Part shown: piece after piece, positions 1-64,000 of the stretch | Layout of the letters: each line of letters begins with the position of its first letter | Numbering within the stretch: position 1 is the first letter of the stretch | Assembly: GCA_963920705.1 (NCBI GenBank) | Contig: CAWUCO010000167.1 | Coordinates: 1 to 64,000 of the forward strand | Reading direction: 5' to 3' | Length of the DNA: 64,000 bases | Source: Odiellus spinosus | Taxonomy: Eukaryota; Arthropoda; Arachnida; Opiliones; Phalangiidae | Position numbers and translations under genes: made by a program | The notes under the pieces: model-generated | Seen by the model: only the letters and a program-made list of their open reading frames with translations | Databases searched by the model: none | Told to the model about the DNA's origin: nothing

Positions 1-645
1 AGCAAATATTGGTCTATCTAAAAAACAAGAGTTTTGGAAAATCCGTTGAAAATCATGGAAAATAAGGCCAATTCAATAAAACATCTAATATCAAAATGCG
101 AATTTTTAAAATCTGAAATTTGACTATTTTGATATTGTATGATTTCTTGAATAAGCCATATTTTTCTTGTTTTTCAACGGATTTTTGAAAACTCTTATTA
201 TTTAGACTGTCCATTAATTGCTCTTTCGAATGACTTTGGTTTTGTCTAAATTGCCAAAACGTGATAAATATAAAGTTGGTTAATATTAAGCAAAAACGCT
301 TAAAAAACAAAGATTATTGGATACAAATGGACACAAAACATTTGATTTTTAAGCGGTTTAGACAAAATCAACACCAGTCGAAAGAGCAAATATTGGTCTA
401 TCTAAAAAACAAGAGTTTTGGAAAAATCCGTTGAAAAACATGGAAAATGTGGCCAATTCAAAAAAACATCTAATATCAAAATGCGAATTTTTAAAATCTG
501 AAATTTGACTATTTTGATATTGTATGATTTCTTGAATTGGCCATATTTTTCTTGTTTTTCAACGGATTTTTGAAAACTCTTATTATTGAGACTCTCCATT
601 AATTGCTCTTTCGAATGACTTTGGTTTTGTCTAAATTGCCAAAAC

Positions 646-878
646 GTGACAAATATAAAATTGGTTAAAATTAACCAAAAGACCTTAAAAATCAAAGATT
701 ATTGGATTCAAATGGACACAAAACATTTGATTTTTAAGCGATTTCGACAAAATCAACACCAATCGAAAGAGCAAATATTGGTCTATCTAAAAAACAAGAG
801 TTTTGGAAACTCTTATTATTTAGACTGTCCATTAATTGCTCTTTCGAATGACTTTGGTTTTGTCTAAATTGCCAAAAC
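646..878. repeat. 233-bp core-deleted monomer 1 (type example)
   Basis: The unit runs normally to aacaagagttttgg, then jumps to aaactcttattattta of the right arm, losing 151 bp that hold the palindrome centre. Up to three A residues are shared at the junction. The product is a small perfect hairpin, aagagttt-tgg-aaactctt, at 796-814. All nine copies in the window have this identical junction, so the deletion happened once and spread by duplication. Confidence 0.93.
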
Positions 879-1358
879 GTGACAAATATAAAATTGGTTA
901 CGATTAAGCAAAAGAGCTTAAAAAACAAAGATTATTGGATTCAAATGGACACAAAACATTTGATTTTTAAGCGATTTAGACAAAATCAACACCAATCGAA
1001 AGAGCAAATATTGGTCTATCTAAAAAACAAGAGTTTTGGAAAATCCGTTGGAAAACATGGAAAATATGGCCAATTCAATAAAACATCTAATATCAAAATG
1101 CGAATTTTTAAAATCTGAAATTTGACTATTTTGATATTGTATGATTTCTTGAATTGGCCATATTTTTCTTGATTTTCAACGGATTTTTGAAAACTCTTAT
1201 TATTTAGACTGTCCATTAATTGCACTTTCGAATGACTTTGGTTTTGTCTAAATTGCCGAAACGTGACAAATATAAAATTGGTTAAAATTAACCAAAAGAC
1301 CTTAAAAATCAAAGATTATTGGATTCAAATGGACACAAAACATTTGATTTTTAAGCGA

Positions 1359-1636
1359 TTTAGACAAAATCAACACCAATCGAAAGAGCAAATATTGGTC
1401 TATCTAAAAAACAAGAGTTTTGGAAAATCCGTTGAAAAACATGGAAAATATGGCCAATTCAAAAAAACATCTAATATCAAAATGCGAATTTTTAAAATCT
1501 GAAATTTGACTATTTTGATATTGTATGATTTCTTGAATTGGCCATATTTTTCTTGTTTTTCAACGGATTTTTGAAAACTCTTATTATTGAGACTCTCCAT
1601 TAATTGCTCTTTCGAATGACTTTGGTTTTGTCTAAA
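1359..1636. repeat. Inverted repeat forming the body of each monomer (type example)
   Basis: The left arm (1359-1481) and the reverse complement of the right arm (1514-1636) align without gaps over 123 nt, with 22 mismatches by hand count. The 32-bp centre is tttaaaatctgaaattt-like. Shared blocks include tttagacaaaa, tcgaaagagcaa, aagagtttt, aaatccgttgaaaaaca, aaatatggccaattcaa and aatatcaaaat. The same arrangement recurs in every full-length unit, with arms diverging slightly between families. Such a structure could extrude as a cruciform, or fold into a long hairpin if transcribed. Its origin is probably an inverted duplication of a unit of about 140-190 bp, which is inference. Confidence 0.93.
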
Positions 1637-2056
1637 TTGCCAAAACGTGACAAATATAAAATTGGTTAAAATTAACCAAAAGACTTTAAAAATCAAAGAT
1701 TATTGGATTCAAATGGACACAAAACATTTGATTTTTAAGCTATTTCGACAAAATCAACACCAATCGAAAGAGCAAATATTGGTCTATCTAAAAAACAAGA
1801 GTTTTGGAAAATCCGTTGAAAAACATGGAAAATATGGCCAATTCAAAAAAAACATCTAATATCAAAATGCGAATTTTTAAAATCTGAAATTTGACTATTT
1901 TGATATTGTATGATTTCTTGAATTGGCCATATTTTTCTTGTTTTTCAATGGATTTTTGAAAACTCTTATTATTTAGACTGTCCATTAATTGCTCTTTCGA
2001 ATGACTTTGGTTTTGTCTAAATTGCCAAAACGTGACAAATATAAAATTGGTTAAAA

Positions 2057-2074
2057 TTAAGCAAAAACGCTTAA
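2057..2074. repeat. Second dyad in the inter-palindrome spacer (type example)
   Basis: ttaagc and gcttaa are perfect 6-bp inverted arms around aaaaac. The dyad lies near the midpoint between successive large palindromes. In monomers with aaccaaaagacctta (for example from 1263, 1647 and 2800) it is degraded. In the dimer subtype around 22,475, 23,240 and 25,155 it is reduced to aagcaaatcgct. Beyond it the flanks match only weakly, although both sides end in gtctaaat followed by a gc-containing step. This hints that the whole monomer was once an inverted dimer of two halves of about 192 bp. Confidence 0.7.
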
Positions 2075-2799
2075 AAAACAAAGATCATTGGATACAAATG
2101 GACACAAAACATTTGATTTTTAAGCGATTTAGACAAAATCAACACCAATGGAAAGAGCAAATATTGGTCTATCTAAAAAACGAGAGTTTTGCAAAATCCG
2201 TGGAAAAACATGGAAAATATGGCCAAATCAATAAAACATCTAATATCAAAATGCGAATTTTTAAAATCTGAAATTTGACTATTTTGATATTGTATGATTT
2301 CTTGAACTGGCCATATTTTTCTGGTTTTTCAATGGATTTTTGAAAACTCTTATTATTTAGACTGTCCATTAATTGCTCTTTCGAATGACTTTGGTTTTGT
2401 CTAAATTGCCAAAACGTGACAAATATAAAATTGGTTAAAATTAAGCAAAAACGCTTAAAAAACAAAGATCATTGGATACAAATGGACACAAAACATTTGA
2501 TTTTTAAGCGATTTAGACAAAATCAACACCAATGGAAAGAGCAAATATTGGTCTATCTAAAAAACGAGAGTTTTGCAAAATCCGTGGAAAAACATGGAAA
2601 ATATGGCCAATTCAATAAAACATCTAATATCTAGATGCGAATTTTTAAAAACTGAAATTTGACTATTTTGATATTGTATGATTTCTTGAATTGGCCATAT
2701 TTTTCTTGTTTTTCAACGGATTTTTGAAAACTCTTATTATTGAGACTCTCCATTAATTGCTCTTTCGAATGACTTTGGTTTTGTCTAAATTGCCAAAAC

Positions 2800-3032
2800 G
2801 TGACAAATATAAAATTGGTTAAAATTAACCAAAAGACCTTAAAAATCAAAGATTATTGGATTCAAATGGACACAAAACATTTGATTTTTAAGCGATTTCG
2901 ACAAAATCAACACCAATCGAAAGAGCAAATATTGGTCTATCTAAAAAACAAGAGTTTTGGAAACTCTTATTATTTAGACTGTCCATTAATTGCTCTTTCG
3001 AATGACTTTGGTTTTGTCTAAATTGCCAAAAC
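2800..3032. repeat. 233-bp core-deleted monomer 2
   Basis: Hairpin junction at 2950-2968, exactly 2,154 bp after copy 1. It heads the second hexamer HOR. Confidence 0.92.
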
Positions 3033-4953
3033 GTGACAAATATAAAATTGGTTACGATTAAGCAAAAGAGCTTAAAAAACAAAGATTATTGGATTCAAAT
3101 GGACACAAAACATTTGATTTTTAAGCGATTTAGACAAAATCAACAACAATCGAAAGAGCAAATATTGGTCTATCTAAAAAACAAGAGTTTTGGAAAATCC
3201 GTTGGAAAACATGGAAAATATGGCCAATTCAATAAAACATCTAATATCAAAATGCGAATTTTTAAAATCTGAAATTTGACTATTTTGATATTGTATGATT
3301 TCTTGAATTGGCCATATTTTTCTTGATTTTCAACGGATTTTTGAAAACTCTTATTATTTAGACTGTCCATTAATTGCACTTTCGAATGACTTTGGTTTTG
3401 TCTAAATTGCCGAAACGTGACAAATATAAAATTGGTTAAAATTAACCAAAAGACCTTAAAAATCAAAGATTATTGGATTCAAATGGACACAAAACATTTG
3501 ATTTTTAAGCGATTTAGACAAAATCAACACCAATCGAAAGAGCAAATATTGGCCTATCTAAAAAACAAGAGTTTTGGAAAATCCGTTGAAAAACATGGAA
3601 AATATGGCCAATTCAAAAAAACATCTAATATCAAAATGCGAATTTTTAAAATCTGAAATTTGACTATTTTGATATTGTATGATTTCTTGAATTGGCCATA
3701 TTTTTCTTGTTTTTCAACGGATTTTTGAAAACTCTTATTATTGAGACTCTCCATTAATTGCTCTTTCGAATGACTTTGGTTTTGTCTAAATTGCCAAAAC
3801 GTGACAAATATAAAATTGGTTAAAATTAACCAAAAGACTTTAAAAATCAAAGATTATTGGATTCAAATGGACACAAAACATTTGATTTTTAAGCTATTTC
3901 GACAAAATCAACACCAATCGAAAGAGCAAATATTGGTCTATCTAAAAAACAAGAGTTTTGGAAAATCCGTTGAAAAACATGGAAAATATGGCCAATTCAA
4001 AAAAAACATCTAATATCAAAATGCGAATTTTTAAAATCTGAAATTTGACTATTTTGATATTGTATGATTTCTTGAATTGGCCATATTTTTCTTGTTTTTC
4101 AATGGATTTTTGAAAACTCTTATTATTTAGACTGTCCATTAATTGCTCTTTCGAATGACTTTGGTTTTGTCTAAATTGCCAAAACGTGACAAATATAAAA
4201 TTGGTTAAAATTAAGCAAAAACGCTTAAAAAACAAAGATCATTGGATACAAATGGACACAAAACATTTGATTTTTAAGCGATTTAGACAAAATCAACACC
4301 AATGGAAAGAGCAAATATTGGTCTATCTAAAAAACGAGAGTTTTGCAAAATCCGTGGAAAAACATGGAAAATATGGCCAAATCAATAAAACATCTAATAT
4401 CAAAATGCGAATTTTTAAAATCTGAAATTTGACTATTTTGATATTGTATGATTTCTTGAATTGGCCATATTTTTCTGGTTTTTCAATGGATTTTTGAAAA
4501 CTCTTATTATTTAGACTGTCCATTAATTGCTCTTTCGAATGACTTTGGTTTTGTCTAAATTGCCAAAACGTGACAAATATAAAATTGGTTAAAATTAAGC
4601 AAAAACGCTTAAAAAACAAAGATCATTGGATACAAATGGACACAAAACATTTGATTTTTAAGCGATTTAGACAAAATCAACACCAATGGAAAGAGCAAAT
4701 ATTGGTCTATCTAAAAAACGAGAGTTTTGCAAAATCCGTGGAAAAACATGGAAAATATGGCCAATTCAATAAAACATCTAATATCTATATGCGAATTTTT
4801 AAAAACTGAAATTTGACTATTTTGATATTGTATGATTTCTTGAATTGGCCATATTTTTCTTGTTTTTCAACGGATTTTTGAAAACTCTTATTATTTAGAC
4901 TGTCCATTAATTGCTCTTTCGAATGACTTTGGTTTTGTCTAAATTGCCAAAAC
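2800..4953. repeat. 2,154-bp higher-order repeat, copy 2 (six units)
   Basis: This copy matches the preceding one in unit lengths and variant order. I noticed about six differences, including caacaacaat at 3146, ggcctatc near 3552, gaattgg for gaactgg near 4459, ctatatg for ctagatg near 4788, and tttagactgtcc for tgagactctcc near 4894. That is roughly 99.7% identity, which implies recent duplication. Confidence 0.93.
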
Positions 4954-5186
4954 GTGACAAATATAAAATTGGTTAAAATTAACCAAAAGACCTTAAAAAT
5001 CAAACATTATTGGATTCAAATGGACACAAAACATTTGATTTTTAAGCGATTTCGACAAAATCAACACCAATCGAAAGAGCAAATATTGGTCTATCTAAAA
5101 AACAAGAGTTTTGGAAACTCTTATTATTTAGACTGTCCATTAATTGCTCTTTCGAATGACTTTGGTTTTGTCTAAATTGCCAAAAC
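4954..5186. repeat. 233-bp core-deleted monomer 3
   Basis: Hairpin junction at 5104-5122. It carries the caaacattattgg variant shared with monomer 4 only. Confidence 0.92.
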
Positions 5187-6339
5187 GTGACAAATATAAA
5201 GTTGGTTAATATTAAGCAAAAACGCTTAAAAAACAAAGATTATTGGATACAAATGGACACAAAACATTTGATTTTTAAGCGATTTAGACAAAATCAACAC
5301 CAATCGAAAGAGCAAATATTGGTCTATCTAAAAAACAAGAGTTTTGGAAAATCCGTTGAAAAACATTGAAAATATGGCCAATTCAAAAAAAACATCTAAT
5401 ATCAAAATACGAATTTTTAAAATCTGAAATTTGACCATTTTGATATTGTATGATTTCTTGAATTGGCCATATTTTTCTTGTTTTTCAATGGATTTTTGAA
5501 AACTCTTATTATTTAGACTGTCCATTAATTGCTCTTTCCAATGACTTTGGTTTTGTCTAAATTGCCAAAACGTGACAAATATAAAATTGGTTAAAATTAA
5601 GCAAAAACGCTTAAAAAACAAAGATCATTGGATACAAATGGACACAAAACATTTGATTTTTAAGCGATTTAGACAAAATCAACACCAATGGAAAGAGCAA
5701 ATATTGGTCTATCTAAAAAACGAGAGTTTTGCAAAATCCGTGGAAAAACATGGAAAATATGGCCAAATCAATAAAACATCTAATATCAAAATGCGAATTT
5801 TTAAAATCTGAAATTTGACTATTTTGATATTGTATGATTTCTTGAATTGGCCATATTTTTCTGGTTTTTCAATGGATTTTTGAAAACTCTTATTATTTAG
5901 ACTGTCCATTAATTGCTCTTTCGAATGACTTTGGTTTTGTCTAAATTGCCAAAACGTGACAAATATAAAATTGGTTAAAATTAAGCAAAAACGCTTAAAA
6001 AACAAAGATCATTGGATACAAATGGACACAAAACATTTGATTTTTAAGCGATTTAGACAAAATCAACACCAATGGAAAGAGCAAATATTGGTCTATCTAA
6101 AAAACGAGAGTTTTGCAAAATCCGTGGAAAAACATGGAAAATATGGCCAATTCAATAAAACATCTAATATCTATATGCGAATTTTTAAAAACTGAAATTT
6201 GACTATTTTGATATTGTATGATTTCTTGAATTGGCCATATTTTTCTTGTTTTTCAACGGATTTTTGAAAACTCTTATTATTTAGACTGTCCATTAATTGC
6301 TCTTTCGAATGACTTTGGTTTTGTCTAAATTGCCAAAAC
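4954..6339. repeat. Higher-order repeat, 1,386-bp four-unit version
   Basis: Units are 233, 385, 384 and 384 bp. Relative to the 2,154-bp form, two monomers (768 bp) between the short unit and the cattgaaaatatgg unit are missing. The rest keeps the HOR order. Its caaacattattgg variant at about 5001 is shared with the next HOR at about 6387. Confidence 0.88.
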
Positions 6340-6572
6340 GTGACAAATATAAAATTGGTTAAAATTAACCAAAAGACCTTAAAAATCAAACATTATTGGA
6401 TTCAAATGGACACAAAACATTTGATTTTTAAGCGATTTCGACAAAATCAACACCAATCGAAAGAGCAAATATTGGTCTATCTAAAAAACAAGAGTTTTGG
6501 AAACTCTTATTATTTAGACTGTCCATTAATTGCTCTTTCGAATGACTTTGGTTTTGTCTAAATTGCCAAAAC
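6340..6572. repeat. 233-bp core-deleted monomer 4
   Basis: Hairpin junction at 6490-6508. The following full unit has aacaatgattattgg near 6619, private to this copy. Confidence 0.92.
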
Positions 6573-7341
6573 GTGACAAATATAAAGTTGGTTAATATTA
6601 AGCAAAAACGCTTAAAAAACAATGATTATTGGATACAAATGGACACAAAACATTTGATTTTTAAGCGATTTAGACAAAATCAACACCAATCGAAAGAGCA
6701 AATATTGGTCTATCTAAAAAACAAGAGTTTTGGAAAATCCGTTGAAAAACATTGAAAATATGGCCAATTCAAAAAAAACATCTAATATCAAAATGCGAAT
6801 TTTTAAAATCTGAAATATGACTATTTTGATATTGTATGATTTCTTGAATTGGCCATATTTTTCTTGTTTTTCAATGGATTTTTGAAAACTCTTATTATTT
6901 AGACTGTCCATTAATTGCTCTTTCCAATGACTTTGGTTTTGTCTAAATTGCCAAAACGTGACAAATATAAAATTGGTTAAAATTAAGCAAAAACGCTTAA
7001 AAAACAAAGATCATTGGATACAAATGGACACAAAACATTTGATTTTTAAGCGATTTAGACAAAATCAACACCAATGGAAAGAGCAAATATTGGTCTATCT
7101 AAAAAACGAGAGTTTTGCAAAATCCGTGGAAAAACATGGAAAATATGGCCAATTCAATAAAACATCTAATATCAATATGCGAATTTTTAAAAACTGAAAT
7201 TTGACTATTTTGATATTGTATGATTTCTTGAATTGGCCATATTTTTCTTGTTTTTCAACGGATTTTTGAAAACTCTTATTATTTAGACTGTCCATTAATT
7301 GCTCTTTCGAATGACTTTGGTTTTGTCTAAATTGCCAAAAC
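6340..7341. repeat. Higher-order repeat, 1,002-bp three-unit version
   Basis: Units are 233, 385 and 384 bp. One further monomer has been lost relative to the 1,386-bp copy. The last unit carries atcaatatgcg near 7171 in place of atctatatgcg, suggesting the loss joined two related monomers by unequal exchange. Confidence 0.87.
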
Positions 7342-7574
7342 GTGACAAATATAAAATTGGTTAAAATTAAACAAAAGACCTTAAAAATCAAAGATTATTG
7401 GATTCAAATGGACACAAAACATTTGATTTTTAAGCGATTTCGACAAAATCAACACCAATCGAAAGAGCAAATATTGGTCTATCTAAAAAACAAGAGTTTT
7501 GGAAACTCTTATTATTTAGACTGTCCATTAATTGCTCTTTCGAATGACTTTGGTTTTGTCTAAATTGCCAAAAC
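7342..7574. repeat. 233-bp core-deleted monomer 5
   Basis: Hairpin junction at 7492-7510. The spacer reads aaacaaaagacc rather than aaccaaaagacc. Confidence 0.92.
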
Positions 7575-8728
7575 GTGACAAATATAAAGTTGGTTAATAT
7601 TAAGCAAAAACGCTTAAAAAACAAAGATTATTGGATACAAATGGACACAAAACATTTGATTTTTAAGCGATTTAGACAAAATCAACACCAATCGAAAGAG
7701 CAAATATTGGTCTATCTAAAAAACAAGAGTTTTGGAAAATCCGTTGAAAAACATTGAAAATATGGCCAATTCAAAAAAAAACATCTAATATCAAAATGCG
7801 AATTTTTAAAATCTGTAATTTGACTATTTTGATATTGTATGATTTCTTGAATTGGCCATTTTTTTCTTGTTTTTCAATGGATTTTTGAAAACTCTTATTA
7901 TTTAGACTGTCCATTAATTGCTCTTTCCAATGACTTTGGTTTTGTCTAAATTGCCAAAACGTGACAAATATAAAATTGGTTAAAATTAAGCAAAAACGCT
8001 TAAAAAACAAAGATCATTGGATACAAATGGACACAAAACATTTGATTTTTAAGCGATTTTGACAAAATCAACACCAATGGAAAGAGCAAATATTGGTCTA
8101 TCTAAAAAACGAGAGTTTTGCAAAATCCGTGGAAAAACATGGAAAATATGGCCAAATCAATAAAACATCTAATATCAAAATGCGAATTTTTAAAATCTGA
8201 AATTTGACTATTTTGATATTGTATGATTTCTTGAATTGGCCATATTTTTCTGGTTTTTCAATGGATTTTTGAAAACTCTTATTATTTAGACTGTCCATTA
8301 ATTGCTCTTTCGAATGACTTTGGTTTTGTCTAAATTGCCAAAACGTGACAAATATAAAATTGGTTAAAATTAAGCAAAAACGCTTAAAAAACAAAGATCA
8401 TTGGATACAAATGGACACAAAACATTTGATTTTTAAGCGATTTAGACAAAATCAACACCAATGGAAAGAGCAAATATTGGTCTATCTAAAAAACGAGAGT
8501 TTTGCAAAATCCGTGGAAAAACATGGAAAATATGGCCAATTCAATAAAACATCTAATATCTATATGCGAATTTTTAAAAACTGAAATTTGACTATTTTGA
8601 TATTGTATGATTTCTTGAATTGGCCATATTTTTCTTGTTTTTCAACGGATTTTTGAAAACTCTTATTATTTAGACTGTCCATTAATTGCTCTTTCGAATG
8701 ACTTTGGTTTTGTCTAAATTGCCAAAAC
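7342..8728. repeat. Higher-order repeat, 1,387-bp four-unit version
   Basis: Units are 233, 386, 384 and 384 bp. The 386-bp unit owes its extra bases to a 9-A run near 7773-7781. This copy contains the left end (about 7,753) of the 5.08-kb tandem duplication. Confidence 0.87.
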
Positions 8729-8961
8729 GTGACAAATATAAAATTGGTTAAAATTAACCAAAAGACCTTAAAAATCAAAGATTATTGGATTCAAATGGAC
8801 ACAAAACATTTGATTTTTAAGCGATTTCGACAAAATCAACACCAATCGAAAGAGCAAATATTGGTCTATCTAAAAAACAAGAGTTTTGGAAACTCTTATT
8901 ATTTAGACTGTCCATTAATTGCTCTTTCGAATGACTTTGGTTTTGTCTAAATTGCCAAAAC
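8729..8961. repeat. 233-bp core-deleted monomer 6
   Basis: Hairpin junction at 8879-8897. Its duplicate lies 5,079 bp downstream at 13,808. Confidence 0.92.
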
Positions 8962-10502
8962 GTGACAAATATAAAGTTGGTTAATATTAAGCAAAAACGC
9001 TTAAAAAACAAAGATTATTGGATACAAATGGACACAAAACATTTGATTTTTAAGCGATTTAGACAAAATCAACACCAATCGAAAGAGCAAATATTGGTCT
9101 ATCTAAAAAACAAGAGTTTTGGAAAATCCGTTGAAAAACATGGAAAATATGGCCAATTCAAAAAAAACATCTAATATCAAAATGCGAATTTTTAAAATCT
9201 GAAATTTGACTATTTTGATATTGTATGATTTCTTGAATTGGCCATATTTTTCTTGTTTTTCAATGGATTTTTGAAAACTCTTATTATTTAGACTGTCCAT
9301 TAATTGCTCTTTCCAATGACTTTGGTTTTGTCTAAATTGCCAAAACGTGACAAATATAAAATTGGTTAAAATTAAGCAAAAACGCTTAAAAAACAAAGAT
9401 CATTGGATACAAATGGACACAAAACATTTGATTTTTAAGCGATTTAGACAAAATCAACACCAATGGAAAGAGCAAATATTGGTCTATCTAAAAAACGAGA
9501 GTTTTGCAAAAATCCGTGGAAAAACATGGAAAATATTGCCAATTCAATAAAACATCTAATATCAATATGCGAATTTTTAAAAACTGAAATTTGACTATTT
9601 TGATATTGTATGATTTCTTGAATTGGCCATATTTTTCTTGTTTTTCAACGGATTTTTGAAAACTCTTATTATTTAGACTGTCCATTAATTGCTCTTTCGA
9701 ATAACTTTGGTTTTGTCTAAATTGCCAAAACATGACAAATATAAAGTTGGTTAATATTAAGCAAAAACGCTTAAAAAACAAAGATTATTGGATACAAATG
9801 GACACAAAACATTTGATTTTTAAGCGATTTAGACAAAATCAACACCAATCGAAAGAGCAAATATTGGTCTATCTAAAAAACAAGAGTTTTAGAAAATCCG
9901 TTGAAAAACATGGAAAATATGGCCAATTCAAAAAAAAAACATCTAATATCAAAATGCGAATTTTTAAAATCTGAAATTTGACTATTTTGATATTGTATGA
10001 TTTCTTGAATTGGCCATATTTTTCTTGTTTTTCAATGGATTTTTGAAAACTCTTATTATTTAGACTGTCCATTAATTGCTCTTTCGAATGACTTTGGTTT
10101 TGTCTAAATTGCCAAAACGTGACAAATATAAAATTGGTTAAAATTAAGCAAAAACGCTTAAAAAACAAAGATCATTGGATACAAATGGACACAAAACATT
10201 TGATTTTTAAGCGATTTAGACAAAATCAACACCAATGGAAAGAGCAAATATTGGTCTATCTAAAAAACGAGAGTTTTGGAAAATCCGTGGAAAAACATGG
10301 AAAATATGGCCAATTCAATAAAACATCTAATATCAATATGCGAATTTTTAAAAACTGAAATTTGACTATTTTGATATTGTATGATTTCTTGAATTGGCCA
10401 TATTTTTCTTGTTTTTCAACGGATTTTTGAAAACTCTTATTATTTAGACTGTCCATTAATTGCTCTTTCGAATGACTTTGGTTTTGTCTAAATTGCCAAA
10501 AC
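8729..10502. repeat. Higher-order repeat, 1,774-bp five-unit version
   Basis: Units are 233, 385, 385, 387 and 384 bp. The third unit has cttttcgaataactttgg near 9700 and an isolated aacatgaca at about 9730. The fourth has a 10-A run near 9930. Two of these monomers are absent from the duplicate at 14,041-14,809. Confidence 0.87.
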
Positions 10503-10735
10503 GTGACAAATATAAAATTGGTTAAAATTAACCAAAATACCTTAAAAATCAAAGATTATTGGATTCAAATGGACACAAAACATTTGATTTTTAAGCGATT
10601 TCGACAAAATCAACACGAATCGAAAGAGCAAATATTGGTCTATCTAAAAAACAAGAGTTTTGGAAACTCTTATTATTTAGACTGTCCATTAATTGCTCTT
10701 TCGAATGACTTTGGTTTTGTCTAAATTGCCAAAAC
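10503..10735. repeat. 233-bp core-deleted monomer 7
   Basis: Hairpin junction at 10653-10671. Private changes are aaaatacctta near 10535 and caacacgaatcg near 10613, both absent from its duplicate at 14,810. Confidence 0.92.
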
Positions 10736-11519
10736 GTGACAAATATAAAAATGGTTAAAATTAAACAAAAACGCTTAAAAAACAAAGATTATTGGATTCA
10801 AATGGACACAAAACATTTGATTTTTAAGCGATTTAGACAAAATCAACACCAATCGAAAGAGCAAATATATGTCTATCTAAAAAACAAGAGTTTTGGAAAA
10901 TCCGTTGAAAAACATGGATAATATGGCCAATTCAAAAAAATGTCTAATATCAAAATGCGAATTTTTAAAATCTGAAATTTGACTATTTTGATATTGTATG
11001 ATTTCTTGAATTGGCCATATTTTTCTTGTTTTTCAACGGATTTTTGAAAACTCTTATTATTTAGACTGTCCATTAATTGCTCTTTCGAATAACTTTGGTT
11101 TTGTCTAAATTGCCAAAACGTGACAAATATAAAGTTGGTTAATATTAAGCAAAAACGCTTAAAAAACAAAGATTATTGGATACAAATGGACACAAAACAT
11201 TTTATTTTTAAGCGATTTAGACAAAATCAACACCAATCGAAAGAGCAAATATTGGTCTATCTAAAAAACAAGAGTTTTGGAAAATCCGTTGAAAAACATG
11301 GAAAATATGGCCAATACAAAAAAAACATCTAATATCAAAATGCGAATTTTTAAAATCTGAAATTTGACTATTTTGATATTGTAAGATTTCTTGAATTGGC
11401 CATATTTTTCTTGTTTTTCAATGGATTTTTGAAAACTCTTATTATTTAGACTGTCCATTAATTGCTCTTTCGAATGACTTTGGTTTTGTCTAAATTGCCA
11501 AAACGTGACAAATATAAAA

Positions 11520-12790
11520 TTGGTTGAAATGAAGCTAAAACGCTTAAAAATCCAAGATATATTGGATTCAAATGGACACAAAACATTTGATTTTTTAACG
11601 ATTTAGACAAAATTAACACCACTCGAAAGAGCAAATATTGGTCTATCTAAAAAACAAGAGTTTTGGTAAATCCGTTGAAAAACATGGAAAATATGGCCAA
11701 TTCAAAAAACATCTAATATCAAAAAGCGAATTTTTAAAATCTGAAATTTGACTATTTTGATATTGTATGATTTCTTGAATTGGCCAAATTTTTCTTGTTT
11801 TTCAACGGATTTTTGAAAACTCTTATTATTTAGACTGTCCATTAATTTATCTTTCGAATGATTTTGGTTTTGTCTAAATTGCCAAAACGTGACAAATATA
11901 AAATTGGTTAAAATTAAGCAAAAACGCTTAAAAATCCAAGATTATTGTTTCAAAGGACGCAAAACATTTGATTTTTAAGCGATTTAGACAAAATTAACAC
12001 CACTCGAAGGAGCAAATATGGGTCTATCTAATAAACAAGAGTTTTGGTAAATCCGTTGAAAAACATGGAAAATATGGTCAATTCAAAAAACATCTAATAT
12101 CAAAAAGCGAATTTTTAAAATCTGAAATTTGACTATTTTGATATTGTATGATTTCTTGAATTGGCCATATTTTTCTTGTTTTTCAACGGATTTTTGAAAA
12201 CTCTTATTATTTAGACTGTCCATTAATTGCTCTTAAGAATGACTTTGGTTTTGTCTTAATTGCCAAAACGTGACAAATATAAAATTGGTTGAAATGAAGC
12301 TAAAACGCTTAAAAATCCAAGATTATTGGATTCAAATGGACACAAAACATTTGATTTTTAAGCGATTTAGACAAAATTAACACCACTCGAAAGACCAAAT
12401 ATTGGTATATCTAAAAAACAAGCTTTTTGGAGAATCCGTTGAAAAACATGGAAAATATGGCCAATTCAAAAAACATCTAATATCAAAAAGCGAATTTTTA
12501 AAATCTGAAATTTGACTATTTTGATAATGTATGATTTCTTGAATTGGCCATATTTTTCTTGTTTTTCAACGGGTTTTTGAAAACTCTTATTATTTAGACT
12601 GTCCATTAATTGCTCTTTAGAATGACTTTGGTTTTGTCTTAATTGCCAAAACCTGACAAATATAAAATTGGTTGAAATGAAGCTAAAACGCTTAAAAATC
12701 CAAGATTATTGTATTCAAATGGACACAAAACATTTGATTTTTAAGCGATTTAGACAAAATTAACACCACTCGAAAGACCAAATATTGGTA
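11520..12790. repeat. Transition monomers from family A to family C
   Basis: From about 11,525 the spacer becomes gttgaaatgaagctaaaacg, the left arm aaaattaacaccactcg, and the centre aaaaagcgaattttt. These are the family C markers. One monomer has gattattgtttcaaaggacg at about 11,940, where part of the usual attggattcaaatggacac is lost. The taacac change puts a stop in the plus-strand frame of the left arm, so only minus-strand open frames persist in this family. Confidence 0.82.
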
Positions 12791-13807
12791 TATCTAAAAA
12801 ACAAGAGTTTTGGAAAATCCGTTGAAAAACATTGAAAATATGGCCAATTCAAAAAAAAAACATCTAATATCAAAATGCGAATTTTTAAAATCTGTAATTT
12901 GACTATTTTGATATTGTATGATTTCTTGAATTGGCCATATTTTTCTTGTTTTTCAATGGATTTTTGAAAACTCTTATTATTTAGACTGTCCATTAATTGC
13001 TCTTTCCAATGACTTTGGTTTTGTCTAAATTGCCAAAACGTGACAAATATAAAATTGGTTAAAATTAAGCAAAAACGCTTAAAAAACAAAGATCATTGGA
13101 TACAAATGGACACAAAACATTTGATTTTTAAGCGATTTAGACAAAATCAACACCAATGGAAAGAGCAAATATTGGTCTATCTAAAAAACGAGAGTTTTGC
13201 AAAATCCGTGGAAAAACATGGAAAATATGGCCAAATCAATAAAACATCTAATATCAAAATGCGAATTTTTAAAATCTGAAATTTGACTATTTTGATATTG
13301 TATGATTTCTTGAATTGGCCATATTTTTCTGGTTTTTCAATGGATTTTTGAAAACTCTTATTATTTAGACTGTCCATTAATTGCTCTTTCGAATGACTTT
13401 GGTTTTGTCTAAATTGCCAAAACGTGACAAATATAAAATTGGTTAAAATTAAGCAAAAACGCTTAAAAAACAAAGATCATTGGATACAAATGGACACAAA
13501 ACATTTGATTTTTAAGCGATTTAGACAAAATCAACACCAATGGAAAGAGCAAATATTGGTCTATCTAAAAAACGAGAGTTTTGCAAAATCCGTGGAAAAA
13601 CATGGAAAATATGGCCAATTCAATAAAACATCTAATATCTATATACGAATTTTTAAAAACTGAAATTTGACTATTTTGATATTGTATGATTTCTTGAATT
13701 GGCCATATTTTTCTTGTTTTTCAACGGATTTTTGAAAACTCTTATTATTTAGACTGTCCATTAATTGCTCTTTCGAATGACTTTGGTTTTGTCTAAATTG
13801 CCAAAAC

Positions 13808-14040
13808 GTGACAAATATAAAATTGGTTAAAATTAACCAAAAGACCTTAAAAATCAAAGATTATTGGATTCAAATGGACACAAAACATTTGATTTTTAAG
13901 CGATTTCGACAAAATCAACACCAATCGAAAGAGCAAATATTGGTCTATCTAAAAAACAAGAGTTTTGGAAACTCTTATTATTTAGACTGTCCATTAATTG
14001 CTCTTTCGAATGACTTTGGTTTTGTCTAAATTGCCAAAAC
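13808..14040. repeat. 233-bp core-deleted monomer 8
   Basis: Hairpin junction at 13958-13976, inside the second copy of the 5.08-kb duplication. Confidence 0.92.
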
Positions 14041-14809
14041 GTGACAAATATAAAGTTGGTTAATATTAAGCAAAAACGCTTAAAAAACAAAGATTATTGG
14101 ATACAAATGGACACAAAACATTTGATTTTTAAGCGATTTAGACAAAATCAACACCAATCGAAAGAGCAAATATTGGTCTATCTAAAAAACAAGAGTTTTG
14201 GAAAATCCGTTGAAAAACATGGAAAATATGGCCAATTCAAAAAAAACATCTAATATCAAAATGCGAATTTTTAAAATCTGAAATTTGACTATTTTGATAT
14301 TGTATGATTTCTTGAATTGGCCATATTTTTCTTGTTTTTCAATGGATTTTTGAAAACTCTTATTATTTAGACTGTCCATTAATTGCTCTTTCGAATGACT
14401 TTGGTTTTGTCTAAATTGCCAAAACGTGACAAATATAAAATTGGTTAAAATTAAGCAAAAACGCTTAAAAAACAAAGATCATTGGATACAAATGGACACA
14501 AAACATTTGATTTTTAAGCGATTTAGACAAAATCAACACCAATGGAAAGAGCAAATATTGGTCTATCTAAAAAACGAGAGTTTTGGAAAATCCGTGGAAA
14601 AACATGGAAAATATGGCCAATTCAATAAAACATCTAATATCAATATGCGAATTTTTAAAAACTGAAATTTGACTATTTTGATATTGTATGATTTCTTGAA
14701 TTGGCCATATTTTTCTTGTTTTTCAACGGATTTTTGAAAACTCTTATTATTTAGACTGTCCATTAATTGCTCTTTCGAATGACTTTGGTTTTGTCTAAAT
14801 TGCCAAAAC

Positions 14810-15042
14810 GTGACAAATATAAAATTGGTTAAAATTAACCAAAAGACCTTAAAAATCAAAGATTATTGGATTCAAATGGACACAAAACATTTGATTTTTA
14901 AGCGATTTCGACAAAATCAACACCAATCGAAAGAGCAAATATTGGTCTATCTAAAAAACAAGAGTTTTGGAAACTCTTATTATTTAGACTGTCCATTAAT
15001 TGCTCTTTCGAATGACTTTGGTTTTGTCTAAATTGCCAAAAC
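14810..15042. repeat. 233-bp core-deleted monomer 9, last in the window
   Basis: Hairpin junction at 14960-14978. I find no further core-deleted monomer in the remaining 49 kb. Confidence 0.92.
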
Positions 15043-16820
15043 GTGACAAATATAAAAATGGTTAAAATTAAACAAAAACGCTTAAAAAACAAAGATTATT
15101 GGATTCAAATGGACACAAAACATTTGATTTTTAAGCGATTTAGACAAAATCAACACCAATCGAAAGAGCATATATATGTCTATCTAAAAAACAAGAGTTT
15201 TGGAAAATCCGTTGAAAAACATGGATAATATGGCCAATTCAAAAAAATGTCTAATATCAAAATGCGAATTTTTAAAATCTGAAATTTGACTATTTTGATA
15301 TTGTATGATTTCTTGAATTGGCCATATTTTTCTTGTTTTTCAACGGATTTTTGAAAACTCTTATTATTTAGACTGTCCATTAATTGCTCTTTCGAATAAC
15401 TTTGGTTTTGTCTAAATTGCCAAAACGTGACAAATATAAAGTTGGTTAATATTAAGCAAAAACGCTTAAAAAACAAAGATTATTGGATACAAATGGACAC
15501 AAAACATTTTAGTTTTAAGCGATTTAGACAAAATCAACACCAATCGAAAGAGCAAATATTGGTCTATCTAAAAAACAAGAGTTTTGGAAAATCCGTTGAA
15601 AAACATGGAAAATATGGCCAATTCAAAAAAAACATCTAATATCAAAATGCGAATTTTTAAAATCTGAAATTTGACTATTTTGATATTGTATGATTTCTTG
15701 AATTGGCCATATTTTTCTTGTTTTTCAATGGATTTTTGAAAACTTATTATTTAGACTGTCCATTAATTGCTCTTTCGAATGACTTTGGTTTTGTCTAAAT
15801 TGCCAAAACGTGACAAATATAAAATTGGTTGAAATGAAGCTAAAACGCTTAAAAATCCAAGATATATTGGATTCAAATGGACACATAACATTTGATTTTT
15901 TAACGATTTAGACAAAATTAACACCACTCGAAAGAGCAAATATTGGTCTATCTAAAAAACAAGAAATTTGGTAAATCCGTTGAAAAACATGGAAAATATG
16001 GCCAATTCAAAAAACATCTAATATCAAAAAGCGAATTTTTAAAATCTGAAATTTGACTATTTTGATATTGTATGATTTCTTGAATTGGCCAAATTTTTCT
16101 TGTTTTTCAACGGATTTTTGAAAACTCTTATTATTTAGACTGTCCATTAATTTATCTTTCGAATGATTTTGGTTTTGTCTAAATTGCCAAAACGTGACAA
16201 ATATAAAATTGGTTAAAATTAAGCAAAAACGCTTAAAAATCCAAGATTATTGTTTCAAAGGACGCAAAACATTTGATTTTTAAGCGATTTAGACAAAATT
16301 AACACCAATCGAAAGAGCAAATATTGGTCTATCTAAAAAAACAAGAGATTTGAAAAATCCGTTGAAAAACATGGAAAATATGGCCAATTCAAAAAAACAT
16401 CTAATATCAAAATGCGAATTTTTAAAATCTGAAATTTGACTATTTTGATATTGTATGATTTCTTGAATTGGCCATATTTTTCTTGTTTTTCAACGGATTT
16501 TTGAAAACTCTTATTATTTAGACTGTCCATTAATTGCTCTTTCGAATGACTTTGGTTTTGTCTAAATTGCCAAATCGTGACAATTATAAAATTGGTTAAA
16601 ATTAAGCAAAACCGCTTAAAAAACAAAGATTATTGGATTCAAATGGACACAAAACATTTGATTTTTAAGCGATTTAGACAAAATTAACACCACTCGAAAG
16701 ACCAAATATTGTTATATCTAAAAAACAAGAGTTTTGGAAAATCCGTTGAAAAACATGGCAAATATGGCCAATTCAAAAAACATCTAATATCAAAAAGCGA
16801 ATTTTTAAAATCTGAAATTT

Positions 16821-16945
16821 GACTATTTTTATATTGGTCTATCTAAAAAACAAGAGTTTTGGAAAATCCGTTGAAAAACATGGAAAATATGGTCAATTCA
16901 AAAAACATCTAATATCAAAAAGCGAATTTTTAAAATCTGAAATTT
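16821..16945. repeat. 125-bp deleted unit (type example, first in window)
   Basis: After gaaatttgactatttt in the right arm the sequence jumps to tatattggtctatc of the next left arm, losing about 258 bp that include the rest of the right arm and the spacer. Both normal parents contain atattg at the breakpoint (ttttgatattgtatg and caaatattggtc), so exchange at this 6-bp match is likely. A shared g-to-t change gives the marker gactatttttatattggtct. The identical marker in all 19 copies indicates one founder event. Confidence 0.92.
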
Positions 16946-17645
16946 GACTATTTTGATATTGTATGATTTCTTGAATTGGCCATATTTTTCTTGTTTTTCA
17001 ACGGATTTTTGAAAACTCTTATTATTTAGACTGTCCATTAATTGCTCTTAAGAATGACTTTGGTTTTGTCTTAATTGCCAAAACGTGACAAATATAAAAT
17101 TGGTTGAAATGAAGCTAAAACGCTTAAAAATCCAAGATTATTGGATTCAAATGGACACAAAACATTTGATTTTTAAGCGATTTAGACAAAATTAACACCA
17201 CTCGAAAGACCAAATATTGGTATATCTAAAAAACAAGCTTTTTGGAGAATCCGTTGAAAAACATGGAAAATATGGCCAATTCAAAAAACATCTAATATCA
17301 AAAAGCGAATTTTTAAAATCTGAAATTTGACTATTTTGATAATGTATGATTTCTTGAATTGGCCATATTTTTCTTGTTTTTCAACGGGTTTTTGAAAACT
17401 CTTATTATTTAGACTGTCCATTAATTGCTCTTTAGAATGACTTTGGTTTTGTCTTAATTGCCAAAACCTGACAAATATAAAATTGGTTGAAATGAAGCTA
17501 AAACGCTTAAAAATCCAAGATTATTGTATTCAAATGGACACAAAACATTTGATTTTTAAGCGATTTAGACAAAATTAACACCACTCGAAAGACCAAATAT
17601 TGGTATATCTAAAAAACAAGAGTTTTGGAAAATCCGTTGAAAAAC

Positions 17646-20600
17646 ATGGAAAATATGGCCAATTCAAAAAACATCTAATATCAAAAAGCGAATTTTTAAA
17701 ATCTGAAATTTGACTATTTTGATATTGTATGATCTCTTGAATTGGCCATATTTTTCTTGTTTTTCAACGGATTTTTGAAAACTCTTATTATTTAGACTGT
17801 CCATTAATTGCTTTTTCGAATGACTTTGGTTTTGCCTAAATTGCCAAAACGTGACAAATATAAAATTGGTTAAAATTAAGCAAAAACGCTTAAAAATCCA
17901 AGATATATTGGATTCAAATGGACACAAAACATTTGATTTTTAAGCGATTTAGACAAAATTAACACCACTCGAAAGAGCAAATATTGGTCTATCTAAAAAA
18001 CAAGAGTTTTGGAAAATCCGTTGAAAAACATGGAAAATATGGCCAATTCAAAAAACATCTAATATCAAAAAGCGAATTTTTAAAATCTGAAATTTGACTA
18101 TTTTGATATTGTATGATTTCTTGAATTTGCCATATTTTTCTTGTTTTTCAACGGATTTTTGAAAGCTCTTATTATTTAGACTGTCCATTAATTTATCTTT
18201 CGAATGATTTTGGTTTTGTCTAAATTGCCAAAACGTGACAAATATAAAATTGGTTAAAATTAAGCAAAAATGCTTAAAAATCCAAGATTATTGTTTCAAA
18301 GGACGCAAAACATTTGATTTTTAAGCGATTTAGACAAAATTAACACCACTCGAAAGAGCAAATATGGGTCTATCTAATAAACAAGAGTTTTGGAAAATCC
18401 GTAGAAAAACATGGAAAATATGGTCAATTCAAAAAACATCTAATATCAAAAAGCGAATTTTTAAAATCTGAAATTTGACTATTTTGATATTGTATGATTT
18501 CTTGAATTGGCCATATTTTTCTTTTTTTTCAACGGATTTTTGAAAACTCTTATTATTTAGACTGTCCATTAATTGCTCTTTAGAATGACTTTGGTTTTGT
18601 CTTAATTGCCAAAACGTGACAAATATAAAATTGGTTGAAATGAAGCTAAAACGCTTAAAAATCCAAGATTATTGGATTCAAATGGACACAAAACATTTGA
18701 TTTTTAAGCGATTTAGACAAAATTAATACCACTCGAAAGAACATATATTGGTATATCTAAAAAACAAGCTTTTTGGAAAATCCGTTGAAAAACATGGAAA
18801 ATATGGCGAATTCAAAAAACATCTAATATCAAAAAGCGAATTTTTAAAATCTGAAATTTGACTATTTTGATATTGTATGATTTCTTGAATTGGCCATATT
18901 TTTCTTGTTTTTCAACGGGTTTTTGAAAACTCTTATTATTTAGACTGTCCATTAATTGCTCTTTAGAATGACTTTGGTTTTGTCTTAATTGCCAAAACGT
19001 GACAAATATAAAATTGGTTGAAATGAAGCTAAAACGCTTAAAAATCCAAGATTATTGGATTCAAATGGACACAAAACATTTGATTTTTAAGCGATTTAGA
19101 CAAAATTAACACCACTCGAAAGACCAAATATTGGTATATCTAAAAAACAAGCTTTTTGGAGAATCCGTTGAAAAACATGGAAAATATGGCCAATTCAAAA
19201 AACATCTAATATCAAAAAGCGAATTTTTAAAATCTGAAATTTGACTATTTTGATAATGTATGATTTCTTGAATTGGCCATATTTTTCTTGTTTTTCAACG
19301 GGTTTTTGAAAACTCTTATTATTTAGACTGTCCATTAATTGCTCTTTAGAATGACTTTGGTTTTGTCTTAATTGCCAAAACCTGACAAATATAAAATTGG
19401 TTGAAATGAAGCTAAAACGCTTAAAAATCCAAGATTATTGTATTCAAATGGACACAAAACATTTGATTTTTAAGCGATTTAGACAAAATTAACACCACTC
19501 GAAAGACCAAATATTGGTATATCTAAAAAACAAGAGTTTTGGAAAATCCGTTGAAAAACATGGAAAATATGGCCAATTCAAAAAACATCTAATATCAAAA
19601 AGCGAATTTTTAAAATCTGAAATTTGACTATTTTGATATTGTATGATCTCTTGAATTGGCCATATTTTTCTTGTTTTTCAACGGATTTTTGAAAACTCTT
19701 ATTATTTAGACTGTCCATTAATTGCTTTTTCGAATGACTTTGGTTTTGCCTAAATTGCCAAAACGTGACAAATATAAAATTGGTTAAAATTAAGCAAAAA
19801 CGCTTAAAAATCCAAGATTATTGTATTCAAATGGACACAAAACATTTGATTTTTAAGCGATTTAGACAAAATTAACACCACTCGAAAGACCAAATATTGG
19901 TATATCTAAAAAACAAGAGTTTTGGAGAATCCGTTGAAAAACATGGAAAATATGGCCAATTCAAAAAACATCTAATATCAAAAAGCGAATTTTTAAAATC
20001 TGAAATTTGACTATTTTGATAATGTATGATTTCTTGAATTGGCCATATTTTTCTTGTTTTTCAACGGGTTTTTGAAAACTCTTATTATTTAGACTGTCCA
20101 TTAATTGCTCTTTAGAATGACTTTGGTTTTGTCTTAATTGCCAAAACCTGACAAATATAAAATTGGTTGAAATGAAGCTAAAACGCTTAAAAATCCAAGA
20201 TTATTGTATTCAAATGGACACAAAACATTTGATTTTTAAGCGATTTAGACAAAATTAACACCACTCGAAAGACCAAATATTGGTATATCTAAAAAACAAG
20301 AGTTTTGGAAAATCCGTTGAAAAACATGGAAAATATGGCCAATTCAAAAAACATCTAATATCAAAAAGCGAATTTTTAAAATCTGAAATTTGACTATTTT
20401 GATATTAGATGATCTCTTGAATTGGCCATATTTTTCTTGTTTTTCAACGGATTTTTGAAAACTCTTATTATTTAGACTGTCCATTAATTGCTTTTTCGAA
20501 TGACTTTGGTTTTGCCTAAATTGCCAAAACGTGACAAATATAAAATTGGTTAAAATTAAGCAAAAACGCTTAAAAATCCAAGATATATTGGATTCAAATG

Positions 20601-23600
20601 GACACAAAACATTTGATTTTTAAGCGATTTAGACAAAATTAACACCACTCGAAAGAGCAAATATTGGTCTATCTAAAAAACAAGAGTTTTGGAAAATGCG
20701 TTGAAAAACATGGAAAATATGGCCAATTCAAAAAACATCTAATATCAAAAAGCGAATTTTTAAAATCTGAAATTTGACTATTTTGATATTGTATGATTTC
20801 TTGAATTTGCCATATTTTTCTTGTTTTTCAACGGATTTTTGAAAGCTCTTATTATTTAGACTGTCCATTAATTTATCTTTCGAATGATTTTGGTTTTGTC
20901 TAAATTGCCAAAACGTGACAAATATAAAATTGGTTAAAATTAAGCAAAAATGCTTAAAAATCCAAGATTATTGTTTCAAAGGACGCAAAACATTTGATTT
21001 TTAAGCGATTTAGACAAAATTAACACCACTCGAAAGAGCAAATATGGGTCTATCTAATAAACAAGAGTTTTGGAAAATCCGTAGAAAAACATGGAAAATA
21101 TGGTCAATTCAAAAAACATCTAATATCAAAAAGCGAATTTTTAAAATCTGAAATTTGACTATTTTGATATTGTATGATTTCTTGAATTGGCCATATTTTT
21201 CTTTTTTTTCAACGGATTTTTGAAAACTCTTATTATTTAGACTGTCCATTAATTGCTCTTTAGAATGACTTTGGTTTTGTCTTAATTGCCAAAACGTGAC
21301 AAATATAAAATTGGTTGAAATGAAGCTAAAACGCTTAAAAATCCAAGATTATTGGATTCAAATGGACACAAAACATTTGATTTTTAAGCGATTTAGACAA
21401 AATTAATACCACTCGAAAGACCATATATTGGTATATCTAAAAAACAAGCTTTTTGGAAAATCCGTTGAAAAACATGGAAAATATGGCGAATTCAAAAAAC
21501 ATCTAATATCAAAAAGCGAATTTTTAAAATCTGAAATTTGACTATTTTGATATTGTATGATTTCTTGAATTGGCCATATTTTTCTTGTTTTTCAACGGGT
21601 TTTTGAAAACTCTTATTATTTAGACTGTCCATTAATTGCTCTTTAGAATGACTTTGGTTTTGTCTTAATTGCCAAAACGTGACAAATATAAAATTGGTTG
21701 AAATGAAGCTAAAACGCTTAAAAATCCAAGATTATTGGATTCAAATGGACACAAAACATTTGATTTTTAAGCGATTTAGACAAAATTAACACCACTCGAA
21801 AGACCAAATATTGGTATATCTAAAAAACAAGAGTTTTGGAAAATCCGTTGAAAAACATGGAAAATATGGCCAATTCAAAAAACATCTAATATCAAAAAGC
21901 GAATTTTTAAAATCTGAAATTTGACTATTTTGATATTGTATGATCTCTTGAATTGGCCATATTTTTCTTGTTTTTCAACGGATTTTTGAAAACTCTTATT
22001 ATTTAGACTGTCCATTAATTGCTTTTTCGAATGACTTTGGTTTTGTCTAAATTGCCAAAACCTGACAAATATAAAATTTGTTAAAATTAAGCAAAAACGC
22101 TTAAAAATCCAAGATATATTGGATTCAAATGGACACAAAACATTTGATTTTTAAGCGATTTAGACAAAATTAACACCACTCGAAAGAGCAAATATTGGTC
22201 TATCTAAAAAACAAGAATTTTGGTAAATCCGTTGAAAAACATGGAAAATATGGCCAATTCAAAAAACATCTAATATCAAAAAGCGAATTTTTAAAATCTG
22301 AAATTTGACTATTTTGATATTGTATGATTTCTTGAATTTGCCATATTTTTCTTGTTTTTCAACGGATTTTTGAAAGCTCTTATTATTGAGACTGTCCATT
22401 AATTGCTTTTTCGAGTGACTTTGGTTTTGTCTAAATTGCCAAAACGTGACAAATATAAAATTGGTTAAAATTAAGCAAATCGCTAAAAATCCAAGATTAT
22501 TGGATTCAAATGGACACAAAACATTTGATTTTTAAGCGATTTAGACAAACTTAACACAACTCGAAAGACCAAATATTGGTATATCTAAAAAAAAAGAGTT
22601 TTGGAAAATCCGTTGAAAAACATGGAAAATATGGCCAATTCAAAAAACATCTAATATCAAAAAGCGAATTTTTAAAATCTGAAATTTGACTATTTTGATA
22701 TTGTATGATCTCTTGAATTGGCCATATTTTTCTTGTTTTTCAACGGATTTTTGAAAACTCTTATTATTTAGACTGTCCATTAATTGCTTTTTCGAATGAC
22801 TTTGGTTTTGTCTAAATTGCCAAAACCTGACAAATATAAAATTTGTTAAAATTAAGCAAAAACGCTTAAAAATCCAAGATATATTGGATTCAAATGGACA
22901 CAAAACATTTGATTTTTAAGCGATTTAGACAAAATTAACACCACTCGAAAGAGCAAATATTGGTCTATCTAAAAAACAAGAATTTTGGTAAATCCGTTGA
23001 AAAACATGGAAAATATGGCCAATTCAAAAAACATCTAATATCAAAAAGCGAATTTTTAAAATCTGAAATTTGACTATTTTGATATTGTATGATTTCTTGA
23101 ATTTGCCATATTTTTCTTGTTTTTCAACGGATTTTTGAAAGCTCTTATTATTGAGACTGTCCATTAATTGCTTTTTCGAGTAACTTTGGTTTTGTCTAAA
23201 TTGCCAAAACGTGACAAATATAAAATTGGTTAAAATTAAGCAAATCGCTAAAAATCCAAGATTATTGGATTCAAATGGACACAAAACATTTGATTTTTAA
23301 GCGATTTAGACAAACTTAACACAACTCGAAAGACCAAATATTGGTATATCTAAAAAAAAAGAGTTTTGGAAAATCCGTTGAAAAACATGGAAAATATGGC
23401 CAATTCAAAAAACATCTAATATCAAAAAGCGAATTTTTAAAATCTGAAATTTGACTATTTTGATATTGTATGATTTCTTGAATTGGCCATATTTTTCTTG
23501 TTTTTCAACGGATTTTTGAAAACTCTTATTATTTAGACTGTCCATTAATTGCTTTTTCGAATGACTTTGGTTTTGTCTAAATTGCCAAAACGTGACAAAT

Positions 23601-25700
23601 ATAAAATTGGTTAAAATTAAGCAAAAACGCTTAAAAATCCAAGATATATTGGATTCAAATGGACACAAAACATTTGATTTTTAAGCGATTTAGACAAAAT
23701 TAACACCACTCGAAAGAGCAAATATGGGTCTATCTAATAAACAAGAGTTTTGGAAAATCCGTAGAAAAACATGGAAAATATGGTCAATTCAAAAAACATC
23801 TAATATCAAAAAGCGAATTTTTAAAATCTGAAATTTGACTATTTTGATATTGTATGATTTCTTGAATTGGCCATATTTTTCTTTTTTTTCAACGGATTTT
23901 TGAAAACTCTTATTATTTAGACTGTCCATTAATTGCTCTTTAGAATGACTTTGGTTTTGTCTTAATTGCCAAAACGTGACAAATATAAAATTGGTTGAAA
24001 TGAAGCTAAAACGCTTAAAAATCCAAGATTATTGGATTCAAATGGACACAAAACATTTGATTTTTAAGCGATTTAGACAAAATTAATACCACTCGAAAGA
24101 CCATATATTGGTATATCTAAAAAACAAGCTTTTTGGAAAATCCGTTGAAAAACATGGAAAATATGGCGAATTCAAAAAACATCTAATATCAAAAAGCGAA
24201 TTTTTAAAATCTGAAATTTGACTATTTTGATATTGTATGATTTCTTGAATTGGCCATATTTTTCTTGTTTTTCAACGGGTTTTTGAAAACTCTTATTATT
24301 TAGACTGTCCATTAATTGCTCTTTAGAATGACTTTGGTTTTGTCTTAATTGCCAAAACGTGACAAATATAAAATTGGTTGAAATGAAGCTAAAACGCTTA
24401 AAAATCCAAGATTATTGGATTCAAATGGACACAAAACATTTGATTTTTAAGCGATTTAGACAAAATTAACACCACTCGAAAGACCAAATATTGGTATATC
24501 TAAAAAACAAGAGTTTTGGAAAATCCGTTGAAAAACATGGAAAATATGGCCAATTCAAAAAACATCTAATATCAAAAAGCGAATTTTTAAAATCTGAAAT
24601 TTGACTATTTTGATATTGTATGATCTCTTGAATTGGCCATATTTTTCTTGTTTTTCAACGGATTTTTGAAAACTCTTATTATTTAGACTGTCCATTAATT
24701 GCTTTTTCGAATGACTTTGGTTTTGTCTAAATTGCCAAAACCTGACAAATATAAAATTTGTTAAAATTAAGCAAAAACGCTTAAAAATCCAAGATATATT
24801 GGATTCAAATGGACACAAAACATTTGATTTTTAAGCGATTTAGACAAAATTAACACCACTCGAAAGAGCAAATATTGGTCTATCTAAAAAACAAGAATTT
24901 TGGTAAATCCGTTGAAAAACATGGAAAATATGGCCAATTCAAAAAACATCTAATATCAAAAAGCGAATTTTTAAAATCTGAAATTTGACTATTTTGATAT
25001 TGTATGATTTCTTGAATTTGCCATATTTTTCTTGTTTTTCAACGGATTTTTGAAAGCTCTTATTATTGAGACTGTCCATTAATTGCTTTTTCGAGTGACT
25101 TTGGTTTTGTCTAAATTGCCAAAACGTGACAAATATAAAATTGGTTAAAATTAAGCAAATCGCTAAAAATCCAAGATTATTGGATTCAAATGGACACAAA
25201 ACATTTGATTTTTAAGCGATTTAGACAAACTTAACACAACTCGAAAGACCAAATATTGGTATATCTAAAAAAAAAGAGTTTTGGAAAATCCGTTGAAAAA
25301 CATGGAAAATATGGCCAATTCAAAAAACATCTAATATCAAAAAGCGAATTTTTAAAATCTGAAATTTGACTATTTTGATATTGTATGATTTCTTGAATTG
25401 GCCATATTTTTCTTGTTTTTCAACGGATTTTTGAAAACTCTTATTATTTAGACTGTCCATTAATTGCTTTTTCGAATGACTTTGGTTTTGTCTAAATTGC
25501 CAAAACGTGACAAATATAAAATTGGTTAAAATTAAGCAAAAACGCTTAAAAATCCAAGATATATTGGATTCAAATGGACACAAAACATTTGATTTTTAAG
25601 CGATTTAGACAAAATTAACACCACTCGAAAGACCATATATTGGTATATCTAAAAAACAAGAGTTTTGGAAAATCCGTTGAAAAACATGGAAAATATGGCC
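17646..25700. repeat. Family C, sub-block with a 2,680-bp (7-mer) period
   Basis: The rare marker cttttttttc occurs at 18,521, 21,201 and 23,881, and aaaacaagctttttgg at 18,761, 21,441 and 24,121. All spacings are exactly 2,680 bp. tgtttcaaaggacgc recurs at about 18,290 and 20,970. The three copies are not identical end to end: after about 19,146 the first continues with units carrying gctttttggagaatcc and gtattcaaatgg, while the second and third continue with 765-bp dimers. HORs were evidently spliced by unequal exchange. Confidence 0.85.
21875..23404. repeat. Two tandem 765-bp dimers
   Basis: Monomer starts at 21875, 22259, 22640, 23024 and 23405 alternate two types. The first has gtatgatctcttg and a cctgacaaatataaaatttg spacer. 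The second has gaatttgccat, tgagactgtcc and a shortened spacer dyad, aagcaaatcgct. Steps of 384 and 381 bp repeat twice. The region from 21,875 to about 22,640 is found again 2,680 bp later (24,555 to about 25,320). Confidence 0.85.
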
Positions 25701-27884
25701 AATTCAAAAAACATCTAATATCAAAAAGCGAATTTTTAAAATCTAAAATTTGACTATTTTGATATTGAATGCTTCCTTGAATTGACCATATTTTTCTTGT
25801 TTTTCAACGGATTTTTGAAAACTCTTATTATTTAGACTGTCCATTAATTGCTTTTTCGAATGACTTTGGTTTTGTCTAAATTGCCAAAACGTGACAAATA
25901 TAAAATTGGTTAAAATTAAGCAAAAACGCTTAAAAATCCAAGATTTATTGGATTCAAATGGACACAAAACATTTGATTTTTAAGCGATTTAGACAAAATT
26001 AACACCACTCGAAAGACCAAATATTGGTATATCTAAAAAACAAGAGTTTTGGAAAATCCGTTGAAAAACATGGAAAATATGGCCAATTCAAAAAACATCT
26101 AATATCAAAAAGCGAATTTTTAAAATCTGAAATTTGACTATTTTTATATTGGTCTATTTAAAAAACAAGAGTTTTGGAAAATCCGTTGAAAAACATGGAA
26201 AATATGGTCAATTCAAAAAACATCTAATATCAAAAAGCGAATTTTTAAAATCTGAAATTTGACTATTTTGATATTGTATGATTTCTTGAATTGGCCATAT
26301 TTTTCTTGTTTTTCAACGGATTTTTGAAAACTCTTATTATTTAGACTGTCCATTAATTGCTCTTTAGAATGACTTTGGTTTTGTCTTAATTGCAAAAACG
26401 TGACAAATATAAAATTGGTTGAAATAAAGCTAAAACGCTTAAAAATCCAAGATTATTGGATTCAAATGGACATAAAACATTTGATTTTTAAGCGATTTAG
26501 ACAAAATTAACACCACTCGAAAGACCAAATATTGGTATATCTAAAAAACAAGAGTTTTGGAAAATCCGTTGAAAAACATGGAAAATATGGCCAATTCAAA
26601 AAACATCTAATATCAAAAAGCGAATTTTTAAAATCTGAAATTTGACTATTTTGATATTGTATGATTTCTTGAATTGGCCATATTTTTCTTGTTTTTCAAC
26701 GGATTTTTGAAAACTCTTATTATTTAGACTGTCCATTAATTGCTCTTTAGAATGACTTTGGTTTTGTCTTAATTGCCAAAACGTGACAAATATAAAATTG
26801 GTTGAAATGAAGCTAAAACGCTTAAAAATCCAAGATTATTGGATTCAAATGGACACAAAACATTTGATTTTTAAGCGATTTAGACAAAATTAACACCACT
26901 CGAAAGACCAAATATTGGGATATCTAAAAAACAAGAGTTTTGGAAAATCCGTTGAAAAACATGGAAAATATGGCCAAATAGAGAAACATCTAATATAAAA
27001 AAGCGAATTTTTAAAATCTGAAATTTGACTATTTTGATATTGTATGATTTCTTGAATTGGCCATATTTTTCTTGTTTTTCAACGGATTTTTGAAAACTCT
27101 TATTATTAAGACTGTCCATTAATTGCTTTTTCGAATGACTTTGGTTTTGTCTAAATTGCCAAAACGTGACAAATATAAAATTGGTTAAAATTAAGCAAAA
27201 ACGCTTAAAAATCCAAGATATATTGAATTCAAATGGACACAAAACATTTGATTTTTAAGCGATTTAGACAAAATTAACACCACTCGAAAGACCAAATATT
27301 GGTATATCTAAAAAACAAGAGTTTTGGAAAATCCGTTGAAAAACATGGAAAATATGGCCAATTCAAAAAACATCTAATATCAAAAAGCGAATTTTTAAAA
27401 TCTGAAATTTGACTATTTTTATATTGGTCTATCTAAAAAACAAGAGTTTTGGAAAATCCGTTGAAAAACATGGAAAATATGGTCAATTCAAAAAACATCT
27501 AATATCAAAAAGCGAATTTTTAAAATCTGAAATTTGACTATTTTGATATTGTATGATTTCTTGAATTGGCCATATTTTTCTTGTTTTTCAACGGATTTTT
27601 GAAAACTCTTATTATTTAGACTGTCCATTAATTGCTCTTTAGAATGACTTTGGTTTTGTCTTAATTGCAAAAACGTGACAAATATAAATATTGGTTGAAA
27701 TGAAGCTAAAACGCTTAAAAATCCAAGATTATTGGATTCAAATGGACATAAAACATTTGATTTTTAAGCGATTTAGACAAAATTAACACCACTCGAAAGA
27801 CCAAATATTGGGATATCTAAAAAACAAGAGTTTTGGAAAATCCGTTGAAAAACATGGAAAATATGGCCAAATCAAGAAACATCT

Positions 27885-27915
27885 AATATCAAAAAGCGAA
27901 AATTGGTTAAAATTA
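27885..27915. repeat. Unique deletion junction removing a right arm
   Basis: The left arm ends at aaaaagcgaa and joins aattggttaaaattaagc of the spacer, deleting about 170 bp, essentially the whole right arm. It is the only such junction I found. The next left-arm landmark comes 214 bp later instead of 383. Confidence 0.88.
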
Positions 27916-30900
27916 AGCAAAAACGCTTAAAAATCCAAGATTTATTGGATTCAAATGGACACAAAACATTTGATTTTTAAGCGATTTAGACAAAATTAAC
28001 ACCACTCGAAAGACCAAATATTGGTATATCTAAAAAACAAGAGTTTTGGAAAATCCGTTGAAAAACATGGAAAATATGGCCAATTCAAAAAACATCTAAT
28101 ATCAAAAAGCGAATTTTTAAAATCTGAAATTTGACTATTTTTATATTGGTCTATCTAAAAAACAAGAGTTTTGGAAAATCCGTTGAAAAACATGGAAAAT
28201 ATGGTCAATTCAAAAAACATCTAATATCAAAAAGCGAATTTTTAAAATCTGAAATTTGACTATTTTGATATTGTATGATTTCTTGAATTGGCCATATTTT
28301 TCTTGTTTTTCAACGGATTTTTGAAAACTCTTATTATTTAGACTGTCCATTAATTGCTCTTTAGAATGACTTTGGTTTTGTCTTAATTGCAAAAACGTGA
28401 CAAATATAAAATTGGTTGAAATGAAGCTAAAACGCTTAAAAATCCAAGATTATTGGATTCAAATGGACATAAAACATTTGATTTTTAAGCGATTTAGACA
28501 AAATTAACACCACTCGAAAGACCAAATATTGGTATATCTAAAAAACAAGAGTTTTGGAAAATCCGTTGAAAAACATGGAAAATATGGCCAATTCAAAAAA
28601 CATCTAATATCAAAAAGCGAATTTTTAAAATCTGAAATTTGACTATTTTGATATTGTATGATTTCTTGAATTGGCCATATTTTTCTTGTTTTTCAACGGA
28701 TTTTTGAAAACTCTTATTATTTAGACTGTCCATTAATTGCTCTTTAGAATGACTTTGGTTTTGTCTTAATTACCAAAACGTGACAAATATAAAATTGGTT
28801 GAAATGAAGCTAAAACGCTTAAAAATCCAAGATTATTGGATTCAAATGGACACAAAACATTTGATTTTTAAGCGATTTAGACAAAATTAACACCACTCGA
28901 CAGCCCAAATATTGGTATATCTAAAAAACAAGAGTTTTGGAAAATCCGTTGAAAAACATGTAAAATATGGCCAATTCAAAAAACATCTAATATCAAAAAG
29001 CGAATTTTTAAAATCTGAAATTTGACTATTTTGATATTGAATGCTTTCTTGAATTGACCATATTTTTCTTGTTTTTCAACGGATTTTTGAAAAATGTTAT
29101 TATTTAGACTGTCCATTAATTGCTTTTTCGAATGACTTTGGTTTTGTCTAAATTGCCAAAACGTGACAAATATAAAGTTGGTTAAAATTAAGCAAAAACG
29201 CTTAAAAATCCAAGATTTATTGGATTCAAATGGACACAAAACATTTGATTTTTAAGCGATTTAGACAAAATTAACACCACTCGAAAGACCAAATATTGTT
29301 ATATCTAAAAAACAAGAGTTTTGGAAAATCCGTTGAAAAACATGGAAAATATGGCCAATTCAAAAAACATCTAATATCAAAAAGCGAATTTTTAAAATCT
29401 GAAATTTGACTATTTTTATATTGGTCTATCTAAAAAACAAGAGTTTTGGAAAATCCGTTGAAAAACATGGAAAATATGGTCAATTCAAAAAACATCTAAT
29501 ATCAAAAAGCGAATTTTTAAAATCTGAAATTTGACTATTTTGATATTGTATGATTTCTTGAATTGGCCATATTTTTCTTATTTTTCAACGGATTTTTGAA
29601 AACTCTTATTATTTAGACTGTCCATTAATTGCTCTTTAGAATGACTTTGGTTTTGTCTTAATTGCAAAAACGTGACAAATATAAAATTGGTTGAAATGAA
29701 GCTAAAACGCTTAAAAATCCAAGATTATTGGATTCAAATGGACATAAAACATTTGATTTTTAAGCGATTTAGACAAAATTAACACCACTCGAAAGACCAA
29801 ATATTGGGATATCTAAAAAACAAGAGTTTTGGAAAATCCGTTGAAAAACATGGAAAATATGGCTAATTCAAAAAACATCTAATATCAAAAAGCGAATTTT
29901 TAAAATCTGAAATTTGACTATTTTGATATTGTATGATTTCTTGAATTGGCCATATTTTTCTTGTTTTTCAACGGATTTTTGAAAACTCTTATTATTTAGA
30001 CTGTCCATTAATTGCTCTTTCGAATGACTTTGGTTTTATCTAAATTGCCAAAACGTGACAATTATAAAATTGGTTAAAATTAAGCAAAACCGCTTAAAAA
30101 ACAAAGATTATTAGATTCAAATGGACACAAAACATTTGATTTTTAAGCGATTTAGACAAAATCAACACCAATCGAAAGAGCAAATATTGGTCTATCTAAA
30201 AAACAAGAGTTTTGAAAAATCTTTTGAAAAACATGGAAAATATGGCCAATTCAAAAAACATCTAATATAAAAAAGCGAATTTTTAAAATCTGAAATTTGA
30301 CTATTTTGATATTGTATGATTTCTTGAATTGGCCATATTTTTCTTGTTTTTCAACGGATTTTTGAAAACTCTTATTATTTAGACTGTACATTAATTGCTT
30401 TTTCGAATGACTTTGGTTTTGTCTAAATTGCCAAAACGTGACAAATATAAAATTGGTTAAAATTAAGCAAAAACGCTTAAAAATCCAAGATATATTGGAT
30501 TCAAATGGACACAAAACATTTGATTTTTAAGCGATTTAGACAAAATTAACACCACTCGAAAGACCAAATATTGGTATATCTAAAAAACAAGAGTTTTGGA
30601 AAATCCGTTGAAAAACATGGAAAATATGGCCAATTCAAAAAACATCTAATATCAAAAAGCGAATTTTTAAAATCTGAAATTTGACTATTTTGATATTGAA
30701 TGCTTTCTTGAATTGACCATATTTTTCTTGTTTTTCAACGGATTTTTGAAAACTGTTATTATTTAGACTGTCCATTAATTGCTTTTTCGAATGACTTTGG
30801 TTTTGTCTAAATTGCCAAAACGTGACAAATATAAAATTGGTTAAAATTAAGCAAAAACGCTTAAAAATCCAAGATTTATTGGATTCAAATGGACACAAAA

Positions 30901-31066
30901 CATTTGATTTTTAAGCGATTTAGACAAAATTAACACCACTCGAAAGACCAAATATTGGTATATCTAAAAAACAAGAGTTTTGGAAAATCCGTTGAAAAAC
31001 ATGGAAAATATGGCCAATTCAAAAAACATCTAATATCAAAAAGCGAATTTTTAAAATCTGAAATTT

Positions 31067-31316
31067 GACTATTTTTATATTGGTCTATCTAAAAAACAAG
31101 AGTTTTGGAAAATCCGTTTAAAAACATGGAAAATATGGCCAATTCAAAAAACATCTAATATCAAAAAGCGAATTTTTAAAATCTGAAATTTGACTATTTT
31201 TATATTGGTCTATCTAAAAAACAAGAGTTTTGGAAAATCCGTTTAAAAACATGGAAAATATGGTCAATTCAAAAAACATCTAATATCAAAAAGCGAATTT
31301 TTAAAATCTGAAATTT
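31067..31316. repeat. Tandem pair of 125-bp deleted units
   Basis: Two junction markers lie exactly 125 bp apart (31067 and 31192), the only place where the deleted unit is directly doubled. Both are followed by ccgtttaaaaacatgg in place of ccgttgaaaaacatgg, which shows that one was copied from the other. The same ccgtttaaaa variant accompanies the units at 33744, 40634 and 45482. Confidence 0.9.
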
Positions 31317-34300
31317 GACTATTTTGATATTGTATGATTTCTTGAATTGGCCATATTTTTCTTGTTTTTCAACTGATTTTTGAAAACTCTTATTATTTAG
31401 ACTGTCCATTAATTGCTCTTTAGAATGACTTTGGTTTTGTCTTAATTGCAAAAACGTGACAAATATAAAATTGGTTGAAATGAAGCTAAAACGCTTAAAA
31501 ATCCAAGATTATTGGATTCAAATGGACATAAAACATTTGATTTTTAAGCGATTTAGACAAAATTAACACCACTCGAAAAACCAAATATTGGTATATCTAA
31601 AAAACAAGAGTTTTGGAAAATCCGTTGAAAAACATGGAAAATATGGCCAATTCAAAAAACATCTAATATCAAAAAGCGAATTTTTAAAATCTGAAATTTG
31701 ACTATTTTGATATTGTACGATTTCTTGAATTGGCCATATTTTTCTTGTTTTACAACGGATTTTTGAAAACTCTTATTATTTAGACTGTCCAATAATTGCT
31801 CTTTAGAATGACTTTGGTTTTGTCTTAATTGCCAAAACGTGACAAATATAAAATTGCTTGAAATGAAGCTAAAACGCTTAAAAATCCAAGACTATTGGAT
31901 TCAAATGGACACAAAACATTTGATTTTTAAGCGATTTAGGCAAAATTAACACCACTCGAAAGACCAATATTTTGGTCTATCTAAAAAACAAGAGTTTTGG
32001 AAAATCCGTGGAAAAACATGGAAAATATGGCCAATTCAAAAAACATCTAATATCAAAAAGCGAATTTTTAAAATCTGAAATTTGATTTTTTTGATATTGT
32101 ATGCTTTCTTGAATTGACCATATTTTTCTTGTTTTTCAACGGATTTTTGAAAACTCTTATTATTTAGACTGTCCATTAATTGCTTTTTCGAATGACTTTG
32201 GTTTTGTCTAAATTGCCAAAACGTGACAAATATAAAATTGGTTAAAATTAAGCAAAAACGCTTAAAAATCCAAGATTTATTGGATTCAAATGGACACAAA
32301 ACATTTGATTTTTAAGCGATTTAGACAAAATTAACACCACTCGAAAGACCAAATATTGGTATATCTAAAAAACAAGAGTTTTGGAAAATCCTTTGAAAAA
32401 CATGGAAAATATGGCCAATTCAAAAAACATCTAATATCAAAAAGCGAATTTTTAAAATCTGAAATTTGACTATTTTTATATTGGTCTATCTAAAAAACAA
32501 GAGTTTTGGAAAATCCGTTGAAAAACATGGAAAATATGGTCAATTCAAAAAACATCTAATATCAAAAAGCGAATTTTTAAAATCTGAAATTTGACTACTT
32601 TGATATTGTATGATTTCTTTAATTGGCCATATTTTTCTTGTTTTTCAACGGATTTTTGAAAACTCTTATTATTTAGACTGTCCATTAATTGCTCTTTAGA
32701 ATGACTTTGGTTTTGTCTTAATTGCAAAAACGTGACAAATATAAAATTGGTTGAAATGAAGCTAAAACGCTTAAAAATCCAAGATTATTGGATTCAAATG
32801 GACATAAAACATTTGATTTTTAAGTGATTTAGACAAAATTAACACCAATCGAAAGACCAAATATTGGTATATCTAAAAAACAAGAGTTTTGGAAAATCCG
32901 TTGAAAAACATGGAAAATATGGCCAATTCAAAAAACATCTAATATCAAAAAGCGAATTTTTAAAATCTGAAATTTGACTATTTTGATATTGTATGATTTC
33001 TTGAATTGGCCATATTTTTCTTGTTTTTCAACGGATTTTTGAAAACTCTTATTATTTAGACTGTCCATTAATTGCTTTTTCGAATGACTTTGGTTTTGTC
33101 TAAATTGCCAAAACGTGACAAATATAAAATTGGTTAAAATTAAGCAAAAACGCTTAAAAATCCAAGATTTATTGGATTCAAATGGACACAAAACATTTGA
33201 TTTTTAAGCGATTTAGACAAAATTAACACCACTCGAAAGACCAAATATTGGTATATCTAAAAAACAAGAGTTTTGGAAAATCCGTTGAAAAACATGGAAA
33301 ATATGGCCAATTCAAAATACATCTAATATCAAAAAGCGAATTTTTAAAATCTGAAATTTGACTATTTTGATATTGAATGCTTTCTTGAATTGACCATATT
33401 TTTCTTGTTTTTCAACGGATTTTTGAAAACTGTTATTATTTAGACTGTCCATTAATTGCTTTTTCGAATGACTTTGGCTTTGTCTAAATTGCCAAAACGT
33501 GACAAATATAAAATTGGTTAAAATTAAGCAAAAACGCTTAAAAATCCAAGATTTATTGGATTCAAATGGACACAAAACATTTGATTTTTAAGCGATTGAG
33601 ACAAAATTAACACCACTCGAAAGACCAAATATTGGTATATCTAAAAAACAAGAGTTTTGGAAAATCCGTTGAAAAACATGGAAAATATGGCCAATTCAAA
33701 AAACATCTAATATCAAAAAGCGAATTTTTAAAATCTGAAATTTGACTATTTTTATATTGGTCTATCTAAAAAACAAGAGTTTTGGAAAATCCGTTTAAAA
33801 ACATGGAAAATATGGTCAATTCAAAAAACATCTAATATCAAAAAGCGAATTTTTAAAATCTGAAATTTGACTATTTTGATATTGTATGATTTCTTGAATT
33901 GGCCATATTTTTCTTGTTTTTCAACGGATTTTTGAAAACTCTTATTATTTAGACTGTCCATTAATTGCTCTTTAGAATGACTTTGGTTTTGTCTTAATTG
34001 CAAAAACGTGACAAATATAAAATTGGTTGAAATGAAGCTAAAACGCTTAAAAATCCAAGATTATTGGATTCAAATGGACATAAAACATTTGATTTTTAAG
34101 CGATTTAGACAAAATTAACACCACTCGAAAAACCAAATATTGGTATATCTAAAAAACAAGAGTTTTGGAAAATCCGTTGAAAAACATGGAAAATATGGCC
34201 AATTCAAAAAACATCTAATATCAAAAAGCGAATTTTTAAAATCTGAAATTTGACTATTTTGATATTGTATGATTTCTTGAATTGGCCATATTTTTCTTGT

Positions 34301-37300
34301 TTTTCAACGGATTTCTGAAAACTCTTATTATTTAGACTGTCCAATAATTGCTCTTTAGAATGACTTTGGTTTTGTCTTAATTGCCAAAACGTGACAAATA
34401 TAAAATTGGTTGAAATGAAGCTAAAACGCTTAAAAATCCAAGACTATTGGATTCAAATGGACACAAAACATTTGATTTTTAAGCGATTTAGACAAAATTA
34501 ACACCACTCGAAAGACTAAATATTGGGATATCTAAAAAACAAGAGTTTTGGAAAATCCGTTGAAAAACATGGAAAATATGGCCAATTCAAAAAACATCTA
34601 ATATCAAAAAGCGAATTTTTAGAATCTGAAATTTGACTATTTTGATATTGTATGATTTCTTGAATTGGCCATATTTTTCTTGTTTTTCAACGGATTTTTG
34701 AAAACTCTTATTATTTAGACTGTCCATTAATTGCTCTTTAGAATGACATTGGTTTTGTCTTAATTGCCAAAACGTGACAAATATAAAATTGGTTGAAATG
34801 AAGCTAAAACGCTTAAAAATCCAAGATTATTGGATTCAAATGGACACAAAACATTTGATTTTTAAGCGATTTAGACAAAATTAACACCACTCGAAAGACC
34901 AATATTTTGGTCTATCTAAAAAACAAGAGTTTTGGAAAATCCGTGGAAAAACATGGAAAATATGGCCAATTCAAAAAACATCTAATATCAAAAAGCGAAT
35001 TTTTAAAATCTGAAATTTGATTTTTTTGATATTGTATGCTTTCTTGAATTGACCATATTTTTCTTGTTTTTCAACGGATTTTTGAAAACTCTTATTATTT
35101 AGACTGTCCATTAATTGCTTTTTCGAATGACTTTGGTTTTGTCTAAATTGCCAAAACGTGACAAATATAAAATTGGTTAAAATTAAGCAAAAACGCTTAA
35201 AAATCCAAGATTTATTGGATTCAAATGGACACAAAACATTTGATTTTTAAGTGATTTAGACAAAATTAACACCACTCGAAAGACCAAATATTGGTATATC
35301 TAAAAAACAAGAGTTTTGGAAAATCCGTTGAAAGCATGGAAAATATGGCCAATTCAAAAAACATCTAATATCAAAAAGCGAATTTTTAAAATCTGAAATT
35401 TGACTATTTTTATATTGGTCTATCTAAAAAACAAGAGTTTTGGAAAATCCGTTGAAAAACATGGAAAATATGGTCAATTCAAAAAACATCTAATATCAAA
35501 AAGCGAATTTTTAAAATCTGAAATTTGACTATTTTGATATTGTATGATTTCTTGAATTGGCCATATTTTTCTTGTTTTTCAACGGATTTTTGAAAACTCT
35601 TATTATTTAGACTGTCCATTAATTGCTCTTTAGAATGACTTTGGTTTTGTCTTAATTGCAAAAACGTGACAAATATAAAATTGGTTGAAATGAAGCTAAA
35701 ACGCTTAAAAATCCAAGATTATTGGATTCAAATGGACATAAAACATTTGATTTTTAAGTGATTTAGACAAAATTAACACCACTCGAAAGACCAAATATTG
35801 GTATATCTAAAAAACAAGAGTTTTGGAAAATCCGTTGAAAAACATGGAAAATATGGCCAATTCAAAAAACATCTAATATCAAAAAGCGAATTTTTAAAAT
35901 CTGAAATTTGACTATTTTTATATTGGTCTATCTAAAAAACAAGAGTTTTGGAAAATCCGTTGAAAAACATGGAAAATATGGTCAATTCAAAAAACATCTA
36001 ATATCAAAAAGCGAATTTTTAAAATCTGAAATTTGACTATTTTGATATTGTATGATTTCTTGAATTGGCCATATTTTTCTTGTTTTTCAACGGATTTTTG
36101 AAAACTCTTATTATTTAGACTGCCCATTAATTGCTTTTTCGAATGACTTTGGTTTTGTCTAAATTGCCAAAACGTGACAAATATAAAATTGGTTAAAATT
36201 AAGCAAAAACGCTTAAAAATCCAAGATTTATTGGATTCAAATGGACACAAAACATTTGATTTTTAAGCGATTTAGACAAAATTAACACCACTCGAAAGAC
36301 CAAATATTGGTATATCTAAAAAACAAGAGTTTTGGAAAATCCGTTGAAAAACATGGAAAATATGGCCAATTCAAAAAACATCTAATATCAAAAAGCGAAT
36401 TTTTAAAATCTGAAATTTGACTATTTTGATATTGTAAGATTTCTTGAATTGGCCATATTTTTCTTGTTTTTCAACGGATTTTTGAAAACTCTTATTATTT
36501 AGACTGTCCATTAATTGCTCTTTAGAATGACTTTGGTTTTGTCTTAATTGCAAAAACGTGACAAATATAAAATTGGTTGAAATGAAGCTAAAACGCTTAA
36601 AAATCCAAGATTATTGGATTCAAATGGACATAAACATTTGATTTTTAAGCGATTTAGACAAAATTAACACCACTCGAAAGACCAAATATTGGTATATCTA
36701 AAAAACAAGAGTTTTGGAAAATCCGTTGAAAAACATGGAAAATATGGCCAATTCAAAAAACATCTAATATCAAAAAGCGAATTTTTAAAATCTGAAATTT
36801 GACTATTTTGATATTGTATGATTTCTTGAATTGGCCATATTTTTCTTGTTTTTCAACGGATTTTTGAAAACTCTTATTATTTAGACTGTCCATTAATTGC
36901 TTTTTCGAATGACTTTGGTTTTGTCTAAATTGCCAAAACGTGACAAATATAAAATTGGTTAAAATTAAGCAAAAACGCTTAAAAATCCAAGATATATTGG
37001 ATTCAAATGGACACAAAACATTTGATTTTTAAGCGATTTAGACAAAATTAACACCACTCGAAAGACCAAATATTGGTATATCTAAAAAACAAGAGTTTTG
37101 GAAAATCCGTTGAAAAACATGGAAAATATGGCCAATTCAAAAAACATCTAATATCAAAAAGCGAATTTTTAAAATCTGAAATTTGACTATTTTGATATTG
37201 TATGATTTCTTGAATTGGCCATATTTTTCTTGTTTTTCAACGGATTTTTGAAAACTCTTATTATTTAGACTGTCCATTAATTGCTCTTTAGAATGACTTT

Positions 37301-38979
37301 GGTTTTGTCTTAATTGCCAAAACGTGACAAATATAAAATTGGTTGAAATGAAGCTAAAACGCTTAAAAATCCAAGATTATTGGATTCAAATGGACACAAA
37401 ACATTTGATTTTTAAGCGATTTAGACAAAATTAACACCACTCGAAAGACCAAATATTGGTCTATCTAAAAAACAAAAGTTTAGGAAAATCCGTGGAAAAA
37501 CATGGAAAATATGGCCAATTCAAAAAACATCTAATATCAAAAAGCGAATTTTTAAAATCTGAAATTTGACTATTTTGATATTGTATGCTTTCTTGAATTG
37601 ACCATATTTTTCTTGTTTTTCAACGGATTTTTGAAAACTCTTATTATTTAGACTGTCCATTAATTGCTCTTTCGAATGACTTTGGTTTTGTCTAAATTGC
37701 CAAAACGTGACAAATATAAAATTGGTTAAAATTAAGCAAAAACGCTTAAAAATCCAAGATTTATTGGATTCAAATGGACACAAAACATTTGATTTTTAAG
37801 CGATTTAGACAAAATTAACACCACTCGAAAGACCAAATATTGGTCTATCGAAAAAACAAGAGTTTTGGAAAATCCGTTGAAAAACATGGAAAATATGGCC
37901 AATTAAAAAACATCTAATATCAAAAAGCGAATTTTTAAAATATGAAATTTGACTATTTTGATAATGTATGATTTCTTGAATTGGCCATATTTTTCTTGTT
38001 TTTCAACGGATTTTTAAAAACTCTTATTATTTAGACTGTCCATTAATTGCTTTTTCGAATGACTTTGGTTTTGTCTAAATTGCCAAAACGTGACAAATAT
38101 AAAATTGGTTAAAATTAAGCAAAAACGCTTAAAAATCCAAGATATATTGGATTCAAATGGACACAAAACATTTGATTTTTTAACGATTTAGACAAAATTA
38201 ACACCACTCGAAAGAGCAAATATTGGTCTATCTAAAAAACAAGAATTTTGGTAAATCCGTTGAAAAACATGGAAAATATGGCCAATTCAAAAAACATCTA
38301 ATATCAAAAAGCTAATTTTTAAAATCTGAAATTTGACTATTTTGATATTGTATGATTTCTTGAATTGGCCATATTTTTCTTGTTTTTCAACGGATTTTTG
38401 AAAACTCTTATTATTTAGACTGTCCATTAATTGCTCTTTAGAATGACTTTGGTTTTGTCTTAATTGCCAAAACGTGACAAATATAAAATTGGTTGAAATG
38501 AAGCTAAAACGCTTAAAAATCCAAGATTATTGGATTCAAATGGACACAAAACATTTGATTTTTAAGCGATTTAGACAAAATTAACACCACTCGAAAGACC
38601 AAATATTGGTCTATCTAAAAAACAAGAGTTTAGGAAAATCCGTGGAAAAACATGGAAAATATGGCCAATTCAAAAAATATCTAATATCAAAAAGCGAATT
38701 TTTAAAATCTGAAATTTGACTATTTTGATATTGTATGATTTCTTGAATTGGCCATATTTTTCTTGTTTTTCAACGGATTTTTGAAAACTCTTATTATTTA
38801 GACTGTCCATTAATTGCTCTTTAGAATGACTTTGGTTTTGTCTTAATTGCCAAAACGTGACAAATATAAAATTGGTTGAAATGAAGCTAAAACGCTTAAA
38901 AATCCAAGATTATTGGATTCAAATGGACACAAAACATTTGATTTTTAAGCGATTTAGACAAAATTAACACCACTCGAAA

Positions 38980-41900
38980 GACCAAATATTGGTCTATCTA
39001 AAAAACAAAAGTTTAGGAAAATCCGTGGAAAAACATGGAAAATATGGCCAATTCAAAAAACATCTTATATCAAAAAGCGAATTTTTAAAATCTGAAATTT
39101 GACTATTTTGATATTGTATGCTTTCTTGAATTGACCATATTTTTCTTGTTTTTCAACGGATTTTTGAAAACTCTTATTATTTAGACTGTCCATTAATTGC
39201 TCTTTCGAATGACTTTGGTTTTGTCTAAATTGCCAAAACGTGACAAATATAAAATTGGTTAAAATTAAGCAAAAACGCTTAAAAATTCAAGATTATTGGA
39301 TTCAAATGGACACAAAACATTTGATTTTTAAGCGATTTAGACAAAATTAACACCACTCGAAAGACCAAATATTGGTCTATCGAAAAAACAAGAGTTTTGG
39401 AAAATCCGTTGAAAAACATGGAAAATATGGCCAATTAAAAAACATCTAATATCAAAAAGCGAATTTTTAAAATATGAAATTTGACTATTTTGATAATGTA
39501 TGATTTCTTGAATTGGCCATATTTTTCTTGTTTTTCAACGGATTTTTAAAAACTCTTATTATTTAGACTGTCCATTAATTGCTTTTTCGAATGACTTTGG
39601 TTTTGTCTAAATTGCCAAAACGTGACAAATATAAAATTGGTTAAAATTAAGCAAAAACGCTTAAAAATCCAAGATATATTGGATTCAAATGGACACAAAA
39701 CATTTGATTTTTTAACGATTTAGACAAAATTAACACCACTCGAAAGAGCAAATATTGGTCTATCTAAAAAACAAGAATTTTGGTAAATCCGTTGAAAAAC
39801 ATGGAAAATATGGCCAATTCAAAAAACATCTAATATCAAAAAGCTAATTTTTAAAATCTGAAATTTGACTATTTTGATATTGTATGATTTCTTGAATTGG
39901 CCATATTTTTCTTGTTTTTCAACGGATTTTTGAAAACTCTTATTATTTAGACTGTCCATTAATTGCTCTTTAGAATGACTTTGGTTTTGTCTTAATTGCC
40001 AAAACGTGACAAATATAAAATTGGTTGAAATGAAGCTAAAACGCTTAAAAATCCAAGATTATTGGATTCAAATGGACACAAAACATTTGATTTTTAAGCG
40101 ATTTAGACAAAATTAACACCACTCGAAAGACCAAATATTGGTCTATCTAAAAAACAAGAGTTTAGGAAAATCCGTGGAAAAACATGGAAAATATGGCCAA
40201 TTCAAAAAATATCTAATATCAAAAAGCGAATTTTTAAAATCTGAAATTTGACTATTTTGATATTGTATGCTTTCTTGAATTGACCATATTTTTCTTGTTT
40301 TTCAACGGATTTTTGAAAACTCTTATTATTTAGACTGTCCATTAATTGCTCTTTCGAATGACTTTGGTTTTGTCTAAATTGCCAAAACGTGACAAATATA
40401 AAATTGGTTAAAATTAAGCAAAAACGCTTAAAAATCCAAGATATATTGGATTCAAATGGACACAAAACATTTGATTTTTTAACGATTTAGACAAAATTAA
40501 CACCACTCGAAAGACCAAATATTGGTATATCTAAAAAACAAGAGTTTTGGAAAATCCGTTGAAAAACATGGAAAATATGGCCAATTCAAAAAACATCTAA
40601 TATCAAAAAGCGAATTTTTAAAATCTGAAATTTGACTATTTTTATATTGGTCTATCTAAAAAACAAGAGTTTTGGAAAATCCGTTTAAAAACATGGAAAA
40701 TATGGTCAATTCAAAAAACATCTAATATCAAAAAGCGAATTTTTAAAATCTGAAATTTGACTATTTTGATAAAAAAGCGAATTTCTTGAATTGGCCATAT
40801 TTTTCTTGTTTTTCAACGGATTTTTGAAAACTCTTATTATTTAGACTGTCCATTAATTGCTTTTACGAATGACTTTGGTTTTGTCTAAATTGCCAAAACG
40901 TGACAAATATAAAATTGGTTAAAATTAAGCAAAAACGCTTAAAAATCCAAGATTTATTGGATTCAAATGGACACAAAACATTTGATTTTTAAGCGATTTA
41001 GACAAAATTAACACCACTCAAAAGACCAAATATTGGTATATCTAAAAAACAAGAGTTTTGTAAAATCCGTTGAAAAACATGGAAAATATGGCCAATTCAA
41101 AAAACATCTAATATCAAAAAGCGAATTTTTAAAATCTGAAATTTGACTATTTTTATATTGGTCTATCTAAAAAACAAGAGTTTTGGAAAATCCGTTGAAA
41201 AACATGGAAAATATGGTCAATTCAAAAAACATCTAATATCAAAAAGCGAATTTTTAAAATCTGAAATTTGACTATTTTGATATTGTATGATTTCTTGAAT
41301 TGGCCATATTTTTCTTGTTTTTCAACGGATTTTTGAAAGCTCTTATTATTTAGACTGTCCATTAATTGCTCTTTAGAATGACTTTGGTTTTGTCTTAATT
41401 GCAAAAACGTGACAAATATAAAATTGGTTGAAATGAAGCAAAAACGCTTAAAAATCCAAGATTTATTGGATTCAAATGGACACAAAACATTTGATTTTTA
41501 AGCGATTTAGACAAAATTAACACCACTCGAAAGACCAAATATTGGTATATCTAAAAAACAAGAGTTTTGGAAAATCCGTTGAAAAACATGGAAAATATGG
41601 CCAATTCAAAAAACATCTACTATCAAAAAGCGAATTTTTAAAATCTGAAATTTGACTATTTTGATATTGTATGATTTCTTGAATTGGCCATATTTTTCTT
41701 GTTTTTCAACGGATTTTTGAAAACTCTTATTATTTAGACTGTCCATTAATTGCTTTTTCGAATGACTTTGGTTTTGTCTAAATTGCCAAAACGTGACAAA
41801 TATAAAATTGGTTAAAATTAAGCAAAAACGCTTAAAAATCCAAGATATATTGGATTCAAATGGACACAAAACATTTGATTTTTAAGCGATTTAGACAAAA

Positions 41901-42500
41901 TTAACACCACTCGAAAGACCAAATATTGGTATATCTAAAAAACAAGAGTTTTGGAAAATCCGTTGAAAAACATGGAAAATATGGCCAATTCAAAAAACAT
42001 CTAATATCAAAAAGCGAATTTTTAAAATCTGAAATTTGACTATTTTGATATTGTATGATTTCTTGAATTGGCCATATTTTTCTTGTTTTTCAACGGATTT
42101 TTGAAAACTCTTATTATTTAGACTGTCCATTAATTGCTCTTTAGAATGACTTTGGTTTTGTCTTAATTGCCAAAACGTGACAAATATAAAATTGGTTGAA
42201 ATGAAGCTAAAACGCTTAAAAATCCAAGATTATTGGATTCAAATGGACACAAAACATTTGATTTTTAAGCGATTTAGACAAAATTAACACCACTCGAAAG
42301 ACCAAATATTGGTCTATCTAAAAACAAAAGTTTAGGAAAATCCGTGGAAAAACATGGAAAATATGGCCAATTCAAAAAACATCTAATATCAAAAAGCGAA
42401 TTTTTAAAATCTGAAATTTGACTATTTTGATATTGTATGCTTTCTTGAATTGACCATATTTTTCTTGTTTTTCAACGGATTTTTGAAAACTCTTATTATT
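38980..42500. repeat. Segmental duplication at 4,848-bp offset, upstream copy
   Basis: Landmarks here recur 4,844-4,849 bp downstream: ttcaagattattgg 39,283 and 44,131, gctaattttta 39,842 and 44,690, tttttaacgattt 40,474 and 45,322, the 125-bp junctions 40,634 and 41,145 at 45,482 and 45,991, and cactcaaaagacc near 41,018 and 45,860. This copy has private damage: the insertion at 40,771 and a chimeric spacer near 41,430 where gaaatgaagc runs into aaaaacgc. Confidence 0.78.
40765..40795. repeat. Local template-switch scar at the palindrome
   Basis: The normal ttttgatattgtatgatttcttg is replaced by ttttgataaaaaagcgaatttcttg. The inserted aaaaagcgaattt is a copy of the left-arm segment lying about 35 bp upstream in the same orientation. 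The duplicate 4,848 bp downstream has the normal sequence. Confidence 0.85.
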
Positions 42501-43829
42501 TAGACTGTCCATTAATTGCTCTTTAGAATGACTTTGGTTTTGTCTTAATTGCCAAAACGTGACAAATATAAAATTGGTTGAAATGAAGCTAAAACGCTTA
42601 AAAATCCAAGATTATTGGATTCAAATGGACACAAAACATTTGATTTTTAAGCGATTTAGACAAAATTAACACCACTCGAAAGACCAAATATTGGTCTATC
42701 TAAAAACAAAAGTTTAGGAAAATCCGTGGAAAAACATGGAAAATATGGCCAATTCAAAAAACATCTAATATCAAAAAGCGAATTTTTAAAATCTGAAATT
42801 TGACTATTTTGATATTGTATGCTTTCTTGAATTGACCATATTTTTCTTGTTTTTCAACGGATTTTTGAAAACTCTTATTATTTAGACTGTCCATTAATTG
42901 CTCTTTCGAATGACTTTGGTTTTGTCTAAATTGCCAAAACGTGACAAATATAAAATTGGTTAAAATTAAGCAAAAACGCTTAAAAATTCAAGATTATTGG
43001 ATTCAAATGGACACAAAACATTTGATTTTTAAGCGATTTAGACAAAATTAACACCACTCGAAAGACCAAATATTGGTATATCTAAAAAACAAGAGTTTTG
43101 GAAAATCCGTTGAAAAACATGGAAAATATGGCCAATTCAAAAAACATCTAATATCAAAAAGCGAATTTTTAAAATCTGAAATTTGACTATTTTGATATTG
43201 TATGATTTCTTGAATTGGCCATATTTTTCTTGTTTTTCAACGGATTTTTGAAAACTCTTATTATTTAGACTGTCCATTAATTGCTCTTTAGAATGACTTT
43301 GGTTTTGTCTTAATTGCCAAAACGTGACAAATATAAAATTGGTTGAAATGAAGCTAAAACGCTTAAAAATCCAAGATTATTGGATTCAAATGGACACAAA
43401 ACATTTGATTTTTAAGCGATTTAGACAAAATTAACACCACTCGAAAGACCAAATATTGGTCTATCTAAAAACAAAAGTTTAGGAAAATCCGTGGAAAAAT
43501 ATGGAAAATATGGCCAATTCAAAAAACATCTAATATCAAAAAGCGAATTTTTAAAATCTGAAATTTGACTATTTTGATATTGTATGCTTTCTTGAATTGA
43601 CCATATTTTTCTTGTTTTTCAACGGATTTTTGAAAACTCTTATTATTTAGACTGTCCATTAATTGCTCTTTAGAATGACTTTGGTTTTGTCTTAATTGCC
43701 AAAACGTGACAAATATAAAATTGGTTGAAATGAAGCTAAAACGCTTAAAAATCCAAGATTATTGGATTCAAATGGACACAAAACATTTGATTTTTAAGCG
43801 ATTTAGACAAAATTAACACCACTCGAAAG

Positions 43830-46800
43830 ACCAAATATTGGTCTATCTAAAAACAAAAGTTTAGGAAAATCCGTGGAAAAACATGGAAAATATGGCCAAT
43901 TCAAAAAACATCTAATATCAAAAAGCGAATTTTTAAAATCTGAAATTTGACTATTTTGATATTGTATGCTTTCTTGAATTGACCATATTTTTCTTGTTTT
44001 TCAACGGATTTTTGAAAACTCTTATTATTTAGACTGTCCATTAATTGCTCTTTCGAATGACTTTGGTTTTGTCTAAATTGCCAAAACGTGACAAATATAA
44101 AATTGGTTAAAATTAAGCAAAAACGCTTAAAAATTCAAGATTATTGGATTCAAATGGACACAAAACATTTGATTTTTAAGCGATTTAGACAAAATTAACA
44201 CCACTCGAAAGACCAAATATTGGTCTATCTAAAAAACAAGAGTTTTGGAAAATCCGTTGAAAAACATGGAAAATATGGCCAATTAAAAAACATCTAATAT
44301 CAAAAAGCGAATTTTTAAAATATGAAATTTGACTATTTTGATAATGTATGATTTCTTGAATTGGCCATATTTTTCTTGTTTTTCAACGGATTTTTAAAAA
44401 CTCTTATTATTTAGACTGTCCATTAATTGCTTTTTCGAATGACTTTGGTTTTGTCTAAATTGCCAAAACGTGACAAATATAAAATTGGTTAAAATTAAGC
44501 AAAAACGCTTAAAAATCCAAGATATATTGGATTCAAATGGACACAAAACATTTGATTTTTTAACGATTTAGACAAAATTAACACCACTCGAAAGAGCAAA
44601 TATTGGTCTATCTAAAAAACAAGAATTTTGGTAAATCCGTTGAAAAACATGGAAAATATGGCCAATTCAAAAAACATCTAATATCAAAAAGCTAATTTTT
44701 AAAATCTGAAATTTGACTATTTTGATATTGTATGATTTCTTGAATTGGCCATATTTTTCTTGTTTTTCAACGGATTTTTGAAAACTCTTATTATTTAGAC
44801 TGTCCATTAATTGCTCTTTAGAATGACTTTGGTTTTGTCTTAATTGCCAAAACGTGACAAATATAAAATTGGTTGAAATGAAGCTAAAACGCTTAAAAAT
44901 CCAAGATTATTGGATTCAAATGGACACAAAACATTTGATTTTTAAGCGATTTAGACAAAATTAACACCACTCGAAAGACCAAATATTGGTCTATCTAAAA
45001 AACAAGAGTTTAGGAAAATCCGTGGAAAAACATGGAAAATATGGCCAATTCAAAAAACATCTAATATCAAAAAGCGAATTTTTAAAATCTGAAATTTGAC
45101 TATTTTGATATTGTATGCTTTCTTGAATTGACCATATTTTTCTTGTTTTTCAACGGATTTTTGAAAACTCTTATTATTTAGACTGTCCATTAATTGCTTT
45201 TTCGAATGACTTTGGTTTTGTCTAAATTGCCAAAACGTGACAAATATAAAATTGGTTAAAATTAAGCAAAAACGCTTAAAAATCCAAGATATATTGGATT
45301 CAAATGGACACAAAACATTTGATTTTTTAACGATTTAGACAAAATTAACACCACTCGAAAGACCAAATATTGGTATATCTAAAAAACAAGAGTTTTGGAA
45401 AATCCGTTGAAAAACATGGAAAATATGGCCAATTCAAAAAACATCTAATATCAAAAAGCGAATTTTTAAAATCTGAAATTTGACTATTTTTATATTGGTC
45501 TATCTAAAAAACAAGAGTTTTGGAAAATCCGTTTAAAAACATGGAAAATATGGTCAATTCAAAAAACATCTAATATCAAAAAGCGAATTTTTAAAATCTG
45601 AAATTTGACTATTTTGATATTGTATGATTTCTTGAATTGGCCATATTTTTCTTGTTTTTCAACGGATTTTTGAAAACTCTTATTATTTAGACTGTCCATT
45701 AATTGCTTTTTCGAATGACTTTGGTTTTGTCTAAATTGCCAAAACGTGACAAATATAAAATTGGTTAAAATTAAGCAAAAACGCTTAAAAATCCAAGATT
45801 TATTGGATTCAAATGGACACAAAACATTTGATTTTTAAGCGATTTAGACAAAATTAACACCACTCAAAAGACCAAATATTGGTATATCTAAAAAACAAGA
45901 GTTTTGTAAAATCCGTTGAAAAACATGGAAAATATGGCCAATTCAAAAAACATCTAATATCAAAAAGCGAATTTTTAAAATCTGAAATTTGACTATTTTT
46001 ATATTGGTCTATCTAAAAAACAAGAGTTTTGGAAAATCCGTTGAAAAACATGGAAAATATGGTCAATTCAAAAAACATCTAATATCAAAAAGCGAATTTT
46101 TAAAATCTGAAATTTGACTATTTTGATATTGTATGATTTCTTGAATTGGCCATATTTTTCTTGTTTTTCCACGGATTTTTGAAAACTCTTATTATTTAGA
46201 CTGTCCATTAATTGCTCTTTAGAATGACTTTGGTTTTGTCTTAATTTCAAAAACGTGACAAATATAAAATTGGTTGAAATGAAGCTAAAACGCTTAAAAA
46301 TCCAAGATTATTGGATTCAAATGGACATAAACATTTGATTTTTAAGCGATTTAGACAAAATTAACACCACTCGAAAGACCAAATATTGGTATATCTAAAA
46401 AACAAGAGTTTTGGAAAATCCGTTGAAAAACATGGAAAATATGGCCAATTCAAAAAACATCTAATATCAAAAAGCGAATTTTTAAAATCTGAAATTTGAC
46501 TATTTTGATATTGTATGATTTCTTGAATTGGCCATATTTTTCTTGTTTTTCAACGGATTTTTGAAAACTCTTATTATTTAGACTGTCCATTAATTGCTTT
46601 TTCGAATGACTTTGGTTTTGTCTAAATTGCCAAAACGTGACAAATATAAAATTGGTTAAAATTAAGCAAAAACGCTTAAAAATCCAAGATATATTGGATT
46701 CAAATGGACACAAAACATTTGATTTTTAAGCGATTTAGACAAAATTAACACCACTCGAAAGACCAAATATTGGTATATCTAAAAAACAAGAGTTTTGGAA

Positions 46801-47360
46801 AATCCGTTGAAAAACATGGAAAATATGGCCAATTCAAAAAACATCTAATATCAAAAAGCGAATTTTTAAAATCTGAAATTTGACTATTTTGATATTGTAT
46901 GATTTCTTGAATTGGCCATATTTTTCTTGTTTTTCAACGGATTTTTGAAAACTCTTATTATTTAGACTGTCCATTAATTGCTCTTTAGAATGACTTTGGT
47001 TTTGTCTTAATTGCCAAAACGTGACAAATATAAAATTGGTTGAAATGAAGCTAAAACGCTTAAAAATCCAAGATTATTGGATTCAAATGGACACAAAACA
47101 TTTGATTTTTAAGCGATTTAGACAAAATTAACACCACTCGAAAGATCAAATATTGGTCTATCTAAAAAACAAGAGTTTAGGAAAATCCGTGGAAAAACAT
47201 GGAAAATATGGCCAATTCAAAAAACATCTAATATCAAAAAGCGAATTTTTAAAATCTGAAATTTTACTATTTTGATATTGTATGCTTTCTTGAATTGACC
47301 ATATTTTTCTTGTTTTTCAACGGATTTTTGAAAACTCTTATTATTTAGACTGTCCATTAA
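43830..47360. repeat. Segmental duplication at 4,848-bp offset, downstream copy
   Basis: This is the counterpart of the segment near 38,980. It keeps the normal gatattgtatg at 45,617 and a normal spacer near 46,276, so the two anomalies in the upstream copy arose after duplication or were lost here. Near the right end the copies stop matching by monomer type (gctctttag near 42,520 against gctctttcg near 47,363). Confidence 0.78.
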
Positions 47361-49300
47361 TTGCTCTTTCGAATGACTTTGGTTTTGTCTAAATTGCCAA
47401 AACGTGACAAATATAAAATTGGTTAAAATTAAGCAAAAACGCTTAAAAATCCAAGATTTATTGGATTCAAATGGACACAAAACATTTGATTTTTAAGCGA
47501 TTTAGACAAAATTAACACCACTCAAAAGACCAAATATTGGTATATCTAAAAAACAAGAGTTTTGTAAAATCCGTTGAAAAACATGGAAAATATGGCCAAT
47601 TCAAAAAACATCTAATATCAAAAAGCGAATTTTTAAAATCTGAAATTTGACTATTTTTATATTGGTCTATCTAAAAAACAAGAGTTTTGGAAAATCCGTT
47701 GAAAAACATGGAAAATATGGTCAATTCAAAAAACATCTAATATCAAAAAGCGAATTTTTAAAATCTGAAATTTGACTATTTTGATATTGTATGATTTCTT
47801 GAATTGGCCATATTTTTCTTGTTTTTCAACGGATTTTTGAAAACTCTTATTATTTAGACTGTCCATTAATTGCTCTTTAGAATGACTTTGGTTTTGTCTT
47901 AATTGCAAAAACGTGACAAATATAAAATTGGTTGAAATGAAGCTAAAACGCTTAAAAATCCAAGATTATTGGATTCAAATGGACATAAACATTTGATTTT
48001 TAAGCGATTTAGACAAAATTAACACCACTCGAAAGACCAAATATTGGTATATCTAAAAAACAAGAGTTTTGGAAAATCCGTTGAAAAACATGGAAAATAT
48101 GGCCAATTCAAAAAACATCTAATATCAAAAAGCGAATTTTTAAAATCTGAAATTTGACTATTTTGATATTGTATGATTTCTTGAATTGGCCATATTTTTC
48201 TTGTTTTTCAACGGATTTTTGAAAACTCTTATTATTTAGACTGTCCATTAATTGCTTTTTCGAATGACTTTGGTTTTGTCTAAATTGCCAAAACGTGACA
48301 AATATAAAATTGGTTAAAATTAAGCAAAAACGCTTAAAAATCCAAGATATATTGGATTCAAATGGACACAAAACATTTGATTTTTAAGCGATTTAGACAA
48401 AATTAACACCACTCGAAAGACCAAATATTGGTATATCTAAAAAACAAGAGTTTTGGAAAATCCGTTGAAAAACATGGAAAATATGGCCAATTCAAAAAAC
48501 ATCTAATATCAAAAAGCGAATTTTTAAAATCTGAAATTTGACTATTTTGATATTGTATGATTTCTTGAATTGGCCATATTTTTCTTGTTTTTCAACGGAT
48601 TTTTGAAAACTCTTATTATTTAGACTGTCCATTAATTGCTCTTTAGAATGACTTTGGTTTTGTCTTAATTGCCAAAACGTGACAAATATAAAATTGGTTG
48701 AAATGAAGCTAAAACGCTTAAAAATCCAAGATTATTGGATTCAAATGGACACAAAACATTTGATTTTTAAGCGATTTAGACAAAATTAACACCACTCGAA
48801 AGACCAAATATTGGTCTATCTAAAAAACAAGAGTTTAGGAAAATCCGTGGAAAAACATGGAAAATATGGCCAATTCAAAAAACATCTAATATCAAAAAGC
48901 GAATTTTTAAAATCTGAAATTTGACTATTTTGATATTGTATGCTTTCTTGAATTGACCATATTTTTCTTGTTTTTCAACGGATTTTTGAAAACTCTTATT
49001 ATTTAGACTGTCCATTAATTGCTCTTTCGAATGACTTTGGTTTTGTCTAAATTGCCAAAACGTGACAAATATAAAATTGGTTAAAATTAAGCAAAAACGC
49101 TTAAAAATTCAAGATTATTGGATTCAAATGGACACAAAACATTTGATTTTTAAGCGATTTAGACAAAATTAACACCACTCGAAAGACCAAATATTGGTCT
49201 ATCTAAAAAACAAGAGTTTTGGAAAATCCGTTGAAAAACATGGAAAATATGGCCAATTAAAAAACATCTAATATCAAAAAGCGAATTTTTAAAATCTGAA
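46068..49300. repeat. Two consecutive 1,658-bp HORs
   Basis: The one-base-deleted marker ggacataaacatttg occurs at 46,323 and 47,981, exactly 1,658 bp apart. The 125-bp junctions at 45,991 and 47,649 show the same spacing, as do minus-strand frames at 46068/47726 and 46450/48108. The marker also occurs once at 36,626, about 9.7 kb upstream, which ties this region to the older HOR block. Confidence 0.85.
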
Positions 49301-51000
49301 ATTTGACTATTTTGATATTGTATGATTTCTTGAATTGGCCATATTTTTCTTGTTTTTCAACGGATTTTTGAAAACTCTTATTATTTAGACTGTCCATTAA
49401 TTGCTCTTTAGAATGTCTTTGGTTTTGTCTTAATTGCCAAAACGTGACAAATATAAAATTGGTTGAAATGAAGCTAAAACGCTTAAAAATCCAAGATTAT
49501 TGGATTCAAATGGACACAAAACATTTGATTTTTAAGCGATTTAGACAAAATTAACACCACTCGAAAGACCAAATATTGGGATATCTAAAAAATAAGAGTT
49601 TTGGAAAATCCGTTGAAAAACATGGAAAATATGGCCAATTCAAAAAACATCTAATATCAAAAAGCGAATTTTTAAAATCTAAAATTTGACTATTTTTATA
49701 TTGGTCTATCTAAAAAACAAGAGATTTGGAAAATCCGTTGAAAAACATGGAAAATATGGTCAATTCAAAAAACATCTAATATCAAAAAGCGAATTTTTAA
49801 AATCTGAAATTTGACTATTTTGATATTGTATGATTTCTTGAATTGACCATATTTTTCTTGTTTTTCAACGGATTTTTGAAAACTCTTATTATTTAGACTG
49901 TCCATTAATTGCTCTTTCGAATGACTTTGGTTTTGTCTAAATTGCCAAAACGTGACAAATATAAAATTGGTTAAAATTAAGCAAAAACGCTTAAAAATTC
50001 AAGATTATTGGATTCAAATGGACACAAAACATTTGATTTTTAAGCGATTTAGACAAAATTAACACCACTCGAAAGACCAAATATTGGTCTATCTAAAAAA
50101 CAAGAGTTTTGGAAAATCCGTTGAAAAACATGGAAAATATGGCCAATTCAAAAAACATCTAATATCAAAAAGCGAATTTTTAAAATCTGAAATTTGACTA
50201 TTTTGATATTGTATGATTTCTTGAATTGGCCATATTTTTCTTGTTTTTCAACGGATTTTTGAAAACTCTTATTATTTAGACTGTCCATTAATTGCTCTTT
50301 AGAATGTCTTTGGTTTTGTCTTAATTGCCAAAACGTGACAAATATAAAATTGGTTGAAATGAAGCTAAAACGCTTAAAAATCCAAGATTATTGGATTCAA
50401 ATGGACACAAAACATTTGATTTTTAAGCGATTTAGACAAAATTAACACCACTCGAAAGACCAAATATTGGGATATCTAAAAAATAAGAGTTTTGGAAAAT
50501 CCGTTGAAAAACATGGAAAATATGGCCAATTCAAAAAACATCTAATATCAAAAAGCGAATTTTTAAAATCTGAAATTTGACTATTTTGATATTGTATGAT
50601 TTCTTGAATTGGCCATATTTTTCTTGTTTTTCAACGGATTTTTGAAAACTCTTATTATTTAGACTGTCCATTAATTGCTCTTTAGAATGACATTGGTTTT
50701 GTCTTAATTGCCAAAACGTGACAAATATAAAATTGGTTGAAATGAAGCTAAAACGCTTAAAAATCCAAGATTATTGGATTCAAATGGACACAAAACATTT
50801 GATTTTTAAGCGATTTAGACAAAATTAACACCACTCGAAAGACCAAATATTGGTCTATCTAAAAAACAAGAGTTTTGGAAAATCCGTTGAAAAACATGGA
50901 AAATATGGCCAATTCAAAAAACATCTAATATCAAAAAGCGAATTTTTAAAATCTGAAATTTGACTATTTTTATATTGGTCTATCTAAAAACAAGAGATTT
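49250..51000. repeat. Tandem ~0.89-1.27-kb repeats at the end of family C
   Basis: gaatgtctttgg occurs near 49,412 and 50,304 (892 bp apart, two monomers plus a 125-bp unit), each followed by tattgggatatc and aaaataagag. The 125-bp units at 49,688, 50,962 and 51,852 share caagagatttgg downstream, linking the end of family C to the first part of family D. Confidence 0.8.
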
Positions 51001-53646
51001 GGAAAATCCGTTGAAAAACATGGAAAATATGGTCAATTCAAAAAACATCTAATATCAAAAAGCGAATTTTTAAAATCTGAAATTTGACTATTTTGATATT
51101 GTATGATTTCTTGAATTGGCCATATTTTTCTTGTTTTTCAACGGATTTTTGAAAACTCTTATTATTTAGACTGTCCATTAATTGCTCTTTCGAATGACTT
51201 TGCTTTTGTCTAAATTGGCCAAACGTGACAAATATAAAATTGGTTAAAATTAAGCAAAAACGCTTAAAAATCCAAGATTATTGGATTCAAATGGACACAA
51301 AACATTTGATTTTTAAGCGATTTAGACAAAATCAACACCTATCGAAAGAACAAATATTGGACTATCTAAAAAACAAGAGTTTTGGAAAATCCGTTGAAAA
51401 ACATGGAAAATATGGTCAATTCAAAAAACATCTAATATCAAAAAGCGAATTTTTAAAATCTGAAATTTGACTATTTTGATATTGTTTGATTTCTTGAATT
51501 GGCCATATTTTTCTTGTTTTTCAACGGATTTTTGAAAACTCTTATTATTTAGACTGTCCATTAATTGCTCTTTCGAATGACTTTGGTTTTGTCTAAATTG
51601 CCAAAACGCGACAAAAATAAAATTGGTTAAAATTAAGCAAAAACACTTCAAAATCTAAGATTATTGGATTCAAATGGACACAAAACATTTGATTTTTAAG
51701 CGATTTAGACAAAATTAACACCACTCGAAAGACCAAATATTGGTATATCTAAAAAACAAGAGTTTTGGAAAATCCGTTGAAAAACATGGAAAATATGGCC
51801 AATTCAAAAAACATCTAATATCAAAAAGCGAATTTTTAAAATCTGAAATTTGACTATTTTTATATTGGTCTATCTAAAAAACAAGAGATTTGGAAAATCC
51901 GTTGAAAAACATGGAAAATATGGTCAATTCAAAAAACATCTAATATCAAAAAGCGAATTTTTAAAATCTGAAATTAGACTATTTTGATATTGTATGATTT
52001 CTTGAATTGGCCATATTTTTCTTGTTTTTCAACGGATTTTTGAAAACTCTTATTATTTAGACTGTCCATTAATTGCTCTTTCGAATGACTTTGGTTTTGT
52101 CTAAATTGCCGAAACGTGACAAATATAAAATTGGTTAAAATTAAGCAAAAACACTTCAAAATCTAAGATTATTGGATTCAAATGGACACAAAACATTTGA
52201 TTTTTAAGCGATTTAGACAAAATCAACACTTATCGAAAGAGAAAATATTGGACTATCTAAAAAACAAGAGTTTTGGAAAATCCGTTGAAAAACATGGAAA
52301 ATATGGCCAATTCAAAAAACATCTAATATCAAAAAGCGAATTTTTAAAATCTGTAATTTGACTATTTTGATATTGTATGATTTCTTGAATTGGTCATATT
52401 TTTCTTGTTTTTCAACGGATTTTTGAAAACTCTTATTATTTAGACTGTCCATTAATTGCTCTTTCGAATGACTTTGGATTTGTCTAAATTGCCAAAACGT
52501 GACAAATATAAAATTGGTTAAAATTAAGCAAAAACGCTTAAAAATCCAAGATTATTGGATTCAAATGGACACAAAACATTTGATTTTTAAGCGATTTAGA
52601 CAAAATCAACACCTATCGAAAGAACAAATATTGGACTATCTAAAAAACAAGAGTTTTGGAAAATCCGTGGAAAAACATGGAAAATATGGTCAATTCAAAA
52701 AACATCTAATATCAAAAAGCGAATTTTTAAAATCTGAAATTTGACTATTTTGATATTGTATGATTTCTTGAATTGGCCATATTTTTCTTGTTTTTCAACG
52801 GATTTTTGAAAACTCTTATTATTTAGACTGTCCATTAATTGCTCTTTCGAATGACTTTGGTTTTGTCTAAATTGCCAAAACGTGACAAAAATAAAATTGG
52901 TTAAAATTAAGCAAAAACACTTCAAAATCTAAGATTATTGGATTCAAATGGACACAAAACATTTGATTTTTAAGCGATTTAGACAAAATCAACACCTATC
53001 GAAAGAGAAAATATTGGACTATCTAAAAAACAAGAGTTTTGGAAAATCCGTTGAAAAACATTCAAAATATGGCCAATTCAAAAAATATCTAATATCAAAA
53101 AGCGAATTTTTAAAATCTGTAATTTGACTATTTTGATATTGTATGATTTCTTGAATTGGTCATATTTTTCTTGTTTTTCAACGGATTTTTGAAAACTCTT
53201 ATTATTTAGACTGTCCATTAATTGCTCTTTCGAATGACTTTGGTTTTGTCTAAATTGCCGAAACGTGACAAATATAAAATTGGTTAAAATTAAGCAAAAA
53301 CACTTCAAAATCTAAGATTATTGGATTCAAATGGACACAAAACATTTGATTTTTAAGCGATTTAGACAAAATCAACACCTATCGAAAGAGAAAATATTGG
53401 ACTATCTAAAAAACAAGAGTTTTCGAAAATCCGTTGAAAAACATGGAAAATATGGCCAATTCAAAAACATCTAATATCAAAAAGCGAATTTTTAAAATCT
53501 GTAATTTGACTATTTTGATATTGTATGATTTCTTGAATTGGTCATATTTTTCTTGTTTTTCAACGGATTTTTGAAAACTCTTATTATTTAGACTGTCCAT
53601 TAATTGCTCTTTCGAATGACTTTGGATTTGTCTAAATTGCCAAAAC

Positions 53647-56600
53647 GTGACAAATATAAAATTGGTTAAAATTAAGCAAAAACGCTTAAAAATCCAAGAT
53701 TATTGGATTCAAATGGACACAAAACATTTGATTTTTAAGCGATTTAGACAAAATCAACACCTATCGAAGGAACAAATATTGGACTATCTAAAAAACAAGA
53801 GTTTTGGAAAATCCGTGGAAAAACATGGAAATATGGTCAATTCAAAAAACATCTAATATCAAAAAGCGAATTTTTAAAATCTGAAATTTGACTATTTTGA
53901 TATTGTATGATTTCTTGAATTGGCCATATTTTTCTTGTTTTTCAACGGATTTTTGAAAACTCTTATTATTTAGACTGTCCATTAATTGCTCTTTCGAATG
54001 ACTATGGTTTTGTCTAAATTGCCAAAACGTGACAAAAATAAAATTGGTTAAAATTAAGCAAAAACACTTCAAAATCTAAGATTATTGGATTCAAATGGAC
54101 ACAAAACATTTGATTTTTAAGCGATTTAGACAAAATCAACACCTATCGAAAGAGAAAATATTGGACTATCTTAAAAATAAGAGTTTTGGAAAATCCGTTG
54201 AAAAACATGGAAAATATGGCCAATTCAAAAAACATCTAATATCAAAAAGCGAATTTTTAAAATCTGTAATTTGACTATTTTGATATTGTATGATTTCTTG
54301 AATTGGTCATATTTTTCTTGTTTTTCAACGGATTTTTGAAAACTCTTATTATTTAGACTGTCCATTAATTGCTCTTTCGAATGACTTTGGTTTTGTCTAA
54401 ATTGCCAAAACGTGACAAATATAAAATTGGTTAAAATTAAGCAAAAACGCTTCAAAGTCTAAGATTATTGGATTCAAATGGACACAAAACATTTGATTTT
54501 TAAGCGATTTAGACAAAATCAACACCTATCGAAAGAGAAAATATTGGACTATTTAAAAAACAAGAGTTTTGGAAAATCCGTTGAAAAACATGGAAAATAT
54601 GGCCAATTCAAAAAATATCTAATATCAAAAAGCGAATTTTTAAAATCTGTAATTTGACTATTTTGATATTGTATGATTTCTTGAATTGGTCATATTTTTC
54701 TTGTTTTTCAACGGATTTTTGAAAACTCTTATTATTTAGACTGTCCATTAATTGCTCTTTCGAATGACTTTGGTTTTGTCTAAATTGCCAAAACGTGACA
54801 AATATAAAATTGGTTAAAATTAAGCAAAAACGCTTAAAAATCCAAGATTATTGGATTCAATTGGACACAAAACATTTGATTTTTAAGCGATTTAGACAAA
54901 ATTAACACCACTCGAAAGAGCAAATATTGGTCTATCTAAAAAACAATAGTTTTGGAAAATCCGTGGAAAAACATGGAAAATATGGTCAATTCAAAAAACA
55001 TCTAATATCAAAAAGCGAATTTTTAAAATCTGAAATTTGACTATTTTGATATTGTATGATTTCTTGAATTGGCCATATTTTTTCTTGTTTTTCAACGGAT
55101 TTTTGAAAACTCTTATTATTTAGACTGTCCATTAATTGCTCTTTCGAATGACTTTGGTTTTGTCTAAATTGCCAAAAGGTGACAAATATAAAATTGGTTA
55201 AAATTAAGCAAAAACGCTTAAAAATCCAAGATTATTGGATTCAAATGGACACAAAACATTTGATTTTTAAGCGATTTAGACAAAATCAACACCTATCGAA
55301 AGAACAAATATTGGACTATCTAAAAAACAAGAGTTTTGGAAAATCCGTTGAAAAACATGGAAAATATGGTCAATTCAAAAAACATCTAATATCAAAAAGC
55401 GAATTTTTAAAATCTGAAATTTGACTATTTTGATATTGTATGATTTCTTGAATTGGCCATATTTTTCTTGTTTTTCAACGGATTTTTTAAACTCTTATTA
55501 TTTAGACTGTCCATTAATTGCTCTTTCGAATGACTTTGGTTTTGTCTAAATTGCCAAAACGTGACAAAAATAAAATTGGTTAAAATTAAGCAAAAACACT
55601 TCAAAATCTAAGATTATTGGATTCAAATGGACACAAAACATTTGATTTTTAAGCGATTTAGACAAAATCAACACCTATCGAAAGAGAAAATATTGTACTA
55701 TCTAAAAAACAAGAGTTTTGGAAAATCCGTTGAAAAACATGGAAAATATGGTCAATTCAAAAAACATCTAATATCAAAAAGCGAATTTTTAAAATCTGAA
55801 ATTTGACTATTTTGATATTGTATGATTTCTTGAATTGGCCATATTTTTCTTGTTTTTCAACGGATTTTTGAAAACTCTTATTATTTAGACTGTCCATTAA
55901 TTGCTCTTTCGAATGACTTTGGTTTTGTCTAAATTGCCAAAACGTGACAAAAATAAAATTGGTTAAAATTAAGCAAAAACACTTCAAAGTCTAAGATTAT
56001 TGGATTCAAATGGACACAAAACATTTGATTTTTAAGCGATTTAGACAAAATCAACACCTATCGAAAGAGAAAATATTGGACTATCTAAAAAACAAGAGTT
56101 TTTGGAAAATCCGTTGAAAAACATGGAAAATATGGCCAATTCAAAAAATATCTAATATCAAAAAGCGAATTTTTAAAATCTGTAATTTGACTATTTTGAT
56201 ATTGTATGATTTCTTGAATTGGTCATATTTTTCTTGTTTTTCAACGGATTTTTGAAAACTCTTATTATTTAGACTGTCCATTAATTGCTCTTTCGAATGA
56301 CTTTGGTTTTGTCTAAATTGCCAAAACGTGAAAAATATAAAATTGGTTAAAATTAAGCAAAAACGCTTAAAAATCCAAGATTATTGGATTCAATTGGACA
56401 CAAAACATTTGATTTTTAAGCGATTTAGACAAAATTAACACCACTCGAAAGAGCAAATATTGGTCTATCTAAAAAACGATAGTTTTGGAAAATCCGTGGA
56501 AAAACATGGAAAATATGGTCAATTCAAAAAACATCTAATATCAAAAAGCGAATTTTTAAAATCTGAAATTTGACTATTTTGATATTGTATGATTTCTTGA

Positions 56601-58242
56601 ATTGGCCATATTTTTCTTGTTTTTCAACGGATTTTTGAAAACTCTTATTATTTAGACTGTCCATTAATTGCTCTTTCGAATGACTTTGGTTTTGTCTAAA
56701 TTGCCAAAAGGTGACAAATATAAAATTGGTTAAAATTAAGCAAAAACGCTTAAAAATCCAAGATTATTGGATTCAAATGGACACAAAACATTTGATTTTT
56801 AAGCGATTTAGACAAAATAAACACCTATCGAAAGAACAAATATTGGACTATCTAAAAAACAAGAGTTTTGGAAAATCCGTTGAAAAACATGGAAAATATG
56901 GTCAATTCAAAAAACATCTAATATCAAAAAGCGAATTTTTAAAATCTGAAATTTGACTATTTTGATATTGTATGATTTCTTGAATTGGCCATATTTTTCT
57001 TGTTTTTCAACGGATTTTTGAAAACTCTTATTATTTAGACTGTCCATTAATTGCTCTTTCGAATGACTTTGGTTTTGTCTAAATTGCCAAAACGTGACAA
57101 AAATAAAATTGGTTAAAATTAAGCAAAAACACTTCAAAGTCTAAGATTATTGGATTCAAATGGACACAAAACATTTGATTTTTAAGCGATTTAGACAAAA
57201 TCAACACCTATCGAAAGAGAAAATATTGGACTATCTGAAAAACAAGAGTTTTGGAAAATCCGTTGAAAAACATGGAAAATATGGCCAATTCAAAAAATAT
57301 CTAATATCAAAAAGCGAATTTTTAAAATCTGTAATTTGACTATTTTGATATTGTATGATTTCTTCAATTGGTCATATTTTTCTTGTTTTTCAACGGATTT
57401 TTGAAAACTCTTATTATTTAGACTGTCCATTAATTGCTCTTTCGAATGACTTTGGTTTTGTCTAAATTGCCAAAACGTGACAAATATAAAATTGGTTAAA
57501 ATTAAGTAAAAACGCTTAAAAATCCAAGATTATTGGATTCAATTGGACACAAAACATTTGATTTTTAAGCGATTTAGACAAAATTAACACCACTCGAAAG
57601 AGCAAATATTGGTCTATCTAAAAAACAATAGTTTTGGAAAATCCGTGGAAAAACATGGAAAATATGGTCAATTCAAAAAACATCTAATATCAAAAAGCGA
57701 ATTTTTAAAATTTGACTATTTTGATATTGTATGATTTCTTGAATTGGCCATATTTTTCTTGTTTTTCAACGGATTTTTGAAAACTCTTATTATTTAGACT
57801 GTCCATTAATTGCTCTTTCGAATGACTTTGGTTTTGTCTAAATTGCCAAAACGTGACAAAAATAAAATTGGTTAAAATTAAGCAAAAACACTTCAAAATC
57901 TAAGATTATTGGATTCAAATGGACACAAAACATTTGATTTTTAAGCGATTTAGACAAAATCAACACCTATCGAAAGAGAAAATATTGTACTATCTAAAAA
58001 ACAAGAGTTTTGGAAAATCCGTTGAAAAACATGGAAAATATGGCCAATTCAAAAAATATCTAATATCAAAAAGCGAATTTTTAAAATCTGTAATTTGACT
58101 ATTTTGATATTGTATGATTTCTTGAATTGGTCATATTTTTCTTGTTTTTCAACGGATTTTTGAAAACTCTTATTATTTAGACTGTCCATTAATTGCTCTT
58201 TCGAATGACTTTGGTTTTGTCTAAATTGCCAAAACGTGAAAA
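53647..58242. repeat. 1,532-bp tetramer HORs within family D
   Basis: D1 units at 53647, 55179 and 56711 are each 1,532 bp apart, with D2, D3 and D4 following in the same order. The D4 tag ggattcaattgg lies at 54,853, 56,386 and 57,535, then 58,294 and 59,060, so the tetramer shortens to a trimer and then dimers. Near 57,708 one unit lacks the 7 bp tctgaaa at the palindrome centre. Confidence 0.86.
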
Positions 58243-60149
58243 ATATAAAATTGGTTAAAATTAAGCAAAAACGCTTAAAAATCCAAGATTATTGGATTCA
58301 ATTGGACACAAAACATTTGATTTTTAAGCGATTTAGACAAAATTAACACCACTCGAAAGAGCAAATATTGGTCTATCTAAAAAACAATAGTTTTGGAAAA
58401 TCCGTGGAAAAACATGGAAAATATGGTCAATTCAAAAAACATCTAATATCAAAAAGCGAATTTTTAAAATCTGAAATTTGACTATTTTGATATTGTATGA
58501 TTTCTTGAATTGGCCATATTTTTCTTGTTTTTCAACGGATTTTTGAAAACTCTTATTATTTAGACTGTCCATTAATTGCTCTTTCGAATGACTTTGGTTT
58601 TGTCTAAATTGCCAAAACGTGACAAAAATAAAATTGGTTAAAATTAAGCAAAAACACTTCAAAGTCTAAGATTATTGGATTCAAATGGACACAAAACATT
58701 TGATTTTTAAGCGATTTAGACAAAATGAACACCTATCGAAAGAGAAAATATTGGACTATCTAAAAAACAAGAGTTTTGGAAAATCCGTTGAAAAACATGG
58801 AAAATATGGCCAATTCAAAAAATATCTAATATCAAAAAGCGAATTTTTAAAATCTGTAATTTGACTATTTTGATATTGTATGATTTCTTGAATTGATCAT
58901 ATTTTTCTTGTTTTTCAACGGATTTTTGAAAACTCTTATTATTTAGACTGTCCATTAATTGCTATTTCGAATGACTTTGGTTTTGTCTAAATTGCCAAAA
59001 CGTGACAAATATAAAATTGGTTAAAATTAAGTAAAAACGCTTAAAAATCCAAGATTATTGGATTCAATTGGACACAAAACATTTGATTTTTAAGCGATTT
59101 AGACAAAATTAACACCACTCGAAAGAGCAAATATTGGTCTATCTAAAAAACAAATTTTTGGAAAATTCGTGGAAAAACATGGAAAATATGGTCAATTCAA
59201 AAAACATCTAATATCAAAAAGCGAATTTTTAAAATCTGAAATTTGACTATTTTGATAGTGTATGATTTCTTGAATTGGCCATATTTTTCTTGTTTTTCAA
59301 CGGATTTTTGAAAACTCTTATTATTTAGACTGTCCATTAATTGCTCTTTCGAATGACTTTGGTTTTGTCTAAATTGCCAAAACGTGACAAAAATAAAATT
59401 GGTTAAAATTAAGCAAAAACACTTCAAAATCTAAGATTATTGGATTCAAATGGACACAAAACATTTGATTTTTAAGCGATTTAGACAAAATCAACACCTA
59501 TCGAAAGAGAAAATATTGGACTATCTAAAAAACAAGAGTTTTGGAAAATCCGTTGAAAAACATGGAAAATATGGCCAATTCAAAAAATATCTAATATCAA
59601 AAAGCGAATTTTTAAAATCTGTAATTTGACTATTTTGATATTGTATGATTTCTTGAATTGGTCATATTTTTCTTGTTTTTCAACGGATTTTTGAAAACTC
59701 TTATTATTTAGACTGTCCATTAATTGCTCTTTCGAATGACTTTGGTTTTGTCTAAATTGCCAAAACGTGACAAATATAAAATTGGTTAAAATTAAGCAAA
59801 AACGCTTAAAAATCCAAGATTATTGGATTCAAATGGACACAAAACATTTGATTTTTAAGCGATTTAGACAAAATTAACACCACTCGAAAGAGCAAATATT
59901 GGTCTATCTAAAAAACAATAGTTTTGGAAAATCCGTGGAAAAACATGGAAAATATGGTCAATTCAAAAAACATCTAATATCAAAAAGCGAATTTTTAAAA
60001 TCTGAAATTTGACTATTTTGATATTGTATGATTTCTTGAATTGGCCATATTTTTCTTGTTTTTCAACGGATTTTTGAAAACTCTTATTATTTAGACTGTC
60101 CATTAATTGCTCTTTCGAATGACTTTGGTTTTGTCTAAATTGGCAAAAC

Positions 60150-63100
60150 GTGACAAATATAAAATTGGTTAAAATTAAGCAAAAACGCTTAAAAATCCAA
60201 GATTATTGGATTCAAATGGACACAAAACATTTGATTTTTAAGCGATTTAGACAAAATCAACACCTATCGAAAGAACAAATATTGGACTATCTAAAAAACA
60301 AGAGTTTTGGAAAATCCGTTGAAAAACATGGAAAATATGGTCAATTCAAAAAACATCTAATATCAAAAAGCGAATTTTTAAAATCTGAAATTGGACTATT
60401 TTGATATTGTATGATTTCTTGAATTGGCCATATTTTTCTTGTTTTTCAACGGATTTTTGAAAACTCTTATTATTTAGACTGTCCATTAATTGCTCTTTCG
60501 AATGACTGGTTTTGTCTAAATTGCCAAAACGTGACAAAAATAAAATTGGTTAAAATTAAGCAAAAACACTTCAAAATCTAAGATTATTGGATTCAAATGG
60601 ACACAAAACATTTGATTTTTAAGCGATTTAGACAAAATCAACACCTATCGAAAGAGAAAATATTGTACTATCTAAAAAACAAGAGTTTTGGAAAATCCGT
60701 TGAAAAACATGGAAAATATGGCCAATTCAAAAAATATCTAATATCAAAAAGCGAATTTTTAAAATCTGTAATTTGACTATTTTGATATTGTATGATTTCT
60801 TGAATTGGTCATATTTTTCTTGTTTTTCAACGGATTTTTGAAAACTCTTATTATTTAGACTGTCCATTAATTGCTCTTTCGAATGACTTTGGTTTTGTCT
60901 AAATTGCCAAAACGTGACAAATATAAAATTGGTTAAAATTAAGCAAAAACGCTTAAAAATCCAAGATTATTGGATTCAATTGGACACAAAACATTTGATT
61001 TTTAAGCGATTTAGACAAAATTAACACCACTCGAAAGAGCAAATATTGGTCTATCTAAAAAACAATAGTTTTGGAAAATCCGTGGAAAAACATGGAAAAT
61101 ATGGTCAATTCAAAAAACATCTAATATCAAAAAGCGAATTTTTAAAATCTGAAATTTGACTATTTTGATATTGTATGATTTCTTGAATTGGCCATATTTT
61201 TCTTGTTTTTCAACGGATTTTTGAAAACTCTTATTATTTAGACTGTCCATTAATTGCTCTTTCGAATGACTTTGGTTTTGTCTAAATTGCCAAAAGGTGA
61301 CAAATATAAAATTGGTTAAAATTAAGCAAAAACGCTTAAAAATCCAAGATTATTGGATTCAAATGGACACAAAACATTTGATTTTTAAGCGATTTAGACA
61401 AAATCAACACCTATCGAAAGAACAAATATTGGACTATCTAAAAAACAAGAGTTTTGGAAAATCCGTTGAAAAACATGGAAAATATGGTCAATTCAAAAAA
61501 CATCTAATATCAAAAAGCGAATTTTTAAAATCTGAAATTTGACTATTTTGATATTGTATGATTTCTTGAATTGGCCATATTTTTCTTGTTTTTCAACGGA
61601 TTTTTGAAAACTCTTATTATTTAGACTGTCCATTAATTGCTCTTTCGAATGACTTTGGTTTTGTCTAAATTGGCAAAACGTGACAAATATAAAATTGGTT
61701 AAAATTAAGCAAAAACGCTTAAAAATCCAAGATTATTGGATTCAAATGGACACAAAACATTTGATTTTTAAGCGATTTAGACAAAATCAACACCTATCGA
61801 AAGAACAAATATTGGACTATCTAAAAAACAAGAGTTTTGGAAAATCCGTTGAAAAACATGGAAAATATGGTCAATTCAAAAAACATCTAATATCAAAAAG
61901 CGAATTTTTAAAATCTGAAATTGGACTATTTTGATATTGTATGATTTCTTAAATTGGCCATATTTTTCTTGTTTTTCAACGGATTTTTGAAAACTCTTAT
62001 TATTTAGACTGTCCATTGATTGCTCTTTCGAATGACTGGTTTTGTCTAAATTGCCAAAACGTGACAAAAATAAAATTGGTTAAAATTAAGCAAAAACACT
62101 TCAAAATCTAAGATTATTGGATTCAAATGGACACAAAACATTTGATTTTTAAGCGATTTAGACAAAATTAACACCTATCGAAAGAGAAAATGTTGTACTA
62201 TCTAAAAAACAAGAGTTTTGGAAAATCCGTTGAAAAACATGGAAAATATGGCCAATTCAAAAAATATCTAATATCAAAAAACGAATTTTTAAAATCTGTA
62301 ATTTGACTATTTTGATATTGTATGATTTCTTGAATTGGTCATATTTTTCTTGTTTTTCAACGGATTTTTGAAAACTCTTATTATTTAGACTGTCCATTAA
62401 TTGCTCTTTCGAATGACTTTGGTTTTGTCTAAATTGGCAAAACGTGACAAATATAAAATTGGTTAAAATTAAGCAAAAACGCTTAAAAATCCAAGATTAT
62501 TGGATTCAAATGGACACAAAACATTTGATTTTTAAGCGATTTAGACAAAATCAACACCTATCGAAAGAACAAATATTGGACTATCTAAAAAACAAGAGTT
62601 TTGGAAAATCCGTTGAAAAACATGGAAAATATGGCCAATTCAAAAAATATCTAATATCAAAAAGCGAATTTTTAAAATCTGTAATTTGACTATTTTGATA
62701 TTGTATGATTTCTTGAATTGGTCATATTTTTCTTGTTTTTCAACGGATTTTTGAAAACTCATATTATTTAGACTGTCCATTAATTGCTCTTTCGAATGAC
62801 TTTGGTTTTGTCTAAATTGCCAAAACGTGACAAATATAAAATTGGTTAAAATTAAGCAAAAACGCTTAAAAATCCAAGATTATTGGATTCAATTGGACAC
62901 AAAACATTTGATTTTTAAGCGATTTAGACAAAATTAACACCACTCGAAAGAGCAAATATTGGTCTATCTAAAAAACAATAGTTTTGGAAAATCCGTGGAA
63001 AAACATGGAAAATATGGTCAATTCAAAAAACATCTAATATCAAAAAGCGAATTTTTAAAATCTGAAATTTGACTATTTTGATATTGTATGATTTCTTGAA

Positions 63101-64000
63101 TTGGCCATATTTTTCTTGTTTTTCAACGGATTTTTGAAAACTCTTATTATTTAGACTGTCCATTAATTGCTCTTTCGAATGACTTTGGTTTTGTCTAAAT
63201 TGCCAAAAGGTGACAAATATAAAATTGGTTAAAATTAAGCAAAAACGCTTAAAAATCCAAGATTATTGGATTCAAATGGACACAAAACATTTGATTTTTA
63301 AGCGATTTAGACAAAATCAACACCACTCGAAAGAGCAAATATTGGTCTATCTAAAAAACAATAGTTTTGGAAAATCCGTGGAAAAACATGGAAAATATGG
63401 TCAATTCAAAAAACATCTAATATCAAAAAGCGAATTTTTAAAATCTGAAATTTGACTATTTTGATATTGTATGATTTCTTGAATTGGCCATATTTTTCTT
63501 GTTTTTCAACGGATTTTTGAAAACTCTTATTATTTAGACTGTCCATTAATTGCTCTTTCGAATGACTTTGGTTTTGTCTAAATTGGCAAAACGTGACAAA
63601 TATAAAATTGGTTAAAATTAAGCAAAAACGCTTAAAAATCCAAGATTATTGGATTCAAATGGACACAAAACATTTGATTTTTAAGCGATTTAGACAAAAT
63701 CAACACCTATCGAAAGAACAAATATTGGACTATCTAAAAAACAAGAGTTTTGGAAAATCCGTTGAAAAACATGGAAAATATGGTCAATTCAAAAAACATC
63801 TAATATCAAAAAGCGAATTTTTAAAATCTGAAATTTGACTATTTTGATATTGTATGATTTCTTGAATTGGCCATATTTTTCTTGTTTTTCAACGGATTTT
63901 TGAAAACTCTTATTATTTAGACTGTCCATTAATTGCTCTTTCGAATGACTTTGGTTTTGTCTAAATTGCCAAAACGTGACAAAAATAAAATTGGTTAAAA
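60150..64000. repeat. Family D, D1-rich right end
   Basis: D1 units start at 60150, 61297, 61680, 62444, 63210 and 63593. Two of them (60150 and 61680) end in gaaattggac rather than gaaatttgac and are followed by D2 units with the 2-bp-shortened gaatgactggttttg (near 60,500 and 62,030). These form a duplicated pair 1,530 bp apart. The array continues past the window edge. Confidence 0.84.

What the first reader, a model, noticed from the sequence alone, without database searches (positions are those of the whole stretch)
1359..1636. The satellite monomer is a ~280-bp imperfect palindrome
Two 123-nt arms align ungapped with 22 mismatches around a 32-bp centre. Almost three quarters of each unit is self-complementary, so every strand could fold into a long hairpin and duplex DNA could extrude cruciforms about every 384 bp. 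Dyad symmetry has been reported as enriched at centromeric satellites, particularly those without CENP-B boxes. A tandem satellite made of such long inverted arms seems unusual.
Basis: partly seen in the sequence, partly recalled or inferred. Interest (0 to 1): 0.75.

Follow-up and report, generated by a model that had tools for sequence, protein, structure and literature searches.

The report
Palindromic arthropod satellite, also inside transposons
The window is satellite DNA whose 384-bp repeat is mostly one imperfect palindrome; the palindrome is real and old but shows no clear sign of being kept for folding, and the same repeat also sits inside a small family of foldback-type jumping genes.

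Summary
At 1359-1636 two 123-nt arms pair ungapped with 22 mismatches around a 32-bp centre; 1000 shuffles never exceeded 45% arm identity. The window holds 136 near-full copies, mean arm identity 79%. The single strand folds at -81 kcal/mol against -24 for shuffles.

Across 445 units, changes at mismatched pairs do not favour the partner arm, and compensated double changes (5) are no more than a shuffle gives (mean 9.3). Paired arm sites do vary less than mismatched ones, a weak hint the other way. The palindrome looks like an old inverted duplication copied by amplification. A 151-bp deletion removes the hairpin tip almost symmetrically, as hairpin slippage would.

Outside the window the satellite amounts to an estimated 12 Mb. 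Its units also lie, as inverted blocks, in a low-copy foldback-type transposon with 9-bp target duplications; one 10.7-kb copy with the same ends has ORFs and no satellite. Long palindromic satellite monomers are rare but known (passages of PMC13081366).

The parts
1359..1481 (+). left arm of the palindrome (123 nt) in the unit named by the finding
1482..1513 (+). 32-bp centre (loop)
1514..1636 (+). right arm (123 nt), complementary to the left arm at 101 of 123 positions
1637..1742 (+). 106-bp spacer between palindromes; folds only weakly (z -2.1)
1..64000 (+). head-to-tail satellite array, unit 383/384 bp with 233-bp and ~508-bp variants; no part of the transposon other than satellite found here
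796..820 (+). junction of a 233-bp unit: 151 bp (palindrome tip) missing, 3-nt microhomology, breakpoints close to dyad-symmetric positions; same junction at 2950, 5104, 6490, 7492, 8879, 10653, 13958, 14960
16706..16961 (+). two tandem copies of a 125-bp piece (left arm plus centre), the first ~508-bp unit in the window

Best explanation
It is an abundant satellite of what looks like an arthropod genome. Its 384-bp monomer arose (inferred) from an inverted duplication that left two arms around a 32-bp centre; that unit was then amplified head to tail by unequal exchange or similar (inferred), so that copies inherited the same, already about 18%-diverged palindrome (shown: most arm mismatches are shared between the sampled subfamilies). 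The palindrome is carried mainly passively: sampled arms mutate without excess matched change (shown). Its foldability matters mainly as a mutational hazard: when single-stranded it can fold, and replication slippage at the hairpin base explains the tip deletion (inferred). A foldback-type DNA transposon family carries copies of the same satellite in inverted blocks (shown) and may scatter them (inferred).
For: Palindrome in each of seven sampled groups: consensus arm complementarity 0.80-0.84 (C18 over 107 of 123 pairs). 12 of 20 mismatched pairs are near-fixed (both sides over 95%) over 445 units; changes at mismatched pairs: 236 toward the partner against 227 expected, 537 other against 279 expected; as distinct variants 17 (19.7 expected) and 43 (30.2). 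Compensated doubles 5, shuffle mean 9.3, at least 5 in 971 of 1000 shuffles. Tip deletion with 3-nt microhomology, breakpoints 3-9 nt off dyad symmetry; 99 exact junctions in the genome: 88 on C149, 9 in the window, 2 on C261. Transposon copies.
Against: Arm sites that pair vary less (0.024) than mismatched arm sites (0.043), in outer (0.037 against 0.062) and inner arms (0.018 against 0.029) alike. Between group consensuses, 13 of 28 one-sided changes fall on mismatched pairs, more than their share of pairs, and 6 of these 13 restore pairing. Apart from two recurrent non-pairing combinations (41 of 48 doubles), 5 of the other 7 double changes do pair. The inner 192 bp is the quieter half of the unit (pi 0.035 against 0.065 outer arms, 0.059 spacer), but not significantly by block permutation (p 0.097). 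Units share descent, so counts are not independent. The origin by inverted duplication is inferred; no single-arm ancestor was searched out.
Confidence: 0.6

Rival explanations
1. The dyad is selected: cruciforms or hairpins in the array help load centromeric chromatin.
For: Strong predicted folding; long arrays on several contigs; no CENP-B box core; paired arm sites less variable than mismatched ones; the idea is stated for other satellites (passages of PMC13081366).
Against: No excess of compensatory or arm-directed changes; arms only about 80% complementary; no data on centromere position or CENP-A.
Confidence: 0.15
2. The palindrome is an old foldback MITE that inserted in a spacer sequence and was amplified with it.
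For: 123-bp arms with a short centre are MITE-like; a TA lies just inside each end of the arms (sequence at 1359-1636).
Against: Arm homology fades gradually beyond the ends. A strict pattern for left arms whose preceding base is not the array's gave 24 exact hits on 6 contigs, mostly in clusters; it revealed no clear solo copy, but the hits were not read one by one except part of the C18 cluster, which is array.
Confidence: 0.15
3. The satellite arrays were born inside the foldback transposon (the Tetris model) and grew out of it.
For: Eight of nine transposon loci read contain satellite units in inverted blocks; Tetris of Drosophila virilis is a published precedent (abstract and passages of PMC4079207).
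Against: The putative autonomous copy lacks satellite; no transposon ends or 149-bp repeats in the window or in seven fetched array loci checked; transposon units carry 14 majority alleles that are rare (<5%) in the 445 array units, so neither is nested in the other as sampled.
Confidence: 0.2

Closest known systems
Trichogramma brassicae 385-bp satellite (as described in PMC13081366)
   Same: monomer of nearly the same length with inverted repeats inside it
   Different: arms there about 80 bp, here 123 bp; sequence not compared here
Tribolium brevicornis 1061-bp and T. madens TmSat2 satellites (as described in PMC13081366)
   Same: most of the monomer is one long dyad; T. madens arrays also switch orientation
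   Different: longer monomers; in T. madens inversion sites recur in conserved form, whereas the one array inversion junction read here (C168:70,699) occurs once as an exact 20-mer in this genome
Tetris foldback transposon and its TIR-220 satellite, Drosophila virilis (PMC4079207)
   Same: foldback transposon with tandem repeats in long terminal inverted repeats, target duplications of 8-10 bp there and 9 bp here, repeats shared with satellite arrays
   Different: here the abundant satellite lies in the interior, while the 149-bp terminal tandem repeats were not seen in the arrays checked; a candidate autonomous copy exists here

Membership tests
Satellite DNA with a long dyad inside the monomer | head-to-tail tandem array of homogenised units | tested here: met
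   (mean identity within array groups 0.954-0.978)
Satellite DNA with a long dyad inside the monomer | long inverted arms within each monomer, far above chance | tested here: met
   the 233-bp variant keeps a shortened dyad
Centromeric satellite | occupied by CENP-A / at the functional centromere | not testable with these tools
   no chromatin or cytology data
Centromeric satellite | CENP-B box (not required of all) | tested here: not met
   0 matches of the core, also with 1 mismatch, both strands of the window (motif recalled)
Structure maintained by selection for pairing | excess of compensatory or arm-directed changes | tested here: not met
   but paired sites vary less than mismatched sites
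Foldback-type Mutator-like transposon (the dispersed copies) | long terminal inverted repeats containing tandem repeats | tested here: met
   about 531 bp plus 149-bp repeats at both ends
Foldback-type Mutator-like transposon (the dispersed copies) | target site duplication of about 9 bp | tested here: met
   7 elements checked: 5 perfect 9 bp, 1 with 8 of 9, 1 none
Foldback-type Mutator-like transposon (the dispersed copies) | Mutator-type transposase | tested here: inconclusive
   571-aa ORF in the 10.7-kb copy has no Pfam hit up to E 1 and no PDB hit better than E 1.5; a 392-aa ORF resembles ubiquitin hydrolases (UCH, E 7.1e-5, 23 bits against a cut-off of 23.9)
MITE | solo copies with target duplications | tested here: inconclusive

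The most novel reading that the evidence does not exclude
A palindromic-monomer satellite is packaged, as inverted blocks, in a low-copy foldback transposon with an autonomous partner, and transposition of these packages seeds new satellite arrays on other chromosomes; the host thus has a mobile vector for an abundant satellite.
Probability: 0.25. Interest if true: 0.6.

Novelty: new member of a known kind. Interest (0 to 1): 0.42.

Why it matters
It adds an example, in what looks like a non-insect arthropod, of the rare satellites whose monomer is mostly one dyad, with enough copies to test whether such dyads are kept by selection; here there is no clear sign that they are. The link to a foldback transposon with a putative autonomous copy makes the question of how satellites move between chromosomes testable in one genome.

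Tried and rejected
Considered and rejected: (1) that the whole array is a strict alternation of inverted half-units of 192 bp: the axes half a unit away score only about 0.54-0.58 over 96 bp, and part of that comes from the arms; the spacer does not align well with its own reverse complement. (2) Arm-to-arm correction (quasi-palindrome correction): no excess seen. (3) That the orientation switch in the array is the transposon's central switch: the junctions differ, and the array junction occurs once as an exact 20-mer. (4) Conserved inversion sites as in Tribolium madens: not supported by that one junction. (5) Naming the species: COX1 reads with the invertebrate code; a tRNA scan of that 4.3-kb piece and the sequence after cox1 show no trnL before a frame that I take from recall to be cox2, which suggests a non-pancrustacean arthropod; not pursued.

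Led nowhere: a search for 18S rRNA in the genome failed twice by machine error; the bacterial tRNA scan of the mitochondrial piece found nothing; first COX1 translations were in the wrong place, strand or frame; one script stopped on a division by zero after collecting 239 units and was replaced by a better unit finder (then); the myriapod satellite literature search gave no paper; the FB-NOF search gave only the Tetris paper; the Trichogramma search gave two papers, seen as a listing, of which one was read in part.

Full report
WHAT WAS CHECKED. The window is bases 1-64000 of contig C168 (1.33 Mb) of a 443-Mb genome in 286 contigs. Shuffling the 278 bases 1000 times never gave more than 44.7% arm identity, against 82% here. 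The consensus of 104 units of 376-390 bp (48 before 26 kb, 56 after; the other intervals between anchors were left out) is 383-384 nt; aligned to its own reverse complement in all rotations it scores 161-172, and 100 dinucleotide shuffles of the overall consensus give mean 23, maximum 49. 136 near-full copies lie on the plus strand of the window, gapped arm identity 75-82%.

FOLDING. As single-stranded DNA the 278 bases fold at -81.1 kcal/mol, against a shuffle mean of -24.1 (z -17.1); as RNA at -129.1 against -43.8 (z -21.0). The spacer folds only weakly (z -2.1). These are single-strand predictions; extrusion from duplex in vivo was not tested.

IS PAIRING KEPT? I extracted 445 spacer-delimited units of 370-395 bp (135 from the window, 310 from 18 fetched array loci); units of other lengths, such as 233 bp and 508 bp, are not in this set. 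Arm complementarity is 0.801 on average (0.754-0.836). Twenty consensus pairs are mismatched; in 12 both sides are over 95% fixed. At mismatched pairs, 236 variant copies (17 distinct variants) go toward the partner arm and 537 (43 distinct) go elsewhere; the substitution spectrum of the other sites predicts 227 (19.7) and 279 (30.2). At matched pairs there are 48 double changes (24.5 expected by independence), of which 5 keep pairing; 28 and 13 of the 48 are two recurrent combinations that do not pair, and 5 of the other 7 do pair. Shuffling partners among units gives 9.3 compensated doubles on average and at least 5 in 971 of 1000 shuffles. So there is no excess of arm-to-arm correction or compensation. 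Against this reading: paired arm sites vary less (0.024) than mismatched ones (0.043), in outer arms (0.037 against 0.062) and inner arms (0.018 against 0.029) alike. The inner 192 bp is the quieter half of the unit (pi 0.035 against 0.065 in outer arms and 0.059 in spacer), but the block permutation gives p 0.097.

SUBFAMILIES. Comparing the consensuses of seven groups (two in the window, C107, C149, C18, C5, transposon), the 29 arm differences from the majority are 15 breaking, 6 restoring, 7 mismatch to mismatch and 1 on both sides that does not pair. The same change shared by several groups is counted for each. 24 of the 29 lie in the outer 43 of 123 pairs. 13 of the 28 one-sided changes hit mismatched pairs, more than their share of pairs; hot sites or weak constraint on paired sites could both give this.

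REARRANGEMENTS. Units of 233 bp lack 151 bp around the palindrome centre. The breakpoint has 3 nt of microhomology (AAA) and lies 3-9 nt off exact dyad symmetry; the nine copies in the window have five distinct sequences. The exact junction occurs 99 times in the genome: 88 on C149, 9 in the window, 2 on C261, so it was probably one event that was then amplified. Slippage at the base of a hairpin is the simplest account, by inference. Units near 508 bp carry an extra 125 bp of left arm plus centre. One orientation switch was read at about C168:70.7 kb; its exact 20-nt junction is unique in the genome. On C107 the orientation is minus at 0, 0.4 and 0.85-0.88 Mb and plus at 1.5 Mb, so at least one more switch lies between, if the assembly is right.

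EXTENT. The sampled stretches of C168 are satellite except the last 3 kb, which is a different, 39-bp repeat. C107 (2.6 Mb) is satellite at each place sampled up to 1.5 Mb and not at its end; C149 (4.2 Mb) is satellite in the parts read of its first 90 kb, with spacer hits to 305 kb, and not at 1, 2, 3 Mb or its end. A 27-nt spacer word occurs 16,808 times exactly in the genome (7538 + 9270) and 92 times in the window, which scales to roughly 12 Mb, about 2.6% of the genome; this assumes that other arrays match the word as often as the window. Arrays also lie inside C5 and C18, and pattern hits occur on C6, C132, C136, C206, C207 and C261; those six were not read.

A TRANSPOSON CARRIES IT. Small clusters with similar spacing on C1-C5 proved to be a mobile element. 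Its terminal word occurs 34 times exactly, 28 of these as 14 facing pairs 3.6-10.7 kb apart. I read nine element loci, one of them (L043) cut at its 3' end, and one lone end (L050). From the ends inward come about 531 bp, then 149-bp tandem repeats, then, in eight of the nine, satellite units in opposite orientations meeting in the middle. Seven were checked for target duplications: five have perfect 9-bp ones, one has 8 of 9, one none. The ninth, 10.7 kb on C7, has the same ends (98%) and a 9-bp duplication, no satellite, and ORFs of 571, 392 and 222 aa. The 392-aa ORF matches UCH weakly (E 7.1e-5, 23 bits against a cut-off of 23.9); the 222-aa ORF has only weak hits below cut-off; the 571-aa ORF, which I would guess to be the transposase, has no Pfam match and no PDB match better than E 1.5. 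The 18 satellite units taken from eight transposon loci (8 distinct sequences) carry 14 majority alleles that are rare (<5%) in the 445 array units and share diagnostic states with both window subfamilies, so neither derives from the other as sampled. No other transposon part was found in the window, in seven fetched array loci, or in three non-satellite loci.

COMPARISON. PMC13081366 (abstract and passages seen) calls long dyads within monomers uncommon and names the examples given above; it says that array-level macro-dyad symmetries had been documented only in Tribolium. PMC4079207 (abstract and passages seen) describes a foldback transposon whose repeats built a satellite. The present case combines both themes. 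It is filed as a new member of a known kind.

VERDICT. Observation confirmed; foldability supported; a functional cruciform or centromere role is neither shown nor excluded, and the compensation test that could have favoured it did not.

Noticed in passing
L040 1096-5957, L041 1122-5975, L042, L043, L044, L045, L048, L049: Foldback-type transposon family with 9-bp target duplications, 149-bp terminal tandem repeats and inverted satellite blocks in its interior.
   Followed up: partly
L046 101 to L047 5342 (C7:12543801-12554542): 10.7-kb copy with the same ends, no satellite, ORFs of 571, 392 (UCH-like) and 222 aa: candidate autonomous partner.
   Followed up: partly
L040 2845-2959 and the like place in L041, L044, L045 and L049: A 115-bp insert between satellite units in the transposon that itself contains a hairpin-like inverted repeat; absent from L048.
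   Followed up: no
L031 1-3000 (C168:1327001-1330000): The far end of the contig is a different satellite, 39-bp unit.
   Followed up: no
C17 1.1-4.4 Mb: Nine partial COX1 matches in a 13.7-Mb contig, probably nuclear copies of mitochondrial DNA.
   Followed up: no
L016 about 6690-6720 (C168:70.7 kb): Array orientation switches at a junction that occurs once as an exact 20-mer in the genome.
   Followed up: yes
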